Source of the DNA: Morinoia aosen
Taxonomy: Eukaryota > Arthropoda > Malacostraca > Amphipoda > Talitridae
Reading direction: 5' to 3'
Length of the DNA stretch: 64,000 nucleotides
Assembly (NCBI GenBank): GCA_030386875.1
Contig: CM059575.1
Span: forward strand, 43,120,859 to 43,184,858
Positions 1 through 64,000 of this stretch are shown piece after piece. Made by a program: the position numbers and the translations under genes. Position 1 is the stretch's first letter, and every line of letters begins with the position of its first letter. Below the pieces are notes generated by a model. It saw nothing but the letters and a program-made list of their open reading frames with translations. It did not search any database and was not told where the DNA came from.

Positions 1-3000
1 ATAAAAATAGGTCATAGGCTTCAGAATTGCGGGGAGTTAGAAAAATTCGCATACAAATAGTAATTTTAACTTACCTGATCTTTCTATGATTTGTCTTTAT
101 AGTCTATTATGTTTATATTTTCCTTCTAGAATTTAAAATGTTCATTATACTTTTGTATTTCCTAACTTACTGGTGCGCATAGCACTGATACTGATGTTTG
201 AAGATGCCCTAATGTATTGAGAGTGCTTCAATTTTTGCGCTCTGTGATGTTTTCTAACTCATTATTTACGGCTAGTTCTTTCGTAGATTTGAATATTCAG
301 TTTCATGTTGTGTCTTGTGTGTATATTTTAGAACTTATTAGCCGGAAAATGTTTAAACGAGCCTTGAGCGATTGTATTCTAATTATTGTTTTTGATAGGA
401 AAATAGTTTATTTAATTCATTATCGTCCGAAAATTACGTTGTGTCGAGATTTTAAAAGCGAAATACATATTTAGGTGTTGAAAATATTTATTCATTTATG
501 CAGGGATGAGTTGTTGGCTTATATTTTGCTCCCCACTCTTATAAATTTAGTGATGTCAAGTAACGAGCTGAGAGTTTGCTAGGCCTTTTTTTTTGTTGCA
601 ATTAAAATGCTTAGTTTTCTTTTGTTATGGCCCATCGTTTTGCGGCGCTCTGCCATGCTGTTTTTACATCACCTATAACTTTCTTCTTCCGCTTTAATTT
701 TTTTCATAACCTTTATCTTCAATTTTCTGTTTCTATGCGTTGCGTATCTTGTGTGTAAACACACCTTGTGTATTAATTCCTCATTCCCTGTACTCCGTAC
801 TTGAAGGTGTGTCTTCCTCTCTTTGAAAAGCTATGTTGTGGTAAGAGAGGCTGATTCCAAGTCATACTCTAAGCTAATCTGCAGAATTTGTTAGTATTTT
901 CATTGAAAACTTGCTGTTCTAAAGGAGAACATGTAAAGTCCTGCAAGTAACATACTTAAGCCATTCATATGTTGAAAATAGAATGCGTTTTTGATTCCGT
1001 TGCTCACCACCTTTTGCTTCATTGCTTTCATTTGTATTTAAATAACAATTTAAATATTTATAAGTTTTTGTACATAAAAATGTTGTATAGTAACTTCAGA
1101 GAGATATTGAATGCGGTAGCTTTTTTAGGGAAACGCACCATGGAATGAACGAATTTAATGGACTTTGATTTCTCTCAGGGGGATACAACTATTGTATCTA
1201 TGGGAATTAGCCCTCCCAGGGCGACTATGTAAGGGCCTGAGCTAAAGGTTAGGTAGGCTTTCTTTTTGTTGAAATAGAATAGGTTTTTATTTTGTTACGG
1301 ACCATCTTTTTTCGGTTTACTGCTGTCTTGTTTTTCAGTACCTACTACTTTCTTCTTCAACTTTGATCTTGTTTCATTAACTTCTTTCTCATCTTACTGT
1401 TTCTGTGCCCTTTCTGCATAGATTCCACGTTCCCTTAACTCCATACTAAATGGTGCCTTCTTCCTTCCTCTCTTTGGATCGCCTTTGTTGCGCATAGGGG
1501 AGGCCTAAACTAACTGATAATCTATAATCTTCTTTAAATTCTATCTTCGCTTACTGTTTCTATGCACCTTGTGCATAGAGTCTGCATTCCCTCAACTCCA
1601 TACTAAATGGTGCTGTCATCCTTCTCTTTGAACATCTTTGCCGTGGTAAAAGGAGGCTAAAACTTTCTTATTTAATCATAATAATAATGGGCTTTGATTT
1701 ACTTCTATCAGCTGATCCACTCCATGCTCAAGGGAGCCCTCCCACTCCACAAAATTACGCAGTACGTTGCTTTAGCTGGGTGTTACAGCCGCATTTTCTG
1801 TGTCTCTATTTTTATATCCTTATAAGTGGTATGTTTAATGGCATTCTTGTATTGCTCCTCCGTCATTTCTTGACTTACTGTTCTCAACTGTGGTATTCCC
1901 GCGTGCAGCGCTTCCAACGAATCTGTTTCAAATTGTGTAATTGGGATTCCTGTCTTCGAGTTCTACTCAGGAAATTACCTTTTTTACGAAAGAGCGTAGG
2001 TTTTTCTTTTGTTATGGGGCCATCCTATTTTCATTCACTGCAGTCAATTTTTCACCATTTCTGACGTTTTCCTTCACCTATTGCCTGGTTTCAGGAACTG
2101 CCCTCTTCATTTGCTATTAATTACGTGCATGGAGTCTTGTATGGAAACCAACCTTGTGCATTCATTCGCCGTTCTTTCAAGTCCATATTGAACGATTCCT
2201 TCATTTATTTGAAAAAACTTTGTTGTGGTTACAGTGTCTTGTACTGCTAATGATCTAACTTAATGTTTGTTGTTTAGTGTGAACTGACTATTTTTTGGTT
2301 CATTGATATCCTGTTCTTTGAAACCTCACATATTCAACATATGATTTTTATCATAAATATCCTACCTTGCTGCTTTCATGTAAAATATCTTATACGGGAA
2401 CACGGCTCGTGCATAGATTCCTTGATCTCTTATTGCCCCACCAAATGGTGCCTTCTTCCTTGCTGTTTGTAGAACTCGTTTTTTTTTGTGGCGAGAGGTG
2501 CTAAACGATGTCATATTCTTCTATATTTTCTGCCTCTTATCGTTTCTTTATATAATCCTTTCAACAGTGTATCATAAATGCGGGTAATTTTAACTTTCCC
2601 TCATAACAATAATGTAATCTCTGTTTGTTCTTAGCGCTCCTGTGGTGAATGTAGGAGGTCTTGAGCGAAAGGTTAAGTAAGCCTTTCTTTCGGTGAAACA
2701 GAATCGTGTTTTTTTTCTCTTTTGTTTTGTTACGGGCCATCTTTTTTTCGGGTCATTGCTGTCCTGCTTTTCATCCCCTACTACATTCTTCAACTTTCAT
2801 CGTGTTTCATAAACTTCTTACTAAACTCACTGTTTCTACGCATATTCTGAATAGCTACCGCGTTCCCTCAAACTACATACTTAATGGTGCCTTCCGTTCT
2901 TCGGAACGCAATCTTTTAGCGGTTTGGGAGGCTTGAACTATTATCTGAGCTAATCCTTCTTCTCTTTGCATCGCCTATGGGGAGGATAAGGAGGCTTAAA

Positions 3001-3757
3001 CTAATACCTAATCAAATCTATTCTGCCCTCTGTTTGTTATGTAACCCTAACAAATGCGGTAGTTCATAACGGGTGTGTGCTCTAGTACTCAATGTGTTCG
3101 AGTTTCTTTGGTATTAAAGCTGGAATGGCGCTTGAAAGAAAATTTTGTAAATTTTTTGGTGTTGACATTAATCGAAAAATTTGAATGCTGGAAACGTACA
3201 TACATTCGAAAATCAATTCTCCCGACGTTTAGTTCATAAACTTAGAAGGATAATACTGATGTTGCACTTTTTATCACAAATAAATGATACCTTCATGTGG
3301 AATTTTATATGATCCTTTTTACCATTGAACACGGCGCGCAATCGTCTGCTTCATCATTATAGAAAAGTATCGAAACACCCTGTATGACTAAATTAAACTA
3401 AGTTTCCTATTGTTTCAACTGACGTTTAAATATATGAAGCTGTCCCTATGATAAACTCGGAGATCGATAACCTTTTAGTACTGGTGGAAAAGCTCGGAGC
3501 CGGACGGAATTCTATTTTTCTAAAATCCGTCGTGCGGAAGCAACACCCGCTGTCGGTTCTGTTTCTGATCGTACGTCTGTAAGGGCATAGTACGCTGCAT
3601 CGTAGTACGCTGCCGCTGCTGACGTCATGTAACCCTAGTGACGTCATCCGGCTTGTGTGAAATGAAGCCTTTCTATTGGCTAGTCGAGTTTGCGAATGTG
3701 CACTGACATCCCCATAGAAGTGACTTTGCCTCCTTTAAGTCTACCATGCTGTGCACC
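1..3757. repeat. Segmental repeat block, copy A
   Basis: Position 1 onward matches 7871 onward in the same orientation. The match continues, once later insertions in the other copy are removed, to about 3757 (matching 20400). The two copies differ by scattered substitutions and small indels. The block holds no convincing coding sequence; its short ORFs are not preserved between the copies. It contains degenerate tandem sub-repeats (about 578-2940) and a less AT-rich end with paired CRE-like sites. Its left limit lies outside the window. It may be a segmental duplication or an unrecognised large element; no family was recognised. Confidence 0.85.
578..2940 (+). repeat. Degenerate tandem sub-repeats inside copy A
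   Basis: A core of about 250 bp recurs at roughly 578-860, 1250-1500, 1990-2235, 2275-2505 and 2670-2940. Each copy has, in order: a T-rich start with a motif like TTACGGACCATC, a pyrimidine-rich run like TTTCTTCTTCAACTTT, a motif like TTTCTATGC followed by CTTGTGCATAGATTCC, then CATACTAAATGGTGCCTTC and a purine-rich GAGAGGCT. Several copies are preceded by GCTAAAGGTTAGGTAGGC. The copies are well diverged. No protein or RNA gene was recognised in the unit. Confidence 0.75.
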
Positions 3758-3850
3758 ATGGTAGACGAAACAAGGTAGCAGCAAACCAGTCTTTTATGAA
3801 ATCGAGTCTCACCCCAGTGACGTCAAGGCATCCGACCAATAGCAGCGCTT
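3600..3850. promoter_or_regulatory. Cluster of CRE-like and CCAAT-like sites
   Basis: TGACGTCA occurs at 3620-3627, 3639-3646 and 3818-3825, with ATTGG at 3675-3679 and CCAAT at 3836-3840. The stretch is less AT-rich than its surroundings. The first two CRE-like sites and the ATTGG recur in copy B (20266-20273, 20285-20292). This clustering is typical of a promoter, but no transcription start or well-supported downstream gene was identified, so the assignment is an inference. Confidence 0.4.
3743..3770. repeat. Short palindrome at the end of the duplicated block
   Basis: GTCTACCATG and CATGGTAGAC form 10-bp arms around an 8-base centre. In copy B the similarity stops inside this centre (after GTGCAC, about 20400) and the second arm is absent. 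The palindrome therefore marks the right end of the shared block. Confidence 0.6.
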
Positions 3851-4134
3851 AAACTGCATCTGGCAACATTGCTAACCCGAAATCTGGCATCACTGTTAGC
3901 GTTACGCGTACGACAATGTTGCATTTCTGTTCTAATGAAGTGTTAACGAGTCGAGTGAATCGCAACGTCGGCGCCTCAAGTTAAATTTTTAAAAAAGTGT
4001 TCCTTTATTTGGTGTCGGAATAATTCTAAAAATCTACCCAAGATATTTCAAAGGTCTGGTTTCAATTTTAAAGAATTGATTTTGCCCAGTGGAAAGGTTT
4101 AGTTAAATAATCTCAAGTTGAACTTATGTAAGTT

Positions 4135-4261
4135 ATGTCTGCTGGCAGCCATTTCAAAACGACCGACTTCCGAAGAATCCCCTCTGCATTTAAGACGAAC
4201 ATTTCATTGGAAAGAGGTGTTGTGCTGTTGTTTTATGATCCCAGGAGTTTGGAACTGGAAG
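4135..4261 (+). CDS. Possible first coding exon, unidentified
   Basis: An ATG at 4135 downstream of the CRE/CCAAT cluster opens 42 codons to a GT donor (AAG|GTGAG) at 4262. The peptide starts MSAGSHFKTTDF and is not recognised. It ends in phase 1, while the candidate exon at 6304 starts in phase 0, so the two do not join directly. It may be chance or part of another transcript. Confidence 0.2.
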
Positions 4262-5299
4262 GTGAGAAATTGAATTTTGAATATTATTCGAAACTAATTC
4301 AAAAATAATGGCTTATAACTGATTTTTGCATTTGATGAAGTTGCATCTCTTGACCAAATCTTTGCCACCAGATACAGTAGTACAGTTCAAATTTGATATG
4401 CCAATTCCATTCATAAATGCTGTTGAATTGCGTGAAATTTAAAATTCAAAGGAAATGAGTAAATAGGAATAGGATGTGCTACAATTAAATGCTGATTAAT
4501 GACATACTGTCCATGAGTTTTTCATTCCAGAAAGGTAACCTAAAATCCTATATCTTGTGGTAGGGTGCTATCAGATTTCATAGTATTTGAATTTCTGTGT
4601 GTGAATTAATCTGGAAGTAGGATGTGCTGTCAAATTTTACCAGGTTTATATTAAAAAATTTCAATGTCATTTCAAAAATTTTGATCTATGCATTATATTG
4701 AAATTAGCAAGTAAGCTTAGAACCTACAATGCTCAGACATGAAAGCTAGTTTGGACTGCCACATAGTAAAACTTGTTTACTGTATGTTTGATGCAACTTT
4801 AGAATAGCTCCTTTTTTTCTTGTGTAGCCAATCTTATCTGAAATTTTCAGATTAACTTGTAAAAACTTTCTACCTTATAGCTAAATGTCTAGTGTTTACA
4901 AGCAAGATGCAAAATCTTGTCTATGATTTTCTATTGTAAGTGCTACCTTCTATGGCAATTACCTTCTTGAAACTGATGCTGTTCCAAGCATATTTAGAAA
5001 TGCATTTCTAAAGGTACCTGACTTCTACTAGGCTTACCATTCATCGTGCTCCATTTGCTGCTAAATAATTTCTTTATATAAGGTGCCAAATTCATGCTGT
5101 TGATCATATTTTTATTGTGAGTGCTTCAAAAATCTTATCTGAAGCTACAAAGCCATATTTAATTTAAAAAAGCAGATTTTTCTGTTTTTGTTTATGGTTC
5201 CGTTTATATCTTAGTCTCCTTTTCTCTGTTTCTTAGTAGGAAACAGAAAACATCTGTGCAAAAATGAAATTGAGGACATATCTTCATTTAATTTTTTAT

Positions 5300-5700
5300 G
5301 GGTAAATGTTAAGGAGAGGACCATAATCGATTTTCCTCTTTTGGGTGTCTAAACGTAGTTAATTAGATCTAAATAAACTATTTTTCATCTACGCACTTTC
5401 CGTCGCGAATGAGTATTTAACAAGTTATAGCGGGAAATTACTGACCGCAGCTCTAGTGCTTGATGGGAAAAGAAATTGTTCAGACGCGAAGACTGCAATG
5501 GACTCTTCCTTTTGACGCACTCAAATGATCGAGCGCATTTCAGCCATCAAAGACGAAAATTAACATACCGCTATAACTCGTTGAATGCTCATTTGCAACA
5601 GAAAGGGCATAGACGAAAAAATTGTTCATTTTGATCTAATTAACTATGTTTAGCAGCAAAAATTGAAAAATTGATTATGGTCCTCTCCTTTACAAATACC
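5300..5700. mobile_element. MITE with long terminal inverted repeats (family M1, copy 1)
   Basis: The left end (GTAAATGTTAAGGAGAGGAC) and the right end (read from the minus strand, TTTGTAAAGGAGAGGACC) are inverted repeats. Complementarity continues inward through motifs such as GAGTATTTAACAAGTTATAG on the left and CTATAACTCGTTGAATGCTC on the right. The centre of roughly 100 bp has no coding potential. The same family, with the same inner motifs, recurs at about 35776-36510. Confidence 0.75.
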
Positions 5701-6303
5701 TTTTTATGTCATATAAAATTGATGATTGTGTGTTTAAGACTTTTTCTTTTGTAGTTTAGATTAGTTGATTTTAGTTGTATTGTTAAATATCATGAACAAA
5801 TCTACTTATATTATACACAACATTAACTGTTGAAGAAAAATTGTGAAAACTAGCTTGAGTGTATTAATTAACTTATTTGGTTGTACATGAAGCTATGTAT
5901 GTCACACTTTCCGGTTTATTATCCCATTATAGTGTAATTTTCTCTTTTCCCCCTTATTTTTTCACCAATGATTTTTCTCTGGCTTTTTCCTTCCGTTTTC
6001 TCCCAATGCGACTGATATTTTTCAAGTTTGTATTACACTCTAGTGTGTCATGGTCTCCATTTCCTTATGTGTGCATTTTAATACTGCTTTATATTCAGTG
6101 TTTTCTCTCTGTATAACTGACCCTATTTATTAAATACTCCCAGCTGCACCTCAATTTATTATATTAACTCTGCCTTTTATTTTCTCTAACATATTTTAAT
6201 CTGTACCCTCACTAATGCAATTGAAATGCATGCTTATTGAGCCAAATCTAATTCAGGAACTGTTTATGTGACAAGTTCACTAATATTTATTTTTGCCATC
6301 CAG

Positions 6304-6483
6304 GTACATGAAGAAAGTGAAATAATTCCACCCATCATTGAAATGGATGAAGGTGCGCAAAAGGCTGTCGGGGTATTCAACGGACCCACCGATATTGGAG
6401 GAATTTTGGCTTCAGTGAAAGTGGAAGATGCTGCCACTTATATCTCCGGTTACATTGCCATGAATACAGACGTGTATCAGCAA
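6304..6483 (+). CDS. Candidate internal exon of an unidentified gene
   Basis: A polypyrimidine tract and CCATCCAG acceptor precede an open stretch starting VHEESEIIPPIIEMDEGAQK. It continues through FNGPTDIGGILASVKVED and YISGYIAMNTDVYQ. The composition is protein-like and more complex than the flanking DNA. No good donor follows; a weak one (GAC|GTGTAT) lies at about 6472. It is not part of the DUF885 protein as far as I can tell and no domain was recognised. It could instead be the remnant of a transposase-derived gene. Confidence 0.3.
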
Positions 6484-6549
6484 CAACTGAAGAAAAAACA
6501 TCTTTGTCTGACTATACTATATGTTCCATTCTTAGTGTAAAATATTTCA

Positions 6550-7870
6550 ATTTACTTCTGTTTGGGTCTTTTAAAAAGTATCTCCAATCTGATGATCAGT
6601 GCAAGAGACTGAAATTTTGCAGTAAATCTTTCGTAAATGCTATTCCTTGTTGTGAGAGGGTTTTCCTCTATCTTTTCAATAAAATTAGTCACTCACCAGG
6701 CTTCTGCAAAAGTGTTAGTGAATTATTTCATGAGAACTAACCTAAATCTCTCACCTGCTGTTCTTAAATAATAATGTACTTAATCTAGTTTTTCTTCAGA
6801 TGTAGAACATTAGTCAGTCAGAGTTTACAATAGACCTCTGCAGAGTACATGTTTTACAGGTAAACCTGATAAAATGGTGCACAAGGGTTTCCACTGCACA
6901 TTTCTCCTGACCCCTTGTCAACATGATGCTCTAAAGTGAAATATGATAAATTGTGTCAGATCAAATTATTCAGTTAATTTTAAATGGTTTCTTGAGCTGC
7001 TACTTGAATGCACTAGTGTGTGCAAAATCATTTTATGCCATGTGTCCCGGTATTTCATTTGAAACAAGTAGGGTGAATTACTGTTTCCTTCTTTAAAACC
7101 TATAACTTCAAGTTGCTGCTGCTTTACAGCAGAACTTCATACATTCCGATTAAATATAAGAAAGCTTAATTTTAGTCTTTGTGTCACTCACTCTACTGTG
7201 CTGTTTGATAAACTAAAAGCAAAAAATGATAGAGATGGGGTTGTGAGGTGGTCTATGGTATCGAACTAGTGATAAACTTTTTTTATTGGTCTGTTCACAA
7301 TTTAAGGCTGTGAACTATTATGTGGTACAATGTTGTCTATTGCATAACACAATAACGGACGGTAGTGCAAGGTTAATTTGTTGGTTCGGCCGAGTGCATT
7401 GTTAGATTGAAGCGTTATAAATTAGTATTCCTTGGTATTTAAGTGCCATACCAATTTGTAATCCTTGTTTTTTTCTCGTAATTGGAACTCAGCAGAAAAA
7501 GTTACTTGTAACTTACTCGTGGAAACCTTTACAATCCTATGATAAATTCGCTGTTTTGGTTTCAAAATGAATTCTGTGAAAAGCTTTAGACTGGCTTTGA
7601 AAATACTCTCGTAGCTTGAGTTATGCTCACCTCGCCAGTTATTACATTCTGAAGTTTATGCTAGAATAGACTTCCCAGCAGCCTGTACTGAATTTATGTT
7701 CTCTTTGAAAAGTTACCTGTAGCACAATAATGTTTTGTTATTGATCAATGCTCTTCTCTTCTGAACGTCCCTCTGGTTTTACTTGTGCTTATTGATAATC
7801 GTACGATTGTTTGTGAAGAATATGATACGGTTATGAACAATTAATTTCGAGCATCATTCCCATAGTTGGT
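6550..7870. other. AT-rich spacer between the two repeat copies
   Basis: No convincing gene, RNA or terminal repeat was found. Short open frames here are low-complexity and lack splice context. Confidence 0.5.
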
Positions 7871-8251
7871 ATAAAATAGATCATAGGCTTCAGAATTGCA
7901 GGTAGTTAGAAGAATTGGCATACAAAGAGTAATTTTAATCCTAACTGAACATTCTATCGTTTGTCTTTATAGTATATTATGTTTTTTTTCCTTTTAGAAT
8001 TAAAAATTTTCATTTTACTTTTGTATTTCCTTACTTACTGGTGCGCACAGCACTGATACTGATGTTTGAAGATGCCTTAATGTATTGAGAGTGCTTCCAT
8101 TTTTGCGCTCTGTGATGTTTTCTAAGTCATTATTTACTGCTAGTTCTTTCGTAGATTTGAATTCAGTTTTATGTTGTGTCTTGTGTGTACATTTTAGAAC
8201 TTATTAGCCGGAAAATGTTGAAACGAGCCTTGAGCGATGGTGTTCTAATTA

Positions 8252-8261
8252 TTGTTTTTGA
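8252..8261 (+). repeat. Target-site duplication, left copy
   Basis: TTGTTTTTGA here is repeated exactly at 14874-14883, directly after the TAC tail. In copy A the same position is uninterrupted (about 386-400), which confirms the insertion point. Confidence 0.9.
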
Positions 8262-8732
8262 CCCTCCCTGTACACCCTGTCCTTGTCGTGGGGGGAGGGC
8301 TTGCGCGTCCCTGTGAAGTGCAGGGCCAAACTGACCAGGTGCAACCATGTCAGGTGGGCCTGCACCGAGGGACCTGACTAACGGGGGTGGCATCGTTTGA
8401 ATTGGCTTTGATTTGGACCCGAATTGGATCTTCCTTTGACCACCCCCTATAATGACAACAACTCTGGAGGAGACCTAGTCTCGGCTTCTTCAGTTTTAAT
8501 TGAGTCAATTGCGGCGAGGGATAGCCGAGGGAGCCCCGGGGTCGGTTGGTGGCTGTTTAAACGTGGTAGTGCGGAGTGGCGCCCGTTCCTGCCATTAGTC
8601 AAGCGCAGCATCCGATTTAGATTATTGGGCTTTTGAAGCTATATTCGCACGAAAGAGTGGTCCCGCTGGGACTGCGTGTGCCTGGCTTTAGGGATTCCCT
8701 TGTTGGAGGCCTAACATGACTGCCTGCTTGAC

Positions 8733-10637
8733 GTGCGAACGAAATCTAAACAACCTTTTTTCATGGAACCCCCTCAAACTGCGCCACTGACGACCCGGAT
8801 TCAAATGGACATTACTACGGAAACTCCCTCTCAAGAGCCGTTACTGCAGCTGCCATCGCAGGTTCCCCCTGCGAGTGGAGGTGCTGCAGGCGGACAACAA
8901 CAGGCCACTGAACTTACAATGGAACCCTACCAACGCCCAACTATGAAAACCAACGCAGCCGACGTTCCTGGTGGGAGATGGGGCAATCAGGCACGCCGTG
9001 GAGGCCGCCGTAACAGGCAAATGCACCTCCTGGCTGCTGACAGCCTTGATCCGATTCTTCCGACGGAATACAAGCGATTTTTTAACATCAAAGCTAACGA
9101 CGGCTCACCCCTGACCCATATAGATGTCATTGTAGCCCACCGCGATCTGTGCCGAGGGCTGGGAGGAAAACCGGCCAAGATCACGGAGACTCGTGGAGGT
9201 GGCCTCTTGGTGGAGGTGCGCAACCAAGATCAAAGCCTTGCCATCTTGTGCATCCGCCGTTTGGCTGGCGTGAGTGTTGAGGTGACCGCACATGGCAGCC
9301 TAAATGAAAGCAAAGGCACCATATGGTACGACAACTATCCACAGTACACTGATGAGCGCCTTTTAGAAGAGTTGCAGCAGTGTGGAGTTAAAGCCCTGTA
9401 CCGGATGAAGAGACAGCAAAATGGCATATTGGTTCCCACGTCCATATACATCCTCACTTTCGACCGTTGCTCTCTCCCTCAGTTGGTGGATATTGGATGG
9501 ACGAGGTGTAGGGTACGGCAGTACGTCCCAAAGCCACGCCGATGTTTCAAGTGCCAGAAGTACGGTCACGGAGCAAAGACGTGCCGATCTCTGAGGAGCG
9601 TATGTGCAAACTGTGCTCAAGATCAGCACGAGCCGCCATGTGATCGACCTCCGATGTGCTCTAATTGTGATAAGCAACACTCTGCTGGATCCCGGGAATG
9701 CTTCTATTACAAAGTGGAAGTGGAGGTGCTCGCCACGCAGACGACTCAAAGGCTAAGCTATGGAGAAGCGAAACGTTTAGTTAGCAGCAGATACATCACT
9801 GGTGGTACTTCATACGCTGAAAGAGTGCAAGCCCCTCAGAGAAGACCAAGTGTTCTGACGGCTGTGCGTTCAGCGGGACCAGATGGAAACTCTGGTGCGG
9901 CTAGTCGAGAGCCCACTGCTGCTGCGGGGAGTTCTTTGCGTGCTGCGGGCCGCTCTGATATGACTGGGTCACAGCATGGCACTAAACCAGCGCAGGCTCC
10001 CAGACCCTCTTTTGCTGATACTCTGATCGATTTGCAGCCATACCTTCCGAATGTTGAATTTTCCACTGGCACTGTTGCCCCTACTGTTTCGAGAAAACGT
10101 GTTCCGAGCGCATCGTCACCCCTTACTGGCGCTGCCTCAGCAAAAGTAGCGAGAGCTTTGACGGGGAATGTCTGGAATAGAGATGGACCACAGCGCAAAC
10201 GAAACAGCATGGTAAGCGGCAGGAGCGACGACGTGTCGCCGGTGCCTGGGGAAGACTTGCAGCCTTCTAGCGGCTTGGGTTGTGCTCCAGCCCCGGTGGT
10301 AGCTCGGACTGGTGAGGACCCTGCAGCGCGACGTTCCGATCTAAGACGCGACTCGCTGACCTGTCGAGGTGCTGATGGCACCCGACTGAGCCGTGATGCC
10401 ATCGTGAAGCGCGACTCCTCCGTAGCGCAGCGCGTACGTTCGTTAGATCGCGTGATAACCGTACCCGAGGCCGTTTCTTCCCACATGTCAAAAGTATGCC
10501 CACCACCAAAACCTACTTTAATGCCCCCTCCCAAAGTGCCTTTGCATGCATGGGGCGATAGACCTGGCCAGCATGATCCGCCATCTATTCTTAAATTACC
10601 AGATCTCAAGAAGAAACATCCGGAAGATAAAACCTAA
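8733..10637 (+). CDS. LINE ORF1, gag-like zinc-knuckle protein
   Basis: About 624-634 aa; the first ATG is near 8763, and the frame is also open just upstream. The N-terminal region is low-complexity (Q/P/A-rich) and followed by an RRM-like segment typical of ORF1 proteins. Three adjacent zinc knuckles follow at about residues 270-322: CFKCQKYGHGAKTC, then CANCAQDQHEPPC, then CSNCDKQHSAGSREC. This arrangement is typical of I/Jockey/R1-type ORF1. The C-terminal third is rich in S, A, P and R and probably disordered. The protein is expected to bind the element's RNA in a ribonucleoprotein particle. The frame is intact. Nine bases separate it from ORF2. Confidence 0.88.
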   Translation: MRTKSKQPFFMEPPQTAPLTTRIQMDITTETPSQEPLLQLPSQVPPASGGAAGGQQQATELTMEPYQRPTMKTNAADVPGGRWGNQARRGGRRNRQMHLLAADSLDPILPTEYKRFFNIKANDGSPLTHIDVIVAHRDLCRGLGGKPAKITETRGGGLLVEVRNQDQSLAILCIRRLAGVSVEVTAHGSLNESKGTIWYDNYPQYTDERLLEELQQCGVKALYRMKRQQNGILVPTSIYILTFDRCSLPQLVDIGWTRCRVRQYVPKPRRCFKCQKYGHGAKTCRSLRSVCANCAQDQHEPPCDRPPMCSNCDKQHSAGSRECFYYKVEVEVLATQTTQRLSYGEAKRLVSSRYITGGTSYAERVQAPQRRPSVLTAVRSAGPDGNSGAASREPTAAAGSSLRAAGRSDMTGSQHGTKPAQAPRPSFADTLIDLQPYLPNVEFSTGTVAPTVSRKRVPSASSPLTGAASAKVARALTGNVWNRDGPQRKRNSMVSGRSDDVSPVPGEDLQPSSGLGCAPAPVVARTGEDPAARRSDLRRDSLTCRGADGTRLSRDAIVKRDSSVAQRVRSLDRVITVPEAVSSHMSKVCPPPKPTLMPPPKVPLHAWGDRPGQHDPPSILKLPDLKKKHPEDKT

Positions 10638-10646
10638 TAGTAATAT

Positions 10647-13600
10647 TTGATGCAAACCATTATTCAATGGAATGTTAGGGGGTACCGCAGAAACTACGGC
10701 GACTTGCGGACCCTCATACAACAATATCAACCACTATGCATATGTCTCCAGGAAACAATGCTGGGAGACCTAACCCCATCACCTCCTGGGGTTTACAATA
10801 TCGAAACTTTCTCCCATGTGCCCGACCCGGTTCCCGGATCAGGACTGACCGTCCTCATCCGGAGAGACCTTGGTTATGCGAGGCTAGCACTGAATACCCA
10901 AATCCAGGCTATGGCGCTTCGCCTTTGGATTGGGAATAAACCACTAACAATTTGCACCGCATACATTTCGCCAGCAGAGCCGGTTTTCTTGCCAGACCTG
11001 ACAAACCTGTAGAGTCAGCTGCCTGAACCCTCCCTTTTCGTTGGGGACTTCAACGCAAAGCATCCAACGTGGGGCAATGTACAGAGTGATCAACATGGTA
11101 GGTTGATGGACTCTTTCATTGTTAATACAAACTCCTGCCTGCTGAACAACGGGGCAGCTACACACTTTCATGTCCAAACTGGCACTACGTCGGCAATAGA
11201 TTTGAGCCTGTGCACCCCCGATATCATCCCGGTCTTGCGGTGGAGCGTGCTGGAGGACGCTCACGGCAGTGACCATTTCCCAATAGTCATTCATTTGGAG
11301 CAGTGTGAGCCAATACCTACGGAGCCACGATATATGATGAAGCGAGCAAATTGGAAGACCTATGAGGATATGACGCAGATGGACGAGGATGCTGAGTATG
11401 GGAGTATGGATGAGCTTGTCGAACAGTTCAACGGAACCCTGAGAAGAGCTGCGAACTCAGCTATCCCGGTGTCGCGCGGTGGTTTTCCCAAACACCGCGT
11501 CCCTTGGTGGACCAACAGCTGCGCCGTGGCAAATGTTGAGCGGAAGCGAGCACTGCGATATCAGCGTAGCGGTGGGCTAGCGGACAAGATTGCCTATAAT
11601 AGGGCCAGAGCTAGGGCGCAGTATGTCGAGGATGAAGCCCGCAAAGACTCTTGGCGCAGGTATGTCACCAGTCTTAATGCAGACACGCCCATGTCCAAGA
11701 TTTGGCAACGCATCAGGAAAATGAAGGGGCATTACAGCATCACCAAGCCTTGCCTAGAACTGAATGGTTCCCTCACGCCGAATCCGCAGCGAGTGGCGGA
11801 TGCTCTGGCTGAGAATTTTTCCTCCGTAAGCAGTGACGCACACTACCCTCCTGCTTTCCGTGTGTACAAAGAGAGACAGGAACAGCTAAGACTGAACTTT
11901 ACAGCTGAAGAGGGTGTCTCCTATAACGAACCATTCACCATCCTTGAAATCTATCGTGCCCTGAAGAAATGTAAGAACACCGCGCCTGGGCCTGATGGAA
12001 TCCATTATAAAATGCTAAAGAAAATGCACTCCTCAGCGTTCCGCCAACTACTCTTTATCTTCAATCAAGTCTGGAGCACTCACGATTACCCGACACTATG
12101 GCGCACTGCTACGGTTCTCGCTTTTCCAAAGCCCCAGAAGCCTCCCGCTCGTACAAATAGCTACCGCCCCATCGCCCTCACAAGCTGCGTTGGGAAACTG
12201 CTGGAGAAAATTGTGAACGTACGACTGGTCAGATGGTTGGAGGCTGAAGAAATTTTAAACCCGGTTCAATTCGGCAACAGGCAACTCCGAGGGACTACAG
12301 ATGCTCTTGTACGGTTTCAAAACCATCTCGTTAGCAGCGGCACGGCCCGGAAACAGACTCTGTGTGTCTTTTTTGATCTTTTCAAAGCCTACGACACTGT
12401 CTGGAGGCACGGGATCCTGCAGCGTTTGCATGAATGCGGCCTCCGGGGTAATATGGCGATGTACCTACAGCAGTTCCTGAGGGAGAGAACTTTTCGTGTC
12501 AAAGTGGGTAATGTTCTATCCCCGCTGCAAATCCAACAGGAGGGCCTTCCACAAGGGAGTGTGATGAGTTGTTCGCTTTTCTCCATCGCACTCAACGGAA
12601 TCACATCTAACTTGCCAGCTGGTGTTGCCTCGTCATTATACGTTGATGACTTTATGATATACTCCTCTTCAACTCTTTTGCCGTCGTTGACACGTCGGAT
12701 ACAGCTGGCAATAAACAATGTGAACTACTGGGCTGGACAGAACGGATTTAGCTTTTCACCTACCAAAACCGCAGCTCTTCTCTTTCAAGGCCGCCGTCGA
12801 CACGACCCTCCGCAGTTGTTGCTTCGTGGGGAGCCGATTAATTTCGTGCACAGTGCCAAGCTCCTCGGAATGATTTTTGACGACAAGCTATCGAGGAAGC
12901 CTCACTTGGCTTCCCTCAGGGCGGACTGTACCAGAAGGACGAACCTTCTAAAATGTGTCTCTGGACTATCCTGGGGAGCAGATACGCTAATTAGGAGTAC
13001 GCTAATTAGGAGTAAACTGGATTATGGCTGCATAATCTACCAACATGCAAGGGAAACTGCGCTAAGAACTCTGGATCCGGTACATAATGCAGCTATCAGA
13101 CTCTGTACTGGTGCTTTCCGGACCTCTCCGACGGAGAGTTTGTATGTGGAAAGTGGTGAACCTCCTCTCTGGCTCCGTCGTGTGCAGCTGAGCCTGCAGT
13201 ATCTTGCCCGACTTGATCAGCTGCCTCTGTCCCCAACGTGGGTCAGCGTACACGCACCTCTTGGACGGCACCTACCTTTCCCATATTTTCTACCTTCGTC
13301 TAGAGATTACCCTACATTGGTTGCCGCAATGCAGCTGAGACCCACGAGAGTCCTTCCGGTACTCTTTGACAACTCTCCAACGTGGCGCCTACCAGTGGAG
13401 ACTTTCTGCCCCGGGTGCAGGATGCCAAGGAAGGAGTCGATGCCAGCCAACTTTCTCAAGCATATCTTTATGGAGCATGTGCTGGAGGTGCATGGGGAGT
13501 CTTTTAAGATCTACACAGATGGTTCCAAGACGGGAATAGCTGTTCTTTGTGCTGCTGTTTCCGGAGAGATGGTGAGGGCTAGAAGATTGCTACCCGAGAC

Positions 13601-14345
13601 CTCGAGCTTCACCGCGGAGCTCTATGGTGTCTTGGAGGCACTTCAACTAGTCAAGGAACACCCGCATGATAAATTCACTGTTTTTATTGACTCGAAAAGC
13701 GTCATTGACTCTGCTCAGGCTTATGATAGCACTCACCCCCTCATTGGTAAGATCGTCTTGATGCTGGTGCAGCTTGTGCGTGAGCACAAACATGTGAAAT
13801 TGTGTTGGGTGCCCGGACACGTGGGGGTGTCAGGCAATGAGAGAGCAGACCAGGAGGCGAAGCGTGTTGCGAATAGTAATGAGGAAACTCTAAATCAAAT
13901 GGTACCCTTTCGGGACTACTATCCCGTGATCAAGGCTGCTGTAAGACATCTGTGGCAACAGGAATGGGACAACAGAATGGACAACAAACTGAGAACTATT
14001 AAAGAAACAGTTCTGGAATGGCCCTCGTCGAGGTGTCGCGTCCGCCGGCTGGAAGTGCTGCTCTGCCGTCTTCGCATCGGACATACTCGACTGACCCACC
14101 GTTATCTAATGGAGCGACAACCACAGCCGCGATGCGAGCGGTGTCACGTTCCTCTGACCGTCAAACACATACTTGCGGAGTGCCCGAGATATGCAGCTGA
14201 CCGAAGTGTATGCTTTCCAAACCTCCGTCTTTTTGCCGTGGATGAGGTGCTAACCAAGATGCTTGCGGAGATCGAACGTGTGACTTTCAATGTGGATGCT
14301 CTGGTGTTGTTTCTTGAGAGATGCAAATTGCTGTCGGAATTCTGA
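10647..14345 (+). pseudogene. LINE ORF2 (endonuclease-RT-RNase H) with one premature stop
   Basis: Read through a single TAG at 11010-11012, the frame is about 1232 codons. The apurinic-type endonuclease shows QWNVRG near the start, LQET, GDFN (about 11044) just after the stop, and SDHFPIV. The reverse transcriptase has FFDLFKAYD (about 12370), GLPQGSVMS and the catalytic YVDD (about 12640). RNase H follows with YTDGS, TAEL, IDSKS and GHVGVSGNERAD (13510-13850). A Cys/His motif (CERC...H...C, about 14126-14185) closes the protein. The stop falls inside the endonuclease, so this copy should not make full-length protein unless the stop is read through. The part from the ATG at 11103 (1080 aa) is intact. 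Confidence 0.92.
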
Positions 14346-14599
14346 TCGAAGATCATACTTAATCATCCGTATCGTTTTTGTTTTTGTTGTCCATACTTTC
14401 ACGTGCTTGGAAATGTATGTACTCCTTGTTGTACTACTTCAAGAGAGTTAACGGGAAGCCACGCTGTAAGGCGTTATAGCCAAACGTGTTTTTCGTCTTG
14501 GAAGTTTTGAGGATGAAGAAACTGTAATATGGCCGGGCGCGCTGCGCTGATACCTCGGGGGTTTCAGCGTGGGTAAGGCGTCCGGTCATAAATGGGTGG

Positions 14600-14630
14600 G
14601 CAGCTGAAACCCCCTACGGGGTTTGGCTGC
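14600..14630 (+). promoter_or_regulatory. 3' UTR hairpin of the I-like LINE
   Basis: GCAGCTGAAACCCC pairs with GGGGTTTGGCTGC around a CTA(C) loop, with a G-U or mismatch step. It lies 250 bases downstream of the ORF2 stop. A comparable hairpin occurs at the same relative place in the decayed LINE (23486-23528), so it may be the RNA structure recognised by the reverse transcriptase (inference). Confidence 0.6.
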
Positions 14631-14849
14631 TCCGTGCGTTCGAATGTACTGTGTTGTGAACAAATTTTAATGGGGAGACACTTGTAATTTTGAGTTGTAA
14701 TTATGACCATGGTGCTCATATAATTTTGATGTTTCTAATAATATTGATGTTTATCTTGTGTAATTATTTAGAAGAGTCTGATACGAATTAAATTATGTGA
14801 CCTTCGGTGCGATATAGTTTGAGTAACTGAAGCGCTAGCAAACCCATGT

Positions 14850-14873
14850 TACTACTACTACTACTACTACTAC
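14850..14873 (+). repeat. (TAC)8 tail of the LINE
   Basis: Eight TAC units end exactly at the right target-site duplication. Short tandem tails replace poly(A) in I-type elements. Confidence 0.9.
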
Positions 14874-15069
14874 TTGTTTTTGATAGGAAAATAGTTTATT
14901 TAATTCATTATCGTCCGAAAGTTACGTTGTGTCGAGATTTTAGAAGCGAAATACATTTTTAGGTGGTGAAAATATTTATTCATTTATGCAGGGATGAGTT
15001 GTTGGCTTTTATTTTGCTCCCCACTCTTATAAATTTAGTGATGTAATGTATCGAGCTGAGAGTTTGCTA

Positions 15070-17610
15070 GGCCTTTTTTTTTTGTTGCAATTAAAAAATT
15101 GCAAGGACCATCGTTTTGTGGCGCTCTGCTATGCTGTTTTTACATCACCTATGGCTTTCTTCTTCAGCTCTGATTTTTTTTCATAACCTTTATCTTCAAC
15201 TTTCTGTTTCTATGCGTTGCGCATCTTGTGTGTAAACACACCTTGTGTATTAATTCCTCATTGACTGTATGTACTCCGTACTTAAAAGTGTGTCTTCCTT
15301 TCTTTGAAAAGCTATCTTGTGGTAAGAGAGGCTGATTCCAAGTTATACTCTAAGCTAATCTGCAGAACTTGTTAGTATTTACATTGAAAATTTGCTGTTC
15401 TAAAGGAGAACATGCTAAGTCCTGCAAGTGACTTACTTAGGCCATTCATATGTTGAAATAGAATGCGTTTTTGATTCCGTTGCTGACCACCTTTCGCTTC
15501 ACTGCTGTCATTTGTATTTATTTACAATTTAACTATTTATTATTTTTATACAGAAATGTTGTGGAATAACTTCGGAGAGATATTGAATGCGGTAGCTTTT
15601 TTAGGGAAACGCACCAGAGAATGAACCAAATAATGGATGATTCCTCTCAGGGGGATACAACTATTGTATCTATGGGCCCCTCAGGGGGAGACAGCTATTG
15701 TATCTATGGGAATTAGCGCTCCCAGGGGAAAAATGTGAGGGCCCGAGCTGAGAGTTCGGTAGGCCTTCTTTTGTTGAAATAAAAATTTTTTTGTTATGTT
15801 AAGGACCAACTTTTTTCGGTTCACTAATGCCCTGTTTTTCAGCACCTCTGACTTTCTTCTTCAACTTTTATCTTATTTCATGAACTTCTTTCCCATCTTA
15901 CTGTTTCTATGCCCTTTCTGCATAGATTCCTCATTTTCTTATCTCCATACTAAATGGTGCCTTCCTCCTTCCTCTCTTCGATACGCTCTATTTTTGCAGC
16001 GGTTAGGAAGGCTTAAACTAACTTATATTCTTAATCTTATTGTATCTATGGGAATTAGCCCTCTCAGGGGGATTACGTGAGGGCCCAAGCTAAAGGTTAG
16101 GTAGGCTTTTTTTGTTGAAATAGAATAGGTGTTTGTTTTACTACGGACCATCTTTTTTCGGTTCTCTGCTGTCCTGTTTTTCAGCACCTAATTTTTTCTT
16201 CAACTTTTTCTTGTTTCATGAACTTCTTTCTTAGCTTACGATTTCTATGCACCTTGTGCATAGATTCCGCGTTCCCTCAACTCCATACTAAATGGTGCCT
16301 TCATCCTTCTTCTCTTTGAGCATCTTTGTCGTGGTAAAGGGAGGCTAAAACTTTCTTATATAATAATAATTATAAAAATAGTTATGGACTTTAATTTACT
16401 CATCAGCTCATACACTTCATGCTAAAGGGAGCCCTCCCACTCCACAAAAATACTCGGTACGTTACTTAAGCTGGGTGTTACAGCCACATTTTCTGCGTTT
16501 ATTTTTTGTATCCTAATAAGTAATATGTACAGTGACGGTCTTGTACTGCTCCTCCGTTATTTTCTGACTTGCTGTTCTCGAGTGTAGTATTCCTGCGTGT
16601 AGCGCTCCCAACGAATCTGTATCAAATTAATTGGGGTTCCTGACTTTGAGTTCTAATTAGGAAATTACCTTTTTTATTGAGAGAGCGTAGGTTTTTGTTT
16701 TATTATGGGTCATCCTATTTCGATTCACTGCTGTCAATTTTTCACCATTTCTGGCGTTTTCCTTCACCTATTACCTGGTTTCATGAACTGCCCTCTTTAT
16801 TTGCTATTAGTTAGGTGCATGGAGTCTTGTGTGAGAACAAACCTTGTGCATACATTTCCCGTTCTTTCAAGTTGACATTGAATGATTCCTTCATCTATTT
16901 GATAGAACTTTGTTGTGGTTAGAGAGGCTTATACTACTAATTATCTAACATAATGTTGTTTAGTGTGAACTGACTATTTCTCGGTTCATTGCAATCCTGT
17001 TTTTTGAAACCTAACATTCAACGTATAATTTTTATCATAAACTTCCTACCTTGCTGCTTCCATCTAAAATATCTTCTGCAAGAACACACCTTGTACATAG
17101 ATTCCCTGATCTCTTAATGCCCTGCCAAATGGTGCCTTCTTTTTTCCTGTTTGCGAAACTCCTTTTTTTGCGGAGAGAGGTGCTAAACGATGTCATATTC
17201 TTTTATATTTTCGTCATCTTATCGTTGCTTTATATAATCCGTACTACCATGTATCATAAATGCGGGTAATTTTAACTTTCCCGCATAGCAATAATCAATG
17301 CTCTCTGTTCTTAGCACTCCAATGGCGAATGTAGGAGGTCTTGAGCTAAAGGTTAGGTAAGCCTTCATTTCGTTGAAGTAGAATAGCTTTTTTTTGTCAT
17401 TTTGTTACGGGCCATCTTTTCTACGGTTCACTGCTGTCCTGTTTTTCGTCACCTACTACATTCTTCTTCAAATTTCATCTTATTTCATAAACTTCTTACT
17501 AAACTCACTGTTTCTACGCACATTGTGGATGGATTCCGCGTTCCCACAACTCCATACTAAATGGTGCCTTCCTCTCTTCGGAACCCTTTCTTTTAGCGGT
17601 TTGGGAGGCT
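15070..17610 (+). repeat. Degenerate tandem sub-repeats inside copy B
   Basis: The same core as in copy A occurs at about 15070-15330, 15770-16025, 16110-16345, 16690-16935, 16960-17180 and 17355-17610. There are six units here against five in copy A; the extra unit carries the same GGGAATTAGC and GTTAGGTAGGC flanks as its neighbours, consistent with unequal exchange. Confidence 0.7.
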
Positions 17611-17840
17611 AGAACTATCATCTAATCTAATCCTTCTCTGTGGATCTATGGATCGCCTGTGTTGCGGATGAAAAGGCTCAAACTAACATCTAATCAAATC
17701 TAATCCGCCCTCTGTTCGTTATGTAACTTTAAGAAATGCAATAGTTTATAACGGGTGTGTGTTCAAGTACTCAATGTGTTCGAGTTTCTTTGGTATTGAA
17801 GCAGGAATGGCGCTTGAAAGAAAATTTTGCAATTTTTTAG

Positions 17841-18018
17841 CGAGACCACGCTGTGGTTGTGGGCATTCACATGCCCAAGGGCTCGAAGGTCCTCTACCTG
17901 GGGGCTGCCAACGGCACCACGGTGTCGCACGTGTCTGACATCGTCGGGGAGGAAGGTGCTGTGTATGCCGTAGAATTTTCCGCTCGGTCAGGCCGTGACC
18001 TCGTAAAAATGGCGACGA
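17841..18018 (+). pseudogene. Fibrillarin (rRNA 2'-O-methyltransferase) fragment
   Basis: The frame reads [17 protein letters not shown], then [20 protein letters not shown] and [10 protein letters not shown]. This is the S-adenosylmethionine-binding core of fibrillarin, the box C/D snoRNP methyltransferase. Only about 58 codons are present, starting abruptly at the insertion border, with no start codon and no intron visible within it. It continues without a break into the gypsy sequence, so it is a captured fragment and not a gene. Confidence 0.85.
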
Positions 18019-18089
18019 AGATTTCGAATCTCCAAAGTAAATTTGATCGTTACAAGTGCTCTGAAATTAAGATGGCGCATTCTACAGTT

Positions 18090-18740
18090 TGCTGTCCTGC
18101 ATTCGACGTTGGAGTGGAAACAGTTAGTAATATCTACAACGATTCAAGTACAGTGTGCAGACGTTCTTCAGAAGGCGGGAAACAATGGTGGTAACAAAGC
18201 TAGTATTATAGTTGAAGCTTCGCCTGTAAACATCATTACTGATCTAAAACGAAGAATTTAACCTACGTTACTCACTGATGCTACATATGAGGAACTTGAA
18301 GGAAAGTTAATACTACAATTTAAAATCAAGAAATCCACTGTTGGCGCATCTGTTACATTTCTGAACAGAGAGCAAAGTGTTACAAAAGGTATGCTAAAAC
18401 GTTAAATGACTTTGCATTTTCGTGCAACTACGAAAATTACGGTCGCGATCGTCTCTTTAGAGATGCTCTTGTGGCCGGTCTACATTCAGCGCAAATTCTC
18501 AGCGCGGGTCTACAGAAGTGTGACAGCAAGTCCTTTAACAGTAAAGCTTCGACGCTCCAGATATCATTCGTGAGGATTCATCTTCATCGTTTTTCACTAC
18601 AGAAAAACTACAGCCGAATTACATATGTATTCGCTGCGGAACTAGGCAGAAGCACCTTACAAAGAATTGCTATGCCCTAAAATTAAATTAATAAAATGCA
18701 AAAAATGTGGAAAAAAGGCCACATTTCTAAAGTTTGCAAT
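18090..18740 (+). pseudogene. Ty3/gypsy gag remnant
   Basis: Pieces in shifting frames resemble gypsy gag: a capsid-like segment with LTDATYEELEGKLILQF (about 18275-18325) and YAKTLNDFAFSCNYEN (about 18390-18440). Two zinc knuckles follow: CIRCGTRQKHLTKNC (about 18627-18672) and CKKCGKKGHISKVC (about 18697-18738). Several frameshifts and stops interrupt it. Confidence 0.7.
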
Positions 18741-19376
18741 TTACGACTGCAGCACGACCTCCTCCTGTTAAGCCTACACGAAGGGGACCTACACGAGAAG
18801 AATTTGACGCAGCTCGCACTTACACAGTGCAGCTGGAAAGGAGCGGTTCTCAGTGCAACGTCGGAAGAGAAGATGTGTCAATGAAGAGTTCAAGTAAGCC
18901 TCTACAGCGGAAGAACGAAGTTATTCTACAAAAGCCTAGGAACGATACTTGTGACGGTAACTATGTTCATAATTTCTCTGATGTACAAACTAATTACGCG
19001 TTATTTCAGTCACATTGTATTCCTCAAAGTGTCACAAAACTTACTCCTTCTGTTGCGCTGAACAATCGTAAAATTGTTACTTCCAGAGATAGAGTTCATC
19101 CTAAATATTCTTTGTCCAGAGCTAAGCCTATGTTTGTAACTCAATTCTCTGATGATCTGTTTAATGATTCTTACTTGTCATCTGATTCAGTCTAACGTTA
19201 AAGATACCGTTCATCTAGATGTGTTGCATGATGCAGTTCCTGTATTTTTAAAGCACGCCGTGTTCTAGTAAGACTAAAAGACTCCTGCTTTGACACCGGT
19301 CAGCAGTTTACCTGTACAAAATTTACCTTGTAGATCAGTTAAAATAACTAAACCTGTAATGCGAATAGGTTGCTAA
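18741..19376 (+). pseudogene. Ty3/gypsy pol fragments after internal deletion
   Basis: An open stretch to 19194 follows the knuckle. Just after it, TVHLDVLHDAVPVFLKHA (about 19203-19260) resembles the segment before the RT fingers of gypsy pol. It jumps soon afterwards to SLPVQNLPCRSVKITKPV (about 19300-19370), which resembles the C-terminal tail of gypsy integrase/pol, ending at a TAA. The polymerase core between them is deleted. Confidence 0.6.
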
Positions 19377-19406
19377 GTTTTCCTCCCGTGTGTCATATAT
19401 TCATCT

Positions 19407-19802
19407 AAAAGGGAGGGAAATTGTTGTATATTAAAATATGCATCGTATAATGTGATACTGGTTTTATGAGTACGAGTTCCGGAGCGGAGGTTTGCGCGTC
19501 TTGCCGGATGCCATATCGCGTTCAGGTCAGATGTCTTTATGGGACCTCCGCCGGAAGCTGTGCCTTCGGGGCGCATCGCATTGGTATGCACCGGAAGAGC
19601 ATTGTTTAACTTCCGAGCGCTATAGCTTATAAGCAGAGTCGGTGTATGGATGATTCAGTACAAGAATAGGAACCTAGCTAAGAGTTTCCTTTTCCTACTC
19701 CTGAAGCTAACGCTTCAGTTACGGTAGTTACTGCTACCGATACTGTAGTTTGCAGCTACAATTACTAATCCTAATATCGTGATGAAAAACCACGATATAA
19801 CA
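19407..19802 (+). mobile_element. Polypurine tract and 3' LTR of the gypsy remnant
   Basis: AAAAGGGAGGGAAA (19407-19420) is followed by TGTTG at 19422; the unit ends ATAACA at 19802, giving an LTR of about 381 bp. A TATA-like CTTATAAGCAGAG lies at about 19627. The last 30 bases hold a hairpin (ATATCGTG/CACGATAT). Only one LTR is present. Confidence 0.65.
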
Positions 19803-21010
19803 AGGGTGTTGGCATTACTCGAAAAATTTAAATGCTCGAAACGCATATACATTTGAAAATACATTCTCCCGCTGTTTAGTTCATGAACTTATAAGCGGAA
19901 TTCTTATGTCGCTCTTTTTATTACAAATGAACGATATCTCTATGTTTAATTTTATATGATCCTTTTTACAATTGAACACGGCGCGCAATCGTCTGCTTCA
20001 TCAGTATAGAAAAGTATCAAAACACCCTGTATGACTGAATTAAACTAATTTTCCTATTGTTTCAATTGAGCATTTAATTTAAGAAGATGTCCGTATGATG
20101 AACTCGGAGATCGATAACCGTTTAGTACTGGTGGAAAAGCTCGGAGGCGGACGGAATTCTATTTTTATAAAATCCGTCGTGCGGAAGCAACACCGGCTGT
20201 CGGTTCTGTTTCTGATCGTACGTCTGGAAGGCAGAGTACGCTGCATCGTAGTACGCTGCCGCCGCTGACGTCATGTAACCCTAGTGACGTCATCCGGCTT
20301 GTTTGGAATGAAGCCTTTCTATTGGCTAGTCGAGCTGGCATATGTGCACTGACGTCCCCATAGGAGTGACTTTACCTCCTTTAGTCTACCATGCTGTGCA
20401 CTTTTAAGCGGTTGACTTAGTGCGATAGCGTTGATACAATTTTTAAGATATTGATTTACAATTGAGCGTTACGAATAACTCTAGCGTATTTAACTATTTC
20501 GCAATATGAAATATCAGTTTATGATAATTGTATTAATGGCATTATAAAAGTTAGCTACTGAACAATACAAACAATATTTATAGTAAATCTTCCTAGTATC
20601 GATGTCTTGCAATTTTCTGTCGGTCGGTTGACATTCTTCTCCTTTCGTGTCCTCTTCGAAGATGGGGTGAAGCTGGTATAGAGAGAGATGATAACCGTCA
20701 GCGACTCACCACATTTTTCTGGCTTAATCGAACGATTCGAATAACGGAGCGTCCTCCTTCGAATGCTCGTTTTTTTATATGTGTCGTGGGTAGAATCACA
20801 ACAGTGATTTATCTACCCGCGAAAAAGAAAGCGAGTCCGGGTGACTTCAGTAATCTTATGAATAGCAAATAATTTGCCAACCAATGCGCTCCAATATCTG
20901 TTAAAAGCATATGACAAACTTTGGAATTTCAAACAAGTCTACCAACCGTGGAAACAAGCCATTATAATTTCTATCCCGAAACCCGGCAAAGATTAGTCTA
21001 ACCCTAACAA

Positions 21011-21070
21011 TTATATATATATAGACATATATAATTGTTATTTATTATGCAATATGTCTATATATATATA
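21011..21070. repeat. AT-rich palindrome inserted in the decayed RT
   Basis: TATATATATAGACATAT and ATATGTCTATATATATA form inverted arms around about 20 bases. It separates the NPNNY part of the RT from its continuation (CKTYEKII-like, about 21097), so it was added within the coding region. Confidence 0.6.
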
Positions 21071-23485
21071 AGTTATTTTATTTATGTTATTTATGCAAAA
21101 CATACGAAAAAATTATTAACAGAAGGTTAATGGAATACCGTGAAAACAAAGAAATCTTTTCTAGTCCACACTATGGCTTCACAAGCCATAGGGCAACCAT
21201 GGATCATCTTGCACGGTTTGATGCATACATACGACAGTCGCTAACCAATAATAAATTTGTGATGGCAGTGTATTTTGATTTAGAGAAAGCTTATGACATG
21301 ACGTGGCGCCACGAAATTATGAGAGATTTGGCAACAGCTGGTTTGAGGGGACGATAGCCAAAATTCGTTGGGGAATTCCTCAAGAATCAAACGTTCAAAG
21401 TAAAATTAGAAGAGGAAATGTTTAAAGCTAATTCCTAGCCGCAGGAACGCCTCTTAGTTCAAGTTTTCTTTTCGCAGTAAAAATAAACTCATTGGCAAAT
21501 GAAATTCCAGCAGCCGTATTCAGCTCATTGTTCGTGGACGATATACTCATCGCATTCGCAAACTATGACAAGACTAAAATACGAGCAGCATTACTGACAG
21601 CAATAGAGAAAGTCACCCAATGGATAATGCGAAACGGATTCAAATTCTCCTCAACGAAGACAACCATAATGCATTTTTTATCATGGGGGCGAACCAACAC
21701 TGATTCCAACCCTACAACTGGAAGGGAAAACAATACCAACCGTCGGTTGGTATTGTTGGCGGTAGCTCATTTGGGTAGTACTAAATTTTTTGATCTCCAC
21801 TGGGATAGAAAACTCAATTGAATTACCCATATTCATAAGACGAAAGAAAAATGTAGAAATGACTTGAACCTGATGAAATCTGTGTATGCATATGCTTGGG
21901 GTGCAGATCAAGCGATTTTGATGTGATTATACAGATCACTCATCCTTTCAAAAATTGACTATGAATGTATAATGTATGGCTCTGCTTGTGCGGCGGGGCT
22001 GAAGGAATTGCTCTCGCAAACGAGGCAAAGCGCACTGATATGCGGGCACATTCAAGCCAACACCAATAGTGAACCTCCACATCATCTGTAACAAACCAAA
22101 ATTAGAGTAACGACAAAGGGACCTGCTACTCCGATATTTCTTCAAGTTTAAGTGTCATTTCTTCCACCCAGCATATTGTTGCGACAACAATATTAAATTT
22201 GATTTTTTTAAAAGCCGCAAGTTTACATCAGAACCAGTAATCCAGAAAATACGTTTAACTCGGTATAACATTCCAACTCAGCCAGTCTATTCGAGCTTGA
22301 CCCATGCATCATTTTCATGTATTCTGAGGGGGCCAGAAGTAGAGCAGCACATGGCGAGTACGAAAAAGGAAGAAATTGCCTAATCCGTCATAAGACAAGT
22401 GCACAGAGATACCATGATAAGATACCAAAAGCATAAAATCATCTACACTGAGGGATCAAAGTCCCCGACAGGAGTTGGAGCAGCGGCCGTGATGGGCGAT
22501 ATCATCAGAAACGTCAGAAGCCAGTCGAGGCAATTGTTATGAACGCCGAACTGAATGCCATCAAACTCGCCTTAAACATCATAAAGGAAACACAATCCCA
22601 GGACTTCGTAGCATGCAGCGGCTCCATGAGTTCCATACAATTGATTAATGGCTATACTGAAAATAATGAACTTTTAAAAAAGAAAATCCTGGAGATGCAC
22701 CAAATTACTTCGGATGGAAAAAATATAACAATCAGTTAGGTTTCAGCACACGTGGGCATAGTTAAAAATGAGCGCGGGGACCAGGCGGCGAAGGCAGCAG
22801 TAGCCAAGCCTGCTGAATTTGTGGTGATGTCCTGTAGCGACTGGTTCCCGGTAATCAGTAGAAGAGCGTATGAGATTTGGAACCTGAAATGGCAACAGGG
22901 AGACTTGAGAAAAATAAAAACCAGCCCTGGAACTTGGAAGAAAACCGACTTCAAGTTGAGCCAACTGGAAGAGGTTGTCAATACGTTGCGACTAAAACAT
23001 ACAGCCCTAACTCGTTGTTATCTCTTTGACCCTCAGGCTCTTGGACAGAGACCCATGGAACAAAGATTCTAACTGTAAAACATATCCTGGAGGATGTGCT
23101 GCGCTGCTGCTAACAAGAGACCGAATACTTAACTTGGGAGCCAGAGAGAATGTCAATGCAGAAAACTTGTTGAGTGACGGAGGACCGACCCATCAGTAAA
23201 GTGCTGGAGTTTGTCAAGTAAATGAATGTGTTCGGAAATCTGTAAAGGTGAATGAGGGCGAGCGGAAATAGTCCAGGCGTGACGTACACTATCTTCGAAT
23301 TACGATTCAAGATTCGGCTCTCCTCGGTTCCAGTCAGGTCGAGAGGGGAGCTTTCGATCTGATTAGAAGTCACTCATCCTGAACTTTGATGAGCAAAATG
23401 GCCGAGTGCGCTGTCCTGATATCCTCAACTCTCTTTTGAGAGTGGGTCCCAGCATTGGTCAGACTCTCTGTCAAAGTGAAGACGG

Positions 23486-23528
23486 GTAGCTGGAACCTCA
23501 CCACGCTACTAGGTAGGGTTCCAGCTAC
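23486..23528 (+). promoter_or_regulatory. 3' UTR hairpin of the decayed LINE
   Basis: GTAGCTGGAACC and GGTTCCAGCTAC are perfect 12-bp arms around 19 bases. Position and stem sequence are similar to the hairpin at 14600-14630. Confidence 0.6.
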
Positions 23529-23559
23529 TTCAACATATGAAGTTCAACCTCTGATAATC

Positions 23560-25575
23560 CCTTTCTATCCCCAAATTCATTCAAAATTTTTTATATGCTC
23601 CAAATTTTCAACAGCTCTAATTGATCAGTTGTGAGTTTCTCGGTATAGCTGCCTCCGTGGAATTCTCAGTGGTTAAAATTATAATAAATATGTTAAAGGT
23701 AGTTATTGTGCGAAGGAAGATGCTGGTGAGTCGCCGTTGTTGTGTCTTCTATGGTAGAACTTTGTAGGTGGCGAAATATCAGAATGAACGGATGAAGCAT
23801 TTATTGTTTGTGGATGTTCATTGAAACCAATTTTCTGTGAGGACAGTTACGCGTTTTCTGTAGTGATGGAATTTATAAGTATCAAAAAGAGACCTATGGA
23901 GTGCGTTCCTTAGAATAGAGAGGTATGACAGTTGGCACTTGAAATTCGTAACCTTTTAACGCGATATGGTGTGAGCTATTGAGGAGCTAGCGGGCCTAAG
24001 TTACTTTTACTGATTTTACCATGAAATTATTTTCATCTGTGTGAAATTAGCTTTTGTAGAATTATCAAAGCAAGAACTTTAACTGTTACTAATATTACCA
24101 TCAAATCATCGTTGCATCTGTGCAAAATTAACTTTGCTAGAATTATCAAAGCGAGAACTAAACCGAAGTTGTCGTTAATTGAGTTACTTATTATTATTAA
24201 TATTATTTATATCTATTCCTTTACATATGATGCTCCTAGATTCATGCCGTACCAAGCGTCATGTGCAGCGAAACCGAGTTATGTATACCACCGTCATCTT
24301 CAAGCCTTCCTCAGTGTGGAGAATAGCTGAGGCATCGTGCACATCGCCATGAGTGTAATTTTCAGTGAATCAGTGGTTACGTTATTCAGCAATTCTTCTA
24401 GTACATTGTATATTTGAACGTAAATATACAATAGATGGCCATAATCTTTGTTTGAGAGCTTTATACCTGGAACTTTTAAGAGGGAAAGGGTAGTAGTCAC
24501 CCTCTGGGGACAGGAATCACAGGATGGGCAGTAAGTTAACGTTTATCATATTTGCCTATTCTACTCCGACTAGACTGGCGCCTAGCTCTAGGGGAAATAC
24601 CAGTGGTTACTTCGGCATCAGATAGAGATTTGGAACATCTCCATCATCTGCTCATTATACTTCTTTCATTTTTGTACCTTCGTTATCCCTTCTTCGTTTT
24701 TTTCTTCTTCCTTCCTAATTTACTGGTTCTATGTGCAGGGAATCTTGCGTGGAACACACTTTGGGCGTAGATTCCCCGTTTTCTGTCTATACTAAATACC
24801 CCTTTCGCTTCGTTCTCGGTAATGTGGCTAGGGAGTCTGAAATTAATAAAATTATTATCGTAATGGGTATCATTCTGACAAATTGATATTTTAGTTCCTA
24901 GCAGGAATTGATAGAGTGTGAGTGTTTTTCAAGTTGGCGGTAGCTCTAAGCTAGCTTCTTTTTTGTAACATTAATTTGCTCAGCTTTATTTTCGTCAGTG
25001 CTGCCAGGTTACAATGCCATATTAGGTTAACAGATCAATCAATGCGCAGTGGAGGATTTTCAGAGCATCCTTGATTCCTTAGAAATTTCTTTTATTGATT
25101 TGGGTAGTTTCATGCGTCTTGTTTTGATATGGCTTAAAAAATCAATTTTTTATCGTGCATTACTCCTAAGCATTTGCAACAGTCAAACTCGTGTATGTTT
25201 TGCTGCTAATCATTATGCTAGAAATCGAGTTGTGTTTTTTTCCGGAGTGAAGAGTTTCTCTACTGCAGTTTTTCTTCGTATTTTTTGCTCAAAATTGTAA
25301 CAAATATGTTAAATTGTGATATTTTTTATAATTTTTCAGGAACTTAACAAGAGTGTAGCATCCCCAAGAAACAACGTTTTTTGTAAGAAATTTGCATTAT
25401 TTTTCATTTTTAAATTGAAAACACAAACTCCTAAAAATATGATTACTTTTTTAAAGCTTTCGAGTGCATATTTTGGCCATAAAGAGGATATTCATCATAA
25501 TTATTCATTGCAATGAAATAATCATTCATTGTACTCTGACCAATAAATATATATATGTTTATATAATTTAGTATT
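23560..25575. other. Non-coding DNA with one diverged sub-repeat core
   Basis: No gene was recognised. At about 24600-24840 there is a diverged copy of the sub-repeat core found in the duplicated blocks (CTTCTTCCTTCCTAATTTACTG, a TTCTATG motif, then TAGATTCCCCGTTTTCTGTC and ATACTAAAT), showing the core is dispersed as well as tandem. Confidence 0.5.
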
Positions 25576-25579
25576 CATA

Positions 25580-26160
25580 ACAGAAATAGAATTCAGAACA
25601 CGAGGTACAAAATTGCGCACCAAGTAGAAAATGGCCAAATAAACACTTTTTCTTCAATGAAATTTTCCGAAAAAAATTCGGGTTTTGGAGATATTAGCTG
25701 TTTTTTGTTGTAAGGGATGAAATTTAATTGCACAATTACTCGCAATATTTATTTTTAATATATGTTACCATCAATTCTATTCTATGAGAGTTTCCAATAA
25801 TAAAATTTAGTTTTGGTGATATTTGGTAAAAAAAATTAGCAGGAAGGTTTTAGAACATTCCAGATCGTGCTACCAGGTTACTGCTTGTTTGTCTTGTTGG
25901 CACTGTTCAGTTTCAAAGAAACCTCGACGCCGGCGACATGAACCGTTTAATAAATGCTGAAATGGCAGACATGCGCCTTGCGAGTAATTGTATAATTAAA
26001 TATTGCGACTAATTGTGTCATCAAGTTTCATCCCTTAAAACAATAAACAGCTAATTTCTAAAAACAAGATTTTTTTCGGAAAATTTCGTAGAAGAAAAAC
26101 TGTTTGTTTGGCCATTTTTTACTTGGTGAGTAATTTTGTTTTCTCAAACATCCTGTATAT
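25580..26160. mobile_element. MITE with terminal inverted repeats, mariner-like end
   Basis: The left arm (about 25600-25760) and right arm (about 25975-26160) are inverted: CACCAAGTAGAAAATGGCCA on the left matches CACCAAGTAAAAAATGGCCA read from the minus strand on the right. The arms continue through TTTTCCGAAAAAAAT and GGGATGAAA. The right end reads ACAGGATGTTTGAGAAA on the minus strand, like the end of the mariner at 29677. The centre of about 200 bp is non-coding. Confidence 0.75.
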
Positions 26161-26478
26161 GACGTCCCGAGCTTTACTGGCACTTTCGAAAGGGTTACGC
26201 CAAAGACATTGCGTAAATGTATCGACACGTGATAATACCGATTAGCAATCAAATATTGAGGAGCGACTTGTAAGAAGGCTTTCTTATATCCTAGATTGTA
26301 TTATTAAATTGCACATTGGTCACATTTTAACTGAAGATATGGTAAGACACATTCTCCTTTTAACATGCGAAGGTTCGTGTTATCAAATCCCTAATGTCCT
26401 CATATAATACCTAAAAACATTGCTTTATCTTGCAAATGGAGATGATTATTTATTGAAGTGTTCAATTAATATTTCCAG

Positions 26479-26675
26479 GTAGGTGTTCACGACTTCGACC
26501 ATCTCCTAGATGACTTATCCATTGAAGCCTTCGAGCGGCGTCTGGTAGACGTCAGAGAGTTTTTGCAGAAGGCGCACGACCTCAAACCGAAACTCACATC
26601 TAAGGAAGATATCATCAATGTTAGAGTACTTGAAGAGACCCTGTCAATTTTTATCGAAGGAGCTCGTTTTGAACA
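26479..26675 (+). CDS. DUF885-family protein, exon (N-terminal part)
   Basis: After the acceptor TTTCCAG the exon reads VGVHDFDHLLDDLSIEAFER, continues with AHDLKPKLTSKED and NVRVLEETLSIFIEGARFE, and ends at CA|GTGAGT in phase 2. The GVHxFDxxLxDLS start and the long helical region match the N-terminal part of DUF885 proteins, whose N-terminus usually begins 30-60 residues earlier with a YWxWR-like segment that I could not find. DUF885 proteins are predicted metallopeptidase-like enzymes of unknown substrate. Its phase fits the next exon at 42735. Confidence 0.8.
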
Positions 26676-29600
26676 GTGAGTATTTGTTTCAAAGTAGTTG
26701 CATAAAAATCTATGTATTTTACATTTTTGACAATGAAACTCAAAAACAGTTTACTCTGGCGTAGAAATTATTGACACCAAAAGAGGTATGAAAGTCATGT
26801 TTTCCCCATGTTAACGCTGAATTTTTCATTTAACTTTCACTGACTACTCATTTCACTGTTTTGACCCTGTACTGTGGATTGTTCCTGAACACCACAAAAG
26901 TGACAAACAATCAAGAAACCCTCCCAGACCAACCTGAAGATGCTTTCATCGATCAACATCACCTCCTGTTACTGCCCTGTCATCTACATATTTATTGTAT
27001 TTACTGTAATATTCAGTCTGTTCTTTTTAATGTTTTCGATGAGCCACGACTTCTTGAGAACACGTAGAGTTAGAAATTTTAAACCTTCTGGAGCCGATGT
27101 TTGATCGTTCTCACAGCGATGTGTTCGAAGAGTAGGAAGTTCTTTCATTACGCCGACAGCTGGTATGGCTGGACCTAAAATCACTTCTCGTGTAAGACTT
27201 TGTCATTGCAAGTATTTTCTTGAAGCGCGCTGTAGATTGGAGCCTTACAGCTATTCAAAGGTGTCCAGTTTTATAAGAAACATTAGTTTTAATGAATAAA
27301 GGCAGAAGAATACGAACCTCTATGCCACAATTGTACTTTCAATCAGAGCAGTAGGATTGATCACTACAACCAGGTTACGAGATCAAACCCTTCATTGCAT
27401 TACATTCAGTGATAAAAATTATTCTTATTTTATGCGCAGTAATTGGCAGATTTATTGAATTTTGGTCGTAAAAAGTTTTTTTTTTTTATTATTTTGTAAT
27501 CACAGAGCCTTATAGTAAATTCTAAACTAACAACAATGTAGCTGAAGCTTTAGTCCGCGTTCTAAAAATTGTGCTTGCATGTAAGGGAGTAATTTACATT
27601 TGCCAACAGATCCATCATTTACTGAGTCTAGAGTGGAGCAAATAATTTTTCATTGCTCTCATTATTTATACGATTCAACTTCATTCGGGTGAATTATTTA
27701 CTAAAATGAAATTTCACCTGGTTCTCGTAGATTGATATAACATTGTTTCATCGTACCCTCAGTATGCTTACCACGGTTTTGGCCACGTTGATAACTTTTC
27801 TCAAGTGTCTTTGTTTTACGCTTAATTTTTCCCATACTCATGCAACGACCTTCAGCGCTCTCGTGGTGTGGAGACCTTTCCGACGAGAAATCCTTGCTTT
27901 GATCGAAGACGTTTTTTTTTGTTTGGATAGCTTCTAATGTTCGTAAATGTTGTTGTGGATTTTTTTCCATTATTTAAGAGTCAGTTAAATCCAATAGTTT
28001 CATAAGCACGTCGATTCACTTCTCCTTTTTTCACTTCTACAAAAAATGGACAAATTCCTTGACGAGATACCTTTGAGAATAGTTGACATAATTTCGTTCC
28101 ATAACCTTTAAATTGATAAACTTTAGATTTAGTGATAAACAAGCTTAAAGGTTTTGCAACAGTATTTATGACCCATTTTAGAACACTAATGTGAAAAATA
28201 AAAATAAAGACCACATTATTTGCTTCCATTTGAATTATATTATTTGATGAATGAAAGCATAGAGAAACATTCACTTTGGGTCAAAGGAGAGTATTTTCAT
28301 ATCGCTGCTCACATTTACGGGGGATAAATGAACGAGAGGAAAAATTATTCATTAAATCACAAAATTTGACAGTGTTAGCGATTACAGAGCAAGCATTCAA
28401 ACATAGATGGAGAGTACTTTGTAGATAAGCCGGAAGAAAAAGTATGGTACTTCTCAGAGGTTAGATATACTTGAACCATATTTGTTTACTGTTTATTTAA
28501 AACTACATTCATTTAATACGTAAAATTTTATGCATTTTTCCAATGAGTAAATATTTTCAGTAATTTTTTAGCTATCAGAGAATTTCAGCCAATCTCGTTA
28601 TTTACGCTCGGAATGCGACTTCACGCTCCAGAAGTTCCATACCTACAACTACCATCAGCATGTCCATGACAAGTGAACTCAACGTCGAGTTTTGGTCGAC
28701 GAGTTGTGGCGCCGGCTAGTTGTAAGACACATTCGGTCTAATAAGTATTTAACCATTGTGGACATTGTATTCAAACAAGCTCTTTATCAATAATATTTGA
28801 AATTTTCATGTTAAAGTCGTACCTTGAGTTAAATACGATGCTCGAAAATGGCCAGATTTGTTCATTTCGGAACGTCGCATGTTTGAATGTTAGCGGTTTA
28901 GGCCGAGTTTAGAATTTCGAAATGGCTTCTAATGTCAAGTTTTTGATCTGATAAAATTATTCACTGAATATGTCGTTGGCATGACATCTGTCATCTTATA
29001 CTACTAATTTTATTAAAGGTTCAGTCAAGGCTGCCCCCAATTAAGGGGACCTCCAGCCCCAAGTCCACGGATTTTACCTAATTTTTTAAATTTTATTGTT
29101 CACATTTCCATTGCACCTAGGGGAATGACAGTGCATATGGATACGTAAAATTGAATTCTAAACACATTTGCCTCTATAAAAATTTTCGATTTTCGCAAAA
29201 GAAAAAAGTTGTGCAAATATAAAACTACACATACTAACGTAAAACACTACTCCTACAATTTTCAACTTATAAGCTTGATTTTAGTCTCATTCGACGCGGA
29301 AAGACGGTGGCAACTGGAAAATGAAGATTTTTTTGAATTTCCGGCCATTGCACATGATCCGCCAAAAATGACAGGATTCGATAAATATTTTTAAAGAAGT
29401 CACAAGATATAGATGACAAACTAATAGGTTTATCCTAATAGTACCCGCGATTAAAATATTCTTTTACTTGTGCACTGGTGAAACTCGTTTCACAGATACT
29501 CTAAGAGAGTGAAAGAGATATGGACCAACCAACCAACCAACCAAGACGGACCAACCAATTTAATGAGTTCAATGAGATTGCCATTGTAACAGCGTTGGCG

Positions 29601-29676
29601 AAATTACGTACAAAAAAATATTTAAATTTGTTTATTTGCTCATAAAATTCAAGGAGACACCTGACGTTTTATTATA
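26676..29676. other. Intron sequence without recognised features
   Basis: The DUF885 intron starts here and runs to 42734. In this part I see only AT-rich sequence, short A or T runs and a (CCAA)n stretch near 29525-29545. No open frame looks protein-like. Confidence 0.5.
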
Positions 29677-29885
29677 CAGGATGTTTCAGAAATAGAAGTC
29701 AGAAATGGAACAAATAGAAAATAGCAAAATAAAGCGATTTTCATGAGTAACAAAACCTTAAAACTCCTCCGTTTTTGAGTAATTCCAAGTTGAAAAATTC
29801 TTGAATCTTGAATATTAAGTGCTCACACAACGGCTGCCAACGAAATTAGGTTTTAGGTGCTCTAGTTAAGACGTAAAATTACAGT

Positions 29886-29953
29886 ATTCCTTAAATGGTC
29901 TAAATTAGTATCATTGAGTACCCAATCATACTAATTTAGATCATTTAAGGAAT
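29886..29953. repeat. 25-bp hairpin inside the mariner left end
   Basis: Arms ATTCCTTAAATGGTCTAAAT(TAGTA) and its complement pair over 25 positions with a single G-T difference, around an 18-base loop. The opposite end of the mariner lacks this hairpin, so it is an addition and not part of the TIR. Confidence 0.65.
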
Positions 29954-29989
29954 GATTTTTTATATTTTTTTGGAAAAACATAACTAATC

Positions 29990-30570
29990 ACAAATGATCA
30001 ATTTTATTGTTACTACGAAAGGTGTTCAAAGTGCCTTCAATGCACTTTTCATAGGTGTCATGAACTGACTGCTCTACAGATGTGAAAATATAAGGTTTTT
30101 CAGCTATTTGTGCTGCAGCATCAACTATGCGGGCAACCAGATCTTGCTCTGAATTCACAGTGGTGGCATGCACCAGCTCCTTCATCGCCCCCCCCCCCCC
30201 CCCCCCATAGGAAGAAATCAAGTGGTGTCATGTCTGGTGAGCGAGGAGGGCTTGTCGCTGGGCCGCCTCTGCCGATCCACCTATTGGGTAACTGCTCACC
30301 TAAAACCTCTCGTGATCCAAGAAAATAATATGCTAGTGCTCCATTATGTTGAAACCCCATTCTCCTACGTATGTTCAGAGGGACATATTCTAATAATGCA
30401 GGCAAAACTCCTTGTAAAAAATCCTGTATGAAGGGCTAATGAAAGTTAAAGGCATCAAACATGGACCGAGTAAATTGTCATTTACAATTCCTGCCCTCAT
30501 GTTGACACTGAAGCTATGTTGATGTTGATGGTCACAAATTATGTGAGGATTATTGACAGCCCAATAGTGA
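29990..30570 (-). pseudogene. Mariner-type transposase, C-terminal piece
   Basis: Minus-strand frames read SFSVNMRAGIVNDNLLGP, then NIRRRMGFQHNGA, RWIGRGGP and PPRSPDMTPLDFFLW. These are the second catalytic region and the SPD-x-PxDFFLW block of IS630/Tc1/mariner transposases of a type common in arthropods. A 19-base C tract (30188-30206) replaces the residues after FFLW. Stops and frameshifts are present. The piece ends at the DIRS border. Confidence 0.8.
30188..30206 (+). repeat. Poly(C) tract
   Basis: Nineteen consecutive C bases interrupt the transposase remnant. This could be a true homopolymer expansion or a sequencing/assembly artefact. Confidence 0.6.
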
Positions 30571-30632
30571 GAATCTAACTTTCTGCTAGGTTATGACTTA
30601 CCTCTGACGCAGAAAGAAGATTTTTTTTCCTG

Positions 30633-30802
30633 GCGTTGCCAGAGGAGCACTTAAGACCGGCAGGGCTGAAGTTGCTTCTGAGTGCGTCAAATATTCCTAT
30701 TGGAATATAAAATTAACATTTTTAAAAATGTGATTGTTGTTTAGAGAGTACCGGAAGTCTACTTCGTTCCGGTCAAGAGCCATGAGCCATTCTTTTTTTT
30801 TT
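30633..30802. repeat. DIRS inverted terminal repeat, left
   Basis: Near-identical reverse complement of 35410-35579, running from GCGTTGCCAGAGGAGCAC through CAAATATTCCTATTGG and AGAGTACCGGAAGTCTAC to CATGAGCCATTCTTTT. Only a few substitutions separate the arms. Confidence 0.92.
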
Positions 30803-30885
30803 AAGATATATAGGCTAGATTGAGGATTTACTGATACTTAAATCTGAGACAAATTTAAGACAGGGAGGAGGGTGGGCAAGAAATG

Positions 30886-30986
30886 TCTCTGGCAACGCCA
30901 GGAAAAAGAATCTTCTTTCTGCGTCAGAGGTAATTCACAACCTAGCAGAAAGTTAGATTCTTCTCCTCTTGCGTTGCCAGAGGAGC
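30886..30986. repeat. DIRS internal complementary region
   Basis: Read on the minus strand, this segment is the right end of the element (GCAACGCAAGAGGAGAA) joined through one GAAT to the left end (CTAACTTTCTGCTAGG) and on to CTCTGACGCAGAAAGAAG. In known DIRS models such a region serves as a splint for making the circular DNA that the recombinase integrates. Confidence 0.9.
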
Positions 30987-31173
30987 ACAGAATGACAAGC
31001 AGTGTTTTAAATTTGTAAGTCAGGAAAGTTGTTAGTTGTGTTGACCATGTTTGTTCAATATAATTTGAAACCAGTAAATACAAGAAGAAATGATAGCCTT
31101 ATTTTTAACCCTATATTATAAATAACTATATTTTCTAGTTAAGAATGCAAAATATTGACCTATGTAGATATTT

Positions 31174-31202
31174 AAATATATATATATATATATATATATA
31201 TA
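31174..31202. repeat. (TA)n microsatellite
   Basis: About 28 bases of alternating T and A between the internal complementary region and the recombinase gene of the DIRS element. Confidence 0.8.
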
Positions 31203-31383
31203 CAGTTTTACACCTGGAAATGAACACATGTTTATTGAAACATATCTAGTGCTTTCTATCAGTAGAAGAGAAGTTTAAAAAAAAAAAAATATCCGTATAA
31301 ATTCTAGGATGAACACAATGAATACTAGAGTTTAGGTAGCAAAGTAAGTTCATTCCTCATTTTATTTGTACTCACTCCATAAG

Positions 31384-32490
31384 TTAGGGAGAATCCAGGC
31401 CTAAAATTATTTTGCCCACTGAAGAGTCAGTGGTAGGGGCCTGATAATAGTTTTTAAATGTATTGACACTCTTCCAGTCTCCCGCCGCGATAATCTGGTG
31501 AATTGAGGCTCCTCGAGCATGTGCAGCAGACAAACCGGCGCCTCGGTAGGAATGTGCGGTGAATTGATTGGTATCTATACCCGCAAGTTTCAAAACTTGG
31601 GTTAGCCATCTTGCTTGAGTTTGTCGAGGTACTGGTCTTTTTGATGACCAAGAGAGGAAAAGTCTTGTAGGCTTAGGCTCCCCTTTTAAGCAGCAGTGGG
31701 ATCTCAATGAAAGAGTTCTGTTCATATACGCATAAACATAATGATTGGTATCAAGCTCTGGCAGCGAGGGTGTTGAGATGCACCGCACCACCTTCGGTTT
31801 CAAAATTCTTCGTGTGGTTTTAAGGGGTTCATAAATCACGAACGATACATCGTTCTCTGCGAGCTCTGCTTTCTCAATGTCCAATAAGTGGAGAGTCTGA
31901 CCCCGGTCAGATGAAGTTAGAGCAACCAGGGCAAGGGTTTTTAATGTAAGCAACTTAAGGGAAAGTGAAGCAGGAGGGTGCAGGGTTTTTAAATAATCCA
32001 TAAGGATGTTTACTGGCCAAAAGGTAAAGTGTTTTGGCCTAAGAGGCCTGGCTCGGAAGAAATATCGAAAGAGCCTATTTATCTGATTATTCTCCGTAAT
32101 ATTTAAATCGAAACAAAATAAACTTAATGCACTACGGGCAGTATTAATTGTAGGGGATTTAAAGCCTTTATCAAAAAGAGAGATAAGAAAATCGCAAATT
32201 AGTGGAATAGTGGGGTGATTTGAATACCCTTTGTTCTTAAGCCAATCGAGAAAATATTTCCAGAATCGTTCATATGTGGCCAGGGTTTGGGGAGATATGC
32301 TCTTGAGAAGCGACCGTGAAGTATTTTCTGAAAAGCCCGCACTTTTGCACTGTTGCTGGAAATACTCCAAGCCACTAGGTGGAAGGGGCGGCGAGTTGGA
32401 GTTGATCCTAGGAGATGAGAAGCTGATATGAAATAAGGGTCGGCTATTAGGAGAGGGATAACTGCCGGGATTACTGGATGGCCAGGCCAA
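31384..32490 (-). CDS. DIRS tyrosine recombinase
   Basis: 368 aa, open throughout. A helical N-terminal domain (about residues 25-150) with ATYERFWKYFLDWLKNKGYS resembles the SAM-like DNA-binding domain of tyrosine recombinases. The catalytic part shows SSDRGQTLHLLDI (first Arg), AHSYRGAGLSAAHARG (His-x-x-Arg) and GDWKSVNTFKNYY (candidate nucleophile Tyr). It should join the circular cDNA to the target by strand exchange, which explains the lack of a normal target duplication. Its first 292 bases overlap the upstream pol frame in another frame, as is usual for DIRS elements. Confidence 0.9.
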   Translation of the reverse strand: MAWPSSNPGSYPSPNSRPLFHISFSSPRINSNSPPLPPSGLEYFQQQCKSAGFSENTSRSLLKSISPQTLATYERFWKYFLDWLKNKGYSNHPTIPLICDFLISLFDKGFKSPTINTARSALSLFCFDLNITENNQINRLFRYFFRARPLRPKHFTFWPVNILMDYLKTLHPPASLSLKLLTLKTLALVALTSSDRGQTLHLLDIEKAELAENDVSFVIYEPLKTTRRILKPKVVRCISTPSLPELDTNHYVYAYMNRTLSLRSHCCLKGEPKPTRLFLSWSSKRPVPRQTQARWLTQVLKLAGIDTNQFTAHSYRGAGLSAAHARGASIHQIIAAGDWKSVNTFKNYYQAPTTDSSVGKIILGLDSP

Positions 32491-32912
32491 GCTGGAGTAA
32501 TCATTAGAGCATATGGGGTCTTATCTTTGAGAACTTTATCAATACATTTTTTCAACATAGGAATAGGGGGAAACATGTAAATATTTTCTTTCCAGGGAAT
32601 GGGAAATGCATCAGTTGCAAAGGCCAGAGGATCGTGATTTTTATATACAAATTTGTCCATTTTACAATTAAGTCTGGTGGCAAAAAGATCAATATTTGGC
32701 ACAAATGAAACCCTGCTAAGCAATTTTGAAAATGCTTCTGGTGACAAGGAATATTCATGAACAGAGGGACTCATGTTTCTGGACGAAGAATCTGCTTGAG
32801 AATTTGAAGCTCCTGGAATAAATTTGGTTGTTATTTCAATGTTAGATTCAATACAAAAACTCCAAATATCTATTGAAAGTAAGCAGAGATTACGGGAGTG
32901 AGTCCCCCCCAA
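32199..32912 (-). CDS. DIRS pol, C-terminal region after RNase H
   Basis: 237-codon frame starting within the end of RNase H (FIPGASNSQADSSSRN). It continues with LFATRLNCKMDKF, and PWKENIYMFPPIP, then ALMITPAWPGHPVIP. These blocks are typical of DIRS pol between RNase H and the DNA N-6-adenine-methyltransferase-like domain. It is in the same frame as the RT piece at 33105-33779, but an intervening stretch (32913-33104) is frameshifted. Confidence 0.75.
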   Translation of the reverse strand: MGGTHSRNLCLLSIDIWSFCIESNIEITTKFIPGASNSQADSSSRNMSPSVHEYSLSPEAFSKLLSRVSFVPNIDLFATRLNCKMDKFVYKNHDPLAFATDAFPIPWKENIYMFPPIPMLKKCIDKVLKDKTPYALMITPAWPGHPVIPAVIPLLIADPYFISASHLLGSTPTRRPFHLVAWSISSNSAKVRAFQKILHGRFSRAYLPKPWPHMNDSGNIFSIGLRTKGIQITPLFH

Positions 32913-33885
32913 AATGGTTTAAATAATGAACTACTGTACTATTGTCTGAATGGATCACCACCTTAGAATTGATCAGTTTTGATTTGAAACATTTGATAGC
33001 AAATTGGACAGCTTTGAGCTCCAAAAAATTAATGTGAAGTTTGCTTTCTGCTTCAGTCCATCTTCCTGAGGCTTTATCTCCGTTGGAGAGTGTTGCACCC
33101 CAACCTATTTGGAGGCATCTGTATGTAAGGACCAGTTTGCTGCAAAGGGCAGTAAAGAACGCGAACTCAAATTATTTGGGCATGAACTCCACCAAGAGAG
33201 ATCTGCACGGGAGGAATCGTTTAATTGAAATATTGAATCCCAAACTTTACCAGATGAGACCAATTTTGTGATCTGCATTTGAAATGAACGATAGTGTAAA
33301 GGGGCCTGGGGAAATCCTGGTGAAAGACTAACCAGGAATCCCAGCATAGAAGAGGCCTTCCTAAGAGATACAGAAGATTCTCCTAATAGGTTATTAGCGA
33401 AAGTTTTAGCTTTCAAAATTTTTTCTGAAGGTACTGACACTGACATGCTCTTTGAATTCCATAGGAAACCTAAATGAAGCAAAGAGTTAGAAGGGTTTAG
33501 ATGAGATTTTACTAAATTAGGTTTGAAGCCTAAGGACTTGAGAAGGCTTAGTGTGAAATTGATCTGTTCTGAGAGTTCATACTCTGAAGGAGCACAAAGA
33601 AAGAAGTCATCCAAATAAGCCGAGATTTTAAATCCTCTGCTACGGAGAAAGGCAATGACAGGTCTCAATACTTTAGTGAAAATTCTTGGGGAAACAGTGC
33701 ACCCAAATGGAAGGACATTAAAACAAAATCTTTGGTTATTAAAGGAAAACACTACAAATCTTCTACTCAATGGATGCAAGGGAATAGAGAAAAAGGCTTC
33801 AGATAGATCAATAGAGGCTAGAAAATCATTTTTGATATTAAAGAGCTTATTAGAGAAGAATCCTCCATTCTGAAATGAACCTTGT
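32913..33885 (-). pseudogene. DIRS reverse transcriptase and RNase H, frameshifted
   Basis: The frame at 33779-33105 contains FCFNVLPFGCTVSPRIFTK, the catalytic ISAYLDDFF, and HLGFLWNSKSMSVSVP, all RT motifs of DIRS/Ty3-type polymerases. It ends LHTDAS at the first RNase H residues. The rest of RNase H (WGATLSNGDKASGRW, ELKAVQFAI, IHSDNSTVV) is in a shifted frame. An upstream frameshift near 33886-33910 separates the RT N-terminus. At least two frameshifts therefore disrupt pol. Confidence 0.85.
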
Positions 33886-34284
33886 TCAGATGAGTATTGA
33901 GTGTGGACAGATCAATAATGAGACATTGTCTCCTGACGGCTTTTTGACTACGAAAATACGAGAAACAACCTGGTCTTTACTTCCTTCTATAGGGCTTATA
34001 GCCCCAATGGAGCATAAATAGTTTATTTCTGACTTCAGCATAGCAAATTTTTCTAAATTCTTTGGGGTAGAATCAATATTTGTATCTAACTCTGGAGCTG
34101 AGGAAAACTGAAGTTTGTAACCCTCTTTCACTATATTTAATATAAAACCATTAGAAGTTAATTTACTCCAATTTTTGAAATACCTTTGAATATTTCCTGC
34201 GACCACGACGGACGATGTTTTATTGTGATCGACGCTTGCCCCTGAAGCGGCCCCGGCCTCGGAATTGGCGGAGCTGTTGGCCAC
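33886..34284 (-). CDS. DIRS pol, N-terminal part of RT
   Basis: 132 codons ending by frameshift. KSEINYLCSIGAISPIEG and RIFVVKKPSGD are the first RT blocks of DIRS pol. The following block (CLIIDLSTLNTHL) lies in the next frame. The start overlaps the end of the gag frame by about 65 bases. Confidence 0.75.
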   Translation of the reverse strand: MANSSANSEAGAASGASVDHNKTSSVVVAGNIQRYFKNWSKLTSNGFILNIVKEGYKLQFSSAPELDTNIDSTPKNLEKFAMLKSEINYLCSIGAISPIEGSKDQVVSRIFVVKKPSGDNVSLLICPHSILI

Positions 34285-34738
34285 GAAATGTCTGAGAGGC
34301 TTGGCCTTTACGTTGAAAATTACTAGGATTTTGGAAAGCAGGTCGTTGATTGAAAGTTGGATTTGGTACGACGAAAAGTTTTGAAAGGGATGACTGCTCC
34401 TTAATTACTCTATCGGTAGATTTATCGAAATCATCTTCGCCAAAAAGGGAATTATGCGTTACCGGTAACGCCAGGAAAGAATTGCGCATCGGTCTTTTAA
34501 CCAGAGGGGACACCAGAGCTCGCCTGAATCTATTCAGTTGTAAGTTCGATGAACATAGCAGTTGAATGGCTGATGTCAAATTAGCTTTTTTCTCTTCGTC
34601 TTTTTCAGTCTCCAGAACAGACAATAAAGGCATGATGGCAGAGTACACGCAAGATTGTGCCTTATATACTACTCTCTGCTGAAAGCCCATTGTTGGAGTA
34701 GGTTTCAGGCAACTTTGGGGGATTAAAATGTGAAGCAC
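34220..34738 (-). CDS. DIRS gag, C-terminal part
   Basis: 172 codons containing the helical region SVLETEKDEEKKANLTSAIQ, the segment NSLFGEDDFDKSTDRVIKEQ and a basic tail RGRGRFRGKRR. The order fits DIRS gag. It is offset by one frame from the preceding 220-codon ORF, so gag is either expressed with a frameshift or, more probably, mutated. Confidence 0.65.
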   Translation of the reverse strand: MLHILIPQSCLKPTPTMGFQQRVVYKAQSCVYSAIMPLLSVLETEKDEEKKANLTSAIQLLCSSNLQLNRFRRALVSPLVKRPMRNSFLALPVTHNSLFGEDDFDKSTDRVIKEQSSLSKLFVVPNPTFNQRPAFQNPSNFQRKGQASQTFRGQQLRQFRGRGRFRGKRRSQ

Positions 34739-35324
34739 ATTCTTCTGGTGGTGTAAAACGTTCTTGTATTTTCTTCAACTCCTCGTCTTTGAGGGAAATA
34801 TCCGCCACCTTGAGGTACCAGTCGTACGCTTTTTTAGGTGGGAGCCACTTTGGCTTAGAAATCTCACCCATTATAGGGAAGCCATCATCGCTTGAGTTGC
34901 CTTCTGCATCCCCTTCTAGCATAGCGTTTTCAAAGTGACCAATATCTGAGGTATCATCCCCAAGGTCATTGCTAGGGGAGCTGGCATTCTCATCCAAATT
35001 AGCGGTATCGACATGCTCCAAGCTGTCATTGTGGGAATACTGCACTTCGTGCCCCACGTCGTTCAACTTAGCACATTTCTGTTTTGGCCCTTCTTGTCCA
35101 AAACCGGAGGCTTTTCTTTTTAATGCTTTCTTTGCAACACTGAATTGTTCACCACTTGTACTAGGTCTATTGTTATTTTCGTCACTGATGTTACATGTTA
35201 ACACTTTTATCGCTTCCGCATTTGATCTAGTCGATTCAGCAATCGCTTGCATGAAGTCCTCAATTTTTTCCCAATTTGAAGGGGTAGAAAGATCAATGGA
35301 ATCTATTAAGATATGTTCTGCCAT
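34662..35324 (-). CDS. DIRS gag, N-terminal part
   Basis: 220 codons from the ATG at 35324, starting MAEHILIDSIDLSTPSNWEK. It has acidic low-complexity segments (NASSPSNDLGDDTSDIG) and then MGEISKPKWLPPKKAYDWYL. It lies right after the right ITR in the reading direction, where DIRS gag is expected. No direct domain was recognised beyond position. Confidence 0.65.
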   Translation of the reverse strand: MAEHILIDSIDLSTPSNWEKIEDFMQAIAESTRSNAEAIKVLTCNISDENNNRPSTSGEQFSVAKKALKRKASGFGQEGPKQKCAKLNDVGHEVQYSHNDSLEHVDTANLDENASSPSNDLGDDTSDIGHFENAMLEGDAEGNSSDDGFPIMGEISKPKWLPPKKAYDWYLKVADISLKDEELKKIQERFTPPEECASHFNPPKLPETYSNNGLSAESSI

Positions 35325-35409
35325 CTCTGTAACAAACCAATATGAAATTAGAACTTAAAACATTAGGTACTTAGCTTAGGACGCAGCTCGAAGCTTTCGC
35401 CACCGCGTC

Positions 35410-35579
35410 AAAAAAAAAAGAATGGCTCATGGTTCTTGACCGGAACGAGGTAGACTTCCGGTACTCTCTAAACAACAATCACATTTTTAAAAATGTTAAT
35501 TTTATATTCCAATAGGAATATTTGACGCACTCAGAAGCAACTTCAGCCCTGCCGGTCTTAAGTGCTCCTCTGGCAACGC
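35410..35579. repeat. DIRS inverted terminal repeat, right
   Basis: Reverse complement of 30633-30802; borders the transposase sequence after a short unique end containing GAAT. Confidence 0.92.
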
Positions 35580-35593
35580 AAGAGGAGAAGAAT

Positions 35594-35775
35594 TGTACGT
35601 ATTCAATACACCACAACGAGTGAAAGATGCTTCATCAGTGGACAGGACTCTCTCCGGAAAAACGACATCATTTGTTTCTTTTTGCGAAAACCACTGAGCA
35701 TATTGCATGCGATGCTCATGATTTGTAGGAAGCCAACTTTACGCTCTTTGAAAATGATTTGGGTGTAAATTTTGA
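35594..35775 (-). pseudogene. Mariner-type transposase, middle piece
   Basis: Minus-strand frame reads MQYAQWFSQKETNDVVFPE then RVLSTDEASFTRCGVLNTYN. The DEASF block is the first catalytic Asp region of these transposases. The frame continues after the DIRS element at 30570 (HYWAVN). On the other side the DIRS-free sequence is broken by a MITE at about 35776. Confidence 0.8.
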
Positions 35776-36510
35776 CGGTAAATGTTAAGGAGATGCAACT
35801 AATCGATTTTTTAAATTTTGTTGCCTGTATCATGGTAATTACATCAAAATAGGCAACTTCTCTTCTAAGGAGTTTTTGGGGCAAATGAGTATTTAACGAG
35901 TTATAGAGGTATGTTCATTTTCGTTTTTGTTGACTGGAATGAGCTGGAAAAAACAGCTGCTAATCGATTTTCGAATTTTTGTTGCTTGAATCATGGTAAT
36001 AACATCGAAATAAACTACTTTTCTTCTATACACTTTTTGCGGTTAATGAGTATTTTACGAGTTATAGCGGTAGGTTTAGTTTCGTGTTCCATAGCAGTTC
36101 CAGTTGAGCTGTTAGAGACGTTTGGGTACTGTGTAATTTATTATTAGCCGACGCCGCGGAGCCTGAACCCACTTCTAGGATCTTTAAGTTAATAACACAA
36201 TAAAGGTTATCACCCAAAAATAACGAGTTGTAGCGGTATGTTAATTTTCGTCTTTGATGGCTGGAATGCGCTCGATCATTCGAGCGCGTCGGGAGGGAGA
36301 GTCCATTGTAGTCTTCCCTCCGAACAATTTCTTCCCGCTTCAAACACTAGAGTTGCGGTAAGTGATTTACCGCTATAACTCGTTAAACACTCATGTGCTC
36401 CAAAAAGTGCATAGACGAAAAGTTGTTCATTTCGATGTAATTACCAAGATACAGGCAACAAAATTTTGAAAATCGATTAGTTGCATCTCCTTAGCGTTAA
36501 ACGTTTTGAC
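35776..36510. mobile_element. MITE family M1, copy 2, inside the mariner transposase
   Basis: Ends GTAAATGTTAAGGAGATGCA and, on the minus strand from the right, GTTTAACGCTAAGGAGATGC, with inward complementarity through GAGTATTTAACGAGTTATAG and CTATAACTCGTTAAACACTC. The motifs and the central CGCTCGATCATTCGAGCGC match the copy at 5300-5700. It is longer than copy 1 because of repeated internal segments (35900-36230). Confidence 0.7.
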
Positions 36511-36862
36511 CGTAGAGTTCTCGTCATAAAGTAACATGACTTGAAATGCCTAAATATTGAGCAGCATAGCGTGTACTGTAAAGAGAATTTTGTTCAAAAT
36601 GTTGAATGATTCGTCCGAGGTGATGGTTGCGTGGACGTCTTGTTTCCTCTTAGTTTATCCTGAAGCATTCATTTTCACGCTATCTTCTGTGTAAGTTGGT
36701 GAACAACCTGTGCCCAGCAACCTCACGATTAGGGTAGCGTTCTTTGTACAACTGTGAGGCAAGTAAAGCATTTCCTGCTGCAGCTCCGTACATGAAATGC
36801 ATGTCAGCAAGTTCTGCATTCGTTAAGCGCTCCTTGCTTACTGTTCGACGTGCAGTTAACAA
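36511..36862 (-). pseudogene. Mariner-type transposase, N-terminal piece
   Basis: From 36862 the minus strand reads MLTARRTVSKERLTNAELAD, then MHFMYGAAAGNALLASQLYK and ERYPNREVAGHRLFTNLHRR, an N-terminal helix-turn-helix region seen in this transposase type. The following part decays quickly (stops after LHRR) but keeps YAAQYLGIS before the MITE border. Confidence 0.8.
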
Positions 36863-37309
36863 ATAACCACTTTACTTAGTACAATGAAAATAATTTTCAG
36901 ATTTTTTCCATACATGCAACTATTTCATAAACACTTCCCTTTCAATGATTCTCCATGCAGGCGCATTAATCACCTAAATCCTAACTTCGTTGGCAGTCGG
37001 TTCGTGACCGCTTAATATTTAAGATTTAAGAACTGTTCAACTTGGAATTACTTGAAAACGGTGGAGTTTTAAGATTTTTGTTACTCATGAAAATTGCTTC
37101 ATTTTGTGATTTTCTCGATATTGTTTCATTTTTTACCTCTAGTTCTGAAAAACACTGCATAACCTATCACTACATGGTCAATGAGTAAAAATAACTATAA
37201 CCCATTAGCAAAATCTTTTTTATACTAAAAATTTGTTAACAATCTAGATCTTTGTGTAACAATACTCTGAGTGGTTCAGTGACAAACTGAATATTCAGCT
37301 TCAATCTAG

Positions 37310-37690
37310 TCCCTTCAGAAAACATAGGACAAACATTAGGTTTATATAAATTCGGTTTGCCTCTCTTCTACTAAGAGGATTGGAGTGTTTAGGGGAGACA
37401 CTTTTAGTACCTCGAGCCAAGATGGGCCTTCTGGATTTTCATCTTTGGTACCCACTTTACTTCTTTCATTTTTTCTTCGTTACTTCTACTTTATCTTTTT
37501 TCTCTTCTTTCTTAATTTACTGTTTCTATGCGCTTGGTATCCTGCGTGAGAACACATCTTGTGCAAATATTTTCCGTTTCCTTCAATCTATACTATATGA
37601 TTCTTTCTCTATTTTCTGTGAAAGCATTTTCCAACAGAAGTGGATCCTTATAACCAGCAACCATACTTACTAGTACTTTCACAAGGGTTA
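37310..37690. repeat. Diverged single copy of the sub-repeat core
   Basis: TTTCTTAATTTACTGTTTCT, a CTTGTGCAAATATTTTCCG motif and CTATACTATATGATTC appear in the same order as in the sub-repeats of the duplicated blocks. A fourth location for this core. Confidence 0.55.
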
Positions 37691-38129
37691 TGGCTGGAAA
37701 AGATCTTCTAATAAAATCCAACAATTCAAACAAATCATTCAACGTTACATGGAATGAATTTCTTACAGAAAGTTCTCTGCCTATTTAAACGCTGTATTGT
37801 TTCGTAGGTGTAATTATTCATAACGTTTTGCATTTGGCACAACCACCAGCTTGACAAGGTCAGGTTCGCCACGAAGTGTGTGTGGTCAAAGTTTGAGCGC
37901 GCCAAAGCATCCTGAGTATGTTCAAAAATAAGCCAGTGATTACTCGCAAAAAGTTAAAAATTGACATTGAAGCTTTTAGTACGAAATTGACAAAGACATT
38001 AGTAGGAAACTTCACAGTAATAACATTATTTATAAACTGCGTACAACGCTGCCTTTCACGAGAAAGCATGTTACAGGTTTGAATTCACAAAAAAAACATT
38101 TTGAAAATGAAAACGAATTTTAGAAGACT

Positions 38130-38720
38130 GTCTTTTGGTCTGATGGAACCAATATTGATTTGCTAGGATGTGATGTCGCTCGTCCCCCTTGAAAACGGAG
38201 AGGACAACCTATGAGCAAAAGTAGTATTCCATACCAATTATGAAGCACGGAGGGGATTGCGCACTGATTGGTGGTTGCATAACTTTGTATGACACTGTGC
38301 ATTCCACATAATTGAAGGAAAGATGAATAGTACCAAGCATCGTCACGTTTTGGAAAATAATCTCGTCTCGAGTGCAAAATTTTTATTAAAAAAATTTGCA
38401 AGGAGTTCTAACAAGATAGGTACAAGTAATGAACTCGCAGTAAATTTAGCCCGCCATTGGTTCGATAAACGATAAATCAATGTTCTTCCCTGACCCAACC
38501 AGTCGCCCGATCGAAAGTCTTAGGATAACGCTGAAGAATCCGATCAAACAAAGAAGTCCGAAGAACCTAACAGACTTTAAAAAATGGTACCCTAAGAATG
38601 AGTTGATATATATACCCAGATATTTGCCAACGCCTAACATTTTACAGCAGAAACTGTCTCCGGGTCGAGCAGTAATAAAAAAGGGCTTCGCAACTAAATA
38701 TTTAACATATTGTTCGGTTG
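38130..38720 (+). pseudogene. Tc1-like transposase remnant
   Basis: Plus-strand fragments resemble the catalytic half of Tc1 transposases: WSDGTNIDLLGCDVARPP, KHGGDCALIGGCI, then HWFDKR followed by a PNQSPD-like and a PIEN-like stretch, and finally LTDFKKWYPKNE. Stops and frameshifts are frequent. No TIRs were identified. Confidence 0.6.
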
Positions 38721-38999
38721 AAATCAAGTACCATGATTCAATTTTTGTATATGAATTCGCATTCTTGAAGAATCTTAATTTTTCGCTTTACATCTGTTTA
38801 ATCTTGAAGAATGAAAATCTGTCAGACCCATGAATATAGGCCTAGATCCTAACAGTGTGTTTGAATAGAGTGTGTTTCTGCCACACTCTATATCGTACTT
38901 TTATTTTTCTTTTGATTTATTTTCTGCAATGGTATTACGTTAAGAGTCGATAGTTGAATTTATTACGGATAATCCGCTGCCACCAGAGGCACAGGGCCT

Positions 39000-39314
39000 C
39001 GAATTGATTGAGTAATGAATTAATTTGGAATTTCTTGGAAATGCGTAACTGGGTGGCGCTAGCGCGCAAGCGGTAGCTTTTACGTCCACCCCTATTCATA
39101 CATCACGCCTTTTGTAGCAACCGCCATTGGGTATAGGCTCGTGTTTCTCTTGTGGCGAGTTTAATGCGCGATGAGAGAGGAGAATCACGACGCCCGAAGA
39201 TTTGATACTTTATTTGGGAGGCAATTACGGAACGGCGGGAGCACGCGAGGCAAGGACTTTACGACCACACCGCTTCGAACAAGACAACTCAAACTCACAA
39301 AATGTCCTTCAATT
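39000..39314. other. GC-richer segment without recognised gene
   Basis: This stretch and 39830-40400 are clearly less AT-rich than the rest of the intron. They flank the 115-bp array and may belong to one unrecognised element. No coding motif was seen. Confidence 0.35.
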
Positions 39315-39756
39315 GATCGCCCAGAATGACCAGACAACAGACTGTGTAACGACAGTCGGAATACGCTCCCGATATCACACCAAAACGAGCGTCTCGGCCC
39401 ACGCTCAAGCACGATTCCCTGTCCTTGCTGATCGCTCAGAATGACACAACAACAGACTGTGTACCGACAGTCAGAATACGCTCCCGATATCACACCAAAA
39501 CGAGCATCTCGGCCCACGCTCAAGCACGATTCCCTGTCCTTGCTGATCGCTCAGAATGACACAACAACAGACTGTGTACCGACAGTCAGAATACGCTCCC
39601 GATATCACACCAAAACGAGCGTCTCGGCCCACGCTCAAGCACGATTCCCTGTCCTTGCTGATCGCTCAGAATGACACAACAACAGACTGTGTACCGACAG
39701 TCAGAATACGCTCCCGATATCACACCAAGACGAGCGTCTCTGCCCACGCTCAAGCC
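39315..39756 (+). repeat. 115-bp tandem repeat array, 3.8 copies
   Basis: Units start at 39315, 39430, 39545 and 39660, exactly 115 bp apart; the last is truncated. Each contains GATCGCTCAGAATGAC, an inverted repeat GACTGT/ACAGTC, and CGAGCGTCTCGGCCCACG. The first unit differs most; the next two are nearly identical. Because 115 is not a multiple of three, overlapping ORFs appear in all frames, but they are artefacts of the array. Confidence 0.92.
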
Positions 39757-41214
39757 ACAACATACTTAAACTTAGGTATTTGAGCAAGTCGAATTCACAA
39801 GATACGAACATGAAACAAAGGCAACAAGCAACAATCAGAGCCCCGCTCGAGTTTAACTGTGCTTTAAGCAATCTCGCCACCTTGGTTACTGCTCCCGCTA
39901 AGTCCCTTTCTCGTAACCGGAGACTGAAATAACGTCTGACCGCTCGCTCTAGGGTCCTGCCGCACTGTTTCTGACCGCCCTATCTCGTAACTCGACACAC
40001 AATGCCTCCTCATGATCATCCTAATTCAGCCGTGAACAGTGCTTCCCGGGGAGGGGGGCTTTGGGGCGAACAGGGGGAAGGGTAAGGGGTATGTTTGGTG
40101 GGACCCTAGCTTTCTTTGACCATGACGTATGCGTGACCAACTCAATAGTTTAATCACACGCTCGCGTCTTCGGTCGGGGAACCCGAGGCCGGCAAATCGT
40201 TTTTTATATTAACATCTTGAAACTATATAGCCGCCTATAATTATCTGACCGTCGCTAACAAGCGCTGCGACATCGTCATGGCTTATTGCGATAAGTTCTT
40301 TATGTGAACGTCTACGACCATCTCCCTTCCAAGGCTAATGTTGGTAGCCGGCGTTTTGTTTTATGACATCGTCGTAAAATATAGCTGTCTTCTACATTAG
40401 CACTCTTATGCACGGCAAGTTTTACTAAGGGCTGAAATTCTATTTCATACAGTTTAAAAAAAGATAAATGAACTAAGAAAGTGGTATGCAACTATTTTTT
40501 TGAAATATGTGTGAGTGCAGCAGAATCAATACGCATCATGGTAGAGGAAACAGTTTCTTCTATGGTTATACGCACACTGCATCTGGCTATTCGTAATATG
40601 AATGTGTTCTCTCATTCGTATCTTTTGAGGTGAAAATCTATGAAGGATTTACCGTAACTTCTATTAAACAGCTGTGTTTCTTTAGGAGTAGTAAGAGTTC
40701 AAAAATCATAGACGTTGTGATAAACATCCTCCATCTGACCATGTCGATAACACAACATATTTTGAATCTCACATCACCGCAGATAGCCAAGGAACTTTTT
40801 AACATAACTAAACTAGTTCTGAAGTTCGACACCTGCAAGCACTGTCCTTATTTGTTTAGCTTGTAGGAGTTATACTCAGTAGAAAAATTGGACTACCTTG
40901 AATTAAAATCTGAGCTAGTATAATATGTATTTTTTGACTATGAAAATATTCATGAACCAAAACCTATGTTAGCCAAAACGTATGAGCGAAACAGACCATA
41001 AAGAACATTATCTTATTCATTGGTTGAAGCCAAATTTAAAACGTTCGAGCTAAATCACCATCAGTGAAAAAAATTTTCTAAAAATATTCACAAACGAGAA
41101 AAAGAAAATTGTGTGAGTGTTCTGAAATGCAGTAAATGCAAAATGCAATAAATATTAAATGCAATTACATTAAGACTCCTTTATTGTAGCAGAGGATTTG
41201 AACTTGCAGTAATA
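39757..41214. other. Intron DNA, no gene recognised
   Basis: GC-richer until about 40400, with a run of G-rich sequence at 40045-40100, then AT-rich. Small open frames near 40630 lack any family resemblance. Confidence 0.4.
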
Positions 41215-41948
41215 CAGGGTGTCAATAAACACTCTTTGCCTTTTTCAAAAAATTGCTACAAATGCAATTGATGAGCAAGTTATTCAGATATGTTCTATTG
41301 TAATCAGCGTTTATTAGTTTTTTTTAACTCATTTAATGGACTTCTACATGAGCACCATTAGTTGCGCGAAGCACATCAAGACGATACTCGATTTCTTGCC
41401 ATGTTCGCCGTAGCATAGCCTCAATATTTGGTGTATTTTTCTTCAGCAAGACACCAATTACTGCAAATATTTACCTTAACCTTTTAACCGAATTCGGCAC
41501 CACAACCGATTGAGCTTCAACCAACCAACATTTTTCAGCAAGATAGTGCACCACCAAATTGAGGACCACATGCTCGTGGGTTCCTCAATCACACATTTCC
41601 AGACCGGTGGATTGGAAAGGATTGGCTAATTCCTTGGCCTTCACGTTCATCAGATATAATTCCTCTGGACTTCTTTCCAAGGAGCTATGTTAAAGATATC
41701 GTGTATTGAACAAAGAGACAGGACATTACTGACCTAAAGCAAAGGATTATTTATGCCATAGCTAGAATTGATGAGACATTGCTACAACGAACGTGCAAGA
41801 AATCGAATACTGTAGAAGTGTATTAAATAATGTAAAAAAAAAACTTTAACAAACGCTGATTACAATAGAACACATCTGAATAACTTATCCCATCAATTGC
41901 ATTTGTAGTAAATTTTTGAATTGGTATAGAAACTTTATAGATACCTTG
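41215..41948. mobile_element. Foldback mariner-like element made of two 3' ends
   Basis: The left arm from 41215 (CAGGGTGTCAATAAACACTC) and the right arm ending at 41948 are inverted. The arms contain ACAAATGCAATTGATG and CTATTGTAATCAGCG. The left arm carries the transposase C-terminus on the minus strand (TWQEIEYRLDVL, about 41375-41410). The right arm carries a longer transposase C-terminal region on the plus strand (about 41530-41830): FQQDSAPP-like, FPDRWIGKD-like, SSDIIPLDFF, then LKQRIIYAIARIDE. Both halves thus derive from the 3' half of one transposon. Confidence 0.75.
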
Positions 41949-42734
41949 CATCTAAAACTGGCTTAAGCCTATGAATGTATTGAAGGACTTTAGAATTCGC
42001 CAATTACTGTGAAAGTACACTTTCGCTAAATGCTCTCTGACTGTATTAAATGTGAATTTCGTTAAAATGTATCAGTTTAATTTAAACACAGAAACAAAGC
42101 AAACTATAGTGCGAAGAGTTTGAGATTTTTACTTTATATCAAATGTTCTCTGATGCACAACGTGCACAACTAAACTCATAAACAAGAGCAGTTTGCATCC
42201 CGGCAGCAAGCTTATATTCATAATTTGAAAAAATCTGAAATTTCTCACAAAACAACTAATGCGAGTTCATACCTTTTTGCTTTAGAAAACAGGCCATTGC
42301 ATTTAGCATGTTACCCATTTCATACGGTTATATTAATATATTTAGTTTTCATTTATGTATTTTTTATAAAAATTCTTTCCATTGATAATGATGCTGCAGC
42401 CAAAAAGTTTGGAATTGGATTTTGTCCAGAGAATAAGATAATGCTCATTTAGGCTTGTTTTTCTCTTACAGGATTTTATTTTGTATTGCAGACATAGACA
42501 ATACAATTATTCCTAGGTACTCGCAAAGCAGATTATATCTTGAAAAATTTATTATTAAATTGACAGTTACCCTAGATCAGTCCAATAACATGTTACGTTT
42601 CTCTGTTCAAGTGAGGGTGCAAATTCATTAAATTTACCCCTGTGCTCTCTGATGAATACTTTTAAAATGCCCTAATGCTGTCAGTGCCATTTAAATAATC
42701 ATCATAGTTGAACAAATAAAACGTTTTTTCTTAG
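41949..42734. other. Intron DNA before the second DUF885 exon
   Basis: AT-rich, no recognised feature apart from a polypyrimidine tract and acceptor (TTTTTTCTTAG) at its right end. Confidence 0.5.
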
Positions 42735-42933
42735 GTATTTGATGGGCTTCAGCAATTTAGACGAGCCGCACACAATTTTGCTGGAGCTGCTGGGGTGCAT
42801 GCCGCGCAGCTCGCTCGCCCACTACGCCGTGATGCTGCAGCGGCTGCGGCAGGTGCCCAGCCAGCTCGCACATCTCGAGCGCCTCATGACTGCCGGCATG
42901 CAGAGAGGCGCCACCCTCCACGCCGTCGGGCTG
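42735..42933 (+). CDS. DUF885-family protein, exon 2 of those visible
   Basis: Starts in phase 2 (one base completes the codon) with YLMGFSNLDEPHTILLELLG, continues MLQRLRQVPSQLAHLERLM and MQRGATLHAVGL, and ends at CTG|GTGGGT in phase 0. The region corresponds to the DUF885 segment where chains such as RxxPxxLxxxxxLMxxGxxxG precede a conserved hydrophobic loop. The exon is much more GC-rich than its neighbours and than the other exons. Confidence 0.85.
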
Positions 42934-45485
42934 GTGGGTACTGACTGGCTAAATAGAAAGATTTGTGAATATAATCGAACGAAAATGGGATTGGTAGGCG
43001 TTTTAGTCTGTCTACGCTGTGCAATCCCAGAAATATTACTTTGATAGTGTTATGAGTTTCTATGATTTACGAGTATATACAGGTGAAGTTAGATTTGTAG
43101 AATTCTATCAAATCCGCTTAATTGCATGGCTGTTGCATTTTTTTATCCTTTGAGATTTGATATTTTTAAAACTGTTGCTTTCGATTTCGAGCATTTTTTG
43201 CACAGTTGTAGTTTTAAGTTGGAAAGCTACGATATATGGAATAGTTTATAAGGGAAAATAGATTAAAAAAGATGAATGATGACCGGCAACAACCCCTTGA
43301 GAACACAGATTACACAGGAAGTAAATTTGAATACAATGTGTAATTTTAATTTTAATGTATTCTCTATAGAACATTTGTATAGCTCAGGCGTACATGTATG
43401 GCGAAGAAGCATGTTCACAGTGGACAATTATGATACCTAATGTCACAAAAGTAGAAGAAATTTGAGTCCATCCTCGATAACATTACTACGCAACTTTTTG
43501 TTGCATGTCCGCTATCACAATGGGTGAATTTTTTATTTTTAGCTCGCTCATCAAAATATTTGTTCTTTGAATCGGACATTTAAAAATTGATACCTTTTTC
43601 CTTTGGAAAAATAGTCGACACTAGAGTATAGTAAGCAGATGAATTCTTCTTCGTTCCGTATTTTCTTGCTATTTCTACAAGATTCTAAAAACCCCACGTG
43701 ACCATTTTACTATATAAAGGTACTCCTACTTTACAGTTCCCATGAACTTTTGTTCACAACGAGCGTGAGTTTGAAAAAATGCTAATTGTAAATTGCTCGC
43801 CAACTAACTTCAGACTTTGAAAACTCAGTATAAAAGACGCTCTCCATTTAAAAATTACTCAAAGATAATATAAGAAACATATGTTATCTTTAAATGAACA
43901 ATTGCATTGTGTTATGAAATGTTCTACTTATGGAGGCTCATTGAAACCCTAATAAAATTCGAGGGAGATTTTTAGGCTCATCCATAGACACTAAAAATTC
44001 CACTTAATTCTGTTATGCAGAATATTCTTAAATTCAACAAAGACCGCATGCAGGAGTGTCAATTTCCACTATTTGTTTGCTATACAGCAGAGTGACGTTT
44101 CTGTCTATCCTATCGCCTCGAATGTCATTTTATTCAAGTTAAGATTTTTCACCTGTAACACATAGGTGCTTCAATTATTTTTCAAATTTAAACTCAATAA
44201 ATTTTCAATCTGTTCTTATATAAGAATGATTTTTTTTCTGCTAGGAAAAGAGTTATACTTTACTTACTCCGCACTGGGTCAACTTTTGAAAACGGTCATT
44301 TTTTAAAGTAAATTTGTTTCTATTGCAAAAATGTTCTATAGTATTTTAGAAAATAATGAATTTATCTACCTTTGATATAAAATTATTTTGAAATGGCTAC
44401 GTGCAGTAGGTTAGAAAAAGTACCTTAAACAACAAAATATTCAAAGAATTGCTCGATTAGTTGCGTAGAAGATCGCGCAGACACTCTGTTCACCCACATT
44501 CGTGAAGTTTGAACCCTGCTTGAAGCGTTCACTTTAGTTTTTTATTATTATTGGCATTGATAAAAGTCATCGATTCGTACAAGAACTATCAAGTTTTTAA
44601 GAAATTATTCATCAATTGTCGAAAATTCGTTTTGAGAAGACAGGTAAAAACATCATTATCACTAAAAGGAACGTAGTCTTTACATCGCTATTTCCTTCCT
44701 TTCCTGCTGGTTTCTCCATGAAATCTTGGGATAAATTTCTGATACATGAAATCACGTGAAAATTCAGTTTGATATCATAGTTTTTGAAATGAAGCTCAGA
44801 TTTTACATATCTCTGCTCCTAGCTATAAACGTCAAACATATTAGAACACAAACTGAAAACTGCCACGCTGAGAGAAATTTTGACACCCCTGTTTATGCGT
44901 CAAGCGATTATTGAAATCCTGATGTATGTTGGTGAATTTCCTATGGCCACATATTCAAGCAATTGAGAGAGTTAAATCACGTATTCACGTTTCAAATAAT
45001 TCAAAAATTTCCGTACAAAACTTTGTGTTTTGATTTTGTGAATGTTATATTATTTTCCCTCCATACCTTAGAATCTTAATTTTTTCATCAAATTTTTATA
45101 AATTGTCTGTATCCACTATGAGAAAGGAAAACATTTACGTGAAATAGCGCTGACGTCCGACAAGTGTGTCATGGCTGGCACTCCTATGTGTGCCACATTA
45201 GGTCTACGACGCGAAAGTGCATCGGCTTTGTTTCAAAATTTTTCTGAGAACAATAATTGATCTTACGAAACACATGATAAAAATTTGGTTGTCAACAGTA
45301 AATGGTCGAGTTTTACGAAAGCCATGGGCTTGATGATACTTAAAAATGCCTCTCTATTGACTTTAAACAAACTGCAGGTATTCGAACTAATATAAACTAA
45401 ATTTCATGAATTAAATAATTATGAGTTTAGGTAAGACTTAAATGGGGAAATGAAGATAACATATCACTAAACTTTTTTATTACAG
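42934..45485. other. DUF885 intron, no internal feature recognised
   Basis: 2.55 kb of AT-rich DNA with donor GTGGGT and acceptor TATTACAG. Nothing repetitive or coding was noticed. Confidence 0.6.
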
Positions 45486-45638
45486 GACAAAGCAATCGAA
45501 AACCTTTCAGAGTTTATTGGAGACGACTCTAAAACATCTCCAATACTCAAGCAGTTCTTTGAAGTCTTTCCGGAGTCGTTTTCTGACGAAGAAAAAGATG
45601 TTTTGCAACGTGATGCGAAGAAAATAATAAAGGAAGAG
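45486..45638 (+). CDS. DUF885-family protein, exon 3 of those visible
   Basis: 51 codons, phase 0 at both ends, starting DKAIENLSEFIGDD and reading KTSPILKQFFEVFPESFSDE, then DVLQRDAKKIIKEE before GTAAGC. The SPxxxxFxxFPxxxxxxExxxLxxxAxxxI pattern is a recurrent DUF885 block and is the part most easily recognised. Confidence 0.88.
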
Positions 45639-46369
45639 GTAAGCAAGCGCAGATTACTCATAGCACTGTAGGCATGCAGCATTTTCATTGGTTTTTCCTT
45701 ACAGACATTTTCCACGTATAAACATTTCGCAAAGCTTTCTGTGATACTGTCAAAAATATTGCTCGTGTTTTTGAAGTAGGAGCGTGGGAAATTTTTTTCA
45801 AACAAAAATATTGCAAAAATCCGTTCAGTGTGTTTGTTATCTGTAGTTGAATTCCATATCAACGTGAGAAAATATCTATGAAAGACTGTACATCAGCTGT
45901 GAAAGAAGGGTCAATCAAGTTGGTCAGAATATGCATAGAGAATAAATTTATCTTTTTTCAGTGCAAGGATCTAACGAATGTGCAAGGATTATTCATAAAT
46001 AATGCACACGGTAGTAGCATTGCCTGATCAAAGATGCATCGATAGTGAATATTACGTCTGTAGAAATTCAAGGCATGCAGGCAAATTGCACGTCTTTGCT
46101 CCATCAATAAAAAATTTGTGCGTTGCTTAAAAACGTGATCTAGCTATGGAACCAGACGCTATAAATGTGGTTGTTCAGGATCAAAGGTTGTTAAAAAAGA
46201 TAAAAATTTAACGTGGCTGGAATTCTTTTTAAATCTTCTTCACGTCGACTCTTCGGTGTAAATGAAACATGGGTTAAAGACTTCGACCAGGAATTGGACA
46301 CACTGTCGAACGAGCGTGTAAGTTTATCTTTCATTCGTCCAAACAGATTTTCTTTAATTCAGTCGATGG

Positions 46370-46830
46370 TCACAAATGACGATCTTTGCTTACGATCATC
46401 ATGGAGTCATCATCGTAGACAGAGCTCCATAAGGTCGAAGCTTCACAGAATTGTATCATCGAAAGATCGTTCAAAAAGTTGAAAGAAAAATGTATCAAAC
46501 AAGGTGTCAGTTGTTCGGGCCTATAGCACACATTCTTCACAACTGAACAACTGCTGGAATATGATTGTTTTAATACGAATAATTCATAGGTCATACAATC
46601 CTGGCATAAGTCTATCGGACTATGACTCATTCCCAAAGTTACAGCAACTAGTGGGAGGACCTCATTATTGTCTCTTCAAAAGCTTACAGTCACCGTTCCT
46701 TGATCCACAGCTACATGAACCGAGCTGGAATTGAAACGAAATTGCATTAAATTGAATGGAATTGCAACGCTTCGTATTCTTTAGAAGTCAGTGACAGAGG
46801 TGGTAGGCCGTTTGAACTATTGTGAAGAGA
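46370..46830 (+). pseudogene. Mariner-type transposase remnant
   Basis: Fragments read VFAYDHHGVIIVDRAP-like, then VERKMYQTRCQLFGPI and a LILHN-like block, with a SDYDSFPKLQQL-like stretch resembling the second catalytic region (SxxDxxLFPKL) of arthropod mariner-type transposases. Many stops are present and no TIRs were found. Confidence 0.5.
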
Positions 46831-49239
46831 TATTGATTAAATTGAGCTTGTAAAGAAATTATGCTAATGTGCATCATTTGTGAAAATCATTCATATGTAA
46901 CATAAGAACCCACTCATCAATAAGATAGTATAGAGCCATATTCTAGTGTTTGGTGAGTTAATTGCAAGCTTAATTCATGACTGCTATTGCTCTATAACCA
47001 AGTCTCCAAGATTCTGAGGTACAACTTCGATTCGAAACATACTTTTACGACAGAATTTTTTCTTTGTGTTTACAACTGTGCAAATTCTAATCCCTTTCGA
47101 AGTATTTCCTGTTGCTTGTTACGCAACGTCCCGTTGTTTCGCCCTCCGCTCATGTGCCCTTTGAACTCGTTTTCTGAAATAGCCCGAGGCTGTCAGCAAT
47201 TGTTCTTGAATACTTGCTCCTTTATGGAAACGATATCCTTTCAAGGTTATTTTAACGCGTTTCCTGCGTATTGGGCCATACGTGCACCATTCGGTAAATT
47301 TCTCATCCACGTACCGGTATAAATGCTTGACATTTTATCTGTTTCGTGATCTTTTTGAGAAATAACTGCTATCATACGAGGTGAAATGTTATCGTGTAAA
47401 TGCATTCTCATATTTCTTAGAAAGGATAAAAATGTATTACAGAGGTAAAACCGATTTCTCAGTTCTGCTACTCACAACCTAACCAAACCAACCGTTAACA
47501 ACCGCAGAAACACGGTGAAAGTGTTAAGCTTGTGAGACTGGAAAAGTCAACCGAAGCCAAATGTGGCGGAAGGAGTTGGATGAGAAGGATGACTGTTCCG
47601 ATCATGGCCCAAAATTATTGCACTCACAGAAACGAGTGACACGGCGTGTTTCCGCAATGCAAACTCTAAGCGTTGTACTACAATAATAGGCCTCTTCCGA
47701 AACACTTTTTCCCAAGAAAACGTCTAAATACTGTTACCAGGACTGTTCGTTGAAAATTAAACCTTAAAACACAAATTAATGATTAATAAGCTAACGACAG
47801 TCGAAGAAAAGGATCAACACAACTTCACAAGTGAGCGCGAATGCTTCAGTCTGGGCAAAGTTGACCGGTTCATTGCGATGATTGGGCGTTGGTTTATAAA
47901 CTGGGCTCGGCTCGGCTCGTCTGACAGAAGTTGGTAAACTTTCACCGTCACACAACACAATGTTCGTTTTAACCCTGGTGAGAGGCACCCGATACTGCTT
48001 AGTCAGTTGATAAGTTATCGTTCCTCTGTCCTTCGTCCTAAGATTAGTTTTAGTCAAAGCTGTAACTATTCACTTATCAAAGTTACCCTCCGTGTTTTTT
48101 TAACATACTACAGTCAGTCGACCTCCGATTTCAATTTATCTTTATTTGGATAACATTCACGGAGGTGAGAAGAATTTCGCTGCCAACCATAGAAAAGGAA
48201 CGAGCGTCTTGCAAGCTACCGTGTTGTTCCCAAAACGAAAACAATGTCCTTGAGAGATAGCAAAAGTAGAAAATAAACAACATGACATGAATACCACACT
48301 ATGTTAAACAAAGTCTTCTATTAGTTGTGAAGAAAATGAGTTGATTGAATTAGTTCATAAAATAATTTTTTTCATAAAAGCTTTGCTATCTTAAACAGTG
48401 ATGTAAAAATTATTCAGAAATAAATCAATAAAATTAATGAATAGAGTACTTCAAAATTTTTGTAGGTGAAATCGGCTTCCAGTGCTTTGAACTAATTTCC
48501 AATGATACATTATTTTCCTACCCGATACTCAACTCTGTTTTCTGCCATTAAATTTGTTCAAAGAGAACTGCGTATAAAATATCTCTAATTATATTGAGTA
48601 ATTTAGTGCGGCAAATTCCCTTCATTAATGAGAAGGAAGGGGGACAAGGGAAGTCGATCGCCATACTAATTTAGTAATTTTGGGAAATTAGGTTGATGAA
48701 GAAAAAACTAAAAAACATTTAATATAAGCGCTGAGATCCGATGATCATTTTCTATAAAAATGTAGTGAGATGCAAAGGAAGATGAAAAAATGAAATTTAG
48801 TTTGCATCGGATAGTGAAAAGGAGTAATCAATATTCTAATCTAGTTCAAATTCCGCATCGAAGCGAAAAAATAATTATTACAGGAGGGGGAATAAACATG
48901 CAAGCACAACGTTAATTGTAATCACCAGTATGCTTAAGCCCATACAATAAATAAACATATACTGTATAGGAAAAAAACACTTAATAAGCATTTTTGTTCT
49001 CCACACACTCCTCATAGTAGTAAACCAGTAACACTGGATGTTTCAACAAATTTTGATAACAATGCAGTTGTCGTCGAAATGTAGAATGATAGCATATAGT
49101 TGAAGTGTACCATGCAAGATCGTCCAACTCCAGTAGTAGTAGTAAAACCAGGTTTCTAGCGCTTCAGTAACAAAGACTATAACGCGAACGTCCAACTCCA
49201 ATATTAAAATAAAGTCTCAAAGTTACAAGATCAATTGTT
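46831..49239. other. DUF885 intron, mostly featureless
   Basis: AT-rich. A 63-codon minus-strand open stretch at 47119-47310 is basic (KRVKITLKGYRFHKGAS...) but unrecognised and without context. No other structure was noted. Confidence 0.4.
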
Positions 49240-50160
49240 AGAAATGCAGTCGAGCGGTACAAAAAGCGAAGAGACTTCTGGGATCGGGCTCCAAATCAAA
49301 TCTTTTGTAAGGGCCGTTTTAGAGCGTATCAGGCAAATTCAATGATCTCCTTGCAGGAAGATGACCAACAAGGTTGAAACCAGTCTCAGAATGATATGGA
49401 GGATTACGTACGATGATTTAAAATTGTCTTCCATCACGCTGAGAAGCAAACTCTCTCCAAGATTCAAATGTAAAAAATGGGTATAAAAAAGTTTTGTTGA
49501 GCGAGATAAAAAGAGGCGCGGCGTGTGAATACGTTTGATCTGCCAAGAAGTTGTCCACAGTTGTAATGGCTTACAACGTGCGTGATGATCGCGCTATTGG
49601 AAAATGAGCTTCTATAACTGCTCTTGAATTTATGAGAGTTTGTCACACTTTGAAATCAGCTTCTTTTATAGTTTGAACTGTGATTTCCTCATCATGAAAG
49701 TTTCCACTTATTTTTTTTGACAAAATTGCAAAACCAATGCGAAAGCATACGCCAATGAATGATATATTGAAGTCTGTTTTTGATTCTGCTTTCAAATATT
49801 TTACAAATGGTAAACTAAAGACTTTTCAGCAAGATGGGATGACAGTTCACACCCCGAATATCAGCCAAGCCCGATGGAGAGACAATTTGCCACGATGTTG
49901 GCCAAATGAAATGTAGCCTCTCTGTTAGCCAGATTTCAGTCTCATGTACAGATTTCAGTCTCATGGCCCTAGTATGGTCAATGATTGAGTCTAGGGCATG
50001 TACGAAAGTTCACCAGTCTGTTGAAAACATTGAGTCTTCACTTCTCCGCCTGGGACGATTTTCCCCTAGAATTGCTTCGGGCCGCAACTTGTGACACGGT
50101 ACACCGAATTATATGTAGCTATAGTTGGCAAGAAAAGCGATAGTGTTGAATAACAAAATC
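49240..50160 (+). pseudogene. Tc1/mariner transposase remnant, another lineage
   Basis: Fragments include an HHAEKQTLSKIQ-like helix-turn-helix boundary (about 49430), FQQDGMTVHTPN (about 49825), then FSLMALVWSMIESRACTKVH (catalytic D/E region) and HQSVENIESSLLR. A 16-base segment (AGATTTCAGTCTCATG) is tandemly duplicated at about 49925-49965, within the codons that should read PDLNPMDF. Heavily mutated. Confidence 0.65.
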
Positions 50161-53100
50161 AGCAAAAATTTTGTTGTTTTAATACATGTCATCTACCTTG
50201 TACATCGTTCATAAAGGCATATGAGATATAAAATGTTGAAATGATTATCTAATTTTTTGTAGAGTGTTAGAATGTGTGCTTACTTGATACTTCATTACGG
50301 GACGGTCTTAACTTATTTGCTAAGTTACTTCAGAATTCATAAGTTAAAATTTGTTCACAAAATCGCTTTATTTTATAATTACTATTGCGCACTATTTGGT
50401 CACAAAGCCAGTTGTAGAATGCTGTCTAACGTCAGCATGTATGTCTGATTATTGCTCTGCTGCTCAACAAGCATGTCCTTTTCCTGTGTATGCGGCTTTA
50501 TTTGCGAAATCCCAACAAATCCCATGCATGTAATAATTCTGGCCTCGAATTTGATTCATGCTCAGATTTGCCATGCGAGTTCATGTTGCTATCTCACTGG
50601 TTGACTCCTCCGATTCATTTCTACTTTTATAATCCTTTATGGAAAAATGAGGAATGAGACTAGGCTTAATTATTCCTTGAGCTATTGACTCACACCGGCC
50701 CGAGTTCAAAACATGACATACCGTAGAAGTGATCTAACGAATATGACCTCAAAAAATTTTAGAGCACAGCCATTCATCGAAGTATCCTTGCGGGAGGTGA
50801 GGTGACAAAGATTTTTTGCATTTATCTAATTCAGTGTACATTGAGTTGTGTTTTCTCCTTCCTCATTGATCTGTCTCATAAATGTTTTAGAAAAGAAAAA
50901 GAAAAAAAAAAGAAAAAACATTTTATTTCCAATAAAGTACAAACATGAAATGTCGATACATTGGTTTTTAAAACACCTTAACATTAACATCCTTAAATGA
51001 TTATAACACATTGGTAACGTAATACCCGTGTAAAATGTTGAAACGAAATGATTGATAGAAAAGTACAACAAAATTGAGTTCCTTTCCTTGCCTAATCTGA
51101 TTTTGAAACTAGGAGAGCACAATCCTCGCGACGTTCATTTGAAAAACACTCTCACTAGTACGCACAAGTAGTGAAAAATGAAAGCGAAAAATGCATTCAA
51201 ATACCTTAGCATAGAAACCCTTAATTGCTATTTATACATGGTTATCGTAATATCCGTGTTAAGTGTTGGAACATATGATTTAGATCCTTAATTGCTATTC
51301 ATACATGGCTATCGTAATACACATGATGGTTGTCGACACAGGATTTAGGGAGAAGCACAAGTTAATAAAAAATAAACAATAATATGTATAAGAGGATCGT
51401 TTGCATTTGGAGGGCGGCACTAAGTTTCAGTTTCTGTGTTTCAATTTCTAAGTTTCAATTTCTGAAATTTTTGCTAGGGATTGAAAATTTATCTTATTTT
51501 ACGTTCGTTAAGTCATTTTAATATTGATCTTGCTTACTCCGGTCGAACAAAATGAGCATCACAACTGTTGGTTCCACGCAGCGGAAGGAGGTTGCTTTCC
51601 ACAATTACTAGTACTTCATCTGTGGTGCCCGGAAATGGAAATGGAGCGTATTATTTTTCTAATAAATTATCAACTCCAAAATCCAGGAATTCCTTTCGCC
51701 CATCCGACAACACTTTACTCCCTCTTCCGGTGATGCCCCGCATCCGGTCATGCCTCCACATTTGGTTACGCTTACATTTGTTTATATCTTACATCCGGTG
51801 AAAGCCCACATCCGATCTTTCATCCCTATGCAAGGTACAGAACACAAAATGGTTATGATATTTCTTACTTGCGCAAATAGTACTTTCGCAAAGAGTACAT
51901 CGGGGTTAAAAACATGAAAAGTATTGTTTTACAGCGCTAGATGTAATATTTTCAACATAGGTGGAACCGTGCAAAAGTTAACTATTTAAAATTAGTGTTG
52001 TCGTAGTGTATTCACGAGAATAAAAAGGTAAGAAGAGTTTACCACACAAAGCTTACGACAGCAATTCGAGACCAGAATAAGAAGATTAAAATGATGATTT
52101 TCAAAGTTATGACATTCGTCAGATCCGAGGCCTTTTTAAATGTTTCAACGAGATCGAAGTAGAGAAAGTATGTACTAAAATACCCTCACATTTGACATCC
52201 GCTCTCTCTCTTTGCGGTAATTAATTTGGGTTTGGAAATGCAAGATGAAAGTGAGTCACTAAGAACACAAAATCCCTGTGACACATAGCTGAAAATACTC
52301 TTGTTAGGGTGCGTGTTATTGGATCACGAGCCCGTAATATTTGCTACACAGCTGGAACACCAATATACACAAAAAAAATTGCTAATGAACTCCGTCGCAT
52401 GTTCAAAAAGCTTCAATATGAGCGAAAAGTACTTACGAGTATCTTAAAGTTAAGACCATGACTTGAGATCGAATACATGAGGATCGTAATATTTATATTG
52501 ATTGATTTTGAAACAAATGGTTGGGAGAAAATTACAAAGAAAAAAATGCATTCCTTCCATTGTGTTGATATCAAATACATGAGGATCGTAATATTTCTAT
52601 CGGTTAAGTTTTGGAACAAATAATTAGGAGACAAGTACGTAGATAAATGCATTCTCTCCGTTGTGTTGGTCTGATTTTAACTCTGGATTTTATTTCAAGG
52701 GGTCAGGAAAACATTGCACATGTGATGCGTTGTTAAGAACACTCCAGTTGGTGCATTTCCATATTGAAATTTGAGCTTGCGAACGTTGGAACTAGTGAAA
52801 TGAGGGATTAAAGGTTGAAGGTACAACGGGTAGATCCAGAATTAATTTACATCTTTGACTGCTAGGTTGATGTTATAGGCAGTTTTACATTGTTTTGTAT
52901 CAACTGGTAAGCTAAAATACCTGGTATGGATGAAATGAACGATTTTACAATAACGGAAAAATTTAAATTTCGTATACTACAAGCTTTGGCACAGAAAAAT
53001 TTACCGGATTCAAAATAGATGAGAGGGACCGATGTACAATGCCAACCGTAACATTATCAAGATTGCTGGGGCAAAACGAGAAAGTCAAAACAACCTCAAA

Positions 53101-53290
53101 TGGTGTGGCCGAAAGCACACTGGAAGAGTGTAAAGGACGACACTGCGTCACAACAGGATCAACATGAGCATTTTAAAAGGGAATACGTTCTAAACATACA
53201 GACACGCACATACCTACACCGATATCCATACGCATATACGCACACACGTACTGCATGTACGCACTCCTCCAGCACGTGCTGCAGTTCACA
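50160..53290. other. Intron DNA with dispersed A-rich-ended repeat fragments
   Basis: At about 50880-51065 an A-rich run followed by TTTATTTCCAATAAAGTAC and CGTAATACCCGTGTAAAATG resembles 60990-61180. Related pieces with CATGG(C/T)TATCGTAATA occur at 51235-51350, and with ACATGAGGATCGTAATAT at 52465-52640. These look like fragments of one repeat family. No genes recognised; the left end probably contains the 3' UTR of the next LINE. Confidence 0.45.
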
Positions 53291-53291
53291 C

Positions 53292-54002
53292 TTATTGTGT
53301 TGACGCAAGATAGAGAGCCATTTTAGTTTTAAATTCTCTCAGTGTTTGAGGGGTTTTGAAGCTCTGGGGGAGTCTGTTCCATAGTAAGGCGCCTGATACT
53401 GACAGAGCCTTCTGCCCGATGTTAGATGAACGGTATTTGATTGAGACATCACGTCTCCTGTTCGGCCTTTGGTTCGTGACGGTAGGGGAGTGGAATTCCA
53501 CTATTTCAGCACTGCTATGAGGAAGATATAAAGAGGAGAAAACGTATTGGGCTTTGTGCGCCTGGAACCTTTCCCGAATCGGAGCCCAGCCAAGTTTATG
53601 CAGGAGAGGTGTTACGTGGTCATGCTTTTTGAATTTACCGTTGCATACAACCTTTGCTGCAAAATTCATGCATTTTTGTAGGTCTTTCTGAAGATCTTTC
53701 GATATACCTCCCCAGACCAGGCTACAGTAGTCAATACATGATAAGACCAAAGAATGAACGGCCAACAATCTAGATTCTTCGTCAAGCATATTTTTTATAC
53801 GATTGAAAAACAGTAAGGTACCGTGAATTGCGTTGCAGGTTTTATCAACGTGGGATTTGAAGGACATGTTCCTATCGAACCAAATACCTAAATTTTTTAC
53901 TTTTTCTGATGGGTGAATTGTATCATTCCCAACTATAAGAGTTAGATCTAGATTTCGAATGTTGTTTATTGAATGCTTTGACCCAAAAATAATGAATTGT
54001 GT
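53292..54002 (-). pseudogene. LINE RT C-terminal domain
   Basis: After the TAA at 54003-54005 the frame resumes TQFIIFGSK and, from 53867, reads MSFKSHVDKTCNAIHGT, HSLVLSCIDYCSLVWGG and a final SVSGALLWNRLPQSFKTP. This thumb/C-terminal region is typical of CR1-like LINEs. The stop replaces the lysine expected in NANKTQ. Confidence 0.85.
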
Positions 54003-55219
54003 TTAGTTCGCGTTTAGCTTGAGACCATTTTGGTCATACCATGACTTGAGGCTGATCAATAGAGCTTCAGCTCCTTTTTTCGTCTGTGGTATTTCTGCTA
54101 CAGAGCTTGTCATTGCAATTTGGACGTCATCTGCATACATGGAGATTCGTGTGTTAGAAGGCATTAGAGGGAAATCGTTTATGAAAATTGAAAACAGTAG
54201 CGGGCCCAGAATTGATCCTTGAGGGACACCAAAGCTGTTTTGAAGGAATGGGGACAACTTGTTATCTAAGAGGACTGCATGAGACCGATTTGAAAGGTAA
54301 CTTTTAAACCACTGTGTATCCACTCCTAAGTTCAGTATTTTTCGTAGGAGTTGATTATGTTCGACGCTGTCGAAAGCTTTAGAGAGATCAAGTAGCAGCA
54401 GAAGTGTTACATTTTTTTGATCGATGTCGTTGTATATTTTTTCAGTGATGTTAAGCAGGGCGTCTTGAGTGCTAGTGTTCTTCCTATAGGCATATTGATT
54501 TCGATGAAGTAAATTTGACTCGTCCAGGTGAGATGACAGTTGATTCGTTACTACTTTTTCTAGTATTTTGGACAGGTCAGGTAGAAGGCTAATGGGCCTG
54601 TAATTTGATGCTGTATTTATGTCACCAGTTTTATGCAACGGTCTAATTATAGAGTGTTTCCATTGTTTTGGAAACTTGTTAGTAGCTATTGATGTGTTGA
54701 TAATCAAACGAATAAATGGTGCTGTGACTGGAAAACTGTCTTTTATGTATTGGAGGTTGATTCCATCATGTCCAACTGCTTTTGTGTTTATCAATGAGTA
54801 TAAAATAGTTTCCAACTCTGGTAAATCGATAGGGTGTGGCTTCCACAGGGCGCCAGCCTTTGAAAGTGCAGTAGGGCATGAACTTTCAACTGTCCATTTC
54901 CTCGGACTGGTTTTACTCACTTCATCGAAGACTTGGGCACCTACTTTTGAAAAGAAAGTGTTGAACTCAGTGGCTTTTTCCAAAGGATTTTCAAAATCAC
55001 TTTTGCGCTCTAAGTTTTTATATTGAGCCACCTCACTAATGATTTCCCATGTACGTTTTGGATTATTTTTTGCCATGAATAGTTCTTGGTGGAAGTGAGT
55101 TTGTTTTGCTTGCGTGATTTTCTTCCGAAGAATCTTTCCAAGTTCTTTATATCTCCTGTATAAAGTAATGTTTGACCTGTTCTCTTTATACTCTCGCAAG
55201 TAAATTTTCTTTATTCTGC
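54003..55219 (-). pseudogene. LINE reverse transcriptase
   Basis: About 400 codons with KAVGHDGINLQYIKD, NYRPISLLPDLSKILEKVV, LLLDLSKAFDSVEHNQLL, GVPQGSILGPLLFSIFIND and the catalytic MYADDVQIAM. All RT motifs are intact. It lies one base out of frame with the endonuclease and is closed by a TAA. Confidence 0.92.
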
Positions 55220-56269
55220 TTAGGTCTTTAATTTCGCTGGTAATCCACAGAGTGCGTTTTGCCTAGTTTTTTTGGTGATATAAGGAGCGCATTCATTTAG
55301 AGCTGCTGTAAAGTTCTCGTTAAAGATAGAAACCTGAATGTCCCCATCGTCTGATTGCATCATGCTCTGAAATTCGGTGAGCCTGTTTAGAAGTTTTTCA
55401 TTAAATAGTTCCGGCGAATATTGACTTTTTAGGCGGTAAGTCATGAGACGATAGTTTTGTCTTTCCTTTGCAATATTAATTTTACATTCTACAGAGTGGT
55501 GATCGGCGACAGAGGGTGATATTACTGTATTAAGTATTGCCGTAGGTTTGTTTGTGATTGCTAGATCGAGGAGAGTCTTAGATACTCTTGTAACGCGAGT
55601 CGGTTCTTTAACCATTTGTGAAAGGTTTAGTTTGTACAACAGTCTGCTAAGCTGATTTTCTTCATCCGGTAGGTCAATATTAAAATCACCGAAAGCAAAG
55701 AATGACATTTTTGTAGCTAAAATTTCTTTGAAAATTTTCTCAATGAACTCTACTGTTGTTGGTAGAGAAGCTGATGGGTGCCGGTAAAGGCTGCCGGTAA
55801 TGATGGATTTATGTTTATTTATTTGCACTTTCAACCAAACCATCTCTATGCCCTCGCACACTTCGTTTGTTAAAAGTAAAGACGACTGGTAAATTTCTTT
55901 TACGAAAATACAAGAACCACTACCTTTGCTATTTTTAACGCCGTCATGGCGGTACAGCACGTAATCGGGAATATTGAAAAAGGAGCTCTGAGTTCGCGAA
56001 TCGAACCATGTCTCGGAAACACATAAAATGTCAATGTCTTCTGTGACCAACATTACTCTAATGTCATCCAGCTTACTAAAGAGGCTACGAGCATTGATAT
56101 GTTGAATTTTAATGTTTTTTATTTTATGGCGATTATTTGTGGCATCAGAGGGATTTTTTGGTAGGGACTGTTTCGTGGATTTATTGATTTTATCATTGTT
56201 GCCCAGAGTGTCAAGTCTAGCATCTGGTGTATTTGAGAGACTGCCATTTAACTGGACAACAGTATTTTG
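55220..56269 (-). pseudogene. LINE apurinic-type endonuclease
   Basis: The frame is open from 56269, although its first ATG is at 56053. INARSLFSKLDDIR, LCVSETWFD (catalytic Glu), SLYRHPS, FAFGDFNIDL (GDFN) and ADHHSVECKI (in place of SDH) mark the APE-type nuclease. It is in the same frame as the upstream OTU ORF and separated from it only by the TGA at 56270-56272. It ends by frameshift at the conserved SEIKDL-like junction to the RT. Confidence 0.9.
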
Positions 56270-57646
56270 TCATGAAGATGATGTGATATCAGTCTTGTTT
56301 TTGTCTTGTGCAACAAGGGTACTGTTGTGATAATTTTTCCGATGAAGCATCAACGGATGGTTATTAGTTGATACTTCTGGTGAGGGGTCGACTACTGTTC
56401 TCCAAATACCATCGCCTTGCTCATCGAAGATGAAAATTCTCCTACCAGTGATCTTTGATATGATATGTGGTATTAAGTCCCCAGCATCATGATCAAAATG
56501 TTTTTCGTCAATGAATTTACTTATGAGCCTAGGTAGATCACCGCTTTTCTCGGCAAGGAAATTGACATATTTGATTTCATTTGTAGTGCTTTCTTTTTTT
56601 ATTGCTGCTTTTAAGGAATTGTAACTCCATTTTGAGGGCGATTTTGTTTTAAGCTGGTGAGTTACTGCATGAAGGAGGCAGTGCCCATCGGCTATGGTAG
56701 GATGCAGCTTCACTTTCAATGATCGTTTTAATTCATCCATGGTGGTACTGACGAGTGAGTACATGGGGCTTGAGTGATATTTAGGCTGACATTCAGCATT
56801 TTCAGACGAGAGTTGTTTGGATTTCTTGCTTTCCTGGCTATGAATTTGCAGGCTGTGGCCAGTTTTAGTTGAGTGAGCGACTGAGAAATGAGGGGTGCTC
56901 TTGTCATTTCCACTTTCTTGGTGGTGGTTATGTGTGCGGTTTGGCTGTAAATATTTTATCGGGTTTTGACCGAGATTCTGCTGCAATTTTTCTCTTTGTA
57001 TTGATTTTACTGCTTCCGAGTACGTGTTTGGTTGTTGATGATTTGTACTCGTTTGTGATGAGGGTATATCGCTCTCTGAGTTCGCGTCAGATAATAACGA
57101 GAACCTGTTTTTTGTGGGTACTCTGCGGTAGCCGGAGATCAACGGAGGGGAACGTTCATTCTCAATAGGCAAGCAATGAATCAGGTTTCTGGAGACTTCA
57201 CTGGAAGCAGTTAGTGATCGAGTAGAATTCTTCAATTCATTTTGCTGTTTTGTACTGATGTTGGAGCATTCAGTTTTGTCATTTAGGCCATTTGAGTTTA
57301 TGAGACATGAGCTAGATTGTAAAGTGAGTTTTAGACTCGATCTGAGAGCAATCTGTTGAAGAAAATGGTGTGTTTCTTCTCTTTTACCGGGCCAAGTACG
57401 AACATCATTGCAAGTTATGAGACCAGTTGCACCGTTTGTTCGGAGCGGAATCAATTTAATACCGTTTGTTTTGCACAAGTTCAACGCCTGATGCAATTGT
57501 TTACCGCTACACGCACTCACGACACAAATACGGGCTGACGCATGCTTAGAAAATATGAGTTCTTTGGTTTTAGCAATGTTAGGTTGTGAGAGGCTTAAGG
57601 AGACCATCCCAGGCCTCTGCCAGGCCCCTGTCGGTCCGGGGGTCAT
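56270..57646 (-). CDS. LINE N-terminal region with OTU-like cysteine protease
   Basis: 458 codons. The N-terminal two thirds are polar and low-complexity with an initial globular-looking part (ICVVSACSGKQLHQAL, GLITCNDVRTWPGK). Residues about 310-450 resemble an OTU protease: IADGHCLLHAVTHQL supplies the catalytic Asp/Cys (D320, C323) and MLHRKNYHNSTLV the catalytic His (H440). Between them lie KAAIKKE and GRRIFIFDEQGDGIW. OTU enzymes are deubiquitinases or related proteases. The Cys-His spacing of 117 residues is in the family range. Activity is inferred only from these residues. Confidence 0.75.
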   Translation of the reverse strand: MTPGPTGAWQRPGMVSLSLSQPNIAKTKELIFSKHASARICVVSACSGKQLHQALNLCKTNGIKLIPLRTNGATGLITCNDVRTWPGKREETHHFLQQIALRSSLKLTLQSSSCLINSNGLNDKTECSNISTKQQNELKNSTRSLTASSEVSRNLIHCLPIENERSPPLISGYRRVPTKNRFSLLSDANSESDIPSSQTSTNHQQPNTYSEAVKSIQREKLQQNLGQNPIKYLQPNRTHNHHQESGNDKSTPHFSVAHSTKTGHSLQIHSQESKKSKQLSSENAECQPKYHSSPMYSLVSTTMDELKRSLKVKLHPTIADGHCLLHAVTHQLKTKSPSKWSYNSLKAAIKKESTTNEIKYVNFLAEKSGDLPRLISKFIDEKHFDHDAGDLIPHIISKITGRRIFIFDEQGDGIWRTVVDPSPEVSTNNHPLMLHRKNYHNSTLVAQDKNKTDITSSS

Positions 57647-57728
57647 TTCTCATGTTTTTGTTGTAAAAGGACCCTTAGGTGGTAGACTATTCGTTCCTAA
57701 AATTTTATGGCGCTACGGACAATAATTT

Positions 57729-57755
57729 CCCCCCCCCCCCCCCCCCCCGGGGGGG
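57729..57755 (+). repeat. Poly(C)-poly(G) junction
   Basis: Twenty C followed directly by seven G. The abrupt change may reflect a palindromic homopolymer or an assembly join. It lies just upstream (minus-strand sense) of the LINE OTU ORF. Confidence 0.7.
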
Positions 57756-57769
57756 TAAGGCGACCAAAT

Positions 57770-58860
57770 TTTTTCAATTTTTCCGATTTTGACCCCACAT
57801 AAAAAGAGAACAAATAGGAAATGGAAAAAAAGCTTAATTTGAGTTTGTTAGAAATGTTCCAAGGATTCTAAAACGGTCTTTGCTTTTTTTCTAGCATCAA
57901 AACTGAAGGAGGAGTTCCATTTTGAAATATCAATATGAATGAAAAGCACCCAAAATATTCCATTTTTTCCCGATTTTGACCCCACATAAAAAGAGAACAA
58001 ATAGGAAATGGAAAAAAAGCTCAATTTGAGTTTGTTAGAAATGTTCCAAGGATTCTAAAACGGTCTTTGCTTTTGCTCTAGCATCAAAACTGAAGGAGGA
58101 GTTCCATTATGAAATATCAATATTAGTGAAATATCAATATCTGAAAACCAATCTTTCAAATTTTTGCAAAATCTAAGGCCTGAATCAAAAAAATGAATAG
58201 AATCAATTGTGTTTATTTTCAAAGGTTACATATCATAGTCAAATTTTATAAGAATCAGACTGAAAATAAAAAAATTCATTTTGTTGAAAAAAAAATGATA
58301 ATTTTTATTTATTTATTTTTTTTTTGAAATCACAATTCACACTTTTAATATGAAGTTATGTATGGAAAGTATCGAAATAAAAATTAAAATTGCATTCAAT
58401 TACATCAAATGTTCATTATATTACACTTCAACAAAAAATTTTATTTTTTGCTATACCCAACAATTCTAACTTTCAACATTCATCCTGGGACTAGTTCTCG
58501 AGTTTTGATGCTAGAACCAATCCAAAGACAGTTTTAGAATCCTTGAAACATTTCTAACAAACTCAAATTCGCCTTTTTTTCAAATTCGAATTCTTCGAAA
58601 AAATATATAGCTCTAAACCCAAAAAAATGTTGCTGATTTTTGAAATATCAAAAAATTTTGAAAAAATAGAAAAAATTTGAATTTAAAAAAAAACGAATTT
58701 GAGTTTGTTAGAAATGTTCCAAGGGTTCTAAAACTGTCTTTGTTGTTGTTCTAGCATCAAAACTGAAGGAGGAGTTCCAATCTGAAATATCAATAAAAAT
58801 ATACCAAAAACACATTTTTCGTCAAAAAAAAAAAACTAAGGCCTAAATCAAAAAAACGAC
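57770..58860. repeat. Degenerate repeat cluster, three direct and one inverted copy
   Basis: A core of about 110 bp (TTTGAGTTTGTTAGAAATGT, then AAGGATTCTAAAACGGTCTT, then CTAGCATCAAAACTGAAGGA) occurs at 57838-57950, 58023-58125 and 58697-58800 on the plus strand, and inverted at about 58495-58570. The first two copies lie in a tandem unit of about 187 bp that starts GATTTTGACCCCACATAAAA. The intervening DNA is very AT-rich. The cluster separates the two minus-strand ORFs of the LINE. Confidence 0.8.
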
Positions 58861-60017
58861 AGGAGTAAAAAAGGTTTACTTTTACAAAATACATATACTG
58901 GCCAACTTTCAAACGAATCGGACGAAAAAAGTTGAACAGCCGGGACGGTCTCCTTGTCTCTGAAGCAAACGATGTAGTTAGTGAATTGAGGCATTTGGTC
59001 ATTTACGTTCAGGAGATCATCAATGCGACTGGAAATTACAGTTCGTATTTTACAAGAGGGGTCAATGTCGGTCCTTTGGACCGTCGTGAGAATTTTATCT
59101 CCGACAAGAAAATTATCCAGAGATTTTTTGCAGTGCGAGTCAGAAAATTGGCTTGTCGAAAACGGGATCTTTGGCGTAAGATCGAAAGAGCTTACATGCA
59201 AGTTCAATTTGAAAAGTTGTTCTGTAATGAGCCTAATATTTGAAGCGGTTGAAGATATCGAAAGTGGAGTTGGAGGCGTCCGCTGTTTTGACATTTTCTG
59301 CAGTGAGAGACAGGCTGCAGTGAGAGACAGGTTATTGTTTACCTGGTGAATGAAATGGGACATTGAAATTTGAAGCGGGTGCAAGCTGTTTGATGTAATA
59401 TTCTGATCACTAGAATTATATATATTAGAAATATTAGAATCGTAAATATTAGGCTCATTCATCGCATCATTCCCGGTAGCTAGTGACAAATCTACATTTT
59501 TACCCATCCTACCCCGTGGGATATTTCTTGATTCTTTCGCTGGTGTATCTTCTCGAGGACTGCTTGGATTGTTGAAACCAGGCTCAGGGGCTTCTTCCTT
59601 GCTCTTGCCAGGGCTTGTTTTGACTGCTTGCGATGCCGATGTGAAAATTTCGTTGTTACCAGCAGCGCTTGGGAGATTTATGTCTGTGGCGAGTGACTCA
59701 GAAACTCGACTCTCAGTCGGGCGACCTTCTGTCGACTCTCTGTCGGTTTGCTCTGGTGATAGTAGATGTGTTGCGGTGCTTTCGTTGACGTTGCACTGCT
59801 TTACCGTCGGGGTTTTTTCTGTTATTTTGAGCGGTTGAGGCTTTTGAACGAGCGATTTTACGCGTGACGTTTTTGGTGGTTTTCGTTTCCATTTCATGAA
59901 CGGTTCAGATATATTCTGCTGATTTGGCTTTGAGTTTTCAAGCAGCGTTGTGAGGGATGTTATTTCTCCAGATAAAGCCGCTTTACGAGTAGCAGAGCGA
60001 GTTTCATATGAATACAT
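58848..60017 (-). CDS. Unidentified ORF, possibly LINE ORF1
   Basis: 389 codons from the ATG at 60017. It is rich in S, T, N and P, with low-complexity N-terminal half (SPGKSKEEAPEPGFNNPSSP). The C-terminal third looks more globular: CKKSLDNFLVGDKILTT, IDDLLNVNDQMPQFTNYIVC and FRDKETVPAVQLF. The very end (SKPFLLLSFF) runs into the A/T-rich repeat cluster and may be an artefact. Position and orientation upstream of the OTU-LINE suggest ORF1 of that element, but no zinc knuckle, RRM or esterase motif was found, so it may be something else. Confidence 0.4.
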   Translation of the reverse strand: MYSYETRSATRKAALSGEITSLTTLLENSKPNQQNISEPFMKWKRKPPKTSRVKSLVQKPQPLKITEKTPTVKQCNVNESTATHLLSPEQTDRESTEGRPTESRVSESLATDINLPSAAGNNEIFTSASQAVKTSPGKSKEEAPEPGFNNPSSPREDTPAKESRNIPRGRMGKNVDLSLATGNDAMNEPNIYDSNISNIYNSSDQNITSNSLHPLQISMSHFIHQVNNNLSLTAACLSLQKMSKQRTPPTPLSISSTASNIRLITEQLFKLNLHVSSFDLTPKIPFSTSQFSDSHCKKSLDNFLVGDKILTTVQRTDIDPSCKIRTVISSRIDDLLNVNDQMPQFTNYIVCFRDKETVPAVQLFSSDSFESWPVYVFCKSKPFLLLSFF

Positions 60018-62371
60018 CGTGAAAGATATTTTAGGTTTTGTTCACTGATTAGAAGTTATTGAAATCGTTAACAAAGCATGATCCCTGAGAGTTCATTGAC
60101 ACGAGGCACGGTCTTGCCAGAGTACAACTTCTATTTTGCTGTGATTTTGGTTTCCATGGTTTGAGAAGTAGGAGACATAGGTGACATTGCTTTTAAAATG
60201 GGATGAAAAATAAACTGTCAGGCGATGAAAAGAAACCCACAGACACTCAATTCATATTCACTGACACTCAACATAAATTTCGCAATAACAGATGAGAATT
60301 GCGTAAATTTATCACTGTATTTTATGTTGGTGTTCACAAAATTCAACTTTGCTATTTCATCAGGTCTTTTTTGCTTCACGTAAGTATTCGTGGTAAGCTT
60401 GTTTCGGTTCAAGTCGGTGCGAGTGACGGGATGCGGAGGAGGAGGGAGGGGGTTGTTGCGGTTCACCAGGGAGGGAGACGGAAGTGACCATTTCTGGAGG
60501 CTGTTGCACGCACTTCGAGTCTAAAACATAGTTTACAGAATGCGCCATTCAGTTTTGCACGATGAAATTCAGCACTTTTTACAGCTGATTTTTTGATGAC
60601 TTTTTCCAGTTTCACGATTCAATGATGTAGAAAGTACATTCACGAATGCTCAGTTTTTCATCAGTTTTTCACCACATTTTGAGGTGCTTGAATAGTAGCA
60701 CCAAACAACTCCCCGCTGGAGCAGCGACACCTCACCTCCTCTCACTACCGCAGCCTCAACTACACTTAGAGGAACTTACGTTTATGATGGAAAGATCGGG
60801 CATTGCTCGTAGTAGAGGATGACGGATGACGATAGATAACCTCACAAAAATATGGACTTGAAGGCTCTACACAGGGTATTGATGTTAATTTTGCGGACAA
60901 AAGTTAATTTGATATTAATTCACTTAGCTGTTAATTCGATGGAGAAAAAATTCATATTAGGAAATCCCCGAGTGGAACGATTGATCGAAGAGAAAATTTC
61001 ATAAAGAAAAAAACGAGAAAAAGAAAAGAAAAGAGAGAAAAACTGTTTATTTCCAGTACAGAGCGTACGAAACATGGTACATCATTGGTGTTTAAAACAT
61101 CTTAAAGTAAGTAAAATACACTCATATGATACACTTATGCGTAATGGAATACCCATGTCACTTGACGAAAAAAAAAATGATTCAAGGCAATGTATTACTA
61201 GTGTTAATTACTCTAGATTTGATGATACATGTAACTACAAAAAATGAGGGTTTCAATTGTTGTAAAGAAATTCAACCATCTTTTTTGACGAACACTTTCG
61301 TAAAATTGTGCGCAATGTGCACAACAGCGGTGCGATGCCGAGTCGAAAACTCCGACCGTGTACTCCAAAGCCTCTCATGTAATTGCTGGGTAAAATGTTG
61401 CGAATAGGAGTGGGTAATACTGATGTTCTAACGATTTGTACAAGTCACATTTCAGAGGTTTTCTCAGAACTTCAACATTCGCTGCTCAACAGCGCTTTGG
61501 GTGCTCAGTACACAATTGACCCTAGTCATAATGGCTAAATGTCACCACTGAAAGGCAGGGTGTGAGGTGTTAGGCGCGCATGTGACCTGACTTCCCTCGT
61601 GACCAAACAATTTTCTCACAATAATACAGTTTGATAAAAGTTGTACTTATTATACTCTAGATTCAGAATTTATAGTATAAATATAATGAAATATAGGGAA
61701 AAAAGAGTCGAATCCACGTCTTCTATAATGTTAAGACGTACTCGGGAGGCTTGTGGTTCTCTGATGATTAGTCAAGGCACTGGGGCATTTACTAGGTTAG
61801 TAGCTGCCCTGAAGTTAGCATTCGTCGTCGTATTCGCATTGAAATGCCTGCTTTCCCTCTATGTATGCATATTATTTGATTGTACGAGACCACTTCTGCA
61901 TTTAAATTTATATGTTCTAATACAATAATTGTTTGTTTTGTTAGTTTGATTCGTATTCGAAAATTATTTATGAATGAATGGTTGAGTATACGGAAATACA
62001 ATACTTGTTAACTTAGAAGTTTATCAAGTGATAAAAACCTCTCGATAGATAATCATTTACCATTAGTCTAAAATATTTTTTTATGGTAGTGACAGTCCAA
62101 CCTAAATTTAGCTATATTTTCATTCGGAGTTTCATTCCATATTTTTTTAATTGAGATTTTCTTATTACCTTATATGTGGATAAGAAACTTCCCGGAATTA
62201 TAAAATGAACCTTTTGTTTACCTAAAACATGACACATTAGCCTACCGTATAGCTAAGCAGTCAGAAAGCTAATAACTTGCACCCATTGCCTTCGCATCCA
62301 TGGATGAGGCTAAAATTCGCGTGTTTTTCACGCTCGTACATTCACTCGAGGTGTCCATTGTTTGCTGGTAG
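60018..62371. other. Possible LINE 5' region, then intron DNA
   Basis: 60018-60790 is GC-richer near 60700-60770 and could hold the LINE 5' UTR. At 60990-61180 an A-rich run plus CTGTTTATTTCCAGTACAGA and GGAATACCCATGTCACTTG matches the repeat at 50880-51065. The rest is featureless. Confidence 0.4.
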
Positions 62372-62487
62372 GTCACCCCAGCATTCAAGAGGTTGCTGGA
62401 TTTCGTGCTGACTCGCTACGTGACGCGGGAGAACATCGCCATCACTTCCTTGCCCCGCGGACGCCAGTTGTACGCCCAGATGATCAA
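62372..62487 (+). CDS. DUF885-family protein, exon 4 of those visible
   Basis: Begins after TGCTGGTAG in phase 0 with VTPAFKRLLDFVLTRYV, then TRENIAITSLPRGRQLYAQM, and stops at ATCAA|GTGAGA in phase 2. The PAFxxLxxFxxxxY and IAxxSLPxGxxxYxxxI patterns are the strongest DUF885 signatures in the window. An alternative acceptor nine bases downstream (CCCCAG) would remove VTP. Confidence 0.9.
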
Positions 62488-62826
62488 GTGAGAGGCGATA
62501 GATCGCATGAGTATTTTGTATTGGATACTAACCGTAAATAGAAATTTGCAATTTTTGTTGATACAACGTAACGTTCCGCCTAAAACTGGGAGAAAAATAT
62601 GGATTGCAATTTGAAAAAGCGTATGCACGTATGAGAATTGTTCAAGAGGATGGTACCGCAATAAAACTATTCCCAAGAACATGCATGCCAGTGAATTAAG
62701 ATGAAGGCGTGCTGTAGGAACAACTCGGGTGTTTTTTCAGCTATATTGCGTGTTCCCTTTTCAACAACACTATTGGCTTGAAGATTGTTCACAAATTGGT
62801 CGACGAATAGAATTTGAGTCGACAAA

Positions 62827-62932
62827 TTGGTTGACAAATAGAAATAGCTTGGTCGACAAATAGAAATAGCTTGGTCGACAAATAGAAATAGCTTGGTCGA
62901 CAAGTAGAAATAGCTTGGTCGACAAATAGAAA
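62827..62932 (+). repeat. 22-bp minisatellite in the DUF885 intron
   Basis: The unit TTGGTCGACAAATAGAAATA(GC) starts at 62827, 62849, 62871, 62893 and 62915, about 4.8 copies with two or three substitutions. Degenerate related pieces precede it from about 62797. Confidence 0.9.
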
Positions 62933-63420
62933 TATAATTTATCTCTGGATTTTAGTAATCAGAACAGTTATGAAGTATTGAAAGCTATGTATTTTGAACT
63001 CGAAACACTTGAAAAATAAATGAAACAACTTGACAAAACAAAGTGTTCTTAGCTCATCATGTTCACATATGGCGCATTCAAATTGTGATTAGAGCTCTAT
63101 TAAAAAGGAACTAGAGGTGCTCTGGAAGCTAATGTCCTCGTTTTCATAACTGGTAATAATATGCAGGACTGTAACTTCTGCGTTCAGAATATGTGTGCAG
63201 TATGTTCCTATTTGCTGTAATAGTTTACTAAATAACGAGACAATGCACAGAAATGAGGTCAACAGCTTAATTAAGAAAACACGACATTGTAGATTAAAAT
63301 CAAGTTTAACGAAAATGATTGATGATTGTATTTATTAATCATCCATGCATTGGACATTCTTGAAATGAGTAGCTCGACATTATGTTTTATTTATTAAGAC
63401 TAATTTTATCCCATTCGAAG

Positions 63421-63508
63421 ATTCCACACAGACTCTAACGCAGACCCGATGGAAATTCATGAGACGGGATTGAGAGAAGTGCAAAGACTGGAGAGTTTAA
63501 TGGCACAG
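63421..63508 (+). CDS. DUF885-family protein, exon 5 of those visible
   Basis: One base completes a Lys codon with the previous exon; then FHTDSNADPMEIHETGLREV and QRLESLMAQ, ending at CAG|GTGCGT in phase 0. The xxHTxxxxxPxEIHxxGLxEVxRxxxxM pattern is a diagnostic DUF885 block. Further exons, including the HExxPGH-like motif, must lie to the right of the window. Confidence 0.9.
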
Positions 63509-64000
63509 GTGCGTCTGGTGTATATTATGCCGTGAATCTCTCTGATAGTATTAAGCGCGATTTTTATTTATCTCTGGATTTTTATACGGCAGTGATTTTT
63601 ACCGATTATTATGATTGATTGTTTTCAATGTGTAGGTGTACGAGAATGTTGGGTGTGTATAGTTATGTATGCCTGTATGTACTGTGTATATTGCCTAAAC
63701 GCTTAAGTTTGGTATTCTAGTCGTTATAAAAATGATTTACTTTTATTTTTTGCATTTTTGCTTGGTATTTTTATTCAAACCTTATCCGTCTTATGCATTA
63801 CTGAAATTACTTTTCATTTCTTCCAGCACTGATGATGGAATAACTTGTATTCCGAAACGTTTGCCTCATTAAATGTTCTCTATTACGGTGGTTCTTCTAT
63901 TTATTTTGAGAATAAGATTCCCTAAGAATCGCCCTATAAGTACTACTATGATTGTTTATGTTTTAATTTTTACTCATCTATCTTAATCATCATCTGTGAT
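63509..64000. other. Start of the next DUF885 intron
   Basis: Begins with donor GTGCGT. Apart from the hammerhead-like motif at 63826-63864 it is AT-rich and featureless. Confidence 0.5.
63826..63864 (+). ncRNA. Hammerhead-ribozyme-like core
   Basis: CTGATGA (63829-63835) is followed by a 5-bp stem (GGAAT 63837-63841 with ATTCC 63849-63853) and then GAAAC (63854-63858). A two-pair AC/GT helix III leads to a T at the expected cleavage position (63861), and GCA/TGC (63826-63828 with 62-64 of the same stretch) would form helix I. All invariant bases of the hammerhead core are present. Minimal helix III forms are known from Penelope-like elements and retrozymes, where dimers are needed for activity. 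Activity here is inferred. Confidence 0.5.

Follow-up and report, generated by a model that had tools for sequence, protein, structure and literature searches.

CR1/L2-type LINEs of the Jockey superfamily encode an APE-type endonuclease and a reverse transcriptase (RT) and, where ORF1 carries an esterase or PHD domain, carry an additional enzyme domain ahead of pol, as the available parts of two papers describe for the esterase (PMC5408684, PMC3905857). NeSL and Utopia LINEs bear at their N-terminus a ubiquitin/SUMO-type cysteine protease, but this protease is Ulp1 rather than OTU, the accompanying endonuclease is restriction-like and Utopia generally encodes one protein (PMC4640811, in the part available). 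Transposable elements with an OTU-type protease have been reported, in the accessible parts of the sources, as Ginger1 and Helentron (PMC2836005, PMC4067079; also PMC6431247); these are DNA transposons, with the OTU fused to the transposase or lying beside Rep/helicase. According to the portions available, murine leukaemia virus gag-pol has an in-frame stop between its structural and polymerase frames (PMC5009743) and UGA-CUA serves as a readthrough context in alphaviruses (PMC4132726).

Here, we describe two LINE families (A and B) from the amphipod Morinoia aosen, each a non-LTR retrotransposon in which ORF1 (~800 aa) ends in an OTU domain and is followed, past a TGA and in the same phase, by an ORF2 with endonuclease and RT. 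Both resemble the CR1/L2-type LINEs, except that the ORF1 enzyme is an OTU, not an esterase; we presume their placement in the CR1/L2 group from motifs, not from an RT tree. Murine leukaemia virus and the alphaviruses are viruses, unrelated to these LINEs, and would be alike in decoding logic alone (UAG/UGA readthrough), with UGA-CUA shared by family B. The explanation that we favour, and hold to be probable, is an ORF1 with an OTU protease and a programmed UGA readthrough that would yield an ORF1(OTU)-endonuclease-RT fusion; we infer the catalysis, the substrate and the readthrough.

The window element and its genomic copies

In the window—the whole 64,000-nucleotide stretch of DNA analysed—the ORF list holds a 458-aa minus-strand ORF (56270–57646). 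The original prediction placed in it the OTU blocks D320-G-H-C323 and H440 and put an endonuclease frame in the same phase after a single TGA (56270–56272); every residue was found at its predicted position and the shared phase was seen in the window. Searches of the organism's own genome covered a 1.99-Gb assembly of 29 contigs. With the window ORF as query, the best 92 of 7231 candidates scored 93–100% identity, the window included; like the other sets of best candidates used below (150 of 1842 and 150 of 4580), this one is uninformative on older copies. The match began at residue 16 or later in 90 of the 92, at residue 3 in one and at residue 1 in the window, and therefore the first 15 residues of the ORF lie outside the repeat. 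Those 15 codons are contributed by a nested insert, so that the ORF can be read as a LINE protein from residue 16 on but not before.

Copies with a single 805-codon frame, running from MYSYETRSATRK... to ...TDITSSS, include L007, L011 and L016. This frame unites the window ORFs 58848–60017 and 56270–57646, and comparison with the genome copies places the true ORF1 start at the ATG with first base 60017; the OTU ORF appeared separate in the window because the 1,356-bp insert splits ORF1. Six longer stretches (L031–L036) show the order OTU, endonuclease, RT, with ORF1 open in all six and an ORF2 of 992 aa open in three (L033, L034, L036) and broken in L031, L032 and L035. The endonuclease ORF starts directly after the OTU in all 30 family A loci read, the window among them; four of these loci, L017–L020, are nearly identical and lie next to one another on a single contig. 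The OTU region forms the C-terminal end of an ORF1 of about 800 aa. It does not extend the endonuclease ORF at its N-terminal side, which refines the original prediction.

The window's single copy of this multi-copy LINE with APE-type endonuclease and RT is damaged, a member of family A of ~8.5 kb plus the 1.36-kb insert (50892–60761, minus strand, as are all parts below unless stated otherwise), with a 5′ limit common to L033 and L034 and a 3′ limit common to L036 and L054. A 5′ UTR of 0.74 kb (60018–60761) lies between the point where homology to L033 and L034 begins (60761) and the ORF1 ATG. The first part of ORF1 (58956–60017) runs without interruption into the OTU part in all of L031–L036; the second (56273–57599), which other copies share from residue 16 of the window ORF, has the OTU domain at its end (approximate limits 56309–56740), with D320 at 56687–56689, C323 at 56678–56680 and H440 at 56327–56329. 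ORF1 is closed by the TGA at 56270–56272, the proposed readthrough stop, followed by CAA AAT and a linker of 168 nt (56102–56269) in which the ORF2 frame has neither a stop nor an in-frame ATG and a stem-loop is predicted. ORF2 comprises the APE-like endonuclease (55223–56101; Pfam Exo_endo_phos, 28.4 bits against a cut-off of 24.5), the RT (54006–55262; RVT_1, 120.5 bits) and a C-terminal part with the final stop (53292–54002), and is damaged in the window reading frames by one frameshift and one in-frame stop. The 3′ UTR of ~2.4 kb (50892–53291) ends near ...GGAAATAAA, within limits shared with other copies.

The nested insert itself (57600–58955, strand not assigned) measures 1,356 bp at 31% GC and falls at a point where the alignments to L033, L034 and L036 all break. 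A repeat scan of the window found direct (D5) and inverted (I3, I5, I7) repeats within it; taken as a simple terminal-inverted-repeat transposon, it gives an end-to-end match of 5 to 7 of 24. A unit of ~120–167 nt recurs in it several times, in both direct and inverted orientation, and a run of ~20 Gs beside Cs near 57.75 kb may be an assembly artefact.

A Pfam OTU (PF02338) search of the same genome returned places that, for the best 150 of 1842 candidates, all scored over the cut-off (top 38.5 bits). Of the 17 that we read, 16 (L037–L052) belong to a LINE of the same type, family B; the remaining place, L053, is an OTU exon of host type. Family B has an ORF1 of 806 aa (L047, L048) ending in the OTU, then a TGA, then an ORF2 of 987 aa (L049). 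Endonuclease and RT sit within one ORF in both families, with RVT_1 and Exo_endo_phos at 132.9 and 39.1 bits in L049 and 135.2 and 25.6 bits in L033. Identity between A and B is 37% in ORF1 and 65% in ORF2 (L033 against L047 for ORF1 and L049 for ORF2). A 110-aa stretch of L049 matched the best 150 of 4580 candidates at 99–100% identity, with an open frame of at least 987 aa in 89 of these 150: family B has been active recently. Relatives outside this genome were not confirmed among virus contigs (searched with the OTU ORF, the RT and alignment A1) or prokaryote contigs (searched with A1), as is to be expected of such collections.

Judged on the window alone, where the ORF is separate and its profile score weak, an unrelated ORF or a host OTU fragment might have come to lie beside a LINE by chance, and L053 attests that host-type OTU exons exist in this genome. 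The own-genome copies refute an unrelated neighbour: the order OTU, TGA, ORF2 recurs in 30 of 30 family A loci and 16 of 16 family B loci on many contigs, which leaves chance with a negligible probability. The OTU is part of the element, and two diverged families have in common the stop, the shared frame and a linker free of ATG.

Other features lie elsewhere in the window and genome. A second LINE of a different type (8733–14345, plus strand) comprises an ORF with zinc-knuckle-like motifs, recognised by eye and unmatched in Pfam at E 0.001, together with an RT/RNase H ORF (Pfam 110.4 and 47.7 bits); neither ORF matched OTU at E 0.001. A DIRS-like element (31384–35324, minus strand) has an RT piece (51 bits) and a tyrosine recombinase (Phage_integrase, 28.5 bits) and is flanked by a pair of inverted repeats, each 173 nt long (30630 and 35410). 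There is also a fibrillarin exon-like fragment (17853–18194, plus strand; Pfam 83.3 bits) and a tandem repeat with 115-nt units (39314–39755), its copies 96% alike. On contig C27, between ~55.8 and 71.4 Mb, lie 8 of the best 150 Exo_endo_phos (PF03372) places, with frames of 209–280 aa and 72.2–113.9 bits, possibly a host cluster of DNase-I-like genes and not LINEs.

The OTU domain

Against the curated PF02338 cut-off of 23.3 bits, the 458-aa window ORF scores 18.9 bits (E 0.0023) and its last 166 aa 20.2 bits (E 8.7e-4), both under the threshold. In L033 of family A, the OTU domain reaches 23.4 bits and the entire ORF1 20.4 bits, again below 23.3; in L049 of family B, the domain reaches 35.1 bits (E 2.2e-8) and ORF1 31.7 bits. 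It is this sister-family score that settles the OTU identity, as the window sequence alone was insufficient; the profile match proposed as a check on the OTU-like domain thus falls short in the window copy itself, but the domain is confirmed through family B.

In searches of PDB sequences, two RNase III chains (E 0.072 and 0.16) outrank Otu1 (E 0.22) for the window OTU, and a joint profile of A and B finds OTUD7B and VCPIP1 at E 0.027–0.12, with no chain under E 0.02; both results speak against the explanation that we favour. For the family B OTU, VCPIP1 comes first (E 0.0023) and OTUD7B has E 0.36. VCPIP1 and OTUD7B, the best matches of the family B OTU among solved structures, are cellular OTU deubiquitinases, but they are host proteins without endonuclease or RT, and the matches are weak, that to VCPIP1 extending around the Cys block only. 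The structure prediction originally suggested as a check, run with AlphaFold2 on the single window OTU sequence, gave a pLDDT of 38.6, and a prediction on the single endonuclease-region sequence gave 36.6, both uninformative.

The catalytic residues are present, in order, in nearly all copies: D in 45, C in 46 and H in 46 of 46 loci, a count that omits L031–L036 (five of which are L011, L022, L025, L027 and L029 again and one a further member of the 92 places) and from which L053, the host exon, was dropped because it gave no hit. Directly after the catalytic His stands a Tyr in 45 of the 46 loci, the sole exception being the window copy, which has Asn. In the part of the source available, an aromatic residue at this position marks most deubiquitinase families and their Gly-Gly-cleaving relatives against most other cysteine proteases and is reported to limit cleavage to after Gly-Gly (PMC7391069); 45 of the 46 loci thus bear, as Tyr, the mark of Gly-Gly-cleaving deubiquitinases. 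These counts favour intact catalytic residues, since the selection took the loci closest to the window OTU in family A and those scoring best against Pfam OTU in family B, and it is therefore the comparison between families that bears the argument.

That comparison sets one copy of each family side by side (L033 for A; L047 for ORF1 and L049 for ORF2 of B). At synonymous sites, every segment is close to saturation (0.63–0.82 differences per site), including the OTU (0.77), where non-synonymous differences amount to 0.32 per site. The ORF1 spacer before the OTU has 0.59, ORF1 residues 201–400 have 0.36, the endonuclease 0.18 and the RT 0.14. With 0.32 against 0.59 in the spacer, the OTU is a constrained domain beside a loose linker; it is under purifying selection, with its catalytic residues kept. 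An OTU fold that is catalytically dead and serves a structural or RNP-binding role is very unlikely: the three catalytic residues and the aromatic one after the His have been kept between families that are saturated at synonymous sites, although catalytic activity is putative and that aromatic residue is gone from the window copy.

Further upstream in ORF1, a region (family A residues 201–400, 47% identical between A and B; for example L033:2790–3500 and L049:374–1186) is moderately conserved and has no Pfam match and no convincing PDB match. Visual inspection of ORF1 suggested a degenerate esterase (a G-D-N/K block), an idea that had neither Pfam nor PDB support and was rejected; the ORF1 pieces scanned gave no Pfam match to an esterase.

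The TGA stop and the linker

ORF1 is closed by TGA in 30 of 30 family A loci and 16 of 16 family B loci, a comparison of two families from one genome in which copies within a family share the stop by descent. Of the two readings first offered for the TGA, a mutation or a real boundary, these counts discard the former and bear out the latter. The stop is followed by CAA in 29 of the 30 family A loci and by AAA in one (L015), and by CTA, with A as the next base (CTAA), in all 16 of family B. Since the longest open frames are 807 aa (best 92 of 7231), 884 aa (best 150 of 1842) and 1006 aa (best 150 of 4580), no fused ORF1-ORF2 frame exists among the matches listed. The proposed check against other copies thus found OTU, endonuclease and RT in one order and phase, but, among these matches, no copy with a fused frame.

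Beyond the TGA, the frame is open over 109 codons in 26 of 30 family A loci and 7 of 10 family B loci. Over 240 nt from the stop, the ORF2 frame is open, against 3 and 13 stops in the other two frames of L033 (A) and 6 and 17 in those of L049 (B); dinucleotide shuffles of the linker were equally open in 504 of 20000 cases for A and 93 of 20000 for B. Counted from the first base of the TGA, the first in-frame ATG is 219 nt away in A and 192 nt away in B; it lies inside the endonuclease, behind its H-I-N-A-R-S block. From the stop on, L033 and L049 agree at 9 of 10 bases (TGAC, A or T, AAATA), and 145 of 24472 pairs of 7-mers drawn from both linkers resemble each other as closely as do the 7 nt that follow the stop. 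Both families thus show features expected of readthrough: a conserved in-frame stop, an open frame beyond it and no start codon before the endonuclease core.

The sequence around the stop differs between the families. In the available part of one source, UGA-CUAG readthrough is demonstrated in four mammalian genes and a stop codon followed by C, whichever stop it is, is held to be weak (PMC4132726). The known UGA-CUA motif is found only in family B, whose CTAA departs at the last base from the tested mammalian CUAG. In the window and family A, a predicted stem-loop starts 8 nt past the TGA (−18.6 kcal/mol, with 11 of 200 shuffles as good; z −1.9 to −2.1 over 87 nt), a hint at readthrough and no more; family B has no stem-loop there (z about 0, with 93 of 200 shuffles as good). 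For selenocysteine recoding of the UGA, which would call for a SECIS element on the RNA, a scan of the window gave no Rfam match to any family at the gathering threshold, which is less than a full test. At the protein level, the linkers of A and B are 28% identical (non-synonymous 0.58, synonymous 0.63), and conservation this poor offers little codon-level proof that the linker is translated.

Re-initiation, or non-AUG initiation, just past the ORF1 stop would be another way to make ORF2, and one that we consider rather unlikely. In the part of the source available, translational coupling at an overlapping stop-restart has been observed in SART1 and re-initiation proposed for L1 (PMC5972666), and an overlapping start-stop, ATGA, is present at the family A stop in 29 of 30 loci (GTGA in L010). 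Yet the ATG within this motif is in a different frame from ORF2, and family B has TGA-CTA and no ATGA. A start at the first in-frame ATG, inside the endonuclease and past the NARS block, would lose the first strand and an Asn. This Asn is presumably a metal-site residue of APE-type nucleases; by sequence, the family B endonuclease matched no PDB chain. Readthrough, moreover, needs an ORF2 in the same frame in both families, which under re-initiation would be a coincidence of about 1 in 3 per family. A non-AUG start within the linker may still be used.

The position of the OTU directly before the junction also brings to mind a polyprotein protease that would separate ORF1 from endonuclease-RT after readthrough, like the OTU-type PRO/DUB of turnip yellow mosaic virus, which possesses both activities (PMC5695851, in the part available). 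We regard this role as unlikely, because the aromatic residue after the His (45 of 46 loci) acts as a gatekeeper that, in the available part of the source, restricts cleavage to after Gly-Gly (PMC7391069), and in the alignment Gly-Gly is absent from both linkers. The linker is, besides, hardly conserved between A and B.

Decoding, function and significance

Under readthrough, which remains our preferred explanation, the two frames sharing one phase would be decoded as follows. The UGA, in a leaky context, would terminate ORF1, whose OTU-type cysteine protease most likely strips ubiquitin or a ubiquitin-like tag. A few ribosomes would pass the UGA and produce the ORF1(OTU)-endonuclease-RT fusion, and with readthrough in the minority a single RNA would therefore give much ORF1p and little fusion, like gag and gag-pol of murine leukaemia virus. 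The OTU would then be present in every particle, where it probably takes ubiquitin off proteins of the element itself, or off host factors present at the particle or at the target site, and thereby postpones their removal.

Whether these elements are LINEs with retrovirus-like decoding, recently active and the first known with either feature, their endonuclease-RT made solely as a UGA(-CUA) readthrough product behind an ORF1 with an active OTU, is a larger claim that we judge evenly balanced. Among the papers listed by full-text searches, as far as their titles, abstract openings and available passages extend, we recognised no LINE with an OTU and no UGA readthrough between LINE ORFs, and the accessible portion of the Hebe paper mentions stop codons as damage only (PMC2861651); subscription papers or Repbase notes may well name such elements.

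To our knowledge, the mechanism by which one LINE RNA gives low ORF2 and high ORF1 output is unsettled for most clades. If our explanation is true, a UGA-CUA stop between ORFs in the same frame would be a clean and easily tested route to low ORF2. A LINE-borne deubiquitinase would suggest that host ubiquitin tags hold back LINE particles, or LINE insertion, strongly enough for a counter-enzyme to be selected, and would offer a test system for the arms race between host and LINE.
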